Shown: positions 1-64,000 of the stretch, piece by piece | Layout: each line of letters opens with the position of its first letter | Position numbering within the stretch: position 1 is the first letter of the stretch | IMG/VR virus record: IMGVR_UViG_3300045125_000089 | Coordinates: 32,699-96,698 of that record | Strand: one strand, 5' to 3' | DNA length: 64,000 nt | Origin: a virus | Program-made: the position numbers and the translations under genes | The notes under the pieces: model-generated | What the model was told of the DNA's origin: nothing | Databases searched by the model: none | Seen by the model: the letters and a program-made list of their open reading frames with translations, nothing else

Positions 1-2439
1 AATTCACCAGCTTTATCAACAACGTTTTGATTGCTGCTGCACCGGCTGTTTGATTTGGAGCAATATCCATGATATAGAATGCATCACCACGACGTTCGCA
101 CATATCAACAATTGAAGTTGGCTACATATGCGATGGTCTTCATAAGTTGATACCTGGTACAGTGATAAGATTGAAATCAAACTCATCAGAATTGCTCAAA
201 GCGGCAATTGCTTGTCTGTATGCATATGTACCACGACTTGTTGATGTAGAGCAATCTAGACCCTGTTGATTTGTTGGCAATATGTCATTACCAATCAACA
301 CAGGAACTGATGGGCTCATACCATCAAAGCCACCTTGGAAGCCTAGAACAAAACGACGCTTCTTACGTTCGTGGATTCCTGATGAAGCAACATACAGTGG
401 AGATACTCCCGCAGTATGTTTGCTAGATCAAACGCGACGTTTGCACCTAGCAGCGGCACCTTGTGGTACTGGAGCAAATATTGCTTATTATCTAGTTCTG
501 GTCCAACGCTCGTGCCGTTTGGATATAGAGCAGACCAAGTGCTGCGTCAGCTTGTGCTGGTGCTGGCTGGAATACATACACCGGACGCATATCTGCCTGG
601 GTTGTAGGGTACAAGTATGCTGAAGCAGCTGGCAGTATTGCATTGCAGGTAATCTTACCCAACCGAGCATAGTCTCCGCCAACTGGTGAAGCATATGGAC
701 CGAAGCCATATGGTATTGCGTCTACTGGCCATGGGCCGGACTGACATTTCAACGCGAATATACTTGCTCTTCTGTGGAAAGTCTCCAAATTCTAGGATCT
801 TTCCGTTGAAGTCGATGTAGTTGTATGTATCACCGATTCTACGAGCAATATAATTTGCGCTATTGACATCCAAGTTTAGATTGTCAAAACGTTCACAGAT
901 ATACAGGTTTTGACATCTGTATCTACTATAGCTACGAAGCGCTAAAGTGAATGAACCATATGACGTACCTGGTACTGAGCCAGGTGACTTGACATTTGAT
1001 GATTTCAACCTTGTACGCAGTATTTGCCGATGTTCCGTCTGTCAGCGTATGAACCTTGAACAGGTCATATGCGGCACTCGAAGATACTCCACTACCAGTG
1101 ATATGCAGAAATTAACTGCGAACGAATGAATGGTGTATATGCATTTGTTAGAGTCAAACGTGGACGTGCCATCGGCTGGTTCTATTCCATCTTCGAAGTC
1201 CATTGCATCGCTGAGTCAGAAATTGTGATCTTCCAACTTTACCGGAAGCGAGCATCTCGTTTACGATTGTCCTTGGTGCTGATGCTTGAAGTTCTTATAT
1301 GTATAAGCTGCTTCAATCTTTTGACCAGCGGCAACAGGATACATAACCAGCTTTTGGATCTGTACCAAATACATTTGTGATATATTTGTTTGATTCTTCA
1401 TCCAATGAGAACTGATATGTTCCATATGATGAACTTGCTGTATTTCCTGGTATTATCGGTATAGATGGTGTTCAATGCCAGCAAAGTCGGCGGTAACTGA
1501 TGCTGCCGATGAAGTTGTCAACAGAGAACCACTGAATCCATACAAGAGCTCTGATTACGATCATATGCTAGTATTTGCCAATACGGCAAGCACAACACTG
1601 TCACTGCCAGACGCACGCGAAGCACTTCACATCCATCTTCAGTTCAATCCTACACTCCGTTGACGAACGCAGTTTGGATTGAATGCACCATATGAACCAG
1701 TTAATACGCCTTCTATTTCAAGTTCAAAATCACAAGCACCGGTATGCGACGGATTGTCAATGAAGATAAACGTGCATTATTCCAAGGAGCATTTCCTGAA
1801 ATCAGGAAGTTGGTATTTGCTGCAGACGCTGTTGCATAAAACACGTCCAAGCATCCATCAGAAGCAGTAACTGCTCCATATAGATTTGTTGAAGAACTTT
1901 GCGAACGTAGCAACTTGCAATGTACCAATTTCCACTGTTTCGCCTTCATAAAATCCACTGTCAAATGTTACACTCACGCTGCCAGTGATTTTAAATACGC
2001 TGTTAGCGGCAGAATTTGGATATAATGTTGCATCAAGCATGCGACCCCGGATACGGTTGCGTTTTCTTGAAAACGACCGATATTAGTTGGTGTTGCGGTC
2101 GCAAACAGTGCTTTCTTTTTGGTTGTATCCGCAAGACCGCCGACGCGGATTCAACGGTCACTTAGAAGCCTTGTTGAGCGCAGATATTGCTGGGCGGTGA
2201 TTGGTCCGTACAGTGTACCGTCCGCGTGCACCGAAGATGGCGCTCGAGATCGCCTTCGCTGGTAACCACGGTTGGTGAAAAAGCCCCGGTCGCTTTAGGG
2301 AACGGGGCGACCTACACACCGCCGATTGCTGCTCTACGCCCTGTGCAAGAAACGTCTGGTCAATTTCTCTGGTGAATACACTTGGGCGAAAACGGTTCGT
2401 TCTGAAGGGCTATAATGTTCCATTTTGTTCGATTGCCAT
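1..2439 (-). CDS. Contractile tail sheath protein (T4 gp18-like), 3' end outside window, frame-broken
   Basis: Forms the contractile sheath around the tail tube. The start is ATG at 2439 (MAIEQNG), with a GGAG ribosome-binding site just upstream on the minus strand. Pieces read in order through shifted frames are SVFTREIDQTFLAQG near the N-terminus, FSPTVVTSEGDLE, the conserved SYGSFTLALRSYS and NLNLDVNSANYIARRIGD around 790-1000, and SIVDMCERRGDAFYIMDI near 60-130. This series is characteristic of T4-type sheath proteins. The reading frame is broken many times by single-base indels, so no long open frame survives although protein similarity is continuous. The C-terminus lies beyond the left edge. 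The gene is G+C-richer than its neighbours, as are the capsid genes here. The family call is firm; exact residues are not. Confidence 0.8.
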
Positions 2440-2502
2440 AGTTTTTAGCTCTCCTATATAAAAAGTTGTAAATATAAATATGCTCAAAAAATCCAAACAA
2501 TA

Positions 2503-2529
2503 AAAAATCCTCCAATGATGGAGGATTTT
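2503..2529 (-). terminator. Rho-independent terminator
   Basis: A 10-bp inverted repeat (AAAATCCTCC / GGAGGATTTT) with a short loop is followed on the minus strand by a T-run. It lies between the small gene ending at 2563 and the sheath start at 2439, so it would end the fibre transcript and separate sheath transcription. Confidence 0.75.
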
Positions 2530-2562
2530 GATCTTTGTATTATTTCTCAATAATATATCAAT

Positions 2563-2853
2563 TTACTTTTTGGGCGTAAATACGCCCGTATTAATATCAA
2601 AGTACCTTCGCCATAACCCAGCTACAATCTTATCCAAAAACACCTTTTCTTAGGCCTCTATACAAGCGAGCTTCTAGTTTACACGCTTTTCGGTTTTGCA
2701 ACCTCACGCCGTTGCATTTCCAATTGACCAAGCGAAACGGTAATTTGCTCGTATGCTTCTCTGATAACAGTCAATTCAGGTATTTCGGCTGCATCAAATA
2801 TTTTTGGTCCATTTGATGGTGAAGTTGTATATTTGAATTGTATTTAGTTCCAT
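2563..2853 (-). CDS. Small conserved phage protein, frame-broken
   Basis: Reconstructed from ATG 2853 (MELNTIQIYNFTIKW) to a stop at 2563, about 96 residues. Middle pieces read AYEQITVSLGQLEMQRREVA. The end reads YGEGT then DINTGVFTPKK after a shift, a C-terminus of the kind seen in small tail-region proteins of aquatic T4-like phages. The 5' half looks helical and could form a coiled coil. At least three indels break the frame. Function is unknown. An imperfect inverted repeat (GGGCGTA / TACGCCC, 2571-2586) lies within the last codons. Confidence 0.5.
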
Positions 2854-2907
2854 AATGTTTTATAACGGTTTATATATGTATATATACAATTTTATAAAAA
2901 TCAGTAT

Positions 2908-4171
2908 TTATGGTATGCTGCCAGAAAGATTACTACCTGATGGCACAAATATCCTGCAACATTGAAATTCACTAAATGCCCAAGAACCTGTTTCTGGATT
3001 TATTGGATTTGGCATTGGTGGTATAAAAGCATCGCGATTATAATCGTATAGAAATTGCGGTCTGCATAGTTTTTCTTAACGGAGTGCACGCCAGTATGAG
3101 CTCCTTTAGCGAGTATTATAACTTGTTTGTATCCATATGTTGCCACCAAGTCCGAGCGTTGAGCTTAAAAATTCTGCACCATCGTTTTCGTGTTCATTTG
3201 ATACAACCAAAGTTCTAGATACATAGCAACAGATATTGGTGTAGATAATGGTACGTTTGAACCAGTTATTTCTGATATGAAAATACTACCTGATAATTCT
3301 GAATAATGTGCCATAACAATTACGATTCTTGATATTGATATTTAATAAATGCTATACCGCTGCCGCCACTTCCACCAGCAGCACCATTATATCCAGCACC
3401 ACTATACGACGCGGCACCGCCGCCACCTCCACCACCACCGTCTCCGCTATTCACATTCCGTTATTTCCAGCAGTGGCGTCGTTTGTATCTGCGTTTCCTC
3501 CCATACCGCCGTCACCAGAAGTTCCGGCGGTTATAGGTTGTCTGCCTCCTTGGCCACCGTTATTTCCTCCGCGCACCTCCACCGCCTCCTCCTCCACAAT
3601 AATGTGCGTATATGGACCAAGTCCCAAATCTATGGATGGGCTTGTTATTACTGCCGTAGTACCATTAGCTCCTGGCGCTCCCTCTGGGTCTGGAGTGAAG
3701 TGGATCTTGCAAATGTTCTCCTTGCCCGCCACTTCCACTTGGGACCAGTTCCCGCATTTTGTCCGATGTATGCTACCAAAGTACCCGACTTGTACGCAAT
3801 CGTAGAATCGGATCAGCCTCCACCAATTGTCACCGCATAGTTTGCATTATTATTAAAATAAGTATTAACACTGCACCGCCTAATATATAACTCCAATATG
3901 CGGTACCACCATTACCTCCATTTCCTCCCTCACGACCACTAGTTGTTGCACCGCTTGCACCACTAGCTCCACCGGCAACCAAGAAATAATCAAAAGAAAG
4001 ATTTGCGGATGATGTATATATAATTCTAAAAGTATCCGTTGAAGTAAATACATGAACTTTATAACTTCCCGAAGTATACACTTGACCACCAAATGCTGAC
4101 ATTAAAACCCTTTTAGGAGCAGCGCGCATTCTTTTTTGACTAATTCTCTTGTCAATCAATCTAGTCGGCAT
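2908..4171 (-). CDS. Glycine-rich virion (fibre) protein, frame-broken
   Basis: Starts at ATG 4171 (MPTRLIDKRISQ) and reads to a stop at 2908, roughly 420 residues over several frame breaks. The N-terminal third contains the segment TSGSYKVHVFTSTDTF followed by FDYFLVAGGASGASGA. This is the start of the glycine-rich repeat domain found in phage tail fibres and secreted adhesins. Long Gly/Asn/Ala-rich stretches follow (3451-3738: GGNNGGQGGRQP, GDGGMGGNADTND). The end reads VPSGSNLSGSIP. It is probably a structural receptor-binding or decoration protein, judged from composition and location. No enzymatic motif is visible. Confidence 0.6.
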
Positions 4172-4182
4172 AACAAAAAATA

Positions 4183-4527
4183 TTATGTTATTTCTGTACC
4201 AAATGCACTAAATCCTACATCACGGTGAAGTTGTTCCACTTCCACTAGCATATACTCTTAATGCGTTACTGGTCCAAGTGTTATTCCCATACTTAATACA
4301 ACAGAATCATTTGCAACTACTATAGTATCAAACGCCAAAGAACCGGAAGTTGATGGAGTTTTCCAGAAGCTTCTACAACGGCGATACTAAATTTTCTATC
4401 CATCTTCCGGTATTACATACTCGATACTAAGTAACACTCGACGTTGCTGGAGAAGCTCTGGCACATACAAGTCGGTCCAAGAATTACTGGCAGCTTTTTG
4501 TCCTAATAGTCTATATGTTGTTGGCAT
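4183..4527 (-). CDS. Small conserved structural protein (about 115 aa), frame-broken
   Basis: Starts at ATG 4527 with MPTTYRLLGQKAASNSWT. After shifts it continues as LSIEYVIPEDG, GSLAFDTIVVANDSVVLSMG and DVGFSAFGTEIT before the stop at 4183. It looks beta-rich and could be a small virion or fibre-associated domain. It lies 11 bases upstream of the glycine-rich gene (start 4171) and downstream of the 147-aa adhesin module gene, so all three are probably cotranscribed. No defined function is recognised. Confidence 0.55.
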
Positions 4528-4553
4528 AACTTATATATATGTGGTTAAAAAAT

Positions 4554-4997
4554 TTAAAAGAAAGTTATAAATAAAAATGGATGTAATACATTATTTGCAA
4601 CAACATTTGGTACATTTAAATCGCCGGTCATATTTAACGAACCCGTAATAAATACACTACCACTTATATCCAACGCCGCATTATGTAATGGAGATTTTCT
4701 TACACCAACACTACTGCCTGTAACAACCAACGCATTAGTATTAAATCTTCCCATTACAACTCTGTCGTCGCTAAATACTTCTAATATAGGCAATCCAGAA
4801 ATATCACTAACTGCCATCAAACTGCCAGAAAGATTATCTGATATGCTAAACAAACTGCCAGAATTGCCAAGAAATGCTATACTACCAGAAGTTAATACTT
4901 CTAATCTTATAGTATTAGCCTGACTGCCGCTGAATTGTATAACAGGTGCGGCTGAAGTAGAACTTCTGTTTGGTATTATAAGAATGTCCGATGGCAT
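4554..4997 (-). CDS. Stand-alone fibre module protein (147 aa)
   Basis: An intact frame from MPSDILIIPNRSS to the stop. It consists almost entirely of one adhesin module: a segment like TIRLEVLTSGSIAFLGNSG, then LFSISDNLSGSLMAVSDISG, PILEVFSDDRVVMGRFN and ALVVTGS, ending with ALDISGSVFITGSLNMTGDL. The same module occurs four more times inside the large fibre gene at 33222-39276. It is probably a virion-associated beta-structured adhesin or trimerisation domain. An A/T-rich leader (5005-5018) precedes the start. Only the repeat relationship and the fibre setting are visible; the biochemical role is unknown. Confidence 0.7.
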   Translation of the reverse strand: MPSDILIIPNRSSTSAAPVIQFSGSQANTIRLEVLTSGSIAFLGNSGSLFSISDNLSGSLMAVSDISGLPILEVFSDDRVVMGRFNTNALVVTGSSVGVRKSPLHNAALDISGSVFITGSLNMTGDLNVPNVVANNVLHPFLFITFF

Positions 4998-5040
4998 AAT
5001 TTATTATATATAAATATAACTATATAAAATATTGATGTTA

Positions 5041-5837
5041 TTATAATCCAAAGCGTGACTTTGATGAGTTATAGTTTTGAGTATTTCGTTGGGGGACAGT
5101 CGCCTATTCCGCGTTTGAACAACACTTACCTTTATAAGGAGCCCAATTACCGTCGCTATATCGTTGGCAAATAACTCAGCGTTGAACATATTCTTAGATT
5201 GACATCTCCACCAGTATTTATGCGCGTTTCCTAAATTATCGTCGAAGTATTTCTACTTAATGTTTGTTTTTCTACGCCATTTATATACAATGAAGCTGAC
5301 CATCGGCGATTACAGTTACATTGTGCCATATGAACCATTTAAATGTGTAATTGAGTTGCTGCATTATGTGTCATACGATACAGTTATAGATTATGAATAA
5401 TCGAGGCCGTAACACCTGCGGTATTGCTATCAACCTGATCGTAGTACTACACATAATACGACAACCGATAGCTTTCTGATAATTTCCTCTGGATGTATAA
5501 TAGAACTATCCTCGGCTGCTTGTTGCCAGAACCCGATAATCTATTCCAAATATTAGATGGTGGCTATGGCCGGACTCAATAGTAGTAGAGTTGATTACGT
5601 CGTAGCAAAATTATACAGGATGTAACAGAAATATAATCATCCGTTCCATCAAACACAAATTCTGCACAATTTGAAGTACTAAAATGTAACTCCGCCGTTT
5701 AGTGTACCGATATATCCATTTCTACTTAAATCTATACCAAGCAATTTCCACTACCACGGATAACTCTTATTATTTGCTGCATCCAAATGCAATACTAAAC
5801 CATTTGATGTTGTCTTGATTGGACCTTCTATGCTCAT
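5041..5837 (-). CDS. LamG/ConA-like lectin protein, array unit A, frame-broken
   Basis: First (promoter-distal) unit of the lectin array. The start at 5837 gives MSIEGPIKTTSNGLVLHLDA followed by NNKSYP, the family N-terminus. The end gives QRNTQNYNSSKSRFGL, matching the 'LQNYNATKKRFGL' tail shared by the array. Several indels break the centre. The ATG overlaps the stop of unit B in ATGA, so the two are translationally coupled. It is probably a jelly-roll carbohydrate-binding tail or decoration protein. Confidence 0.65.
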
Positions 5838-6504
5838 AATCCAAATCTTGTTTTTGTTGCGTTATAGTTTTGAAGTACTTCGTTAGGAGACAATGCTCTA
5901 TTGTATACTTTGCACATTGCCAAACTTCCATTATAGTAAAATCCTCTACTTCCATTAAACCCTCCGTAAACTCCTATAGAAGAACCATTTGTATTTGTAG
6001 AAATAGTTCCTGTTTGTAGTTCGAGTTTACTAAAACGCCATTTATATACAATCTACGTGTTCCGCTAACATACGTACCAACAACTTGTGCCCAATTTGAA
6101 GTACTATATATGTCGCCGTTGTAGTTGAAAGTGTTGTAGTGCTGCCGCCAATATTTTGTCTCCAAAATATAGCAGTTCCTTCTTGAAATAGACTATATTG
6201 TGTATTAACTTGTCCTTTTCCAAACCGAAACCCATTCTGATTAAGATTGTTTGTTTTACCCAAACTTCCACGGATGGTGTTTGTGTATTCAATGCAGAAT
6301 TTTCTGGGGAAATTATTGTACTGGTAGAGCCATTAAAACTAAAATTTCCTCCGCGTTGTATGTTATATTTGATAATGTGAAAGTATTACTACCAACTAAA
6401 TCATTTAATATCGTATTTGAAGCCGGACAACTTTTTGAGTTTTTTATGTCAACAAAAAACACCAATCCATCCGTAACTATAGTTGGTCCGTTATAATAGC
6501 TCAT
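5834..6504 (-). CDS. LamG/ConA-like lectin protein, array unit B, frame-broken
   Basis: Starts at 6504 with MSYYNGPTIVTDGLVFFVD and ends with an out-of-frame NYNATKTRFGL equivalent at 5834. The core piece WAQVVGTYVSGTRRLYINGV (6042-6110) is the diagnostic LamG strand pair (W-x-hydrophobic-V-x-T-Y...LYxNG). ATGA overlaps join it to units A and C. The middle is variable relative to its paralogues while both ends are conserved. Confidence 0.7.
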
Positions 6505-7188
6505 AATCCAAATCTCGATTTTAATGCACCATAATTTTGTAGATGCTCTTGATCTGTCAGTTGGCGATTATACATTGCTACATATGCTAATCTACCTTGA
6601 AAGCCTCTGCTTGAATATCCACTGGTTCCTAAATAGTATCTAAACGAAGACGCAAAATTACTTTGATTTGTTCTATATCCCCGAGTATATTCCCAACCAC
6701 AGAAACCAGCGTAGTTGCTCCTCCTGTTCCATTTAAATAATATTCTTGTAGCAGTTGTTTGTGTCCAATCGTTTGCGTCCGTACCCGTTGTGCCAACATT
6801 ACGTATTACCCACGGTCCAGTTCCATTTGCATGATTGAAATCTTAAACTATCGTCTGCCCCAACGGCGGGTGTGCTAGACGCAATAAGACCGGCTAAACC
6901 TGCCATGCTCACTCTGGAAAAATCAGGCTGAAATACAATCGTCATATCCAAATATGCCTGACTTATATTGTCCGACTCTATGTAATTAGAATCATTTGCA
7001 GTAGCAAAATTGAAATAACTTTGAGGTCCGGCAGACACAAACGAAATAGTGCCAGCAATAGTACCATTTGCTCTACCAGTTATATCAGTCCAAGTAGTAC
7101 CACTGCCCGCATAACTTTTTGGATTGCTTAGCGCTCCAAACAAAGTATCAATCCATTACTAACTATCCTTGGCCCATAATCAAGGCAT
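6501..7188 (-). CDS. LamG/ConA-like lectin protein, array unit C, frame-broken
   Basis: The start at 7188 leads into DYGPRIVSNGLILCLE after one shift, then NPKSYAGSGTTWTDITGRAN in a clean 114-codon frame (6799-7143). That stretch contains a beta-rich segment with YLDMTIVFQPDFSRVSM. The C-terminal pieces include MYNRQLTDQEHLQNYGALKS and end at the ATGA shared with unit B. Same predicted role as the other array lectins. Confidence 0.7.
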
Positions 7189-7198
7189 ATAATAAACT

Positions 7199-7465
7199 TT
7201 ATGGCATACTGCCAGTCATTGGACTACACCATTCACTTGTGCTTAATATTTCAAGTATTTCAGTATGTGTATATGGACCTTCGCTGCCAATAATAGTTGC
7301 TACAAATGCTGGTGCATCGCCATTCCATTTTACCAATGTCTTTGTTTCATCAACAGACTTTCTTACTGTATCTGCGGATGTTTCTAATACTTGACTAAAG
7401 TCAACTTTATTTAGTTCGCTGACTGGGAATATAAGATATTCTCTATTTTCGTATATATCGCTCAT
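7199..7465 (-). CDS. Small conserved phage protein (88 aa)
   Basis: An intact short frame, MSDIYENREYLIFPVSEL to a C-terminal SPMTGSMP. It contains FSQVLETSADTVRKSVD, TLVKWNGDAPAFV and GPYTHTEILEILST, all well formed and without indels. It matches a type of small protein often found beside fibre genes in aquatic T4-like phages (family memory, not searched). Function is unknown; a fibre-associated or assembly role is a guess from position. It interrupts the lectin array between units C and D and has its own A/T-rich leader at 7491-7504. Confidence 0.7.
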   Translation of the reverse strand: MSDIYENREYLIFPVSELNKVDFSQVLETSADTVRKSVDETKTLVKWNGDAPAFVATIIGSEGPYTHTEILEILSTSEWCSPMTGSMP

Positions 7466-7511
7466 ATGTTATTATTATAGTTTAAGGTTGTATATATAAA
7501 TATAATGATGG

Positions 7512-8259
7512 TCATAAACCATAGCGGCCTTTTGTGGCGTGATAATTTTGGCGGACTTCTTTTGCGGATAATGCTCGGTTGTATATATTCAATATTGTAT
7601 ACTATCCATGTAGCCGTGTATAAGTACCAGCTCTGTGCGTGATACAGATGGCGAGCTATTCATCATTTGCAGCAGTATTACCTATTAAGTTACTAAATAA
7701 ATGTTGCAGTAATTAGCCGTTGCTTTGCAAACTGAGCAAATGAATTGCCGTTGTAAGCTATAATCGAATATACTCGCAGTTCTATGAGTAGAAGAATATA
7801 TTTGCATTGTTTACCGAAGCAACTGGTCCGGTATATTGTTCCGAAGCTATATAATAGCTTGGTTCGATCGACACATGTATCAAGTGGCATAAGGGTAGCC
7901 GTTTAGCATCTGACCTATTATCTCAAAATAACATTATCTGACATGAGTACTATTTTCTGCTGCATACTATTATACCAAAGATTCGATGAGAATAGTACAT
8001 GCTGATGCTCCATATTGTAAAATCTGTAACTGTTATATCACAAACTACTGCAGCAATCACTCTAGCTACCATCAAAAATCAATCACTCCACCATTCACTA
8101 TTGATATACGCAGGTCCATTTATCAACGAACCTGTATTTCCATTTCTACTCAAATCAAAACCAAGTAGTTGCTGCCGCTTATGATGCTTCAATGTGCCTG
8201 CATCCAGATATAATACCAAACCATCTGTATACAATATCTGGCCCGCCTTCTACGCTCAT
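7512..8259 (-). CDS. LamG/ConA-like lectin protein, array unit D, frame-broken
   Basis: The start at 8259 gives MSVEGGPDIVYRW. The expected DGLVLYLDAG continuation is scrambled by indels but partly visible as GCRH in another frame. It ends at 7512 as TKGRYGL, a divergent form of the array's KKRFGL tail. The gene is heavily broken and assigned by its two ends, its length (about 250 codons) and its place between clear paralogues. Confidence 0.5.
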
Positions 8260-8974
8260 AATCCAAACCTTCCTTATTTGCGTTGTAGTTTTAAAGAGTT
8301 TCTTGCCGCTGATAATGCTCAGTTGTAGACTTCTAACGCCACCAATTCCGCCAGAATCATTGTCCATAATCTCCGTAACCTACATCGAGTATAATCTACA
8401 TTACAGTAGTTCGTGGACTTAACCAATCCAGTTCTTTAAAGTTACCCATTGAAATATAATGCTGGGTTGTTTATTGTTGTATACAGCAACACGTGAAATG
8501 ATATGCTGGATATAGATGCGGTATATACCAAAATTCGAGCTAATAATGAGTTTCCGTGATATTATGACTACCACAGAATTGTTCCCACCGACATACCAGC
8601 ACCAGAATTAGTAGAATCATTTGCGGGAGCAATTATATTTCTTTGAGAAGCAACTCAGCTAGGCCAGTACCAGTACTTGCTTCAGTCACTGCTAAATTGA
8701 TAGAAGTTGGTCTACACCACCTTCATATGTAAAATGTTAGTTGGCATTCAGACTGGCACGTACATATAGCATTGGTCGTTTGTATTATCAAACACATATG
8801 TTACCAATATTGCTACTATTAAAGTTGGTCCAATACAAAGAACCTGTGTTGATTATTTCCACTTAAATCAAACCGGGTAGTTCCAGACTGCCGGGATAAC
8901 TCTTTCTGATTTCCCGCATCAAGGCACATTACTAAACCATTCGTTACCATTTTTGGTCCATTGCTATAACTCAT
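8256..8974 (-). CDS. LamG/ConA-like lectin protein, array unit E, frame-broken
   Basis: The start at 8974 reads MSYSNGPKMVTNGLVMCLDA, the canonical array N-terminus, then TTRFDLSGNNQ after a shift. It ends with the KGRFGL-type tail as an ATGA overlap with unit D. The centre is too indel-rich to reconstruct. Confidence 0.55.
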
Positions 8975-9657
8975 AATCCAAACCTTCCTTTATTTGCGTT
9001 GTAGTTTTGAAGAACTTCAGTGGCAGATATGTGTCGATTGCACATCAATACCTGTGCTATATTTCCGCTCAATATTCGCTGCCACCTGTTTGTCTTCCAA
9101 TTTGTGCGTTAGTTAACAACAGTGTTCCAAGACCGAGCCGTAGGCCCAGAAACCAATTGACCGTTTATATACATAGATGCGTTAGTTCACATTATATACT
9201 CCAACCAAATTAAACCCAAACTCCCGTTTTGCAGCCCCTGAAAGTAATATCGCTGTTATATCCACCCAAAATAATATGTTTGAACCTAATCTACCAATAA
9301 ATCTTGATTGATTATTTTGCTGCTGTGCCATATGAAATAAATCCAAGCAGTACTTTGCAACAACAAGAATTTAGCGGATTGCCCAACAGCAGAGATTGTT
9401 CCCGCAGAAGGCTCCAAATGGAAAACTGGCAGTTCCTATTGGTTTGCACCAATCCTTGCCCCACCATCAAACAAAATAACTCCACCATTTGCAGCACTGA
9501 ATGTAGGTCCATTTGTTAATGAACCACTATTATTGTTATTTATACTCAAATCCAAACCAAGTATTGCTGCCACTATTATAACTATTTCTATTTGCCTGCA
9601 TCAAGGCACAATATTAAACCATCCCTTTATGATATCTGGACCTCCATCTACACTCAT
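8971..9657 (-). CDS. LamG/ConA-like lectin protein, array unit F, frame-broken
   Basis: The start at 9657 reads MSVDGGPDIIKG. After a shift the family core is plain: LGLDLSINNNNSGSLTNGPT followed by FSAANGGVILFDGG, the ConA/LamG 'NGPTFNSANGGSIVFDG' block. The end overlaps the start of unit E by ATGA. Middle and C-terminal parts are fragmentary. Confidence 0.6.
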
Positions 9658-10474
9658 AATCCAAACCTTCCTTTTGTGGCATTATAATTTTGGCGGATCT
9701 CTGCATGCGGACAGTGCTCTGTTGTTATACCTTAAATATAGAAGCATTTTAGGTACTATTGCCAGGACGGGTATAGTTAAAGCATCCAGCACAATTCTGA
9801 TGTAACGGTAGTCGCATTCGTACTGTATGCAGTCTGTACGACGGTTGATGTATTAGATATTGTTTGCGCTGTCCTGAATACAGTATTTTTATGTCACTCA
9901 TCGCCACACCGAAGTAGACCATGTACTAAGCCACCGTTACTTTAAACAGCGATTTGTGTGGACTAATGTTGCGGGACCAAAGCGTTGTGGATCTATTTGT
10001 ATCTGCCATCACACCAAGCCTTTCCGTAGTCTCATTTCTAGCCAATATCAGATAATCAGTATAATCGCTAGTTTGCTCCTGTGTTGAAGCCGTATCTGAA
10101 CGGGTCCTCTGTTGCCCCAGCATTTCCTTTACCAAATCATTGGGTCCAACGCCCCCGCCAAGTCGTACTTGAAGTGTGTTCTCATCCAAAGTTCGAATAT
10201 GCTCCAATTCAGACATGCACTAGTCTATAGAATCTGCACTGTGTGCATACGTCTAACATAATTCATTTGCTCCCGAAAATGATAATTCTCCGCCATAATT
10301 GGCAGAACCTGTTGAAGGAGAAGTTACACACGGCTTTAATATCTCCGTTGTTTCCTCGCTTGTTAAATCCGCCCAAAACCGTGCCACTACCCAGGATAAC
10401 TTCTGCTATTACCAGCATCAAGATGCAGCACTAATCCATCTGTTACAATTTTTGGTGAATAAAAAGTTGCCCAT
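9654..10474 (-). CDS. LamG/ConA-like lectin protein, array unit G, frame-broken
   Basis: The start at 10474 (MGN, then YSPKIVTDGLVLHLDAGNSR in the next frame) is the array N-terminus, followed by RSYPGSGTVLGGF. The end at 9654 is the ATGA overlap with unit F. An open stretch of 96 codons at 9926-10216 lies inside, but it does not resemble the paralogues and may be an accidental frame created by indels. Confidence 0.55.
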
Positions 10475-11230
10475 ATTTTTGCAACCCAAACCTTCCTTTT
10501 GTTTGCGTTGATAGTTTTGTACGATATTTCTGCTGCGGATAATGCTCTAGTTATATATTCTTACGTCGAGCTGTATCTCGACCATTAAAAATAGCTCTAC
10601 GACTCCCCAGTGCAGGACCTCTGTGCCAGTGGAACTGGAAGACATTCCGGCACCAGTGTTATACCGGCACCAGAAAGATTTCGAGTTTCGTCCAATATAC
10701 CGTTTACGTAAGAACTTGCGCCCAGACCGCGGTGTTAGTTGTAGCAGACATCATACCATTGATTTGTACTTAACGCAGAGTTTCCGTCAATCGTCGTACG
10801 TTGCAAGGGTTGAGCTATTATTACTAAATCTGCATTTCCGGATGCTAATTTTGGGCTGCTAGTGCATAACACCACACCCCGTCATGACATTGCTTCTCTA
10901 CCTCTAATGCCGCCCAATTACCATATGCCAGAGTATTCCCAGAGCCCACGCCATATCACAAATGTAATTGTAGTAGTAAGTTTGGCGGTATGGGCAGACT
11001 GGTTGCTGATCTCCGCAAGTACGTAATCATCCGTACCATCAAACACTATACTACCTCCATTTTGCACTTACGATGCGTTGGTCCATGTAGTTAACGAGTC
11101 CCGTTATTTCCACTTCCTGCTCAAATCACTCCACAGTTGTTCCGCTACCAGGATAGCTTCTATTATTACCTGCGTCCAGATATAATACCAATCCATCTGT
11201 TACTAATTTTAGGCCGTTGTTATAACTCAT
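10471..11230 (-). CDS. LamG/ConA-like lectin protein, array unit H, frame-broken
   Basis: The start at 11230 reads MSYNNGLKLVTDGLVLYLDA then GNNRSYPGSGTTV, an undamaged copy of the array N-terminus. The remainder is broken by many single-base indels until the overlap with unit G. The gene directly upstream ends at 11244, so the spacing is 13 bases. Confidence 0.6.
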
Positions 11231-11243
11231 ACATTATTATATA

Positions 11244-12633
11244 TTAGGCCAATGATGGAAATCTTGCTGTTGTCCAATCAATAACAACATTATCAAAGTT
11301 ATAACTGCCAGATGGACCATAATTGTTTCTAGGATTTGACCATCCTGCTCTAAAATATGATATAGTAGTTGTTGCACTGGCCGCAAAAGAGCTTCCAACA
11401 AAACTGCCTGTAACATCATACAATTCTCTATAATATCCTACTCCGCCAACAAATAATATATCTAGTCTATAGTATGTATTTGGTAATGCTTGTATGCCCA
11501 TCAAATATTGCTCAAAGTTTGATGGTCTATTCATCGCTATTGAATCGGTTCCAAAATCGCCATATACTACAAAATTAAATCCACCAGTACTTGCAAATCG
11601 TGTATACATACTAATTGATACTCTGCTTGATGCTGGAAAATTATATTGAAACCACGTATTTATGCCACCGCCATATGCAGGATTTAATGTAATACTTCTG
11701 CTACCTCTTGTAGTTCTATTATTTACTTTATTTATTCTATTTTGAGCAAAGTTAGAACCGCTGAATATATACGCAAATCCGTTGCCAACAAGGGACCAGT
11801 CAGAGCCAGTTCTATTATCTGTGGCATCCAAAATTGTTGTATTTACAACATTGTCTGGTATTTCAAATGTAAGTACGCATCTGCATATACACTTGGCTCG
11901 CTCAAATATCTATCTCTGCCAAAATTGTATAAACTTTGTATTTGTGATGCATTTAGAGCAGTATTATATAAACTAGATATTCCGATATCTCCTTTGAAGT
12001 ATCTATTTGAACTTAATTTTTCTGCACCAATTTGTATTCTATCCGCGTTAAATTGATATGCACTACCAGACCTCGAACCCGTTCTTACTAATGTGCCGTC
12101 AAGATATAATGATAATCTATTATTTGATATATGCTTCAACGCCAGTCACCATATACCATTTATCATAAAAAATGATGATGAAATTGTATATTGTGTTGAC
12201 AGTCCATTGTAAAATGTATCTAGATTATAAACGGCAAATCAGTCATTGACCCAGATACTGTTGATGATGTTGTATTTGTTCGTATGCTAAATTGGTCTGC
12301 TGATGCACTCATTATGCAAAATAAACCAGCGTTCTGGTCCGATGCAAGTGTTTCTTTCAGCCTGTCTAAACCACAAATTTATTGTCTTAGATGATACACT
12401 TGATGATGGATTGGTATATGTTGTAGAAGATATATAATCGTCGATGGCGTCGAATGTAAAATAGCTTTACTTGATGTGGAATAACTTACTCCGATTTACT
12501 CAAGAAGCACTATGATTAAAAGGTGCAATAGGACTAAATATAGTAGTACTGCAGTTATATAAGACTTTGGTCCACTGGATCACAGTTTATATCAAACTGT
12601 CATTGATTACTTTTGAACATATAATGTTGCCAT
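11244..12633 (-). CDS. LamG-domain fibre protein with extra C-terminal beta domain, frame-broken
   Basis: Longer than the simple array units (about 460 codons). The N-terminal LamG-like part contains YISSTTYTNPSSSVSSKTI, then, after shifts, NNRLSLYLDGTLVRTGSR and FNADRIQIGAEKLSSNRYFK, ending ALNASQIQSLYNFGRDRY. One indel near 11845-11850 joins this to a clean 195-codon frame carrying a second domain: TGSDWSLVGNGFAYIFSG, MYTRFASTGGFNFVVYGDFG and YNFDNVVIDW up to the stop at 11244. This second part resembles a carbohydrate-binding beta-sandwich. The start at 12633 (MATLYVQK) was chosen because it precedes the first LamG-like segment; it is less certain than the end. Confidence 0.65.
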
Positions 12634-12661
12634 ATATATAACTATTGTATATATACACTTT

Positions 12662-13442
12662 TTATGTTAGACCAAATCTCTTCTTTTCTACGTTATAGTT
12701 TTGAAGAACTTCATGTTGGAAGACTAATGCTCTATTATACATTCGCACAGAAGCAACATTGCAATCTGCGTTAAGCGTATATGTGGAACCAATATTGCTG
12801 CCTATTGCTATTCGTAAATTATGGTTACTTGTGTATTTACACTAGGTGCAGAAAACGAGACTTGTTCCCAAAGATACGCCATTTATATATGTAGTTAAAG
12901 TATTTCCACTTCGCACAACGATGCATAAAACCAAGAATCAATAACAATATTTGTATTTGATAATCCTATTGAAGCAGTCAGGGCTGCGACGCATTCATAA
13001 TCGCCATTCCATATTTCATATCTTAGACTTGAAGTGACATACATAAAACATCGAGTGATATCCTCTATATACAAGTAATGCACTGGCAACTTCTGTAGCA
13101 TCGTGGGCTGTTGGGCTTGAGTTATTTATTTTGCCCAAATTTCTGTTGTATGATTTCCGTATAAATAAGTTTCCAGCACCAAAGCTCCAGCAACAGTAAT
13201 ATCTGCATATCCACCATTTTCTGCGGTGGGTGCAACAGTTCTTGAAAATTTTATAGATTTACTAGAGTTTCGTAAGAATAATATGTTGGATTAGACAAAG
13301 TAAAATTTCTTGCATTGCCACTTAAATCTATCCAAGTGGCACCACTGCCAGGATAACTCTTGGTATTTCTTGCATCCAAATACAATTGCAATCCACTTTG
13401 CACTACTCTGCCAAGACCTGCTGCTACTCCATATGCACTCAT
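12662..13442 (-). CDS. LamG/ConA-like lectin protein, array unit I, frame-broken
   Basis: The start at 13442 begins MSAYGVAAGLGRVVQSGLQ and continues YLDARNTKSYPGSGATWIDL and SGNARNFTLSNPTYYS in one clean 63-codon frame. It ends KKRFGLT at 12662 after several indels. Its N-terminal GVAAGLGR differs from the usual 'MSYNxGPK', so it is a divergent paralogue. The ATG overlaps the stop of unit J. Confidence 0.7.
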
Positions 13443-14155
13443 AATCCAAACCTTTTCTTTGTTATGTTATAATTGTTTAGTATTTCTATTGAAGATAATG
13501 TTCTGTTATAAACTGTAATTTGAGGTATATAACCTTGAAATGGAATATTGCCCACAGTGTTTGCCCAATGTCTACCAACTTGATAGTTGTTGGTTTTAGC
13601 AAAATTTCCACTGTTCCAAGTTATTGTACCAGAGTTTTGAAGCAAAGTTCCGTCCTTATAACAATAAATATTCAAGTGCTGCCCCGATTTTGATATTACA
13701 ATATATAGCCATTTATTTATATGCGTGCCAATGTCAAATATTCCACTTTCTAATACTCCGACTTGATTTACACCAGTAAAATTATACGGCGCAGCAACAG
13801 ACCCATTTCCAAATGTCATTGAATATGCATAATTTGTGGCAGGAGAAGGAGTTATTAAAAATTCCTTGCCATATTTGATTTGCGTTTAATTTGTATGCCC
13901 AAGCCGTTTGTGTAAAACTTCCCGTGAAAATATCTCCATTAATACTACCACTTACCACATCGTCAGTCCCGTCAAAGCTAATTGCTCCTTGATTTGTGCC
14001 GTTAAAAGTTGGACCATTAGTTAATGACCCGCTACGACTATTCCCGCTCAAATCTCTCCAAACACTACTACCACTAACAAAACTTTTCTATTACCCGCAT
14101 CGAGGTATAATACCAAACCATCCGTAACTAATCTGCCTCCTGAATTATAACTCAT
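13439..14155 (-). CDS. LamG/ConA-like lectin protein, array unit J, frame-broken
   Basis: Best preserved array member. The start at 14155 reads MSYNSGGRLVTDGLVLYLDA. A second frame carries SGNSRSGSLTNGPTFNGTNQ and AISFDGTDDVVSGSINGDIF. A third clean frame (13439-13819) has NKWLYIVISKSGQHLNIYCY, GNIPFQGYIPQITVYNRTLS and SIEILNNYNITKKRFGL. Together these give a full LamG/ConA fold of about 238 residues, and it serves as the reference for the other units. Confidence 0.8.
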
Positions 14156-14200
14156 ATGAACTTGTCTCCGGTGCGGCCAATCCCCAAATAACACATTGTT

Positions 14201-14419
14201 TTATATAGTTGATACTGTTTCGTTGCAATTTTCTTCATCACTCAAACCATCTGGAATATCAATGTATATACCATCATCAAATTGTTCCATAGTAAGAGTT
14301 CCATTATAAAACAATCCAATATTGTCTGACACAGTTGTTGCAAACGATGCAACTTCTGCATAACTAGAATTGGTTAGTTTTCTAGCAAAGTGTAAATACT
14401 TTGGTTCATCGTATATCAT
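14201..14419 (-). CDS. Small hypothetical protein (72 aa)
   Basis: An intact frame, MIDYEPKYLHFA-like start (MIYDEPKYLHFARKLTNSSY) to NCNETVSTI. It is acidic at the C-terminus (DDGIYIDIPDGLSDEEN) with no membrane segment or known motif. The start overlaps the stop of the fibrinogen-like gene by ATGA, so it is coupled to it. It could be an assembly partner or chaperone of that protein; this is inferred from coupling only. Confidence 0.6.
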   Translation of the reverse strand: MIYDEPKYLHFARKLTNSSYAEVASFATTVSDNIGLFYNGTLTMEQFDDGIYIDIPDGLSDEENCNETVSTI

Positions 14420-15209
14420 CTTATATAAATCTCCACTCTTGCTGCTCTATTAATGCCGGTAGTATCTTGACAACAACTGATTCTATCACCGGCAGAATAA
14501 CCTTGCCACGTTCCCGGCATCATACCTATTCCGCCACTAACATCGTCACTATCCATGTTTCCGTTGGGATATAATCCACCACCATTTTCATTCCATCCAA
14601 ATCCCCATCTAGTTCGTGCCGTACCTGGATTATTTCTATAGTTATATCCATAAAATCTAACATCTACTTGACTTGAAAATATACCACTTGCCCAACCAGA
14701 ATATGTTTTGGCGTCTCGTATAAAATATCTATCTACTGTATTAAAGAACGTAGTAGGCACAATTCTTGCGCCGCCATAAAAATCATTTTGCAACCAAGTC
14801 CATTGACCAGTGCCAGGTATACTACCACCTGTTCCCGGTTGTGATATCCGGCCAAATAGCAAGCATATCTTTTGCTCTATAATAATTCATAACATCAAAC
14901 TTTAGCGTCGCCGTTATTTCTATTTGTTGCAGAAAGAACTGAATGTATTTGATGCTGTCCAATAACTGGCAGTATATCCAAAAGTAAGTAGAACTTGTTG
15001 ATGCTTTAAGTGCAAGCATCCATCCGCCGCCATCATATGAGCCAGTCATTAAACAATATGTTTGTGTAGGTCCAACACCCTGGTAAATTTATCCAATATA
15101 CACCATTTGTTGAATTTGGATAATTATATAAAATTGATACGGCACTGAGTGCAGCCTTGTCTGCTGAACTGCCATCATTTCTATTTATTAGACCAAACCG
15201 GATTGACAT
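14416..15209 (-). CDS. Fibrinogen-like domain protein (putative receptor-binding), frame-broken
   Basis: The start at 15209 reads MSIRFGLINRNDGSSADKAA, then YPNSTNGVYWINLPG. After shifts come DGGGWMLALKASTSSTYF, FDVMNYYRAKDMLAIWPDI and a clean 148-codon C-terminal frame with WTWLQNDFYGGARIVPTTFF, VDRYFIRDAKTYSGWASGIF and GGIGMMPGTWQGYSAGDRIS, ending RVEIYIR. 'YDGGGWML' and the cysteine-containing end follow the fibrinogen C-terminal/ficolin-like pattern, a sugar-recognition fold. It sits inside the lectin array between units J and K, which supports an adhesin role. At least three indels are present. Confidence 0.7.
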
Positions 15210-15255
15210 AAACTTGTTATAATTTAGTTGTATATAACTATTGTATATATACACT

Positions 15256-15969
15256 TTATGTTAGGCCAAACTTCTTCTTTTCTAAGTTATAGTTTTGTAA
15301 TACTTCGGATGCGGATAGTGCTCGGTTGTATCTCAAAACATTAGCTATTCTTCCATTTAAATGGGCCGAATATACTGGGTATAATGGAGCACCGCCCATA
15401 TATAAAGTGCCCGCGCCGAAACTATTTGAAACATTTCCAGTAACAATTAAATTTCCATTTTGATATATTTTTGGGAAGAAACTCCATCTCGCACCAATAC
15501 AATATTATGATAGCGATTAACGGCATATTTATTCCAGACAACGCACAAGAACCGGTGGTATTTCCTCCGTATCTTCCAAACCAAATGAGATAAGGAGGAC
15601 CAGCGGCGTTGCCAGATGTGATAACAACAAATTCAATTGTATCAGGATTATTCCAAGAAAAAATTACCCTTCGCTCTATACAAATCAAGATTTCCAGATA
15701 TATTTCCATTAAAATAAATCCAACAACTTAGTGTAAAAAGCTCAGTACCAGATGGTGCAGCTTGTGCGGTCATATAGTCATTACTGCCGTCAAACACAAT
15801 ACTGCCCCATTATCACTATTATATGTCGGTCCATTTATCAAAGACCATATTGTTATTTCTACTAATATCAATCCGTGTACTGCCACTACTTCAACTCTTA
15901 AAGTTGCTGGCGTCTAAATATAATACTAATCCATCTTGTATTATTTTTACCTGGTGCTGCTGTGCTCAT
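15256..15969 (-). CDS. LamG/ConA-like lectin protein, array unit K, frame-broken
   Basis: The start at 15969 (MSTAAPGKN) is followed in shifted frames by GSIVFDGSNDYMTAQAAPSG, ELFTLSCWIYFNGNISGNLD and NPDTIEFVVITSGNAAGP, a typical LamG core. It ends as KKKFGLT at 15256, followed by the A/T-rich gap before the fibrinogen-like gene. The start is an ATGA overlap with unit L. Confidence 0.65.
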
Positions 15970-16685
15970 AATCCAAACCTTTTCTTTGTTTGCGTTATAG
16001 TTTTGAAGAATTTCAGCATCACTTAGACTTCTAAAATAAACTTGAGCCATTGCTATTCTACCTGTGTGAAAAAGAAGGAACGGTGTAATCCATGAGGGAA
16101 CGCTACCTAGCCTGAATAGTAAATTGGATTGAAAATCTAAACCATTCCATTGAGATATTGTTGCTGTACCTGTCGTGGATATCTGTGTTCCATTTAAATA
16201 CATTTTTATACTAGAACTCCTGGTAGCCACATTGTAGTAACCATATGCCACGTATTTAACGGCATAGTATTAGCACTCAATACAACTACATCTGCTCCTC
16301 CGTTGCCTTGGACAAATGTTTCTAATTTTGTTCCGATGTATAACTTAAACTGTATCTGTAATTTTGTGCGCCCGCTCTAGATTTACTAATCAGTGTTTGA
16401 GGTGATGCTGGCGCTGCTGTTTTATATGACCACACATTTTATTGTTAAATCATTTGTTCCTAAATCGAGAACGTCTCCGAGCAAAACATTGTCATCACTC
16501 CATCAAAAACAATACTTCCGCCATTAACACTGCTATGTTGGACCATTAGTTAATGTACCTGTTCTTTTGTTTTCAGTTAAATCCGTCCAAGTACTACTAC
16601 CACTAACATAACTTTTGTAATTGCTAGCATCCAAATATAATACCAATCCATTGCTTACTACTTTTGCTCCTGTATTATAACTCAT
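15966..16685 (-). CDS. LamG/ConA-like lectin protein, array unit L, frame-broken
   Basis: The start at 16685 reads MSYNTGAKVVSNGLVLYLDA then SNYKSYVSGSSTWTDLTENK. The C-terminal clean frame has SSIKMYLNGTQISTTG, FFHTGRIAMAQVYFRSLSDA and EILQNYNANKEKVWI. An indel in the last codons makes this frame run on into the start of unit K. Confidence 0.7.
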
Positions 16686-17442
16686 AATCCGACCTTTTCT
16701 TTGTTGCGTTATAGTTTTGTAATACTTCTGCTGCTGATAATGCTCGGTTGTACCAACAAACTTGATGCGATGTTTCCATTACCAGCCCTCGGATATGTGG
16801 ATGTGTCTTGATTTCCAGCCCGACTGCTAAAATCATTAGCCGTATTTGCGATGCTTGCGGGGCTAAGATCGTTACCTGTTTTGCATAGCGAAAGGACGCC
16901 ATTTGATAAAATATATTCAAGCTATCCAACGGTTTGGGAACAGGTGACACTTGTATTATACCGGAGCACCGTCAGATGCGTAAAGCCACCCTGCCGACTG
17001 GTCGCATCTGGAAAGTATCTTGGTATGTGAGTGCCACCGTCAGACCTAGATGCAAAATACCTTAACGTTCCACTATCGACTCTGAACAGAGATGAATATG
17101 ATTGGACCGCTCCGATCCGCCTTTATAAACCCCATAATGTGTTGAACGATCCCTAAACTACTTGCCTTTGCACCAGATGCATATGGTCCAAGGCACTTGG
17201 GTTACTTGCGTTTATTAAAGTGCAGGAGTTCCCAATGTTACATAATCATTTGTTCCATCAAAACTAAGCACACCACCATTAGCACTACTAAAGTCGGACC
17301 ATTGGTTAATGTTCCATTATTTCCATTCCTACTAACATCAGCCCAAGTACTGCTGCCGCTAACATAACTTTTATAATTACCAGCATCAAGGTATAATACC
17401 AATCCATTACTTACTATTTTTGGACTATAATTGTGTAGACAT
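16682..17442 (-). CDS. LamG/ConA-like lectin protein, array unit M, frame-broken
   Basis: First (promoter-proximal) unit of the array, starting at 17442 directly after the giant fibre gene (stop at 17448). It reads MSTQ, then YSPKIVSNGLVLYLDAGNYK, SYVSGSSTWADVSRNGNNGT and LTNGPT after a shift. The C-terminus contains WYNRALSAAEVLQNYNATKK. The centre is broken. The five-base gap to the fibre gene suggests cotranscription. Confidence 0.7.
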
Positions 17443-17447
17443 ATATT

Positions 17448-20400
17448 TTATATTTCTACTATTAGTTTTGGTATATCTTTACGTTCCGCCTGTACTAGAT
17501 AATAACAATATATATTACCATCATCGTTATTGTTGCTGATATAGATATATTCTGAGCTTGTGCTTGTTACAAACAAGTTTTGATAACTACCTATTGGTGT
17601 CAACTGAACTGTAATAGTATTTTCATCAACTAGATTTTTCCAATAATCTGGTAATGCTATTAGTGAACTATTGGATATACCACGTACAAATACACCGTGT
17701 TCTGGACCTTCAAGCACACCATATTGTAGTTTCCTATTTTCCAACGTTGGATGGTCAATAAGGAATGACTTGGCGGTTGCGGTTAACAATCCATTTATGG
17801 CAACTGCGCCGGTAATAAATGTAGAACCAGTAATAAATGCAGAACCAGTGACATTAAATGAACCAGATATTATAGTATTTCCAAGTATATCAAATGGTCC
17901 ATTAGCTGTAGTTTGTTTACTCCGATGCTTGTACCAGATTGATACATCACACTGTTCTCTAATCCAGTGCCTGCTCCATTTACTTTTGGTATATAATGCG
18001 GAGATGCACCGGCAACAGATGCGCCGCTGGTTCCACTAGAACCGCTCGTTCCGCTTATTCCATTTGTACCAGTGCTTCCACTTTGTCCGCTGGAACCTTG
18101 TGTGCCACTTGTACCAGATGTTCCACTACTACCAGATGAACCAGACGTTCCACTAGTACCAGATGTTCCTCTGCTACCAGATGAACCACTTGTTCCACTT
18201 GTACCGGAAGAACCCGATGAACCACCAGACCCTCCGATTCCGCTTATACCAGAAGAGCCACTACTACCAGATGAACCGCTGGTTCCGCTTGTACCAGATG
18301 AACCAGATGTTCCGCTTGTACCTGAAGTTCCACTGCTGCCGGATGTACCACTGGTTCCGCTTGTACCAGATGAACCTGATGAACCAGTTGCTCCACTTAT
18401 TCCAGAAGAGCCACTACTACCAGACGTGCCACTGGTTCCACTTGTACCAGACGAACCAGATGTTCCGCTTGTACCTGAAGTTCCACTGCTGCCGGATGTA
18501 CCACTGGTTCCGCTTGTACCAGATGAACCTGATGAACCACCAGACCCTCCGATTCCGCTTATACCAGAAGAGCCACTACTACCAGATGTGCCACTGGTTC
18601 CACTTGTACCAGACGAACCAGATGTTCCGCTTGTACCTGAAGTTCCACTGCTACCGGATGTACCACTGGTTCCGCTTGTACCAGATGAACCTGATGAACC
18701 AGTTGCTCCACTTATTCCAGAAGAGCCACTACTACCAGACGTGCCACTGGTTCCACTTGTACCAGATGAACCGGATGCGCCACTAGTACCAGATGTTCCT
18801 CTGCTACCAGATGAACCACTTGTTCCACTTGTACCGGAAGAACCCGATGAACCACCAGACCCTCCGATTCCGCTTATACCAGAAGAGCCACTACTACCAG
18901 ACGTACCACTGGTTCCACTTGTACCAGATGAACCGGATGTTCCGCTTGTACCTGAAGTTCCACTGCTGCCGGATGTACCACTTGTTCCACTTGTACCAGA
19001 AGAACCCGATGAACCACCAGACCCTCCGATTCCGCTTATACCAGAAGAGCCACTACTACCAGATGTGCCACTGGTTCCACTTGTACCAGACGAACCAGAT
19101 GTTCCGCTTGTACCTGAAGTTCCACTGCTACCGGATGTACCACTTGTTCCACTTGTACCAGAAGAACCCGATGAACCACCAGACCCTCCGATTCCGCTTA
19201 TGCCAGAAGAACCACTACTACCAGACGTACCACTGGTTCCACTTGTACCAGAAGAACCAGATGTTCCGCTTGTACCTGAAGTTCCACTGCTGCCAGATGT
19301 ACCACTAGTTCCACTTGTACCAGAAGAACCCGATGAACCAGTTGCTCCGCTTATGCCAGAAGAACCACTACTACCAGACGTACCACTGGTTCCACTTGTA
19401 CCAGAAGAACCAGATGTTCCGCTTGTACCTGAAGTTCCACTGCTGCCGGATGTACCACTGGTTCCGCTTGTACCAGATGAACCTGATGAACCAGTTGCTC
19501 CACTTATTCCAGAAGAGCCACTACTACCAGACGTGCCACTGGTTCCACTTGTACCAGATGAACCGGATGCGCCACTAGTACCAGATGTTCCTCTGCTACC
19601 AGATGAACCACTTGTTCCACTTGTACCGGAAGAACCCGATGAACCACCAGACCCTCCGATTCCGCTTATACCAGAAGAGCCACTACTACCAGATGTGCCA
19701 CTGGTTCCACTTGTACCGGATGAACCAGATGTTCCGCTTGTACCTGAAGTTCCACTGCTGCCAGATGTACCACTTGTTCCACTTGTACCAGAAGAACCCG
19801 ATGAACCACCAGACCCTCCGATTCCGCTTATGCCAGAAGAACCACTACTACCAGACGTACCACTAGTTCCACTTGTACCAGAAGAACCCGATGAACCAGT
19901 TGCTCCGCTTATGCCAGAAGAACCACTACTACCAGACGTACCACTGGTTCCACTTGTACCAGAAGAACCAGATGTTCCGCTTGTACCTGAAGTTCCACTG
20001 CTGCCGGATGTACCACTGGTTCCGCTTGTACCAGATGAACCTGATGAACCACCAGACCCTCCGATTCCGCTTATACCAGAAGAGCCACTACTACCAGATG
20101 TGCCACTGGTTCCACTTGTACCAGACGAACCAGATGTTCCGCTTGTACCTGAAGTTCCACTGCTACCGGATGTACCACTGGTTCCGCTTGTACCAGATGA
20201 ACCTGATGAACCAGTTGCTCCACTTATTCCAGAAGAGCCACTACTACCAGACGTGCCACTGGTTCCACTTGTACCAGATGAACCGGATGCGCCACTAGTA
20301 CCAGATGTTCCTCTGCTACCAGATGAACCACTTGTTCCACTTGTACCGGAAGAACCCGATGAACCACCAGACCCTCCGATTCCGCTTATACCAGAAGAGC

Positions 20401-23400
20401 CACCACTACCAGATGTGCCACTGGTTCCACTTGTACCAGATGAACCAGATGTTCCGCTTGTACCTGAAGTTCCACTGCTGCCGGATGTACCACCGGTTCC
20501 GCTTGTACCAGAAGAACCCGATGAACCACCAGACCCTCCGATTCCGCTTATACCAGAAGAGCCACTACTACCAGACGTACCACTGGTTCCACTTGTACCA
20601 GAAGAACCAGATGTTCCGCTTGTACCTGAAGTTCCACTGCTGCCAGATGTACCACTAGTTCCACTTGTACCAGAAGAACCCGATGAACCAGTTGCTCCGC
20701 TTATGCCAGAAGAACCACTACTACCAGACGTACCACTGGTTCCACTTGTACCAGAAGAACCAGATGTTCCGCTTGTACCTGAAGTTCCACTGCTGCCGGA
20801 TGTACCACTGGTTCCGCTTGTACCAGATGAACCTGATGACACCAGTTGCTCCACTTATTCCAGAAGAGCCACTACTACCAGACGTGCCACTGGTTCCACT
20901 TGTACCAGATGAACCGGATGCGCCACTAGTACCAGATGTTCCTCTGCTACCAGATGAACCACTTGTTCCACTTGTACCGGAAGAACCCGATGAACCACCA
21001 GACCCTCCGATTCCGCTTATACCAGAAGAGCCACTACTACCAGATGTGCCACTGGTTCCACTTGTACCGGATGAACCAGATGTTCCGCTTGTACCTGAAG
21101 TTCCACTGCTGCCAGATGTACCACTTGTTCCACTTGTACCAGAAGAACCCGATGAACCACCAGACCCTCCGATTCCGCTTATGCCAGAAGAACCACTACT
21201 ACCAGACGTACCACTAGTTCCACTTGTACCAGAAGAACCCGATGAACCAGTTGCTCCGCTTATGCCAGAAGAACCACTACTACCAGACGTACCACTGGTT
21301 CCACTTGTACCAGAAGAACCAGATGTTCCGCTTGTACCTGAAGTTCCACTGCTGCCGGATGTACCACTGGTTCCGCTTGTACCAGATGAACCTGATGAAC
21401 CACCAGACCCTCCGATTCCGCTTATACCAGAAGAGCCACTACTACCAGATGTGCCACTGGTTCCACTTGTACCAGACGAACCAGATGTTCCGCTTGTACC
21501 TGAAGTTCCACTGCTACCGGATGTACCACTGGTTCCGCTTGTACCAGATGAACCTGATGAACCAGTTGCTCCACTTATTCCAGAAGAGCCACTACTACCA
21601 GACGTGCCACTGGTTCCACTTGTACCAGATGAACCGGATGCGCCACTAGTACCAGATGTTCCTCTGCTACCAGATGAACCACTTGTTCCACTTGTACCGG
21701 AAGAACCCGATGAACCACCAGACCCTCCGATTCCGCTTATACCAGAAGAGCCACCACTACCAGATGTGCCACTGGTTCCACTTGTACCAGATGAACCAGA
21801 TGTTCCGCTTGTACCTGAAGTTCCACTGCTGCCGGATGTACCACCGGTTCCGCTTGTACCAGAAGAACCCGATGAACCACCAGACCCTCCGATTCCGCTT
21901 ATACCAGAAGAGCCACTACTACCAGACGTACCACTGGTTCCACTTGTACCAGATGAACCAGATGTTCCGCTTGTACCTGAAGTTCCACTGCTGCCGGATG
22001 TACCACTTGTTCCACTTGTACCAGATGAACCTGATGAACCACCAGACCCTCCGATTCCGCTTATACCAGAAGAGCCACTACTACCAGATGTGCCACTGGT
22101 TCCACTTGTACCAGATGAACCAGATGTTCCGCTTGTACCTGAAGTTCCACTGCTGCCGGATGTACCACCGGTTCCGCTTGTACCAGATGAACCTGATGAA
22201 CCACCAGACCCTCCGATTCCGCTTATACCAGAAGAGCCACTACTACCAGATGTGCCACTGGTTCCACTTGTACCAGACGAACCAGATGTTCCGCTTGTAC
22301 CTGAAGTTCCACTGCTACCGGATGTACCACTGGTTCCACTTGTACCAGATGAACCGGATGCGCCACTAGTACCAGATGTTCCTCTGCTACCAGATGAACC
22401 ACTTGTTCCACTTGTACCGGAAGAACCCGATGAACCACCAGACCCTCCGATTCCGCTTATACCAGAAGAGCCACTACTACCAGACGTACCACTGGTTCCA
22501 CTTGTACCAGATGAACCAGATGTTCCGCTTGTACCTGAAATTCCACTGCTGCCGGATGTACCACTGGTTCCGCTTGTACCAGATGAACCTGATGAACCAG
22601 TTGCTCCACTTATTCCAGAAGAGCCACTACTACCAGACGTGCCACTGGTTCCACTTGTACCAGATGAACCAGATGAACCACCAGACCCTCCGATTCCGCT
22701 TATTCCTGACATTCCAGATGAACCAGAGGAACCACTTGTTCCACTAGAACCCCCAGACCCTCCTATTCCACTGATTCCACTTACTCCGGACGAACCAGAA
22801 GAGCCACTACTTCCGGATGCTCCACTTGTACCAGATGTTCCACTGCTACCAGATGTACCGCTGGTACCGCTGGTTCCGCTGGAACCTGATGAACCGCCTA
22901 TACCACTTACTCCAGAAGAACCAGAAGAACCACTGCTGCCACTTGTGCCAGATGAACCGGATGCACCGCTAGTACCAGATGTTCCACTGCTACCAGATGT
23001 ACCGCTGGTTCCGCTGGAACCTGATGAACCGCCTATACCACTTACTCCAGAAGAACCAGAAGAACCACTGCTGCCACTTGTGCCAGATGAACCGGATGCA
23101 CCGCTAGTACCAGATGTTCCACTGCTACCAGATGTACCGCTGGTTCCGCTGGAACCTGATGAACCGCCTATACCACTTACTCCAGAAGAACCAGAAGAAC
23201 CACTGCTGCCACTTGTGCCAGATGAACCGGATGCACCGCTAGTACCAGATGTTCCACTGCTGCCAGATGTACCGCTGGTTCCGCTGGAACCGTTGAACCT
23301 GATGAACCGCCTATACCACTTACTCCAGAAGAACCAGAAGAACCACTGCTGCCACTTGTGCCAGATGAACCGGATGCACCGCTAGTACCAGATGTTCCAC

Positions 23401-25236
23401 TGCTACCAGATGTACCGCTGGTTCCACTGGAACCGTTGGAACCTGATGAACCGCCTATACCACTTACTCCAGAAGAACCAGAAGAACCACTGCTGCCACT
23501 TGTGCCAGATGAACCGGATGCACCGCTAGTACCAGATGTTCCACTGCTGCCAGATGTACCGCTGGTTCCACTGGAACCGTTGGAACCTGATGAACCGCCT
23601 ATACCACTTACTCCAGAAGAACCAGAAGAACCACTGCTGCCACTTGTGCCAGATGAACCGGATGCACCGCTAGTACCAGATGTTCCACTGCTACCAGATG
23701 TACCGCTGGTTCCACTGGAACCGTTGGAACCTGATGAACCGCCTATACCACTTACTCCAGAAGAACCAGAAGAACCACTGCTGCCACTTGTGCCAGATGA
23801 ACCGGATGCACCGCTAGTACCAGATGTTCCACTGCTACCAGATGTACCGCTGGTTCCACTGGAACCGTTGGAACCTGATGAACCGCCTATACCACTTACT
23901 CCAGAAGAACCAGAAGAACCACTGCTGCCACTTGTGCCAGATGAACCGGATGCACCGCTAGTACCAGATGTTCCACTGCTACCAGATGTACCGCTGGTTC
24001 CACTGGAACCGTTGGAACCTGATGAACCGCCTATACCACTTACTCCAGAAGAACCAGAAGAACCACTGCTGCCACTTGTGCCAGATGAACCGGATGCACC
24101 GCTAGTACCAGATGTTCCACTGCTGCCAGATGTACCGCTGGTTCCACTGGAACCGTTGGAACCTGATGAACCGCCTATACCACTTACTCCAGAAGAACCA
24201 GAAGAACCACTGCTGCCACTTGTGCCAGATGAACCGCTTTCTCCAGACGTGCCGCTGCTGCCGGACGTGCCACTGGTTCCGCTTGAACCGTTGGAACCTG
24301 ATGAACCGCCTATACCACTTACTCCAGAAGAACCAGAAGAACCACTGCTGCCACTTGTGCCAGATGAACCGCTTTCTCCAGACGTGCCGCTGCTGCCGGA
24401 CGTGCCACTGGTTCCGCTTGAACCGTTGGTTCCACTAGAACCTGCTATTCCGCTTTCGCCAGAAGAACCAGAAGAACCACTGCTGCCACTTGTGCCAGAT
24501 GAACCGCTTTCTCCAGACGTGCCGCTGCTGCCGGACGTGCCACTGGTTCCGCTTGAACCGTTGGAACCTGATGAACCGCCTATACCACTTACTCCAGAAG
24601 AACCAGAAGAACCACTGCTGCCACTTGTGCCAGATGAACCGCTTTCTCCAGACGTGCCGCTGCTGCCGGACGTGCCACTGGTTCCGCTTGAACCGTTGGT
24701 TCCACTAGAACCTGCTATTCCGCTTTCGCCAGAAGAACCAGAAGAACCACTGCTGCCACTGTGCCAGATGAACCGCTTTCTCCAGACGTGCCGCTGCTGC
24801 CGGACGTGCCACTGGTTCCGCTTGAACCGTTGGTTCCACTAGAACCTGCTATTCCGCTTTCGCCAGAAGAACCAGAAGAACCACTGCTGCCACTTGTGCC
24901 AGATGAACCGCTTTCTCCAGACGTGCCGCTGCTGCCGGACGTGCCACTGGTTCCGCTTGAACCAGACGAACCACTCGAACCAGATGCACCAGACGAACCA
25001 CTCGCACCTTCCGCAAATAAAGCATACGAAGCAGTCAATGCCTGCAAAGAATATGAAGCTGTATATGCCCAGCTTGCGGTTGCGGCAAATGCTCCGCTTG
25101 GCAAACTTGAAGTTATTGCACCATATAAATCAGTTGTTGTCCACCAGCCAGAGCTGCTGTTGTATATAGGCACATAGTTATTTAACTTATCAGTTAATTT
25201 TACTTCTATGGATTCTCTGCCTATTAGTCTGGCCAT
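17448..25236 (-). CDS. Giant collagen-like tail fibre protein (about 2,600 aa), four frame breaks
   Basis: N-terminus at 25236: MARLIGRESIEVKLTDKLNN and WWTTTDLYGAITSSLPSG, probably the virion attachment part, followed by 'ATASWAYTASYSLQALTASY'. Next is a [10 protein letters not shown] low-complexity shaft of about 2,300 residues (about 18.0-25.0 kb), with ISGIGGSGG and ISGATGSSG punctuation. The C-terminal head (17448-17789) has FLIDHPTLENRKLQYGVLEG, EHGVFVRGISNSSLIALPDY and ENTITVQLTPIGSYQNLFV, a conserved terminal domain of aquatic phage fibres. Single-base breaks lie near 24760 (missing base), 23290 (missing base), 20838 (extra base) and about 17910. Corrected, the frame is continuous. 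It probably forms a long flexible trimeric shaft carrying a receptor-binding tip. Long plus-strand frames across the repeat are a by-product of its periodicity. Confidence 0.8.
18116..22730 (-). repeat. Higher-order Gly-Ser/Thr shaft repeat
   Basis: Nineteen copies of a marker block encoding SGIGGSGG (CCTCCGATTCCGCTTA on the plus strand) start at 18231, 18546, 18861, 19023, 19185, 19653, 19815, 20058, 20373, 20535, 21004, 21166, 21409, 21724, 21886, 22048, 22210, 22444 and 22687. Spacings are 162, 234, 243, 315 or 468 bases, all multiples of 9, except one of 469 that carries an inserted base. The repeat is built from 9-base (three-codon) units assembled into larger cassettes. Confidence 0.9.
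19212..21955 (-). repeat. 1,350-bp in-frame tandem duplication within the fibre shaft
   Basis: About 19212-20604 is repeated as about 20562-21955, offset 1,350 bases plus the single inserted base near 20838. I saw no other difference in the segments I compared. Left edge: TTATGCCAGAAGAACC (copy 1) against TTATACCAGAAGAGCC (before copy 2). Right edge: AGAAGAACC against AGATGAACC. The unit is exactly 450 codons, so the frame is preserved. Near-perfect identity implies a very recent event or an assembly collapse/expansion. Confidence 0.85.
22860..25010 (-). repeat. 135/144-bp tandem repeat array in the fibre shaft
   Basis: The marker CCTATACCACTTACTCC starts at 22897, 23032, 23167, 23310, 23454, 23598, 23742, 23886, 24030, 24174, 24309 and 24579, giving periods of 135 then 144 bases (45 or 48 codons). 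A variant, CCTGCTATTCCGC, sits at 24441, 24711 and 24845. The 144-base form adds GAACCGTTG (three codons). Two irregular intervals (143 and 134) coincide with the frame breaks near 23290 and 24760. Confidence 0.9.
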
Positions 25237-25255
25237 TGTATATAAAAGTTATTTT

Positions 25256-25612
25256 TTAGTTATTTGCGTTTTCTAATACAGATAATACAACTTGTAATGA
25301 ACCAGATTCTGCTGAAGTAACCACAAAACCATCATATCTTTCTAATACAATTTTTCCAGAAATAGGATTTAATGACTCATTTGGCGGCACAAGTGCTTCT
25401 CGTACAAGTGTTATAGCATCATTATTGCTAATAGAACCACTTTTTAATATTTTTACACTAGTAGCCTGCATGCTACTTGTAACGTTTGTAATTTGAGCAG
25501 AAAGCACAATAGAAGCAACATCAAGGTTTTCTCTATATATTATAGTACTTCCGCTGTCTAATGTAGTAGCAATAAGGCGGAACTTGTTTAGTGGTAATGT
25601 AGTTGTAGCCAT
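25256..25612 (-). CDS. Conserved small virion-region protein (118 aa)
   Basis: An intact frame, MATTTLPLNKFRLIATTLDS to VVLSVLENANN. It is predicted beta-rich, with TIIYRENLDVASIVLSAQI, GKIVLERYDGFVVTSAESG and a short central helix around DAITLVREALVPP. It resembles the small proteins that accompany fibres in T4-like aquatic phages, but no biochemical function is known to me. It lies between the 644-aa beta-helix protein and the giant fibre, all in one direction. An A/T-rich leader sits at 25615-25630. Confidence 0.7.
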   Translation of the reverse strand: MATTTLPLNKFRLIATTLDSGSTIIYRENLDVASIVLSAQITNVTSSMQATSVKILKSGSISNNDAITLVREALVPPNESLNPISGKIVLERYDGFVVTSAESGSLQVVLSVLENANN

Positions 25613-25632
25613 GGTTTATATAAATATATAGA

Positions 25633-27567
25633 CTATACCGATTCTAGTGCCAAATTTAACGGCACAACACGGGCAGCTATAGCTTTATTAAACGTTCTAC
25701 CTTCAATAGTTCCTGTTGCTTGTTTTATTACAAAATCTGCACCTGCAAAAAAATCACCAGTTTCATCGCCAGATGTATGATATACTCTACCACCAGCCTC
25801 TTCATATATACGTATATCAAAGTTTGTTTCGCCTATTCCGCCTTGATTAACAGGCAATCCAAGAAAATTGACCCCAGAGCCCGCATATGATAAATCGTGC
25901 GATGTAGATGTGATTAATGAGCCAAACTCTTGAAGATATTTTGGTTCAACATCTATTGCTACACTTCTTATAACATCTACTGCCAAATCAAGCATCTGAC
26001 CTATCTTATTTTTAGCATCAGTAGTCATTGAACCAAAAAGTGTATCTGGGTCATTTATAATATAATCTTTGATATATTTGTATGACGACGTATAATCTTG
26101 TGCCATATGTTTACTATCATTTACTCTAAATGCAGCTATGGCACCTTTTCTAAAATCAACAGATGCTGTAGGCAATGTATATCTTTTGTCATTTGATACA
26201 TCTTGTCCTTTAAACTGACCTTGTAAAAATGTACTTGTTCTGGCGGCTTTTGGTACAAGCAAGTCGGCGGCAAGTGCTTGAATAAGTAATCCACTATCTT
26301 TGATTGTGGATAAGTATGCAGAAGATGTTGATATAAGATATGATGAACTATACCAACCATATGTTTGCAATTCTGTCATCATATAGTTTTGTATAGATGC
26401 ACTGTTTGCCAAAAGCAAAGAAGATGCAGTAGAGTCTATAGAAGAACTAATGTTTGTAATATCAGGCACAATAAGTATTCTTGATCCAGAAGCACGCAAA
26501 CCATAATCACCAAATGTTGTATTTGAGTTAAGCAGTGAAGCGTGTCCACCGTCCATTGCAAATATGCCTACTCTGCTAAAGTTGGTAAAGAATGAAACTT
26601 GTTGTGCATATCCTCTACCACGCACACACAATCCAATACCATTGAATGCAACTTGTGTATATGCGTCTACAATCATGGAACGCAATGGACTATATCCATC
26701 AAGTACACTATCATCTACAATCATACCGCCTGGTCCATTTCCAACAAGATAATTTGGTGGACTTGAGTTTGGACTTAATGGCACATAAAACTTGCTGAAC
26801 GGTGTATTGATGCAAGAACAATTTTGTATGTATGGCGAAGTTGTAATAAATGCACCGGGTTGAAATGCAAAGAAAAATCCTTTGCGTGGATTTTCTAAAT
26901 CATCAATTTCTGCACCTTCAAGACGAAGATTATATGCATAACATCCGTTATTTACTAAAAATATGTTTTCGCCTTTGGTTCCTGATGTAGGACGAATAAC
27001 TGTAGTTCTTAAATCATTTCCAACAATAGAAGTCCAAGCAGGTAGAATAATTGGAGCTTCTTCTATATAATACCCACTATGTACACGTATTGTACTTCTC
27101 CACGGACTTGAACCTGTGCTATAAAGAGAAACTGAAGCAGATACTGCCAAAGATGCTTGTTTTATTGTTCTAAATGGAGTGTTTGGTGTTCTACCGTCAT
27201 TAGTATCACTGCCATTTTCTGCAACATAAAATGTTTTGTCTATTTCACCGACTCGCAATAATCCACTACCATCACCAGTAAAAGAACCGCTAAATGAGCC
27301 AGTTCTATAACTGGTTGAATTTATTATTGTCTTCCAATTGTTTGGATTATTCCAATCTGCACTGCTGCTAGTAGAACCATAATATGCATAATATTCTTGT
27401 GAGCCTGTAGCAAATACAATTGCACCAACATCTCTTTTATTTGTTGGAACAGAACCAGTATCAGATAGTTGTCCAATTGGAAATGCTACACCACGCAAAC
27501 TGGTTTGTGCCATCAACGGATTGTTTGGATTATTGTGCTGTAGAATGTCTGGAAAATTTAGTGGCAT
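25633..27567 (-). CDS. Beta-helix virion structural protein (644 aa)
   Basis: The longest clean ordinary frame in the window. The N-terminus is MPLNFPDILQHNNPNNPLMA with YYAYYGSTSSSADW. A right-handed beta-helix/pectate-lyase-like region starts at FYVAENGSDTNDGRTP (about residue 114) and continues through IRVHSGYYIEEAPI, YAYNLRLEGAEID, IQNCSCINTPFSKFYV and SVLDGYSPLRSMIVDAYT. A helical C-terminal part ends GDFFAGADFVIKQATGTIEG then RTFNKAIAARVVPL. Proteins with this N-terminal repeat and this 'GDFxAGxDFxIxQATGTIEG' ending are virion structural proteins of T4-like cyanophages and relatives. It is probably a tail-fibre or baseplate-associated protein. Confidence 0.8.
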   Translation of the reverse strand: MPLNFPDILQHNNPNNPLMAQTSLRGVAFPIGQLSDTGSVPTNKRDVGAIVFATGSQEYYAYYGSTSSSADWNNPNNWKTIINSTSYRTGSFSGSFTGDGSGLLRVGEIDKTFYVAENGSDTNDGRTPNTPFRTIKQASLAVSASVSLYSTGSSPWRSTIRVHSGYYIEEAPIILPAWTSIVGNDLRTTVIRPTSGTKGENIFLVNNGCYAYNLRLEGAEIDDLENPRKGFFFAFQPGAFITTSPYIQNCSCINTPFSKFYVPLSPNSSPPNYLVGNGPGGMIVDDSVLDGYSPLRSMIVDAYTQVAFNGIGLCVRGRGYAQQVSFFTNFSRVGIFAMDGGHASLLNSNTTFGDYGLRASGSRILIVPDITNISSSIDSTASSLLLANSASIQNYMMTELQTYGWYSSSYLISTSSAYLSTIKDSGLLIQALAADLLVPKAARTSTFLQGQFKGQDVSNDKRYTLPTASVDFRKGAIAAFRVNDSKHMAQDYTSSYKYIKDYIINDPDTLFGSMTTDAKNKIGQMLDLAVDVIRSVAIDVEPKYLQEFGSLITSTSHDLSYAGSGVNFLGLPVNQGGIGETNFDIRIYEEAGGRVYHTSGDETGDFFAGADFVIKQATGTIEGRTFNKAIAARVVPLNLALESV

Positions 27568-27571
27568 AAAC

Positions 27572-29268
27572 TTATGATATTGCTAATGTTGTTCCGCTTG
27601 AAAAAGCTTTATCTGAATTTGATTTATAAACACGAACAGACACAGATGCTCCGTATGAATTGTTTATGGTATAATCTCCAAGTTTTGTGAATGCAGTCAA
27701 TACAGGCAATGCTCCATTTTGTATGATTGTACTTAAATCACCATATGACGCAGGATATAGTATGTATGTATAATTTCCAAGTACGTCGTTTGCCGCACTA
27801 CAAGTTGCAGTCCATACTCTATTATCATCAAGCAATGAATCAACAACATCAGAATTTATTACAGATTGTGCTGTGGCGTTTGATGTTATATCTGTAGAAC
27901 TTGCTGCCAAATAATTTCTGAACCTAAATGAGACAGAAGTAGATGTTCCGGTAATAAACGTTCCTATATCTGAACGTTTTCCATTTACTGCAAACGTTAC
28001 TGTTCCACCAGAAGTTGCTCTGTTGATAGTATATGTGCTGCCAACAGAAAGAGTATTTGTTCCGGCAGGTAAACCGGCATCTCCAAAATAATAATTCAAT
28101 GTACCAACATCAGCTCCAGTTGAAGACCAGCTTGAACTTATTGGTCCAATTCCACCTAGGACTATCAACACCTACGCTAAATGATGCGGTATTTACTTGG
28201 AATGAATTATTAACATCTCTTGTTGCCGCTAGAAATTGTGGAACCAAACAAGCGCATGCTCAATGAAGACAATGTAGGCGGAGTGTATGCAATAAGCATT
28301 GTTCGTAAAATATCTTCAATTGTAGAACCAGAATCTATTGTTATTCCAGAAATAATTCCACCAACATTTTGATTTGGTGTAATTGATTGTTGTAATATTG
28401 TGGCAGAAGATGTGGATATAGACCCAGTTATATGGTCTAAGTACAGTAAGAGACCCAGTTATTACAGCACTGCCACTTACTGATATAGTAAGACCATTAT
28501 CGTATACAATACTTTGTACTAAAGATGTACCACCAGCCGATGCTTTTACTAAATAATTTTCACTTGCACCAATTGTCGGACTAGTGCCACTTGTACCACT
28601 TACACCGCTAGTTCCGCTGCTTCCGCTAGTTCCGCTACTTCCGCTGGTTCCACTCGTACCACTAGTGCCACTGGTACCCGAACTACCTCTTGCTCCACTG
28701 CTTCCGCTTGAACCACTATTTCCACTTGTTCCGCTACTGCCACTGGTTCCTCCAGTCCCACTCGTTCCAGAAGTACCACTAGTACCAGAACTTCCTTGCG
28801 TTCCACTGGTTCCACTACTTCCTGCCTGCCCACTTTGACCCGCTGGTTCCACTTGTTCCACTCGTACCACTAGTTCCAGAACTTCCTCGTGTTCCACTCG
28901 TACCACTAGTCCCAGATTGTCCGCTTGTACCACTCTGTCCACTTGTTCCACTGGTGCCACTCAGTACCGGAACTTCCACGAGTGCCACTGGTTCCACTTG
29001 TTCCCACTAGTTCCGGAACTACCATTGCTACCGGATGAACCATTGAACCCACTGCCTCCACCGCCAGAACCGTTTAATGCATACGACGCGGTTAATGCAT
29101 ATGATGCACTTATAACCGAAACACTGGGTGGCAAGATAGTAGACCCCGTAACTGTACCGTCGGAGCAGTTTGTAATATAAGATTGCTACCACTTACATAT
29201 ACTTCTTCAAAGTCAGACCCCGCAGCGTTGCGTTGCGTAAAATAAATAGCTTTTGGGTCAAGACTCAT
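27572..29268 (-). CDS. Collagen-like fibre protein, frame-broken
   Basis: The start at 29268 reads MSLDPKAIYFTQRNAAGSDF, then [22 protein letters not shown] shaft follows (about 28570-29060), in which several indels fragment the frame. After the shaft come GASENYLVKASAGGTSLVQS and ISVSGSAVITGSLTV. The C-terminal clean frame (27572-28171) has LPAGTNTLSVGSTYTINRAT, TVTFAVNGKRSDIGTFITGT and ASVSVRVYKSNSDKAFSSG. The layout is like the giant fibre: attachment part, shaft, terminal beta domain. It lies four bases upstream of the 644-aa gene, so the two are cotranscribed. Confidence 0.7.
28570..29060 (-). repeat. Collagen-like GTSGSSG repeat
   Basis: A run of GTS/GSS triplet codons encodes the shaft of the 27572-29268 fibre. 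It is less regular at DNA level than the giant fibre and has several single-base slips. Confidence 0.8.
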
Positions 29269-29322
29269 ACATTTTTATATAAATATCAAAATATTGCCAT
29301 TTTGTATGGAGTCTTATATATG

Positions 29323-30002
29323 TTAAGTCTTGACCGTTTCCAATGTATTAGCATCAACTTTTATATAAAAAAAGATCTTATCATATGTTTGGTCACCGGC
29401 AACTAGTAGCACCTTGTATCTGTTGGGGCATATTCCCAGTCCTGCTCTTGGTAGGTCCACAAAAGGTAAATTAGAAGTTAAATTCAGGTCATCTGGTGGC
29501 AATGGTCCATCTACAAACGTCCATGTTGTTACTGGCGTTCTATACCATTTTCCACCAATTTTAGCATAAAAATAGTTTGTATCATAGCTACGATTACCAT
29601 CCACACTCTTACTGTATCGTATGATGAAACTGGTGGAGGAAATAGCCAATTAAGTTTTCTATAAACGTTGCAATAGCAAACGCATCTTTATATGCATATA
29701 TTTGCCAACCAGTCTTTGGCATCAATTGTTCTAAATCATTATAAAATCCATCTGTTGTTTTTAGCCATATTTCGTGCGGTCTTTTTATATTCTATCAAGT
29801 TTTGTAAGCGGAGGAGGTGGTATGATTACTGTACGATATTCTAGCTTTTCCCAAAAACCACTTTCCAAATTTCCTTCGTGATTTACATAAAATTCTTTGC
29901 CTCTGCGATAAAAAAATGCACCTTTTTTGGCAGCTATAATGCCTTCTGGGTTTGTGTCCGTATAAACAAACTTTTATTAAAGTCGTCTAATCTGGCGGGC
30001 AT
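29323..30002 (-). CDS. Conserved phage structural protein (about 225 aa), frame-broken
   Basis: The start at 30002 gives MPARLDDFNK. After a shift come VYTDTNPEGIIAAKKGAFFY, RRGKEFYVNHEGNLESGFW and LEYRTVIIPPPPLTKL. A further frame gives KTTDGFYNDLEQLMPKTGW-type sequence, and the clean C-terminal frame has DTNYFYAKIGGKWYRTPVTT, PNRYKVLLVAGDQTYDKIFF and IKVDANTLETVKT. Aromatic-rich short repeats ('GxFFYRRGxxFYxN', 'YFYAKIGGKWYRTP') suggest a beta-structured virion protein. Exact function is unknown; its place between tailspike and fibre supports a tail role. Confidence 0.6.
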
Positions 30003-30011
30003 ATGAAACTA

Positions 30012-32010
30012 TCAATATCCAACACTGCCCGTTAAATTATCGGTTCCCAAATTGGATAATGAAATTGTTAATGCATCGCTGGCAACATTTCCATATACTT
30101 TGTTATATATAGAGCTTGATTCCAACTAACACTTGAGTGCTACCTCCGCGGAATATATTTCCAGTGATGATATTAGCGGAGCCACTATATCCTCCAATAT
30201 AAATAGAAGGAGCACTACCGGCATTAAATATTGTATTTCCAATAAATGTACCTTCGTGTGCATTTGCGCCACGAATAACAGAGCCAGTATTATCGCTAAT
30301 CAAAAAGTTGTTACTGATATAATGACCTTGAACGTTTTCTAACCACAGCGCACTACCAGAATTTCGTGAATCAATGTGACTATTATTAAAGAGTCAGTAA
30401 TACGATTCTTCCTGCAATTGGACGATTTGCCCAATCGTATGAATTGAATGGCGCAGCAAGAATGATTTATTTCCTTTGGCATATACACCATATACAACCG
30501 GAACCATATATATTTGATTTAACAACAATCCTTCAGTGTTTTGTCCGGTGGAGGTATAGTCAACAGAGTTTATAGATATACCTGTTTTCCAGAAATTAAA
30601 CTGCGATTGATTGATGGTTCCGTTTATACACAATCTTCTTAACTCTAGACCTGTTCCTTGATAAAATGAACCAAGCGGTCTACCAACAATCATACAATTT
30701 GTAATTCTGAAATTCCACGCTGATTCTAATATAATTCCGTTTGACCAATAATTTGAATTGTCGGAAAGAATATGAACATCATTTAAATCCACAGAAACAT
30801 TTTCGTGAGCAGATTGACTTGATGTACCATATGTTATGTATATAGAAGAAGATGATGCGCCGGATGTAGTAAGGCCCAATCCTCGTATAGATACTTGATA
30901 AATCTGGTCATCAAGTCCTCCATTGTCCATATTAAATTCTATACCATTTACGTTGGCGGTTTGTTTTATAATTGAAACGTTGGAACCATTTCCTACCAAT
31001 GCAATATCGCATTGTGGATTTGATACAAGAGTCAAAGAGCCGGTAATTACATACGTTCCGTCAGGAAAATATACTGTACCTCTTCCAGATGCTTGTGAGG
31101 CTGAGATTGCAAGCAAAATTGCATTTGTATCATTTGTTGAACCATTTCCAATTGCACCATAATCTTTTACGTTATATGCAAAATTTGTATTTGCGCGCGC
31201 CGCATAAGAACTTGTGGTTGAACTCAAAGCATATGAACTTGTAGTTGAATTTAGTGCATAAGATGCAGTAACGGCGTTGGTAGCACTACCACTCAAAGAG
31301 CCCGTAGCTAAAAATCCATTAGTAGATAATCTTGCTATTAAATTTCCACCAGCAGAAAATCCAAGGTCATTATTTCCTATTTTATATATTCCTGTATCGC
31401 CGTCCCCCAACCAACCAAATGCAACATCTGATGCAGTTCCATTATTTCCATATAACAAAACGTTTTTAGACTGTAATAATTTGAACCAACCTGTTGAAGT
31501 AGATGCTTCAACGGTAGAACCACAATCGAGACGCTGCCAGTTATGCTATGTAAATTTCCAACAACAGAACCAAGTTTTGTATTTTCTGTTTCTACAAACG
31601 ATGCCGTTACTTTTCCAAGCATTAATTCTTCCAAAAGTGACATTATTTGAAATACTAAATGCTTCTCCTCCTCCGTCCGACAGTTGAGCACTGCTAGAAA
31701 TTGTTCCACCTCCACCGCCACCAGCTCAGACCACTACCAAGCATCTGTACCCACATACTACCCGATTTTATCAATAATTTCCATCATTTCCATATGATTC
31801 TGCGCCATCTGCTCCACGAGAATCCGTCGATGAAGTTACTGGCGGATTTATTATCCAGCGTTTTCTAGACAATTCATAGCCAGCCGCAGAACTTGAAATT
31901 TTTATATTAGCGAGACCGCTGCCATATATATCCAAACCTATAATATAACTGGCGGTTGATAGAGAAGTTATATTCTCGAATTGGGACATTTTGGTCGGTA
32001 TGTATGACAT
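30012..32010 (-). CDS. Tailspike-like protein with pectate-lyase-type beta-helix, frame-broken
   Basis: The N-terminus at 32010, MSYIPTKMSQFENITSLSTA, leads into a linker broken by indels (31460-31770). The clean frame 30394-31458 has GDGDTGIYKIGNNDLGFSAG, then ASYALNSTTSSYALSSTTSS, then VKDYGAIGNGSTNDT, the start signature of the pectate-lyase-3 superfamily. VYFPDGTYVITGSLTLVS and many short beta-helix turns follow (VHILSDNSNYWSNGIILES, WNFRITNCMIVG). The helix continues after a shift as GTFIGNTIFNAGSAPSIYIG. Such phage spikes bind or cleave surface polysaccharide; no catalytic triad could be fixed here. Stop at 30012. Confidence 0.75.
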
Positions 32011-32069
32011 AATATTTTATTATATAAATATTAGCCAACCAAACTAAATAATGTACCCTATTTAGGTTT

Positions 32070-32463
32070 TTATATATACGGGTCTTTTTCCAGAATGGTA
32101 TTTGGATCTAATCCAATCTGCTGACACATACTTATAATTGTTTGGTTATTTGACCAAAACCACGAAAAATTATTCCAAAGAAACTTTTGGTCTGTTGGTA
32201 AAGAGTCAATCAATAATATTAAATCGTTGAGTTTGTTTGCTTGTAGAATTCTGGATGTTATTGTGTCTTTTGAAACTCTGTGTGGTTGTATTGGCGGCAA
32301 AGGATTTACTACCCATTGACAATTTTTCCAAACAGGCGGTTGTTCTGTTTGCTCGTTGTAAGGATGGCGGCATTGTGATTTGCCATCCTTTGCGTATAAG
32401 ATTATCAACAATCTCTTGATTGGTTTCTGAACGTAATTGACAATTGTATGTTAGATAATTCAT
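32070..32463 (-). CDS. Small phage protein, possible fibre assembly factor, frame-broken
   Basis: The start at 32463 reads MNYLTYNCQLRSETNQEIVD, then NLIRKGWQITMPPSLQ. One indel near 32340-32360 joins this to VWKNCQWVVNPLPPIQPHRV and ILLIDSLPTDQKFLWNNFSW, ending LDPNTILEKDPYI. The reconstructed length is about 131 residues. The 'W...W.V.P.PP' middle is typical of small proteins encoded beside phage fibres that help fibre folding. That role is inferred from location and style only. The start lies six bases after the stop of the upstream LamG gene. Confidence 0.55.
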
Positions 32464-32468
32464 AAATT

Positions 32469-33220
32469 TTATGAGCAGGCGATTTTAAAGGAGTAGGCCC
32501 ACGAACTTTGAAGACGCTTGCGAGCCGAAGCACTCCTAAAAACGCGACCGAATAGCCGCATATGTCGCTATCACGCCCGTTATTCCCAACGACGCCGCAT
32601 TATTGCGAGCTCCGATGTTAACGCCTAGCGTGTAATTTGAGGAAGCCTGGATTATTGCTATTTGTTGCAGTCATTGATTGCGCCTCGCCATCAATGAAAA
32701 ACTGATGAGTTGCGTGAGTGCCATTAATCTGGTGCGACACAAGTCTCCAGTGCTGCCTAAGCCCCAGTTCAGTAGCTCGATTTAACGTGCTTAGAGCAGT
32801 ACTCATTAAATAAAGATGCGTCGACTAGTTGTTGTGTAAATGTACGAGTCGCCTGCGACATTCGAAAGCACAGTCCTAACTCATAACACCACAGCCAGTT
32901 GTGCAGACGCCGTCTGACACAATCGCACGAAAGCGTGCATGCGCGCTCGCAGATGCCTGGGAAATGACGCCGTGGTTAAACAGTTCCTCCGCCATCAAAC
33001 GATAGGCTGGCATTTCCGTTGATGCTCGCACGGTTTTGTAGGTTGGCTTTTTGGTTGCGGTCGCCTGCGGTGGCGTTACGCCCGTTTGACGTGCGATCCG
33101 TCCACGTATCAACCGCATCATTGTTGCATCGTCAGCAAGTCCGCAGATAAAACTGCCGAATCAAACGCGCAGGCCATTCCAAGCATGGACTGGATTAAGA
33201 TGCCTTTGCCGCGCTCTCAT
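32469..33220 (-). CDS. LamG/ConA-like lectin protein of different composition, frame-broken
   Basis: The start at 33220 follows the stop of the big fibre gene as TAATATG. Pieces in shifted frames read RGKGILIQSMLGMACAFDSA, WTDRTSNGRNAT, RASINGNASLSFDGGGT, THATHQFFIDGEAQSMTATN and LGVNIGARNNAASLGITGVI. 'SINGNxSLSFDG', the LamG-like 'HQFFIDG' and the 'xGxNIGARNNAA' tail mark a ConA/LamG lectin. It is distinctly G+C-richer than the flanking A/T-rich genes and unlike the array lectins in both ends, so it may have a separate origin. Confidence 0.55.
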
Positions 33221-33221
33221 A

Positions 33222-36200
33222 TTACTGATTAAAATTTATTTTTACTCCAAGCAACTGAGCATCTACAGCAAGTGTGTCTGATCCATCAGTTGCATTTCTA
33301 CTGATTTCATACACTACAGCATTTGTAGTGGAATTTGAGCCAGTAATTGTTACAGCAGGAGTGTTTGAAGAAATATGCATATCATTGGCTGCAAGCAATG
33401 TGTCTGTTACTGATTGTGCTGTACCAATTACCGTCGGTCCAATACGAGCCATCGTCTCGCAAAAGATCTTTGCACCTATTCTCCAAACTACCGCACCAGA
33501 AGAACCAGTTGCTGTCCAATAAAAATTTGCAGAGATTGTTCCAGAATTCCAATTTGACGGCATAATAGTCATTGCTTGAGCATACTCAATTGCACCCGCA
33601 TCAAAATCCAATGTATCATAATTGATTTTTGTTTGTTGTAGTTTCTAATGAATTTATTCCAGAACCACTTGTAGTTCTTGGTATCCACGCAGATGCAGGT
33701 ATCCATATTGTATTTGGAGTTAAAGCATAACTTGCACGATGCCAATATACTACCTGTTCCAATAAATGAACTACCAGATACAACAAGTGCATTAGAACCA
33801 AATTTGCCCATTACAATTCTGTCATCGCTAAATACTTCAAATATAGGCAATCCAGTAATGTCACTTACATTCATCAAACTGCCACTAAGGCTGTCTGTTA
33901 TACCAAACAATGTACCTGCACTTCCGATAAATGACACACTACCATCCTGCAATACTTCTAATCTTATAGAAGATGTTGCACTACCAGAGAAATACAAGTG
34001 TGGAATTTGCGGTAGAACAGAGACTTGAGCATCATATAGATGATGATGTTACCGTTCAAAAGTAACATTACTTGCTGTTGTAAATGTAAATCCCTGCCCG
34101 TTTGTAAATTGAGCACTGCTGGATATAGGGAGCCTCCAAGTGCCTATAAGATGCAGTAACCGCCCAGCTAGAAGTTCCTCTTAGTAGTGCGGACGAAGTC
34201 ATCAAAGATAGATGCCAGTTATTGCCATATCTCCGCTAACATCAAATACGAATGAAGTATTTAATTACTTTTCCTAATACCAACACTACCGCCAGTAATA
34301 ACAAACGCATTAGTATTATATAATACCTGCTACTATTTTATCATCACTGAAAACTTCAAATATTGGAAGGACCAAATATCATTAACACTCAATAAACTTC
34401 AGACGCAATGTCTGATATATCAAACAATGCTCCGTTGCTTCCCATGAACGATAATCCACCATTCTGTAATACTTCTAGAGATATACTTGAAGTTAAGCTG
34501 CCAGAAATACTATAGCTGCATTGCTACTAGTATTTGGAGAACGAAGCATCATATAAGAAGAAGTAACAGCGTCTGTAACACGAATTGAGCCAGAAACAGC
34601 TACAGAACCCGTCAATTGTAATGAGCCAGTAACTTAGTAGTGAGCCAGATACTTGTTGTCCTGTACTATCCATTGTTACTACCACGAACCCACTTGAGAA
34701 CAAATACAAGTTTTGCATTTGTTCCCACTCACCAACATTTTGAGCCCAGATAGCAGCGGCTTCATCGCCAATAGCACCTCCATTGTCGGCATACCATACA
34801 AGTCTTCCTAGATTATCATCCGCCTGAACGGCACCTCTACCTCCGACAGTTGTTGCTCTTGATTTAAAGAACCCGAATCGTGCACCATTTGCATTATTTG
34901 AATATCTTCCAATATATCCAAACGTCGCCGAAGTACTTAAAATTTGGAATATATCTCCCGCCGAAGTAAGAACGGTGTCTGGCGTATTTGTGCCCATTAC
35001 AAACTTTCCGTTTGAAGTAATAGAAACTGAACCTGTTACTCCTAACGACCCCGTAATAAACGTCGTTCCGTTTACATCCAACGTTGTAGTTGGAGAAGTA
35101 GTTCCGATACCAACCAAATTACTAGAATTGAATATGGAAGACTCCTGTTAATACTGAACCGCTATTGAACCTAGGTACATAATTTAATGACCCGGATGCT
35201 GCATTTGAATTTCCACTTGTTCCACTAGAACCGCTGCTACCACTTGTTCCGCTTGACCCACTTGTTCCCGCTTGAACCACTTGAACCACTTGTACCAGAT
35301 GTTCCGCTCGAGCCACTTCCACCACCACCTCCAGCAGCATTTAATGCATACGAAGTCAGTTAATGCCATTATGGCATAACTTGCTGTGCCTAATAAAGAA
35401 CCCGTGATACCAGACGATACATTTAATGTGAGCCAGTTACAGCTACACTTCCACTAACGTCTAATATAAATGCAAGATTTGGATTTGCTTTACCTATACC
35501 AATGTCACTACCAGTCACAACAAGAACGTTTTGATTGTATCCACCCATTACCACACGCTCGTCGCTAAATACTTCAAATATTGGCATACCAGACACATCG
35601 TTGACACTCATCAAACTTCCGCTCAATGAATCTGATATACCAAACAATGTTCCTGATGAACCAATAAATGATATTCCACCATCCTGTAATACTTCCAACC
35701 TAATACTTGAAGTCAAGCTACCAGAAAACACGATTGCAGAATTGCTACTTGTATTTGGAGATTTTAGCATCATATAAGATGCTGTTACAGAATCTGTGAT
35801 ACTTATTGAACCAGTAACAAAAAATGAACCAGTAATATCCAACGTGGTCGATGGATTTGTTTTTCCTATGCCAACAAAACTTCCAGAATTAAAGATAGAA
35901 GATTCTGTTAATACTGAACCACTGTTAAATCTTGCAACATAATTTAAAGAACCGGAAGCGGCCAATGAGTTCCCACTGGTTCCAGCAGAACCGCTTGAAC
36001 CGGATGAACCGCTGGTTCCACTGCTGCCCGAAGTTCCACTTGTTCCGCTTGAGCCGGATGTACCATTTGCACCACTTGTGCCGCTAGACCCAGAAGTACC
36101 AGATGTTCCGGAAGAACCACTTGTTCCAGTAGTTCCACTTGGACCCGATGTACCACTCGTACCACTACTTCCAGAAGTTCCACTTGTACCGCTTGAACCA

Positions 36201-39200
36201 GAAGTACCGTTTGCTCCACTTGTACCGCTAGAACCACTACCTCCGGCAGCATTCAATGCATAAGAAGCCAGTTAATGCATACGAAGAACTTAAAGCTGTA
36301 TTAGCATAACTTGCAGTGCCTAATATACTACCCGTACCAATAAATGTGCTACCAGAAACAGAAATGGCATATGCATTATACTCTCCAATGAACACTTGGT
36401 CATCACTAAATACTTCAAATATTGGAAATCCTGATATGTCATTTACCGCAAACAAACTTCCGCTTAAAGAATCTGCTACACCAAGCAATACACCATTTGA
36501 ACCAATGAATGCAACTGTACCATCCTGTAATACTTCAAGACGTATAGAAGATGTTGCACTACCAGAAAATACTATTGTTGCATTGCTGCTTGTATCTAGG
36601 AGACTTCAACATTATATACGATGAAGTAATAGAATCCGTTACACGCAGTGAACCGGTAATAAACATTGAACCAGTAATGTCACAACGTCGTTGTTGGTGT
36701 AGCTTGTTCCTATACCAACAAAACTACCGAGGTTGAATACAGAAGATTCTGTAAGCACATGAGCCGCTATTGAACCTTGCTACATAGTTTAGCTGAACCA
36801 GATGCAGCTATGGAATTGCCGCTGGTTCCAGACGATCCACTGCTTCCCGCGATTCCGGATGTTCCAGAAGAACCACTTGTTCCTGCCGTTCCGCTACTTC
36901 CAGATGTTCCGGCTGTGCCACTACTACCAGAAGAACCACTTGTACCCGCCGCACCAGATGTACCGCTTGATTCCACTTGTACCTGCTGTACCGCTTGTAC
37001 CGCTTGAGCCAGATGTACCACTCGTACCGTAGACCACTGAACCACTTGTTCCTGTGTACCACTTGAACCAGATGTACCTGCCGCTACCGCTTGTACCACT
37101 CGATCCGGATGTACCGGAAGATCCGCTTGTTCCACGCCGGATGTACCGCTTACACCAGATGATCCACTTGTACCTGTTGTACCGCTTGAACCAGATGTTC
37201 CGCTTGACCAGATGTTCCAGATGATCCGCTTGATCCTGGATGTACCGCTTGATCCGCTTGTACCATTCGTACCACTCTGACACCAGTCAGATCCGCTATG
37301 TACCTCTTGATACCGCTTGAATCCAGCCTGTTCCGGATGAACCTATGTTATCCACTTGTACCGCTTGTATCCGACTGTACCACTTAGAAGTTCCACTTGT
37401 ACCTGCTGATACCAGCTTGAATGGAGACCACTTGATCCATCGAATGTAAACCACTTGAACCAGTATGTACCGCTTGAACCGCTTGTACTACTCGTACCAC
37501 TTGACACCGGACAGTTCGACGCTTGTACCCGATGTACCGCTTGAACCAGATGTACCGCTTGACCCAGACGAACCACTTGTTCCACCACTATCCGGATGTA
37601 CCACTTGTATCCACTTGAACCAGATGTACCACTTGTACCAGAAGATACCACTTGTTCCTGTTGTACCGCTTGAACCAGATGTACCGCTTGATCCACTTGT
37701 ACCGCTGTACCACTTGCACCAGATGTTCCACTTGTACCAGTTGAACCACTTGTACCGGATGTACCAGTATCCACTTGAACCAGATGTACCGCTTGTACCA
37801 GATGTACCACTTGATCCCGCTGTATCCGGACTGTACCAGATGATCCGCTTGTACCACCCGTACCGCTTGACACCAGATGTACCTGCTAGTACCGGATGAG
37901 CCACTTGTTCCTGCTGTACCACTTGAACCAGATGTACCGCTTGTACCAGAAGAACCACTAGTTCCCGCTGTTCCGCTGCTACCAGATGAGCCGCTTGTTC
38001 CACCAGTTCCACTTGACCAGACTTGTACCTGTTGTACCGGATGAGCCACTTGTTCCTGCTGTACCACTTGAACCAGATTGTACCGTGTTGTACCAGAAGA
38101 ACCACTTGTTCCCGCTGTTCCGCTGCTACCAGATGAGCCGCTTGTTCCACCAGTTCCACTTGAACCAGATGTACCGCTTGTACCAGATGTAGCCACTTGT
38201 TCCTGCTGTACCACTTGAACCAGATGTACCGCTTGTACCAGAAGAACCACTAGTTCCCGCTGTTCCGCTGCTACCAGATGAACCGCTTGTTCCACCAGTT
38301 CCACTTGAGCCAGATGTACCTGCTTGTACCGGATGAGCCACTTGTTCCTGCTGTACCACTTGAACCAGATGTACCGCTTGTACCAGATGAACCACTAGTT
38401 CCCGCTGTTCCGCTACTACCAGATGAACCGCTTGTTCCACCAGTTCCACTTGTGCCAGATGTACCCGTAGTACCGGATGAGCCGCTTGTTCCATGCTGTA
38501 CCACTTGAACCAGATGTACCGGTTGTACCAGAAGAACCACTAGTTCCCGCTGTTCCGCTACTTCCAGATGAGCCGCTTGTTCCACCAGTTCCACTTGAGC
38601 CAGATGTACCTGTAGTACCGGATGAGCCACTTGTTCCCGCTGTACCACTTGAACCAGATGTACCTGACGTACCAGATGAGCCGCTTGTACCACTTCAGTA
38701 CCCGATGCACCGCTTGTACCAGAATAACTCAACGCATATGACGCCGTAACTGCCCAACTAGATGTGCCATACAAAGAAGCAGTTAATCCGCCTTGTATGC
38801 CAACGCTACCAGTAATAATCAACATTGACGCAGATGCAAATAATGAACCCGTAAATTCTATAACATCTGCGTTGGTTGAGATTATTGTTTGTCCAGTAGG
38901 TCCAAATATAAATTGAAGGCAGAACCAGATACGGTCAATGAACCAGTTATATAAACACTGCCAGAAACGTAATTCAATCTGAATCTTGATACATACTGGG
39001 AACATACAAATTTGTTACAGTAATGCTAGATGCGGTTATTCCACCAGATATACCTAAACTACCTGTTAAATTAAACGAACCACTTAAAGATACATTTCCG
39101 ATATTATTTGAGTCTGTAGTAATGGCGGAAATAATCTTATCTTCAGTACTGCCGGACTTTCTTAAAAATACACGACCATCTGGTACATTTATGGCAAATT

Positions 39201-39276
39201 GTCCAGTACCAAATGAAGATGTTGTAGGTATTGAACCTGTTGTTAAACTGCGTAAATGTATGATTTTATCTGCCAT
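33222..39276 (-). CDS. Large modular tail fibre protein (about 2,000 aa), heavily frame-broken
   Basis: The start at 39276 is clean: [40 protein letters not shown] and [20 protein letters not shown]. It then reads [20 protein letters not shown] and [17 protein letters not shown] before a GTSGSSG shaft (about 36790-38700, very indel-rich). After this it alternates shafts with an adhesin module ('[21 protein letters not shown]', '[20 protein letters not shown]', '[10 protein letters not shown]') at 36313-36600, 35440-35760, 34290-34530 and 33800-33997. A distinct domain at 34527-35117 has [20 protein letters not shown] and [20 protein letters not shown]. The C-terminus (33222-33611) has [20 protein letters not shown] and [20 protein letters not shown]. 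No stop/start pair was seen inside, so I treat it as one gene; it could be two. Confidence 0.65.
36790..38710 (-). repeat. Collagen-like GTSGSSG shaft repeat, indel-rich
   Basis: About 1.9 kb of GTS/GSS/GTA codons. Blocks ending TTCCACCAGTTCCACTTG recur near 38000, 38150, 38290, 38440 and 38590, a period of about 150 bases. Many blocks carry one- or two-base insertions, which destroy the frame every 50-200 bases. Smaller shafts of the same type lie at about 35950-36240 and 35210-35310. Confidence 0.8.
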
Positions 39277-39315
39277 TTGTTATAAGTATGTAAAGTAGGT
39301 TATGTTTTAGCATCA

Positions 39316-39323
39316 TATTTATA
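39316..39323 (-). promoter_or_regulatory. Candidate T4-type late promoter
   Basis: On the minus strand this reads TATAAATA, the T4 late promoter core, in the gap between the stop at 39326 and the fibre start at 39276. This leaves a leader of about 30-40 bases. It is a sequence match only; A/T-rich gaps make chance matches likely. Confidence 0.35.
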
Positions 39324-39325
39324 TA

Positions 39326-41867
39326 TTATAAACCATATATCGCTTTTATAGCATTATAATTTTGTTTTACTTCTTGTGCCGAAAGTGTTCTGAAATACAC
39401 TTGAACTAATGATATGTTGCCTTGGTGCAGACGTATTGGAGAACGTATAAACCCACCTCCGACACAAAGTGGATTCAGCGAGGCACTAAAATAAACGCCA
39501 TCTGCTGAACTTATATCGACTGAGCCACTGGTTGGTTCAACTTCTCCATTAAAATATAATTTTATGTCTGAACTTCTATCCATCACAGTCGTAGTCATAA
39601 TCCATGTATTTAGCGGTAGTGTCGTAGATGTACCGTATACTGGAAAATAGTAGAGGAGTTGAACCTTGGCCGTTTTGTAAAAATGCGAACATTTTATTTC
39701 CCAAATAACCGAGTATATGAAGTAAATCTCACAGCAGTACCAAAATGATATCTTTCCGCACCATCATTGTTAGTTATTTTGACCATACATTTATGGTTAC
39801 GTCGTTTTGTTCCCAATGGCAGAGGATATCCAGTTCCTATACGAACCAGTCATCAACGCCATCAAAAGCAATGCTGCCACCATTGGCACTGCTATAAATT
39901 GGTCCATTCGCCAACAAACCTGTATTATTGGTATTTCCAGTCAAATCAAACCAGTTGCTACTGCCACTAACATAACTATATGGATTAGCAGCATCAAGAT
40001 GCAGAACAAGACCATCTCTTACAATGTCAGACGGACCTTTTCTTACAAAAAAACTACCCGCATTATTTACATTTCTTAATTTAAACGTGGTAGTATTTGT
40101 GCTAAAGACGTAACGTTAGTGGCATATCAATAAAAACCTCCATCGATATAACTTGCTGTAAGAGCATATGATGATGTACCAAGTAAAGTCCTGTAATTGA
40201 ATTGGCTACAATAGAATTTACATTTATGTTGATTCCAGCTTAAGCAGGCTTTCCGCTTTGAGTGAATATGAACTGGTTGTATTTGGATTTCCGTTTATCC
40301 AGTTGTGCACCCTTGGATATATCAACGCTTGACCATCCGCTCGGAGATGTTATATGTTACATCACTTAAATCGTCAAGTTTTGCGGTGCTGACAGTGCTT
40401 CCTGCTCCCGCTCCCGCCGATATTTCTGTAGCAATCCTGCACCAATTATGTCGAGCGTCGGAGCCGGTCAAGCTGGTACTGTTGCGGCTCCTTTTGCTAC
40501 TACATAACCAATGAACGCTGTAAACCCTGCGAAGTTGCATCACCTTCAACAAACGGGTCTGGTTGGTACAGTTTGTATTGCCTCTGGCAATGTAGTTGAT
40601 ATGTTGTTTGTCCGTAATATGACGTACAATTGTGTTGTTTACTGGATACGAAAATAACTCGTTGGATAGCATAATCGTTAGCCTCCGACCGTTTGCAGTG
40701 TTCCGCTACCGTCATCATATTTTGCTTGGATCTATGATCTGTGTAATAAACTTCCCGCCATTTGCGTCAAAATATACACCAGAACCAGAACGATACATTC
40801 TTACTATGCTTGCCCGTAGACCACTGCCGGGGTGCTATATTCTGAAGGAGATTTCCGCGACCACTTGAGTAAAATGCTCCGTGTGCAAACGTAGTGTTAC
40901 CTGAACTTACTGACATTTTCAAGTGTGCCCGTCTGCGGAGTATTGACTATATCCACGCAAGTTCTTAATGGACCAAACGCATCAACGAATGTATTTAGTT
41001 GACTTGTATTCCTTGTGAGCCACGCAGTACTGAAACAGTTTCGCCAAAGAAGGCGGATATATTGGCATAGTCGTAATGTCCAACCGCACCCAGAGGAATT
41101 TTGGTATGATATTCTTGTGACAGTAAACGGCCTAGATTGCTGTCGAATGTGCTCCGTTGCCGTCAATATAGATCCATGTTACTTGGCTGAGTGTTGATGC
41201 CAGCGATTGGTCTGTGATATATTTCCCCACTGAACATATGCTACATCTGGGTCTATTTCTCGAGCCTCAGTTGTTGCATTATGATCTCCACAATAATACC
41301 AGATCCTGAACTCACATATACTATGACTTCCGCTCCAAGTGACAATGCCGCCATATAAGCAGTCCTGTTTCTAATAACGCCCTGTACCCAATCACACAAT
41401 TTGCACTTTGATCCGTGATGTCTTATCCACAAATCATCACCAGGATGAAATGCCGATTTGCTGGCAAACATAGTAGTTTCCGTATGGTGCATTCGGATCC
41501 AGCGAACCAGTTCAATCTTAACCATCCTTGAACCGTCTGGTTGCCGATAAATGTATTTGATCCCAGTTGTAGCAAATATGGTAGAGTCCAACCCATCAAG
41601 CAAGTTGCTATTATTTGCATAAGAAGCAGTCCCAGCATTCGGAGCCCAACTTGCACTAACTGCCCAACTTGACGTACCAAACAAACAACCAGTTATACCA
41701 TCAACAACAAGACCTTTTGATATATATGCAGAACCGCTTACTGCAAGATGCGATGATGTGGAAATGTACCTACTTGAAGATGACTGCCGGAAATATACAC
41801 ATCTTCCTTGAAACTGGAAGTTTGTAAGTGAAATTAACCCTTTGCGTGCTACAAATTCGTTAGACAT
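39326..41867 (-). CDS. Modular fibre protein with C-terminal LamG domain, heavily frame-broken
   Basis: The start at 41867 reads MSNEFVARKGLISLTNFQFQ, then SGSAYISKGLVVDGITG, GTSSWAVSASWAPNAGTASY and NLLDGLDSTIFATTG. The middle (40300-41500) carries degraded pieces such as GVFYSSGRGNLLQNIAPGSG-like sequence, YRSGSGVYFDANGGKFITQI and DLSDVTYNISERM. The C-terminal LamG part has VRDGLVLHLDAANPYSYVSG, ANGPIYSSANGGSIAFDGVD and the clean end frame SSDIKLYFNGEVEPTSGSVD, NISLVQVYFRTLSAQEVKQN and YNAIKAIYGL. No start codon occurs in frame before the LamG part, so it appears fused to the fibre. About 840 residues before indel correction. Confidence 0.6.
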
Positions 41868-41984
41868 AACTGCGTCGCCTTTCTTGCTTCCGTTAGCACA
41901 GAAACATAGTTTACATACCGACTGTAGATTCGTTTTATTTTTCATGTTTTCTTGCTTCACTATCCACAAGAAACCGATGCAACT

Positions 41985-43336
41985 TTATTTAGTTTTTACA
42001 TCCAGTATTCTTGTTATTCTTACGGACCAGTTTCCGGATGCTGGTGTTGCCACCAAAGTGACATTGTTTCCACCGTCAATTGTAGCAGATAAGCACAAGT
42101 GCATCGGTGTTTCCAATATCAGCTGTTGAATATTCTGTGAACACCGTCACGTTTCCTGTGCTGTTCCACGCGGCCATCTTCGCTTGCTCTATAGTTTCCA
42201 CTGCCATCGCGTATGCTTACAAGCCATTTTGCTGCATATCCCGCAGTATCGGCAAAGAATCAACCACGGTTGAGTGGTATGCGGTAATTTCATTTGTAAT
42301 ACTGTCGCTGGTGTACCAGTTGTATTAACTACAAGTGTATTTACTGTGGCAGTTTTGTCTACGCTCAATGAACCAGTAATAGAAACGCTGCCTGTGAATT
42401 GGTGAGTATTAGATAGATTATTACCAAATACGTTACTACCAGATGCAAATATGATTGAAGAAGTAACTGTAACTACATTTAGATTTGTTACTTGAATTGC
42501 GGATGCAGTAATTGTGCAACATCAATTGTAATGCCGGTGAGCAAACTTTGTGCTTTTAATGCATATGACGCTGTACCAGCAAACTGACTTGTGTTTGTTA
42601 TACCAGTAACGTTGCTATATGCAACAGATAGTGCAGTTTGAGCAGTAGTAGCATATGATGCTGTGCCGGAGAATGTGTCGGCTGGAGTTTCACCAACATT
42701 TCCCCAATCAACATAAGATGCTGTACCGGCAGATGTATCTGTATTGCTGTCATCTACATTTGCCCAAGTTACATATGACGAAGTAGTAGATTTATCAAAT
42801 AAGAAGCAGTACCAGCAAACGTAGATATATTTGTAATCCCGCTTACATCTCCATAGTCAACATCAATGCTACAAATGCAACTGAAGCAGTGTTGGCATAA
42901 GACGCGGTCGCAAGAGGATTAAAGTTGAGCGCATATGATGCTGTTGTTGCAGCACTCCGCATATGAAGCTGTACCAGCAAATGTGTCTGTATTACTTTCA
43001 TCAACGTTTGCCCACGTAACATAAGACGAAGTCTTTGCCAACATTGCATACGAAGGCAGTACCTGCGAACGTGTCCGTATTACTTTCATCTACGTTTGCC
43101 CACGCGATATACGATGCACTAATTGCGTTATATGCCCAAGAAGACGTGGCAGGCAACCCGATTACATATGACGCATTAATGCGTGCGATGCAGTCACTGC
43201 CCAGCTTGATGTCAAGTATGCAAAGCTACCAGTTATTTTCCAACAACAGTTAAGCTGCCGGTTACAACCGCGTTATTTTGTACTTCGGTATCTCCGCGTA
43301 CAATCAATCCGTTTTTCTTACTGTTAATTCATTCAT
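41985..43336 (-). CDS. Fibre protein with ASYA-type repeat modules, frame-broken
   Basis: The start at 43336 reads MNELTVRK, then NGLIVRGDTEVQNNAVVTGS after an indel. At least three repeats containing WANVDESNTDTFAGTASYA-like sequence follow (near 42740, 42995 and 43085), with [20 protein letters not shown] between them. After a degraded part, the C-terminus reads TIDGGNNVTLVATPASGNWS and VRITRILDVKTK. The short 'xTASYA' repeats are typical of phage fibre shafts of this lineage. An A/T-rich leader precedes the start (43354-43368). Confidence 0.6.
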
Positions 43337-43395
43337 AGGTTAGGTGTTTCTATATATTATAAATATAACGGTTGATTTGAAAGTAGTTTTTATAT

Positions 43396-44401
43396 AACAA
43401 AACGTAGCATTTTTACTGTCCAAGAACCAGACGTAGGATATGCCGGCTAACCTTACATTACCACCGCTTATATTTACAGACATGAACGATGGTACAGTTC
43501 CTATTGCGTTTGTTGTATATTCTGCGTGATTGGCGTTATTAGTTAGCAGGATCCCCATACTGCCAAAAGTTCGCTTTGTTTTTAAAAATTAGAGCCACTT
43601 CCTATAGAAAGTAGCCATTTTGCTGTATTTCCCCAATTTTTGCTAAAAAGCGTCGATTACAGTGGATCGGTTTTCTGATGCTGTAGCAACGCTGCAATTC
43701 ATATATGCCATTGTATTATTGGTAAGCAATAGCTGATATGAACCAGACGCACTGCCTGTAGCAAATGGGCTTGCATTTACTGCCAATCCATTTTGAACTA
43801 TAAAAAAGTTGTCCATAGTGTGTCCTGCCATCATTCTGATCATCTTGAGCGTCCAAGTGCCTGCCAATGGCGTTGCAACAAAGGCTTACAGAACCAGAAA
43901 CTACATTTGATACAGACATATGTACAGGTACAGAGCCAATTTGATTTACTTCTGTATTATTAAACTTGACTGCATAGTTGTTCCAGCTTGCTACAACTTC
44001 TGTGGTCTTGAAGTTTAGATTACCATCATTTACAGATACAAGCCATCTTGCGGCATTTCCTGCACCAGTTGGAATACTGTCGATGGCAACAGAACCAGAA
44101 TCTGGATTTACGCCGTTTATTATATTTGTAGCAAAAGAGCCTGTAGTTCCTCCTCCGACGATATTGATAGTGTTGAATGTTCCTTCTGAATTCCTCCAAG
44201 GTTTACATAACTTGCAGTACCTGCATAATTGGCATAATTTGCATTACCAGCATTAATAGCATAATTTGCATTTTGTATTATGCCACCAAACTGTGGTCTT
44301 TGTGGAGCTATGTCTGGAGCAAATGACACTGCACCAACTTTTGTCAATTCTTCCGCCTTCTTTGACAACTCTTCTGCGCTTAGGTCTTTCAGGTCAATCA
44401 T
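43396..44401 (-). CDS. Virion protein with duplicated beta module, frame-broken
   Basis: The start at 44401 (MIDLKDLSAEELSKKAEELT) opens a helical N-terminus followed by NANYAINAGNANYANYAGTA. After a shift come NTINIVGGGTTGSFATNII and SGSVAIDSIPTGAGNAARWL. Two related modules follow: 'GSVPVHMSVSNVVSGSVSL...TWTLKMIRM' and 'GTVPSFMSVNISGGNVRL...WTVKMLRF', separated by NNFFIVQ-type sequence and LAVNASPFATGSASGSYQLL. The gene lies between gp15 and the fibre genes. The N-terminus is in the same frame as the last part of the gp15 region (44402-44497), so the boundary is uncertain. Confidence 0.55.
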
Positions 44402-44468
44402 TGATTCATTTACACCAAACACAACTTTGCGTATAGTAAATGCTTTTTGTACGGTAGATTTATAATTC

Positions 44469-45181
44469 TCAAATTTTTTCTGGAAGTAGATATGCATTGC
44501 ACATCAAACCGAATGTTGCTTTTACTGCTCTGTCTTGACCGGCGTCTACCATTGTTTCAAAATTATAATCGCTTATGCTGGTTCTAAATTTGTATCTGTT
44601 CTTATCTCCCCAATAATCTTCTGTTGAAAAATTTACGGCTTCAACAATTTCATTGCATTGTTCTACCAAGTTTGTCCATATAATGAACTCGTAGTTTACT
44701 ATTACGTGGTCTGGCATAGCAACAGAATACATTTCTTGTCTTTTGCTAAAGCCGGTCATCAATGAAAACTTATCGTATTTGTTCTTCTCACTAAACTTTT
44801 TAAGTACAGGATATTGCAAATAACGATTTAGTGTAGTTAGATTATCATTTCTTTGCACCGTGCTTCTACGAAATGCTATTGCTGGACATTGCATCTTTCC
44901 ATTTTATCACGCAATGCACCGTCTTGTCTTATTGCTTTCCATCTTTCTGGCGAAGCATAGTTGATAGGAACTTTTATTTGTCTTCCTGCATCAACAATAG
45001 TTGGACTGATGACAGTATCCATATAACTCAATATAGTAGAGTCTATGTCAATAAGCTTTACGCTAAAATCTTTTCTGTCATCATTATCTCTACGTAGATT
45101 ATATGCTCTGTTTTGATTTGCTTCTGGACCAAATACCGGAGGACCAACGATGGATGCTGCTTCCTTTTTCATGCCAGACAT
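44469..45181 (-). CDS. Tail sheath stabiliser / tail completion protein (T4 gp15-like), frame-broken
   Basis: Caps the tail tube and sheath and joins the tail to the head. The start at 45181 is MSGMKKEAASIVGPPVF. IKVPINYASPERWKAIRQDG matches T4 gp15 'IRVPITYASKEHF'. After one indel near 44885, MPDHVIVNYEFIIWTNLVEQ and CNEIVEAVNFSTEDYWGDKN correspond to the gp15 'FTRYEDDMFQIVEQILPYF' region. The stop given here follows CNAYLLPEK. A poly-A slip at about 44470 probably hides a further NYKSTVQKAFTIRKVVFG that would extend the protein to about 44402. Position between neck and fibre genes agrees. Confidence 0.75.
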
Positions 45182-45219
45182 CTCTGGACCGCTGCTAATT
45201 TTGTTAGGCGGTCTATTGA

Positions 45220-45737
45220 TTATTGGTTTTGGTATGTCTCCGCTTGTAGGCCATAAATTATTGATCCGTTCCTTTCAAGTACGTTCAATGACGTAATCTT
45301 TGTATAATGACCATTGCAGATTATGCTATGACTTTTGTCTGGTTGTCCGCCAAGCAACTGTTCCTGAACAACATTATCTATTTCATAATAGCGGTCGTTG
45401 AATAATACAATGTCTCCAATTTCTGGATAAAAATTTACTTGCTTGAGCATCTTTTTCACGCATCTTGAAAACATAATCTTGATTTCTGCTTGGTCCAAAA
45501 TCGTCATATTCAGCAGTCATATCTGCACGTTCAATAAGTGCTGATATTTGTATTGCAGGCATATACCACTTGCCAGTTTCAGCAGCAGTTTCACCGTATA
45601 TGTTTGTTTTTGTTTCGGTAGGAGAAATCTTGAATACTTGAATAAGTACTTCAACAATGTCTCCCATCAGTTCAGCATTGAACTGAGCGACGAGGATTCA
45701 AATCTCTTTGTGAAAAATATCTACCTCTTAGTCCCAT
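45220..45737 (-). CDS. Neck / head-tail connector protein (T4 gp14-like by position), frame-broken
   Basis: The start at 45737 reads MGLRGRYFSQRDLN. An indel leads to MGDIVEVLIQVFKISPTETK, ETGKWYMPAIQISALIERAD, MTAEYDDFGPSRNQDYVFKM, a second shift near 45450, then VNFYPEIGDIVLFNDRYYEI and DNVVQEQLLGGQPDKSHSII. The 'YPEIGDIVLFNDRYYEI' block and the flanking order (neck gene, this gene, gp15) fit the neck proteins of T4-like phages. Whether it is the exact equivalent of gp13 or gp14 cannot be settled by eye. About 172 residues. Confidence 0.65.
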
Positions 45738-45772
45738 ATATTACTTGATGTTTGCAAGCATAAAGCCAACCA

Positions 45773-47000
45773 TTAAAACTCCATATAAATTCCAAGCGGA
45801 ACTTTTTGTAGAGTTTCTTGTAGGCGTGCGGCTTCTTCTGCTCTTAGTTCCATCTGTGCCTTGCGTCCGGTTGCTTCCAAGTTTTCTCTAAGTTGAGTGA
45901 CTAGGTCTGTTTTTTCTGTAGCGGCTTCTTGTCTTAGTTCTGCACCGTCGAGTGTTACTTCTGCGCCTGGTATAGGTATGCTGCTATATTTTTGGCGAAT
46001 GGCACCAAGAACTTCCTTACATAACGCAAGAAAGTATTTGCGTATCCATTGTCTACCTACGCTGTTTATGCTGCCATATGGTATGACATTATATGGTACA
46101 TTGCTATAATCTCCAATCACAGGAGAAGATACAGCAGAACCAGAAGCGTTGTAATAAGAACCCGAGCCGCTAATACCTTGAGCATCTCTTTCATTTTTTA
46201 CTAAGTATTGAAAATACATCCTAAAATCGTATGTCGGAATAGGAAATAGTTTTATTTTGTTGTTTATTAATTCAAAACTCCAAGCAGATTTACGCACAAG
46301 GTCATTGAACTCAATGGCCTGCATACGCAACAAATCTTCAAATATAGGAGTCATCAAAAATTGTGTAGCAGGAGAATATCCAGCAAATCCCATTTCATTC
46401 AGTACGTTGCTATAACTCATACCCGTCATGCTGAATGGGTCATAGATACGTGCAGCAGCAGGACTCATTTCATGGAATATTCTGCGTATTTCAATGCGGT
46501 TATAACTTTCGCTTACATCTCCCCACAATGATTGCAGGTCATATGTTTGAGTTCCTTGTTTCGCATCAATATATCCTTTTTTCCAATCTACATTTCCGCC
46601 AACACCAAATTCTGTTCCATATCCTTCTGCGATTTTTATCAACTGAGGAAGCCCGCTTGCAGCAACATTTGTTTGTGTAATATTTGTGCTGGTAGATGTG
46701 CCTTGTAGCACGCCGATATTATTACGAATATTGAACTGATTTACTTGAGCACTATATTCATACACCGCTTCTTCAAAGCACGCATAAAAATTTACATCAA
46801 TCATTTCTATGTCTGTGATAGGATAGCCTAATCTTGTTGCTGCCCATTTTGCTGCCGCAGGCGCAGTCTTTTTGAAATATAGGGTCGGCTTCAAAAAAGC
46901 CAAATGGTGTAAGTCCGCTACCAGAAGTTATAGCGGAACCAGAACCTGGCCAGCGAACTCTATCAGAATCGACATTATAAATAATCGAAGTGTCAGCCAT
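45773..47000 (-). CDS. Neck / virion structural protein (T4 gp13-like by position), one frame break
   Basis: The start at 47000 has a strong GGAGG site nine bases upstream. It reads MADTSIIYNVDSDRVRWPGS and LTPFGFFEADPIFQK, then shifts near 46880 into a clean 376-codon frame with YPITDIEMIDVNFYACFEEA, YGTEFGVGGNVDWKKGYIDA, RMQAIEFNDLVRKSAWSFEL and INNKIKLFPIPTYDFRMYFQ. A helical C-terminus follows (EVLGAIRQKYSSIPIPGAEV, TLDGAELRQEAATEKTDLVT). Close relatives occur beside neck genes in aquatic T4-like phages. It probably sits at the head-tail junction. Mostly intact. Confidence 0.7.
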
Positions 47001-47016
47001 TGTTTTTTTCCTCCAC

Positions 47017-47852
47017 TTAATAGCTAATCCCCTTTTTACGTTGTGATATCTTTTGGTTTTGCACGCATATATTATCAGATATAGTTTTTAAATAGGTCTC
47101 AAATTCGTTTTTCTGTCATTTTTGCCAGTCGGATGTACATATCTGTTCTCTTAATAGAAATTTTTCTTTTACGTCCTCCCGTTGAAATGTATGCTCACAT
47201 CCATATTTTTTCATTAAATTATTTTCATCTTTTCGTTGATATCGTGAGATTTTCTTGGGTTGTCTACACCATATCGTTCAATCAATGATTTTTTTGATTT
47301 TCTTTTGCGACATTTGATTGTAAACTACACTTTACTCCAAACTTTTTTAAATTTGTATTTTCTACTTTATTTCGTATTTCTGGTGAAGACCCGTTTTTAC
47401 ACCATACAAATTCATTATAGTGGCGTCGTTTTTCTACTACGGATTTTATTTTGAAGTTATGATTTACTCCATATTTTGCCACAAAATACATTTCTCTATG
47501 GAGTTTTATTTTGTAAATATCTACACACCCTTTTCCGATGGCGGCATTAGCCCAAGATTTTCGGTGCAATATCCTACCATTGACTTTTGATTCCCATAAA
47601 ACCGCATCCTTGTGATCGGAAAACGTCCATCTAAGTTTCACATCAAACGCCGATGGATTTTTTGTAAGCAGCCTTGAATACACCAGATGAAAAATATTTA
47701 TATCCAAAATCTTCTAATGCGGACAATCCCAACCTGACATTTCCATATCTCACCCCGTGATACTGTAACCCATCCGATTTTCTAGTAATGGTGTACGTAT
47801 AAGGTAAAACCTCGGAAAATCTCTTTGTTCGCTTTATTGATGTATCTGCCAT
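47017..47852 (-). CDS. Putative homing endonuclease with repeated KYGV-type DNA-binding motifs, frame-broken
   Basis: The start at 47852 reads MADTSIKRTKRFSEVLPYTY, then TITRKSDGLQYHGVRYGNVR. After one indel near 47660 it continues LRWTFSDHKDAVLWESKVNG and HREMYFVAKYGVNHNFKIK. Then come three spaced helix-turn-helix-like repeats of the 'NLKKYGVxxxxQS' class: KKFGVKCSLQS, ERYGVDNPRKS and KKYGCEHTFQR. Those repeats are a hallmark of phage homing endonucleases; the N-terminal segment could be the nuclease part but its family is not certain. It is a free-standing gene wedged between the neck gene and the lysis genes. The ending near 47017 is reconstructed. Confidence 0.6.
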
Positions 47853-47945
47853 ATTATTATATAAATATATCCATACCCGCTAAATGAGATAGGTATAAAT
47901 TATAATATTAGAATAGATACAAAGTCTGTTATATATTTATATAGT
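47853..47945. promoter_or_regulatory. Divergent A/T-rich promoter region
   Basis: This 93-base gap separates the minus-strand endonuclease from the plus-strand endolysin. It holds TATATTTATATA-type sequence in the sense direction of each gene: 47857-47869 for the minus strand and 47931-47943 for the plus strand. It must contain the start signals for both directions. No Shine-Dalgarno is visible before the endolysin ATG. Confidence 0.5.
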
Positions 47946-48605
47946 ATGATAAAACTCAAAGATATACTGGTTAAGCACAAGATAATAAAGAAGATATTGG
48001 CGACGTACAACCAGCAGATGTCAAGTTTGTAGTACCACCTGCTCAGATGGCATATGCCAAAGCAGCCGCAGATGGAGCAGGCAAGCCATATACCAGACCA
48101 GATATTGATTTTACAGGCACAGGAGATGAAGGATTGCTGATTACAAGAGCAATGAATATAATAAAGGCATTTGAAAATAGCGTAAATAATCCAAGAGGCG
48201 GATTTGATAAAAAGTCAAAAAAATGGTTTCCGCACAAAAGTTTAGAAGGCGGCTCAGATACTATAGCATATGGCCATAAAATACTACGCGGCGAAGACTT
48301 TAGCAAGGGTATAACAGATAGTGAAGCAGAACGCCTGTTAGAGAAAGATATACGCGAAAAAATAAAGCTGGCCAAGTCCAAGATGAAAAACTTTGATGGT
48401 ATGCCGCTAACAATAAAACTTGCAGTAATAAACGCATTATTTAGAGGCGATATGAGGACCAAAAACAATGAGATTATTATCTCAAAATAAGTTTGCAGAT
48501 GCTGCAAGAGAATATCTTAATCACGCAGAATATAGGTCAACCAGAAATGTTGGTGTAAAAAAACGAATGGATTGGAATTATAATGTCTTGCGGGCAGCAG
48601 GATAA
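47946..48605 (+). CDS. Endolysin (T4-lysozyme-like muramidase), two frame breaks
   Basis: Cleaves peptidoglycan for host lysis. The start at 47946 (MIKLKDILVKHKI) shifts near 47985 into DVQPADVKFVVPPAQMAYAK. The catalytic part is in a clean frame: INIIKAFENS-like helix, then KKWFPHKSLEGGSDTIAYGH, which preserves the E...D..T.GYGH pattern of lysozyme-type glycoside hydrolases. FSKGITDSEAERLLEKDI and LTIKLAVINALFRGDM follow. A slip near 48460 leads to FADAAREYLNHAEYRSTRNV and GVKKRMDWNYNVLRAAG. One of only two plus-strand genes in the window. The family fits a single-domain phage lysozyme of about 215 residues. Confidence 0.75.
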
Positions 48606-48641
48606 AATGTATTGACAATATAAATTGATAATATAAAGTAT

Positions 48642-48893
48642 ATGAGTATGAAAAAACTAATCTCCACAATGTTGTTGACAGTAACATTATTTTTGACTGG
48701 ATGCGTGTCCACTGGATATGTTCGCGAATCGTCTGCCACGGTTTATAAAGTATATGACCCTTTGCAACCTGTTGTAGTATACCCAGAATATTATTACTAT
48801 TATCCAACATATTATACTCCACCAATGTATATTCATTGGAGATTTGATATTGGTAGAGGATGGGCGCATCACCACCATAGAGGAAGAAGATAA
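48642..48893 (+). CDS. Small lipoprotein (83 aa), possible lysis or surface-exclusion factor
   Basis: The N-terminus MSMKKLISTMLLTVTLFLTG is a signal peptide ending in a lipobox, LTGC, with the lipidated Cys at residue 21. The mature part is only about 63 residues. It is rich in Tyr and Pro (VVVYPEYYYYYPTYYTPP), with a C-terminal GWAHHHHRGRR. It follows the endolysin by 36 bases in the same direction and ends at a terminator, so the two form a small operon. It could be an outer-membrane spanin subunit or a superinfection-exclusion lipoprotein. The lipobox is seen; the role is a guess from context. Confidence 0.7.
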   Translation: MSMKKLISTMLLTVTLFLTGCVSTGYVRESSATVYKVYDPLQPVVVYPEYYYYYPTYYTPPMYIHWRFDIGRGWAHHHHRGRR

Positions 48894-48906
48894 TATAAAA
48901 AATATG

Positions 48907-48930
48907 CCCCCGATTTTTCGGGGGTTTTTT
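48907..48930 (+). terminator. Rho-independent terminator
   Basis: A CCCCCGA / TCGGGGG stem with a T-rich loop is followed by TTTTTT on the plus strand, just after the lipoprotein stop. The opposite strand also has a T-run beyond the stem, so it may also end the minus-strand endonuclease transcript. Confidence 0.9.
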
Positions 48931-49676
48931 ATTTCAACTTTCTTTTATGATATTTCACTGTTGTGGTTGAAACGCCATACTTTTCAGATATCTGAATATT
49001 GGTCAACAATCCGCAATTCAAATCATTATAAAACTCTTCTTTGTTTTCTTTCAACAATTTTCTGCCATCACTTACTTTCTTTCCTCTGTCATCTTCAACT
49101 TTCACCTTCTTGCCCTTCAAGCCATTATCATATACATAATTGATGTTTCTGTTTGATAGCATCTCACGACGTTCATTGTATTTAGCATTGCCAATATCAT
49201 CGCCATATTTAGCAACAAACCATTCAAGTGTATATCTGCCAATTGCACGTTGTTTTTGTTTGCTAATGGCAATATCGCTGTGATGTTTTCCAAACATACC
49301 GTTGTTTTCTCCACCGTTCCATATTTTCATCTTTTTCTCGGATTTGTTCTTTGTTTGGATTGTTGGAGAAATTGTCGCCACCCAATGCGGTTTTTTCCTA
49401 TGTTATAACCAATGGATTTGAACGGCTTGTAGTGTATCAAGATAATACTGTTCACGATCTACACAGCGTTCTGGAGAACATTCTTCAAGAATTATAAATG
49501 AAAAGTTCCGCTCGCTATATTTGTTCCAAGAACGTTGCAGGATAATATTAACGTGCTTGTTATTTTTTAGCATCATTTTAGTGCTCAATGAACCGTTGTT
49601 CGATATCTTTAGAAGAGCCTATGTAGAATTTTCCATTGGCTTGATTTGTTATTTTGTATACTCCAGATTTTTTCAT
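48929..49676 (-). CDS. GIY-YIG homing endonuclease, frame-broken
   Basis: A free-standing mobile endonuclease. The start at 49676 reads MKKSGVYKITNQANGKFYIG, then SSKDIEQRFIEH: the GVYKI...KFYIG pair is the GIY-YIG catalytic core. After shifts come LQRSWNKYSERNFSFIILEE and CVDREQYYLDTLQ, the second half of the catalytic domain with its conserved Glu. The clean C-terminal frame has WNGGENNGMFGKHHSDIAIS, a NUMOD3-type DNA-binding motif, and LTNIQISEKYGVSTTTVKYH, a helix-turn-helix. It lies directly downstream of the capsid gene terminator, a typical place for a homing gene to target the neighbouring essential gene. Confidence 0.75.
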
Positions 49677-49724
49677 ATATGGATAAATATTACCGTAAAA
49701 CCCTAAAGTATCAAAAATTTAGAT

Positions 49725-49755
49725 AAAAAAAGAACCGACCTTTCGGTCGGTTCTT
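49725..49755 (-). terminator. Rho-independent terminator after the major capsid gene
   Basis: A perfect 10-bp stem (AGAACCGACC / GGTCGGTTCT) with a four-base loop is followed on the minus strand by a run of T. It lies 29 bases past the capsid gene stop and separates it from the GIY-YIG gene. Confidence 0.9.
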
Positions 49756-49783
49756 TGTAGTTTTCCCTCTAAGAGGCGAAGTA

Positions 49784-51408
49784 TTAAACTTCGTTGAGGT
49801 TGCCAATGACGATTTTGCCGTAAAATTCGGGCCTGATCATCTTTTTGGCATAACGTGTCATCACGCCACGGCGTGGTGTGAAGTTCACTGGGTCGTACAC
49901 CAATGGTGTCTGAATCAGTGGGATGTATGGAGCGTAATACAGCGCCGGTTTCTACGAAGTTGCTTCCACGGAAACCAACCAACATAACGTTGTCGGTCAT
50001 CATTGCATGGGTTCTTGTAAACGGTCCAGCGGTTGCTTAGAGCACCAACCTTGGCAACACCCATTGCGAACTTGGCTTGGTCGCCGTCCGTGTTGGTTGT
50101 GGCCCAGGAATGCTTTCGATGATGGTAGCAACGTCTGGGCTGCAAACCAGGAAGTTTGCACCACCACGCAGGGTCAACTGGTGGATCTTGTTGCTGACCT
50201 TCTGAATCTTGTTACCCAATGTCTGGAGCCAGGTGCTCTTGACATAGGCGGTACGGTTAGCAGCGGTGTCTGCGAACAAGCCGGTTGCGGCGTTGTATTC
50301 AGAACCGATACGAGCGGACCAGAATTCAGTTGTTACTGCTGGAGCATTGACGAGCAACATGTCACAAGTTTCTAGGTCGATTTCCATCGATACGTACTCA
50401 GATAGAAGAGCAGTTAGCTCTGCTTCTGCGTCAATCGAGTGGTAAGCGTTCAAGTCCTGCGCCAATTCTGGTGTCCAGACGGCCTTTAGCTTACGGGTCT
50501 TAGCAACGATAGCTTCAGACTTCAGCTCTAGGTTTACTTCTGGAATACCAACGTCGGCGTATAGACCTGAAGTGCCAGCGCCCGCTGAGGCTGCTGTGCT
50601 TCGAAGTCGCCACTGGCTATTGTCGGCTGGTTGCTTGTGATAAGCGACCAATGCATTTCCGCTGATTCCAGAACCAGAAACGCGAAGATTACGCTATTGC
50701 CGGAAACAGTGGTGAATGCTGGGTAGAAATCAACGATACCAGAACCAGAAACGGTGAACGCACGAGCGCCATTGGCGTCGAAGTTTGTTCCGCTCAAGGA
50801 GACGGTAACAGACTGAATCTTGCCAGCAGCTAGCGAAGCGCTTAGGTCGGTGTTGAAGTTGATGTCTTCCCATGCTGGACCATTTGCTGTGCTGGTAGGG
50901 CCGAGTTGTAGCAGCAACGGTTGTTGTCTGGTCATTGATGGTATAACCGAAACGGCCTTGGCCATATGACCATTGACTGCGCTGTCGGTTGAACCTAGCT
51001 TGGTTCCTGTACCACCGAATAGCGAGTTACCGCTGAAAGATGGCTTGCCTGCTGGTCGGTACCATACTTGAAGTCTAGATAGAATACTAGACCAGATGGT
51101 AGATTCATTGGCTGTACGCTAACGAATTCCTTGGCAGCAATTTCAGCGAAAACACGGCGAACTAGTGGCAATGCAACACCGGCCCATTGTTCTGAGCTTG
51201 TGGTTGTACCAGTACAGAGTAGCTTCGTCGATTAGTTGTTTAGCCTGATTTTCCAGAAGAATGGACATGTGTGACTTTTCCATGTCGCCCTCTGATGCCT
51301 TCTAGAAGACCAGTCTTTTCCCACTTGGACACAAGTCCACGGGTTTCGGAGCATGGGCTTAACCATTGGATTGGTTGTCTCGGTTAGTAGTGTTTTGATA
51401 TCTGACAT
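49784..51408 (-). CDS. Major capsid protein (T4 gp23-like), frame-broken
   Basis: Forms the head shell. The start at 51408 (MSDIKTLLTETTNPMVKPML) has AAAGGA upstream. Then come SILLENQAKQLIDEA-type sequence, VALPLVRRVFAEIAAKEFVS and VQPMNLPSGLVFYLDFKYG, all diagnostic of gp23. A middle insertion-type region follows (FTVSGSGIVDFYPAFTTVSG). The clean frame 50037-50651 has LKSEAIVAKTRKLKAVWTPE, LAQDLNAYHSIDAEAELTAL and TWLQTLGNKIQKVSNKIHQL. It ends TDNVMLVGFRGSNF and YAKKMIRPEFYGKIVIGNLN. About 540 residues against 521 in T4. Several indels, mainly in the N-terminal third and near 49930-50010. It is G+C-richer than its surroundings. The prohead protease should trim its N-terminus; the exact site was not identified. 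Confidence 0.85.
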
Positions 51409-51440
51409 AATTTTTCCTTTATTAAGGTTTGATTGTTGAT

Positions 51441-52794
51441 TTATGAACGAATACCGGCGAGCTTCTTGAAGCGGTTTGCCATATCGGCACCTTCCGAGAT
51501 AACTGCTGGTTTTGTTGGTTTGGTTGATGCAACCGGTTTTACTGGCTAAAGACCTTCGGTGATGGTCTTGACGGTAGTTGATGCCTTCTTTACAGGAGCA
51601 GCTTCCTTCTTGCCACCGAAACTAAATGATTCAGCCAATGTAGCGTAAACTGAGCTTGGCTTCACGAACAGACTTCGTTGAGGTCAAACGATTCGATTAC
51701 CTTTGAGTTTCATGCTCGTTGTTCAAGTTAGCTTGTTTGAACAATTTGTTCGTATATAGCGACTTGGCGTTGAGCAAGGTTTACTTCATTGTTGCGGTCC
51801 CGTAGATGCTCGTAACAGCGCTACGGTATTCTGCTAGTTCCTTCTTACAACGAAATGTTTTCATTGATGACGGACTCGTTGGTTTCATCGCCTTGTCATC
51901 ATCGTGCTTTTTACAGCCTTTTCGGCTTTTTCTTTTTTGGTACTTGGCTGGGGCCCAGGAGGAAGTTTACCTTCATCTACTTCCATCTTTTTCTTCTTCT
52001 TTTTCTTCCTTGTCTTCGCCTTCGGACAGAAGTTCATCTAGGTTGATTTCTTCATCTTCTCCACCAGCAGCTTCCATTGGAGCGGCCCATTTCTTCCATT
52101 CCAACTTCGTTTACTGTGGATTCTAGTTCTTTCAAGATTTCATCTAGAGATTCTTCGGTGATTTCTTCTTCGCCTTCTTCCAATGCAACTTGGTCATTAT
52201 CTGGACCTTGTGGGTCTTGTGTTTTATGACCAGCGGTTGTCTTGGTATGGTCGTCAGAAGCATTTTCTGTTGCTTTTGTAGCAGGAAGTGATCCCTTAGT
52301 TGATAGGCTTGTGTCTTTCACAACCATGTTCTTGCCTGGATCTCTCTGTCTTGTGACCCTTAGTGGTCTTCTTATAATCACCGGAGCAGCCTTGTCGCCT
52401 GCTTGGATGTTTGATGTGGCAAGAGTTGGATCCAATTCGGCGCCGATTGTGCCACTGGATTGCTTCTTCGTCCATTTCTTCTTCGGTCATTTCTGCTTCA
52501 GGAGCAGGAGCAGCTTCTGGGGCTGGAGCAGCTTCAGGAGCAGGAGCAGCGGCCATCATAGCAGCATCTTGTGCTGCATCGGCGTCGAGCTTCTGGGGCT
52601 GGGGCGGCTGGTGTTTCGTCGGCTACTGGAAGTGGTTCTTCACCTTCGACTTCATTGCGTAGCTTTTTCGGCCAACTATGCTTTGAATCTTTGAGTTGTG
52701 AATGCTTCTTCCAATGCAGCCTTGGCGTTAGCAAGGGCGGTAGCACGTACTGCCTTTGCGTCTGCAATAGCTTGTTTTAATAGATCTGCGACAT
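51441..52794 (-). CDS. Prohead scaffolding/core protein (T4 gp22-like), heavily frame-broken
   Basis: Directly upstream of the capsid gene, where the major scaffold gene lies in T4-type phages. The start at 52794 gives MSQIY, then KQAIADAKAVRATALANAKA and ALEEAFTTQ. The middle is extremely acidic and low-complexity (PEAEMTEEEMDEEAIQW, VALEEGEEEITEESLDEILK, ELESTVNEVGMEE) with long charged helices. The end reads GADMANRFKKLAGIRS. Acidic helical proteins of this size, cleaved and expelled during maturation, are typical scaffolds. The call rests on position and composition. Indels are frequent; the Glu/Ala-rich stretch around 52500-52600 also reads open in other frames. Confidence 0.6.
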
Positions 52795-52936
52795 AATAGT
52801 TTTATCTTTGTTGTTGATGAAACTATTAAGAGTTTCAAGAAAGTTGATTTAGTACTCGCATCAAAGAATGATGCATTTTATAATAAATAAATATATACGT
52901 ATTTACAAAAAATATAAAATATTTTAACTTTTTATA

Positions 52937-53402
52937 TTATTTGAGCTTTGAAACTGCGGCTTGACCTTCTTGTAAATCTTTGATTTCAAAGTATCTGTTT
53001 AGCTTAGAACCCATATCTTCATACAAACCTCTCATACGGCTTTCTAATACGTGAGCTTCCATAGCATACTTTTTTGAATTCTTCGCTGCATTTTGCTAGT
53101 TCTTTCATGTTACGCTCTGGCATAACTTTATCAAACCAAGCATCATCTGCTTCATTTTTCTGGCGAGAATCCAGTTCATTGGCCAAAAGCTTTTGTGCGT
53201 TAGATGCAACTTCACCAAGCTTATGTGCTAGTTCCATCAAACTTACTTCACGATGCAATGCCTTGCCATATTCATTATAATGACCAATGGCTTCTAATGC
53301 AGCTTTCTTTTCTTCAACAGACCAAGCAGCTTCTTGATGAACACCTGCGTCTATTTTTGTGTCAATACCTTCAAGTAAATTTCTTAGTTTTAGTACATTC
53401 AT
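52937..53402 (-). CDS. Conserved head-module protein (about 155 aa), one frame break
   Basis: The start at 53402 reads MNVLKLRNLLEGIDTKIDAG, then AAWSVEEKKAALEAIGHYNE, HREVSLMELAHKLGEVASNA and AWFDKVMPERNMKELAKCSE. One base is lost near 53070; the protein then continues HVLESRMRGLYEDMGSKLNR and ends SKLK at 52937. It is almost entirely helical and charged, consistent with a core or scaffold component. No enzymatic motif was found. Lies 142 bases upstream of the scaffold start, with an A/T-rich gap between. Confidence 0.65.
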
Positions 53403-53414
53403 AATTTTAATATT

Positions 53415-54136
53415 TTAAGCGGCTGGTTCTTCTTCAGTAGTTTCTGGCTGTTTTGTAGCCAGTGTTTTCATGCTGAAATCAATTCTGGCATACCTGGTAT
53501 AGTCATATATGTAACAACGTCTTCAGAAAATGCATCCATATCTTCTGGCGTTTGTACTTTTAGTTTATCAACAAGTTCTCCTGCAAGAGCATCAATGGTA
53601 TTTGATTTAAATGCGTGGTCTAGTACTTTACCAAGAAGAAATTGAGTACCACCAGAAGAACCTATTTTTACATACTTGTGCTTTTTAAGTTCTTTTTCTG
53701 CTTGTTCTTTTTCTGCCTTGGCTTTTTCTAATTCAGCTTTTGCTTTGGTAGCGTCTGCCTTTGCTTGTTCAGCTTCGTCTCCCACCAGCATCTGCACCGG
53801 CATCTGCTGGGGCTTTTTCGGCACCTGCTTTAGGCGCAGCATCCGCTTTATCGGCTGGCTTTGCTCCTGCCTTTGGCGCTTGTTCAGTCGCACCAGTATC
53901 TTTGGCTTTTCATCGGCTCCTCCTAACGGCGGTAAATCTCCACCAGTTTCATCCGCAGCAGGTTCTCCTGCTAGTGCGTCTTGTTTCTTTTCGTCTTGTT
54001 CTTTTTTGACGCTCTTCTTTTTTCTGGCTTCGTATATAGTTTCCCAACTCAAGTCATTCAATCTATACTTGTTTGCATTGCTTGATATTTCAGACAATAT
54101 CTGCTTGAGATATGGGTTATTATTTTTGTTATTCAT
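53415..54136 (-). CDS. Coiled-coil head-module protein (about 240 aa), frame-broken
   Basis: The start at 54136 reads MNNKNNNPYLKQILSEISSN, YRLNDLSWETIYEARKKKSV and an acidic stretch (EPAADETGGDLPPLG). An Ala/Lys/Pro-rich linker (53770-53930) is broken by indels. A strong coiled coil follows (AKADATKAKAELEKAKAEKE, QAEKELKKHKYVKIG), then a folded C-terminus with GTQFLLGKVLDHAFKSNTID and MDAFSEDVVTYMTIPGMPEL. One slip near 53470 leads to KTLATKQPETTEEEPAA. Probably a prohead core component; the role is inferred from place and coiled-coil character. Confidence 0.6.
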
Positions 54137-54169
54137 ATAATATAAATATATACGAGGTATTATAAAATG

Positions 54170-54812
54170 TTATCGCTTTTTACGTAACAATCCTTTATCC
54201 AATAGAAATTCCAACCAGAAACGTCGGAACGTTCCCACTCTCTTGAAAGTCGAGGGTCATCCAAAAGTTGTTGCATATATTGGCTGTTCATGTCTATATC
54301 GCATTCGCTATATTTTTTGATATTTTTCATTTTCTCTCAACGCAATCTCGTTCAGCTTGGCTTCAAGCATATCATCTGGCTGACCATATTTAGCATCGTG
54401 TTCAGCACGTAATACATCAAGTACTTTTCTGTATAATGCATACTTTTGTGGTTTTGCTCATGGATTTCCACATTTGTACTATTTTTGGACTTAGTTTTGA
54501 GTTGGGAGATTGCATTACGTTATCTGCAAAATCGTAAGAATCAATATTAACTGGAGCATCAGTGCCTTTATATTCCATCCATTCTGTAGCTTTTTTTGCG
54601 AGCAAGTTTACCAACTTATCGGTTGCTGGTGTTGCGGCTTTTGTCATTTCATTTGTTGTATTTTGCATAGTATTTGATGAGTTGTTTTCGTTTTTAGGTC
54701 TGGTACATTTGCGTGTAGTGCCGCTAGATATTTACTTACTGGTCCTTTTGTACATCCTACTTTTTTTCCAGTATCTGCTTTATATACGCATTTGCCTTTC
54801 GCTTTATATGGC
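54170..54812 (-). CDS. Conserved head-module protein (about 214 aa), frame-broken
   Basis: The start at 54812 reads MPYKAKGKCVYKADTGKKVG and CTKGPVSKYLAALHANVPDL. This is a small Cys-containing N-terminal motif common in T4-like phage proteins. After shifts it reads KAATPATDKLVNLLAKKATE, DSYDFADNVMQSPNSKLSPK and VLDVLRAEHDAKYGQPDDML, with DDPRLSREWERSDV-type sequence near the end. Its start lies four bases after the stop of the protease gene. Function unknown. The two Cys residues in the N-terminal motif could bind metal; that is speculative. Confidence 0.55.
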
Positions 54813-54816
54813 ATAA

Positions 54817-55449
54817 GTTTATCTTACTTCTGATAGTATATCACGAATGATGTTTTCTATCTTTAGATATTTGTTGATGTCTTTTGAGTCAACTGATGCA
54901 ATGACTTGACCGCGATTGACGCTTTCGTTGATTGAAGCTGGGTGCCATATATGCACCGCGTGTTGATGGTGAACTTACAAGGTCAAAGCATAATAGTTCA
55001 AAATCATCTTGAACTTCTACGGTGTTTTCGTTCATTTGTCTTACACTACCAAGACCACGGCTGCTGATGCCAAGACGCACATTGTTTTTGATAAGTTCGC
55101 GAGCAATATTACCAGATGGAGTAGTTAGTAGTTCAATCTTACCAACGACTGTATCGCCTTCCCAATGACATTCAACGACATTGTGCGATACATTCTTTAG
55201 ATTGATGATAGAACTATCTGGATGGTCAAGTTCGCCAAGTGCTCTGCGTTCGCTGATAATTTGTTGATATTTTTCAACTTCACGAGCAAGAACTTCTTTT
55301 GGATATACACGACCATTATGATTCTTTTCGCCTGCTTTCTGAAGTGGACCAGACAATACAAGAGGTGCGTTTGGATTTGAACGTGCTTCGTTAAGCATCT
55401 GTGGAGAGATGTCAAATGGTATAAAATCTACTAATAGTTGCTTGCTCAT
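54817..55449 (-). CDS. Prohead core protease (T4 gp21-like), one frame break
   Basis: Serine protease that processes scaffold and capsid proteins during head maturation. The start at 55449 (MSKQLLVDFIPFDISPQMLN) has AAGGA upstream, inside the preceding gene's end. Motifs: GPLQKAGEKNHNGRVYPKEV, ALGELDHPDSS with catalytic His at about residue 76, and RLGISSRGLGSV with the nucleophilic Ser at about 129-130. VEVQDDFELLCFDLVSSPST follows. This is the herpesvirus-type prohead protease fold of gp21. One slip near 54935 leads to INESVNRGQVIASVDSK and IRDILSEVR. About 210 residues, close to T4 gp21 (212). Confidence 0.9.
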
Positions 55450-55452
55450 ATT

Positions 55453-55994
55453 TTATCCTTGTGGAAGTATATTCTTTGCAACAGGTGCTCCTGCTGGCTT
55501 GTTGGTGCTAATGGAACAATGCCACCAACATTCTTCAATCCTGATTGTGGAGCAGTTGCTGTTGTGGCTGGATTTACCTGTACTTGAGAGTCATCAAGAT
55601 AATATTCAGATTGTGATGCATTACCTTCTTTACCTATAAATACAACATAATATTTGTCTTTCATATAACGAGTTTGAATATCACTTACAGTAACAGTATA
55701 TTCTTTTTCAATCTGACCAACACTGCCTTTGGAAGCATTTACAGTTACGGTTTTCTTCAAGAACTGCTTTTTAGTTCTTCGTTGAACTTTTTGACCGCAG
55801 CGTCTTCTTGCTTTTCCAAACCTACCTTGAAGTTTCTGAATGATTGTGAAATATCAACAACATTGCCACTTTGTGATGCTGGCGGAGTTGTGGCAGTAGG
55901 AGCACGGCCCCGGTGACATACCACCGGCGGCAGATGGGTTTGTGCCCCAACTATCTTCATTTAGTATTCTTTTTGCTATGTTGGTAAGGTTCAT
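55453..55994 (-). CDS. Conserved head-module protein (about 180 aa), frame-broken
   Basis: The start at 55994 reads MNLTNIAKRILNEDSWGTNP then SAAGGMSPG. Shifts lead to SGNVVDISQSFRNFKVGLEK, QEDAAVKKFNEELK and, from another frame, TVTVNASKGSVGQIEKEYTV, TVSDIQTRYMKDKYYVVFIG and SEYYLDDSQVQVNP. The end is PAGAPVAKNILPQG at 55453. The C-terminal half looks like a small beta domain. The two frame pieces (55446-55760 and 55757-55960) form one protein, joined at KKFNEELKKQFLKK. Position next to the protease suggests a head role; function unknown. Confidence 0.6.
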
Positions 55995-55995
55995 A

Positions 55996-56497
55996 TTATT
56001 GCTTTCCCATTCTGTTTATTCTTTTGGCAATCTCTTTTAGACGATGATGTATTTCTTTCATGTCTGGCTGAGTTCTTGCCCATAGATTTTCATTAGTATA
56101 TCCGCATTCTGTCTTTAGTCTTTCGCAGATGTTTACAAGATATTCAACTTCACCAAGCATCTTCTTTGGCTTGATTGATGCCATATGAAATCTTGGCGTG
56201 ATTTTTCATCATATCACTTTCCTTGAAGTTTCTATAGCGGCTACGAGCTTCCATTATGTTCAAATCACGGCGAACAGTTGGTAGGCTTTCATTTTCTGAC
56301 TCGCCAATGGTTGTATCATCTGTATCTTCTTTGCCAACAACTTTTCCGCCAGGCATACTTTTTTCTGCCGACTTCTTTTTGCTCTTTTTGCCACGAAATG
56401 CTGCTGGGGTCATATATCCCGCAACAGCACCAGTACCTGTCATTTCTTCAAGTACTTCTTCAACAAGTTCGCGGATTAGTTGTTTGGCGTCTTTCAT
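55996..56497 (-). CDS. Conserved head-module protein with amphipathic N-terminus, one frame break
   Basis: The start at 56497 reads MKDAKQLIRELVEEVLEEMT, followed by GTGAVAGYMTPAAFRGKKSK, a Lys-rich stretch and NIMEARSRYRNFKESDMMKN. One slip near 56180 joins it to MASIKPKKMLGEVEYLVNIC, ERLKTECGYTNENLWARTQP and HHRLKEIAKRINRMGKQ. The two frame pieces could be two overlapping genes, but the continuous helical C-terminus fits one protein of about 165 residues. Function unknown; common beside the portal and protease genes in related phages. Confidence 0.6.
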
Positions 56498-56766
56498 TAT
56501 ACGTTGCCTTCAAGAGCTTGTTGACCAATCCAATTGCCCGCCATATTATTCAGTTGGTCAAGTTCTTTGTCATTCAACTCAACGCCGTCTGTATATGTAG
56601 CAGAAGAAATATATGCATCAGAATAATCGCCGTGCGTAGCACCATCGATTACAATGCTTTTCATATCAACTTGATTTGCCGTCGACTGCAAAGTTTTCAG
56701 TGCTTTGTTGTTCCATTACTTCTTCAATGACTTCTCTAATCAGTTGTTTTAGTTCGCTTTTTTCAT
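56497..56766 (-). CDS. Small head-module protein (about 89 aa), one frame break
   Basis: The start at 56766 reads MKKSELKQLIREVIEEVME, almost the same amphipathic helix as the next gene downstream. After a slip near 56690 come MKSIVIDGATHGDYSDAYIS, SATYTDGVELNDKELDQLNN and ALEGNV. The stop codon shares its last base with the next start (56497), so the pair is coupled. Function unknown. Confidence 0.6.
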
Positions 56767-56773
56767 AGTAGTA

Positions 56774-57649
56774 TTATTTGATATTTTTCAACTCTTTGAT
56801 AAGTTCATAACTCAACATTAGTGCCATGATTTGATTTTCCTTTACCAGAGTTCCTTTTGTAATCTTATCCAACTGATTTAGTGTTTCATCCAGTTTGATT
56901 TTTACAACTTCATTATTTACTTTGCTCTTTAGCTCATCTATCTGCTTTCTTACTTCAGGTACTTCAGCATTGATATATTCACGCAAAGAGTTGGTATTGC
57001 TTACATTATTGATATATTCACGTATAAGAACCTTTTGCTTTTCATCAAGGCTCTTGTATTTTTCATTGAACGAGTCAACCAGCAACTTATAAGCAAGCAA
57101 TCTAACATCTTCATTTTGCTGTTGATATACCTTGATAAGGTCTTTCTTTTCTTCTTCAGATATGACTCTTGTTGGTGTTTTGGCAGCAGCAATATTTTCA
57201 ACAATGCAGTTTCTGGCTTTGAACATTTCGCGTGGGTCGCTTTCTACTTCATTGACATTATCTTCAAATACCTTGTATATGCTTGCCAGCAACTTATAGT
57301 TTGAAATGCTGCCCTTTAGAAAATCATCAAGTGGATAATATTGCTTGATTTCCTTGATAAGTTCATACTTTTGAAGATTCAATGAACGCTCATTTAGTTT
57401 CTTTCGTGTACGCAATACAGTATCCAATAATCTATCAGCAGAAGCTTGGTCTTTTGTCTTTTCTTCTATAATGACGCGATATAATGCATTTTCTCTGCCC
57501 AGTTCAGTAGACTCTGAGAAATATTTACGTAAAATATTATTGGCCTTTGAGTCATCTTTTCCATTTAGTATATCGGCGGTGACTTGGCGAACAAGTAGTT
57601 CAAATAATATACCCGCATTCTTATACTTGGAGTGTTTCAGCTTCTTCAT
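56774..57649 (-). CDS. Conserved helical head-module protein (291 aa)
   Basis: A clean frame from MKKLKHSKYKNAGILFELLV to LMLSYELIKELKNIK. It is almost all helical. Landmarks are RQVTADILNGKDDSKANNIL, RKYFSESTELGRENALYRVI, TVLRTRKKLNERSLNLQKYE, YYPLDDFLKGSISNYKLLAS and DEKQKVLIREYINNVSNTNS. No catalytic motif was found. The gene recurs between portal and protease genes in aquatic T4-like phages, so it is probably a prohead core or internal head protein. A TATAAATA-like sequence lies at 57660-57667 on the minus strand, too close to the start for a normal leader. Confidence 0.75.
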   Translation of the reverse strand: MKKLKHSKYKNAGILFELLVRQVTADILNGKDDSKANNILRKYFSESTELGRENALYRVIIEEKTKDQASADRLLDTVLRTRKKLNERSLNLQKYELIKEIKQYYPLDDFLKGSISNYKLLASIYKVFEDNVNEVESDPREMFKARNCIVENIAAAKTPTRVISEEEKKDLIKVYQQQNEDVRLLAYKLLVDSFNEKYKSLDEKQKVLIREYINNVSNTNSLREYINAEVPEVRKQIDELKSKVNNEVVKIKLDETLNQLDKITKGTLVKENQIMALMLSYELIKELKNIK

Positions 57650-57697
57650 ATATTTTTATTATTTATAAATATGTTATTACGTGATAAAAACTCCATT

Positions 57698-60612
57698 TTA
57701 CTGCTGTTTGTCTTCTTCTATTAGGTTTGACTCATCCAATATAGACTTTTTTCAGTTATAACTTGCTTGTGCTTATTATTATATCGTGTTTTCAATGCAG
57801 TTTTTATATTCTTCAAATCTTCATCCATTGATAATGCACCGCCTCTGTATATATGACGTGTAGAACGGTCTGTTCTTGATTTTTCTTTATTTTCTTTGTT
57901 GCCAAGCGGGTCTTCACCAAAAATCTTGGTATGAGACGATGTATATTTTTCCTTGTTTCCTGTTTGGTCTCTGTTTCCGCGTTCACGGTCTTTGCGGGTT
58001 TCTTCTTCAAGCGGAGGCAATCCGCCCTCTTCTCCGCCACCGCCACCCGCCTCTTCGCCACCTCCGCCGCCAAGGTCTCCACCTCCGCCACCAAGGTCTG
58101 ACGGACCTTCTTCTCCCATCTTTTGGTTGCTTGCAGCAGGGTCATTGCCTTCGGAACTAATCTGTTCCATACGCCACGCCTGCTTTTTGTCCTTGATTAC
58201 ATCCAGTTGTACTTCTTCAACTTCATCTTCAGACAAGTTGAATACTTGGTTGTATATCCACTTCTTGCTAAACTATGTTTGCTTTCTATCATATCTGACG
58301 CAAGGCTGATTTTGTTAGACCATATTTCCAACTTTTCTTGTTCAAATATTGTGCTTGGGTTGCTTAGTTCAAGTTCAAAATCAACAAGCGAAGCATCCTG
58401 ATAGCCCTGCACATACAAATGTACCACAGCGATTTTAGTTAGTTCAGATACAATGATGCGTTGTATTCTGCCTATAGTGCGTGAAAATCTAACATCTTCA
58501 GCAGCAAGTGTTGCCTTACCAGACAATCCTTCTTCATATCCAAGAAATGCCTTTGGTATTTTTAGTGCCGCCATCATCTTGTTGCGAATATATTCCAAAT
58601 CGTCAATGCCAGTAAAATCCATACTTGAGCAATGTATCTATGTTTGTTCCACTATCACTGCCACGAACTGGTAGATAAAAGTCTTCTACCATATTGTTCA
58701 AGTTGAAACGCAGATTATAATCACCAGTACGTTCATCAATATATGGAACTTTCTTTACTTGGCTGATGATTTTCTGCATTGCCGTATCAATATCAGCGGG
58801 AGGAATATTTCCAACATCTACTTTGAATATACGCTTTTCTGGTGCACGCATGATGCGATGAATAAGCATTGCGTCTTCCATCAAACTTAGTTGCTTCCAT
58901 ACACGGCGTGCTGGTTCAATCATGCTTTTACCATATGGCAAAAAGTTACTATCACTTAGCAGGCGAAAATGTGCGATTTCAAAGTTTTCATATTCCATAC
59001 CACCACCCATACCATCGTGTTGATACTTTACATAGTTGATATTTTGAGGATCACTTTGCCTTCTATGCGTGTGATTTCATATGGACTGATGGGATGTACA
59101 ACAAACACACCATATTCTGGCGAGATTTCAAGACGTAGGAAAAAATCGCCATACTTGCACATATTACGTGTCCAACTCCACATATTGAACTCAACATTCA
59201 AGATGTCATAGAACAAGTTTTCCAAAATCTTCTTTATGTTTTCATTCTTGCTGCGTATGGTCAATACTTGACCAAACTCACTTGGCACCAGACATTCGTC
59301 ACTATATATGTCTAGTGCAGAAGCGATGATAGTCCATATCCATAGTATTGTGAACGAAGCACGAATCCGTAGCGAAATTTTGATACTTTTCCACCGTTAC
59401 GTCATATACTTCGCTCTCCGATGCATTCAATTGATACAATCGTGTGGTTTAACGTACTTTCAATTTCATTTTTGAAAGTCTTCCAAGATATGTTGTTGGA
59501 TTGAAGACGGTTTTCAAATGTTGAAAAATCACACCCAACATCATTAATCAACTCTATTTTGTCAACTTTCCATTATTTTTGTAGAACTCGATTGCTGCTA
59601 CTCTAAACTCATCTATGGACAATCCGTCACGATAGTTTCGATTCCTTGTTCCAGACTGTTTCGTTTTCAAACGACGCTTTAATGATTTTTTTGGACGCTT
59701 CACGTTTGATTTTTCTGAATGCACTTTTTACCATAAAATGGATTATTTTTTCCAACTCTTTTACCATTCCATCTGTGGATATTACGCTTTTTATTTCCCT
59801 CCCCACGGCCAACAATTGCTTCTTCTGTTCTCCGGCCCCATATCTTCTCATTGTTTATTCTCGCATGATATGCACGATGTTCTGCGTCATTCATAATGAC
59901 CAAATTATCTGGAAGATTGTTCTTTTTGTTGAAATCTTTGTGGTGAACGACCTCTTTATCACTCAATTTTCTTCAAACTGCTCTGCGACAATTCTGTGCT
60001 CGGATTGCCATCCTTTGCTAAAATTGTATAAACTTCTATATCCGTTGTCATAAAAGTCTTTTTGATAGAACGGCATAAACTGACTTCTCCTACCAATTCT
60101 TCTAGTTTTTTGTATTCTCCATTTCTCATCAAAAATGGATGCCCAGCGCTACCGATTACATATTGACCCGTCCAATGTAACTTCCAACATTTACGTGCTC
60201 CACCCTCTTCTTTCTTGGATGATATGCTTTTCCAAGTTTAATTGAATCGGTCTCGTGGTCATAAGAAAATACATAGAATCTTTCGGAGAATTTTGTATTT
60301 CTGTCAGTTCCTTTGATCGTAGGGCGGGTTCCGTCTGGTAAAGGAATAAATCAGTCCGCATCAACGCAGTCATAATCTCTAAACAGTTCAAGACGGCTGG
60401 CTTGATAAGCCATGCTCATGTCACGATTATGAAGATTGAATGTGCTGCTGCGTAAGCGATTGAAACGGTCTCTTAAGACTGTTTCTGTCTGTAGCATATT
60501 GTATTTCATCTGTGTCAACAACCTTTAGTTTCTTGCCGCCCACATTACGAACAATAACGTCCGTAGAAAACATTTTCTTTAGTCTGCTAAATAAGTCTTT
60601 TGTTTCTGCCAT
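57698..60612 (-). CDS. Portal protein (T4 gp20-like), interrupted by an intein, frame-broken
   Basis: Forms the DNA entry ring of the head. The start at 60612 reads MAETKDLFSRLKKMFSTDVI, VRNVGGKKLKVVDTDEIQYA and MSMAYQASRLELFRDYD. The intein (59347-60368) follows, then the extein resumes TMDMD, TIIASALDIYSDECLVPSEF, FYDILNVEFNMWSWTRNMCK, YGDFFLRLEISPEYGVFVVH, HFRLLSDSNFLPYGKSMIEP, AMLIHRIMRAPEKRIFKVDV, FYLPVRGSDSGTNID and KATLAAEDVRFSRTIGRIQR. All are gp20 landmarks. The C-terminus has an unusual GGGGG/EE-rich tail (58000-58110) and ends ESNLIEEDKQQ. Extein length is about 630 residues against 524 in T4. Indels occur near 58240, 58620, 59030 and the extein junction. Confidence 0.85.
59347..60368 (-). 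other. Intein with HNH homing endonuclease inside the portal gene
   Basis: A self-splicing protein element. Cys1 is codon 60366-60368 (CVDAD, then IPLPDGTRPTIKG), directly after extein RDYD. A splicing block reads YVIGSAGHPFLMRNGEYKKL. The endonuclease has SDKEVVHHKDFNKKNNLPDN and LVIMNDAEHRAYHAR (HNH: HH...N...H). The C-terminal splicing blocks read REVYDVTVEKYQNFATDSCF then VHN, the last Asn at 59347-59349, followed by Thr+1 of the extein. N-extein RDYD plus C-extein TMDMD restores the uninterrupted portal sequence. About 340 residues with several indels, so activity cannot be judged from this copy. Confidence 0.85.
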
Positions 60613-60675
60613 AGTCTGTATATATATGAGCGCCTATAGTATAAATATATACCTATAGTATTTTTATAAAATATA

Positions 60676-62324
60676 TTATCGCAATAGCCAAGTTAGGTCT
60701 TCTGGCTTGGCACCGTGCATACCTAGGTCCACCAACGTGCATTTGCCACGGGTTGTTATATACACCGAATGGATTTATGTTTTTTCCGCCATTCAGCGTC
60801 TTCATATTGTTTATCATTTGTTCTGGCGATGCTGCACCTATTCTGTCTATTATTGTGCGTGTAACGCTGTCTGCTTCTTTTCTAAGACGTAATGCTACAT
60901 CTCTTATCCATAAAGATATGCCTATTGCCATAACAAGGTCATCATTATATCCATCCATTGCTTCTGCTTTGGCAGATACTGCTCCGCTTTTCCATATAAA
61001 AACTTGTAGCTCTTCTATAAGCCGCTTGCTGTGTATAATAACTTCTTTGTTTCTAAAATAACTTTCAAGTTTTGATATTAGCAATGGTCTGGACTTGTGT
61101 GATGTAGTAAAGCCGGTGTCATCTTGCGTTCTTCTCTGTTCAACTTGTTGGTCATTTGATTTTCTACATCAACATATTGCAGGTCAGATGAACTATAAAA
61201 AAGATTTGGATAGTTGGCGTCAAGCACTTCTTGTATAACTGCCCAGCCAACATTGGCATTTTCCACAACAAGCAATGCATTGTTATATTCTGTTGCCATT
61301 GTCATAAGTGCTCGGGCATATTCTTTTGTTGGCAACTTGCCTTTATATTCAGCAACTTGCTCCATTGTTTCTATTTCAAGTATCTGAGCAGCACTATAGT
61401 CGCTGGCATCGCCACGAGCAACGTCAGCAGACACCATATATGATTTGCCTGCTTGCGGATATTTGAATATCCAATATCCTTTATCTACACCTCTTTTTCC
61501 AAAGGCTCGCAAACGTGCGTTTTTTCATACCATTGCAATATGGGAATATCTATGACGGTATTGCCAGATGTGCTAAACTCGCAATCACATTCTTGTGCGG
61601 CACCACGTTCGCCAGACAACTTGGTTTGTTCATCTCTCCATTTTTGGTCTCGTTCTGGATGCAGATGCCAAGGCAAACTGATGCGGTTCATATTATTCAA
61701 CCCAGCCTCAGACTCCATCCACATTTTATGAAACCAGTTGCCAACACCATTTGGCGTAGATAGTATGATTGCTTTACCGCCCGTTGATAATGTATATTGA
61801 GCAGACAGCCATATTTCTTCAATATTGTCAATAAATGCGGCTTCGTCAACCACGAGCAAAGACAACGCACTTGAACGGCCAGATGTGCCCGCACTGCTCG
61901 CCGCCTTGATTTCAGAACCATTCTTTAGTTTCAAAGACAGTCTATTGTCTTCAACTGCTAGAACTTTTAGCCAACTTGGTAGATTATCATTTGCAAATCG
62001 TACTTTGGTTACAATCGCTTTTGATGTTTCTTGTGTAATACTCAAGCACAATATCTGCTTGTCTGTATAAAACGTCATAAGCCATAGAGCATATCCAGAT
62101 ACAAGAGTTGTAATACCCATTTGGCGACTCTTTAGAATAATATTCTGGTCGTTATGTACAAAGTCTTCTAACGCTTTATCTTGGAATGGATATGTAAGAA
62201 ATGGCAAAGTTCCTCTGGTAGGATGCTGTATCTTTACATACTTCTTCATAAAGTATATAGGATCCTTTAGACACTTGGCATACTCCAGTTTTATAACATC
62301 TTTCAGGTTTTGTGTAGTAGCCAT
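60676..62324 (-). CDS. Terminase large subunit (T4 gp17-like), three frame breaks
   Basis: DNA-packaging motor with ATPase and nuclease domains. The start at 62324 is MATTQNLKDVIKLEYAKCLK. Motifs: Walker A SRQMGITT (residues 66-73), Walker B LLVVDEAAF (156-164), coupling motif LSTPNG (189-193 region). After a slip near 61500 come YMVSADVARGDASDYSAAQI (first nuclease Asp), ALLVVENANVGWAVIQEV (Glu) and, past a second slip near 61085, DGYNDDLVMAIGISLW (final Asp). A third slip near 60700 gives the end GMHGAKPEDLTWLLR. About 549 residues against 610 in T4. Residues needed for both activities are present. No small terminase subunit was recognised in the window. Confidence 0.9.
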
Positions 62325-62327
62325 ATT

Positions 62328-62699
62328 TTAGTTGTATTTGTATCTGCTATATAATGGCGAAGAATATCCTATATGCACAATGTCTGGTATTTTATCATCC
62401 ACATATTTTCTAAACATTTTGGCAGAAATATCCAATATCTTACCTTCTATTTCCAACCAATCGTGCGGCACTTCATAATCATCATCATAATGTGTAATAA
62501 ACTTACTTGCATATGGTCCATCCAACACAAACAATCCTTCAATCTTGTTTGATTTTATGCCATATTTGAGCAGTTCTTTGCATAGTTCATTTGTCATAGG
62601 AGCACAATATCCTTGTGGATTAGTTGGATATTTGCTTTGTATACGCTGACACAATGCAGATATAAGGTCGTTTTGTGATATAGCATCTGCTAAGTCCAT
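62328..62699 (-). CDS. Small transglutaminase-like protein (123 aa)
   Basis: An intact frame, MDLADAISQNDLISALCQRI to PLYSRYKYN. The layout YCAPMTNELCKELLKYGI (Cys32), EVPHDWLEIEGKILDIS (His79, Asp90) is the Cys-His-Asp order of papain-fold transglutaminase-like proteins. There the strand after His carries 'W.E..G...D'. If right it could act as a peptidase, acyltransferase or amide-modifying enzyme; substrate unknown. The fold suggestion comes from the motif spacing alone. It ends four bases before the terminase start, so it is cotranscribed with it. Confidence 0.55.
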   Translation of the reverse strand: MDLADAISQNDLISALCQRIQSKYPTNPQGYCAPMTNELCKELLKYGIKSNKIEGLFVLDGPYASKFITHYDDDYEVPHDWLEIEGKILDISAKMFRKYVDDKIPDIVHIGYSSPLYSRYKYN

Positions 62700-62735
62700 A
62701 TCTAATATATATGGAAGTTATATTATTTTAGTACA

Positions 62736-63492
62736 TCAATTTACAAATTGAGGAATTATTGGACAAAATATATGACTGCCATTGTCTTGGCCATAATTTT
62801 TTCCCAGAGTCCGAAAAAATACAACGTGTTTATCCTTAAAATCTATTATTTTGCAGCCGTGTTTTATGGTTTTTTAAAAACGTAACTTGATTAGTCCAAA
62901 GAGTATTATATAAGTCGTATGTTGATTGTGTGAGTATTTTACTAAATCAAAGCATAGATTAAATTTTTTCTCAAATCGGTATACATTTTTGCGTTTATCA
63001 TACCATTGCTAATTACGGCGTGGATTGGACGTTTTCCATTATGGTCATTAATACAAGATACTAATGAAAAAAGATTTTCGTCATTTTTCCAGTAATCTAA
63101 CAACTTTTGCACAGAATCTGGCTCATATAAAACATAATCGTCTTCGTAATGAACAATATAATCACTTCACACCATTATCAAAAATTAAAATTTCTTCCCA
63201 CGCTTTATAAGAGCCCCCGAAATTAATCACTGGATATATAACTATTCTGGAATCGTGGCGAGTAATTTCTTTTAATTTGTTTATTATTTCATGATGCTCA
63301 AGTTTTTCGGATATTGCGCAAGTTATATAAATTTTATGAATATGCGTGTTCAGCCGATTTATATATTCCATGTTCTTTTTAATGTAAAAAAGATTATCCT
63401 CGTAGTATTTATGATGCGTGACCGCTCTTTTCTCCAAAATATGCGGCTATTGCCAATGATACTGATTTATTTTTTGGGTTTATTAATGACAT
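62736..63492 (-). CDS. Glycosyltransferase-like protein, frame-broken
   Basis: The start at 63492 reads MSLINPKNKSVSLAIAAYFG. A slip near 63420 leads to YYEDNLFYIKKNMEYINRLN, THIHKIYITCAISEKLEHHE, SRIVIYPVINFGGSYKAWEE and, past a slip near 63168, DYIVHYEDDYVLYEPDSVQK then LLDYWKNDENLFSLVS. The 'YEDDY' following a beta strand is a DxD-type metal/nucleotide-sugar site of GT-A enzymes. The C-terminus, reconstructed across indels to 62736, reads HVVFFRTLGKN. Could decorate a phage or host surface sugar. The family call is from the DxD strand and overall layout only. Confidence 0.55.
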
Positions 63493-64000
63493 TATGATAG
63501 AATTGACCCATCCAGATTTTTTCAATACGTCTTGATATTTTTCGCCGTATTTTATGAATCCTAATTTTTCATATAATTTTATGGCTCTAATATTTGTAGC
63601 CAAAACTTCAAGACTTATTTTATTTAAATCATAAAATCCAAACAACAACGGAATAAATTTCTTATATGCTTCCGTAGCATATCCTTTTCTTGTAAATTTA
63701 GGTGCTATATCTGCTCCAATATATATGTTCTTGTTTGCTTTTGAATAATTTGATAATCTAAAATATCCTACACTCTCGTTGATATCATCGTCTTTTATCA
63801 TCCAATAATCCGGATTTGTTGTATTGAACCAGTTGATTGTTTCTTCTAAACTAAATGTTCTGCTATCATCGTAAAAATTCTTCGGCATATGCATTTCTTG
63901 TTTCATTTAAAAACGGCAAATCCGCTTCGGTTATTTTTTGAATGATATGTTCATTACCATCCCTTTCTGATGCAATCGACAATGTGTTGTCTATCATCCT
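63490..64000 (-). CDS. GNAT-family N-acetyltransferase, 5' end at or beyond window edge
   Basis: Reads from the window edge: MIDNTLSIASERDGNEHIIQ (ATG possible at 63997), ITEADLPFLNETRNAYAEEF, a slip near 63870, then DSRTFSLEETINWFNTTNPD, INESVGYFRLSNYSKANKNI, the acetyl-CoA site FTRKGYATEAYKKFI and the GNAT motif B region NIRAIKLYEKLGFIKYG. The end is probably just before the next start (TAATG overlap after WVNSI), although the sequenced frame runs on into it. Substrate unknown. Neighbouring a glycosyltransferase, it may act in sugar or amino-sugar modification. Confidence 0.7.

Follow-up and report, generated by a model that had tools for sequence, protein, structure and literature searches.

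The portal locus and its insert

The window analysed here, a stretch of 64,000 nucleotides from IMG/VR record IMGVR_UViG_3300045125_000089 (record length 96,698 bases), comes from an uncultivated T4-like phage. As judged by tblastn with two cultivated relatives, Flavobacterium phage immuto and Microcystis phage Mel-JY01, its minus strand carries, in this order, genes for the terminase large subunit, the portal protein, a conserved hypothetical protein, the prohead protease and the major capsid protein. The portal is of the T4 type (PF07230, Portal_T4; E = 4e-31), and this match agrees with the order of the terminase, portal, protease and capsid (gp23) genes in upholding the gp20 identity proposed by the initial annotation. 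The structural model of the portal is of low confidence (pLDDT 60); T4 gp20 was nevertheless ranked first in a Foldseek search. The portal sequence is interrupted by an insert (Table 1) at a position which a weak profile alignment places near residue 80 of T4 gp20. Elsewhere in the window (5837-17444 and 33719-40037), several stretches repeatedly match the same tail-fibre or structural proteins of immuto and, from these matches, appear to form a paralogous family of structural or fibre genes.

Table 1. Features of the portal locus and two non-canonical inteins of other loci (positions in the window unless a locus is named)
Feature	Position	Strand	Remarks
Terminase large subunit, upstream neighbour	60653..62324	-	Frame-broken; tblastn
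Portal (gp20) N-extein, MAETKDLFSRLKKMFSTDVIVRN...ELFRDYD	60369..60612	-	One frame change
Putative intein, about 341 residues, internal HNH endonuclease	59347..60368	-	About five frame changes and one in-frame TGA
Cys1, N-terminal splice junction nucleophile, after ELFRDYD	60366..60368	-	Three-frame reading
Splicing block B, GSAGHPFLMRNG	60118..60153	-	SxxH form of TxxH; reading and alignment
HNH endonuclease core, EVVHHKDFNKKNNLPDNLVIMNDAEHRAYH	59865..59954	-	EVVHHKDFN...NLVIMN...HRAYH
NUMOD3-like DNA-binding motif, WNGKRVGKNNPFYGKK	59724..59771	-	Direct reading
C-terminal splicing blocks F and G, EVYDVTVEKYQNFATDSCFVHN	59347..59412	-	TIGR01443, E = 5e-7
Thr+1, first C-extein residue, nucleophile for ligation	59344..59346	-	Followed by MDMD
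Portal (gp20) C-extein	57721..59346	-	Several frame changes
Pro-first TRNM/C intein	L016:4231-5151
Pro-first TRNM/C intein	L106:3873-5012

The initial annotation had read in the insert a Cys1 after RDYD, a splicing block, an HNH core and a terminal His-Asn followed by Thr; all of these were recovered on the minus strand, and the boundaries that it had given were exact. The insert sequence, joined from three frames, was matched above curated cut-offs by Intein_splicing (Pfam; E = 5e-9) and HNH_3 (E = 1.5e-5; 25.0 bits for a cut-off of 24.8), and TIGR01443 (intein C-terminus) also exceeded its own cut-off. A profile of the intact relatives described below matched the raw DNA of the record directly, with no joining of frames (E = 4.5e-52). 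The match of this segment to inteins is thus far beyond chance. Block B has the SxxH form (SAGH; TDNH in relatives L039 and L042), and the C-terminus is HN followed by T, a form expected of class 1 at this end. A point against the intein reading is that the His of block F is replaced by Gln. The HNH region gives a weak match, with the family profile, to the HNH homing endonuclease I-HmuI (PDB 1u3e; E = 0.004); I-HmuI is intron-encoded, whereas the HNH domain found here lies inside an intein. No second intein was found elsewhere in the 96,698-base record by searches that included the profile of intact relatives.

On these sequence features, the insert is very probably a cis-splicing intein of class 1 (Cys1) that carries an HNH homing endonuclease and is placed between Asp and Thr in the RDYD/TMDMD stretch of a T4-type portal, and it almost certainly excises itself from the portal protein. 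The initial annotation had stated that the extein halves join into unbroken portal sequence: the register is indeed kept across the junction, but frame changes interrupt both of the halves.

Frame changes in the window copy

In comparison with the intact relative L007, the portal and intein of the window fall into ten pieces in three frames. About five of the frame changes lie inside the intein or at its edge, and the exteins have about four. There is also an in-frame stop (TGA, 60351-60353) within the intein. The intein reading frame, broken by indels in the window, is open through both exteins in intact relatives. Neighbouring genes are similarly affected: two or three frame changes are needed to read the terminase, and at least two or three to read the capsid gene (49787-51417), so that indels seem to affect the entire record. 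Sequencing error is favoured because the capsid, terminase and portal are also broken and because homopolymer density is higher in the intein (13.7 per kb) than in its neighbours (4.2-5.5 per kb), i.e. by a factor of about 2.5-3. The stop and the frame changes of the intein are therefore most likely long-read indel errors.

Alternatively, these lesions could be real, in which case splicing would have been lost and the record would represent a dead or defective genome. The in-frame TGA is compatible with such decay, as is the frame-change rate, which at about 5 per kb in the intein somewhat exceeds the value of about 2 per kb in the flanking genes. However, the surplus of frame changes is in keeping with the higher homopolymer content, the capsid, terminase and portal exteins are broken too, the HNH and splicing residues are otherwise intact, and a phage would not survive an insert in an essential gene that could not be spliced out; we regard decay as improbable.

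Intact relatives at the same site

Scanning of IMG/VR with the intein as query yielded 55 loci, and further loci came from a second scan with the family alignment. Fifty-two distinct intact relatives are inserted at exactly the same site (RDYD/TMD). The closest relatives that span the full intein share about 52-53% identity with that of the window. Absence of Cys1 or of the terminal His-Asn from a corrected sequence had been named by the initial annotation as evidence against an intein; Cys1 and the terminal Asn are each kept in 52/52 relatives. The +1 residue is Thr in 49 occupied portals and Ser in 3, and the penultimate residue is more variable (His 20, Ser 13, Lys 11, Gly 4, Ala 2 and Arg 2; n = 52). 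Among aligned relatives, Intein_splicing was found in 23/23, HNH_3 in 23/23 and NUMOD3 in 22/23 (that of the first member being below the curated cut-off), and the HNH motif is kept in all 49 relatives longer than 300 residues. Shortened forms of 263, 189 and 147 residues also occupy the RDYD/T site, the last two being mini-inteins. An AlphaFold model of the L007 intein (pLDDT 81) matches known inteins of the PDB in Foldseek searches (PI-PfuI, E = 2.6e-9; Npu DnaB, TM-score 0.84 by target length), so that the insert of the relatives is predicted to have a Hint fold.

No close relative was found among cultivated phages (INPHARED), where matches covering at least 30% of the query were only 27-32% identical, and a scan of bacterial genomes returned only distant inteins (26-34% identical over at least 100 residues). 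Of several huge-phage records of 735 kb, LR756501 was read as a possible carrier of a portal intein and rejected; its intein sits in a ribonucleotide-reductase-like gene instead.

Endonucleases with HNH_3 and NUMOD3 are frequent in phage introns and also occur as free-standing genes, and an insert of this kind in the portal could in principle be a group I intron or a free-standing HNH gene, removed at the RNA level or not at all. Yet in the 52 relatives the insert keeps the reading frame where it meets either extein and has intein blocks at each end, and the L007 model has the intein fold; in addition, no Rfam match, and with it no catalytic RNA core of a group I intron, was obtained in window positions 57000-62500 at E = 0.1. 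An intron or free-standing gene is thus very unlikely.

Empty sites and the +1 residue

A scan with the portal as query gave 80 loci, nearly all without an intein at the RDYD/T site. In all, 56 distinct relatives have an empty site; the portals of Microcystis phage Mel-JY01 and of Flavobacterium phages immuto are likewise intein-free. Six pairs of occupied and empty portals show a clean insertion, with extein bases neither gained nor lost at the junction. A comparison with intein-free gp20 homologues had been proposed as a check, and the segment appearing in them as a normal domain as a refutation; most related portals lack it and the flanking DNA of the closest empty-site sisters is 81-94% identical, which makes it extremely improbable that we are dealing with a normal domain of this portal family and no insertion, a reading that no observation favoured. 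The site was also said to lie in a highly conserved extein stretch, and this is borne out by 18 diverse portals, in which the flanking Asp-Tyr, Met-Asp and next Asp are invariant.

The residue that follows the site in the 56 empty portals is T (17), S (12), A (12), V (10), E (2), N (1), I (1) or M (1). Thr or Ser is thus found in 29/56 empty portals versus 52/52 occupied ones (Fisher P = 4e-10, weakened by the relatedness of the sequences), and the difference persists among portals ending in RDYD (P = 4e-7, with the same reservation). The direction of this bias is the one that splicing chemistry requires. Five empty portals (L070, L071, L072, L073 and L078) have Val at +1 (RDYD/VMDMD) and would be expected to be unable to support splicing; this may possibly reflect escape from the intein, or mere drift.

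Mobility and selection

Traces of recent movement are seen at the DNA level in the relatives. The inteins of L030 and L032 are 97-100% identical for flanks of 72-90%, and those of L006 and L009 are 96-100% identical for flanks of 75-84%; conversely, L175 and L185 have exteins that are 99% identical and inteins that are only 64% identical. Of the 44 inteins longer than 300 residues, only 7 have the same nearest neighbour whether intein or extein sequences are compared. A portal tree was built from a short alignment, with the +1 column removed, and leaves many forks unresolved; at least 9 switches between occupied and empty states fall on its branches with good support, and the best tree has 16. 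Median dN/dS is 0.09 for the whole intein and 0.14 for its endonuclease part, many pairs being saturated at synonymous sites; both appear to be under purifying selection. These comparisons show that the element moves and is maintained. The HNH domain is the presumed cutting agent, from the class of enzyme to which it belongs. Between L035 and L036, identity is about 100% across the intein and its right flank but only 70-72% in the left flank, a contrast that would correspond to a recombination breakpoint where the left flank meets the intein.

Further inteins in T4-type portals

Inteins occur at about ten sites in T4-type portals of uncultivated phages: RDYD/T, PILS/S, ALDIY/D, YADE/C, TRNM/C, PYGK/S, WKQL/T, RIMR/S, TLPGA/ and GK/S. 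The multi-site result followed from the downstream DNA of L005, which, when used as a portal query, matched a second intein instead of a portal. The approximately nine sites other than RDYD/T are represented in L005, L008, L012, L016, L017, L019, L024, L028, L037, L039, L042, L046, L054, L057, L096, L106, L112 and the huge-phage record LR756508 (L063). A single portal gene can have up to three inteins, and three large inserts are present in one gene in L005/L008, L019/L052, L057 and LR756508. The T4-type portal thus appears to be a multi-site intein target.

Judging from their sequences, the PYGK/S and RIMR/S inteins look like LAGLIDADG elements (one match being just under the cut-off) and those at PILS/S and TRNM/C like HNH ones. 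Several TRNM/C inteins (Table 1; also L019, L052, L053 and L096) have Pro in place of Cys1 and a Cys in block F (VYC). They are probably non-canonical and recall class 2/3 inteins; inspection by eye revealed neither the Trp nor the Thr of the class 3 motif in them. Outside portals, previously unremarked inteins with HNH-like inserts were noticed in Bacillus phage SP-15 (L066:2626-4290) and in Streptococcus phage vB_SagM-GXN1 (L067), in genes that are annotated as hypothetical or are unannotated.

Discussion

Portal inteins as such are already known, since six have been reported in the portal protein of cluster C1 mycobacteriophages (PORT inteins; Kelley et al. 2016, PMC5050341). Those belong to the mycobacteriophage orthologous group POG1190, whereas the present ones are in T4-type gp20 (PF07230) of uncultivated T4-related phages, a distinction based on the description of the host proteins. 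Inteins of phage terminase, ribonucleotide reductase and PhoH, including those of the T4-related Campylobacter phage IBB_35 (PMC3322345), also reside in core phage genes, but in other genes and at other sites. The Ssp and Npu DnaB and Npu DnaE inteins (PDB 1mi8, 4o1r and 2keq) share the Hint fold and the C-terminal splicing blocks with the portal intein, but they have another host protein and are short, with no room for an endonuclease. No earlier report of inteins in T4-type gp20 was found in the literature searched, which was mainly open-access, and the T4-type portal is apparently a new home for them. The initial annotation had called it a less usual one: this fits the searchable literature, although the RDYD/T site is repeatedly occupied in uncultivated phages.

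The portal would be made as a precursor with the intein inside. The residues present and the fold suggest that Cys1 and Thr+1 would perform the two acyl shifts and that the C-terminal Asn would cyclise, after which the spliced portal could assemble. In a co-infected cell, the HNH domain, aided by the NUMOD3-like motif and C-terminal helices, would cut the uninterrupted portal gene of the other phage, and repair of the cut gene would copy the intein in. Because the portal starts head formation, it is conceivable that splicing works as a switch which sets the time or the conditions of head assembly, the inteins then not being mere parasites. We consider this unlikely, albeit such a switch, if real, would explain why T4-type portals gather inteins at so many sites and in such numbers per gene.

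There are practical consequences: automated annotation can split such portals into pieces, and protein engineering can draw on a large set of related, intact inteins whose +1 residue is Thr or Ser. The list of intein homes is extended by the T4-type portal, whose gene codes for a structural part of the virion and commonly serves as a marker for T4-like phages. Occupancy, empty sites, mobility and mini-inteins together appear to make up a textbook homing cycle, of which all stages (empty, full, shortened and mini) are displayed at one site, and the DNA bears marks of recent spread through natural populations.
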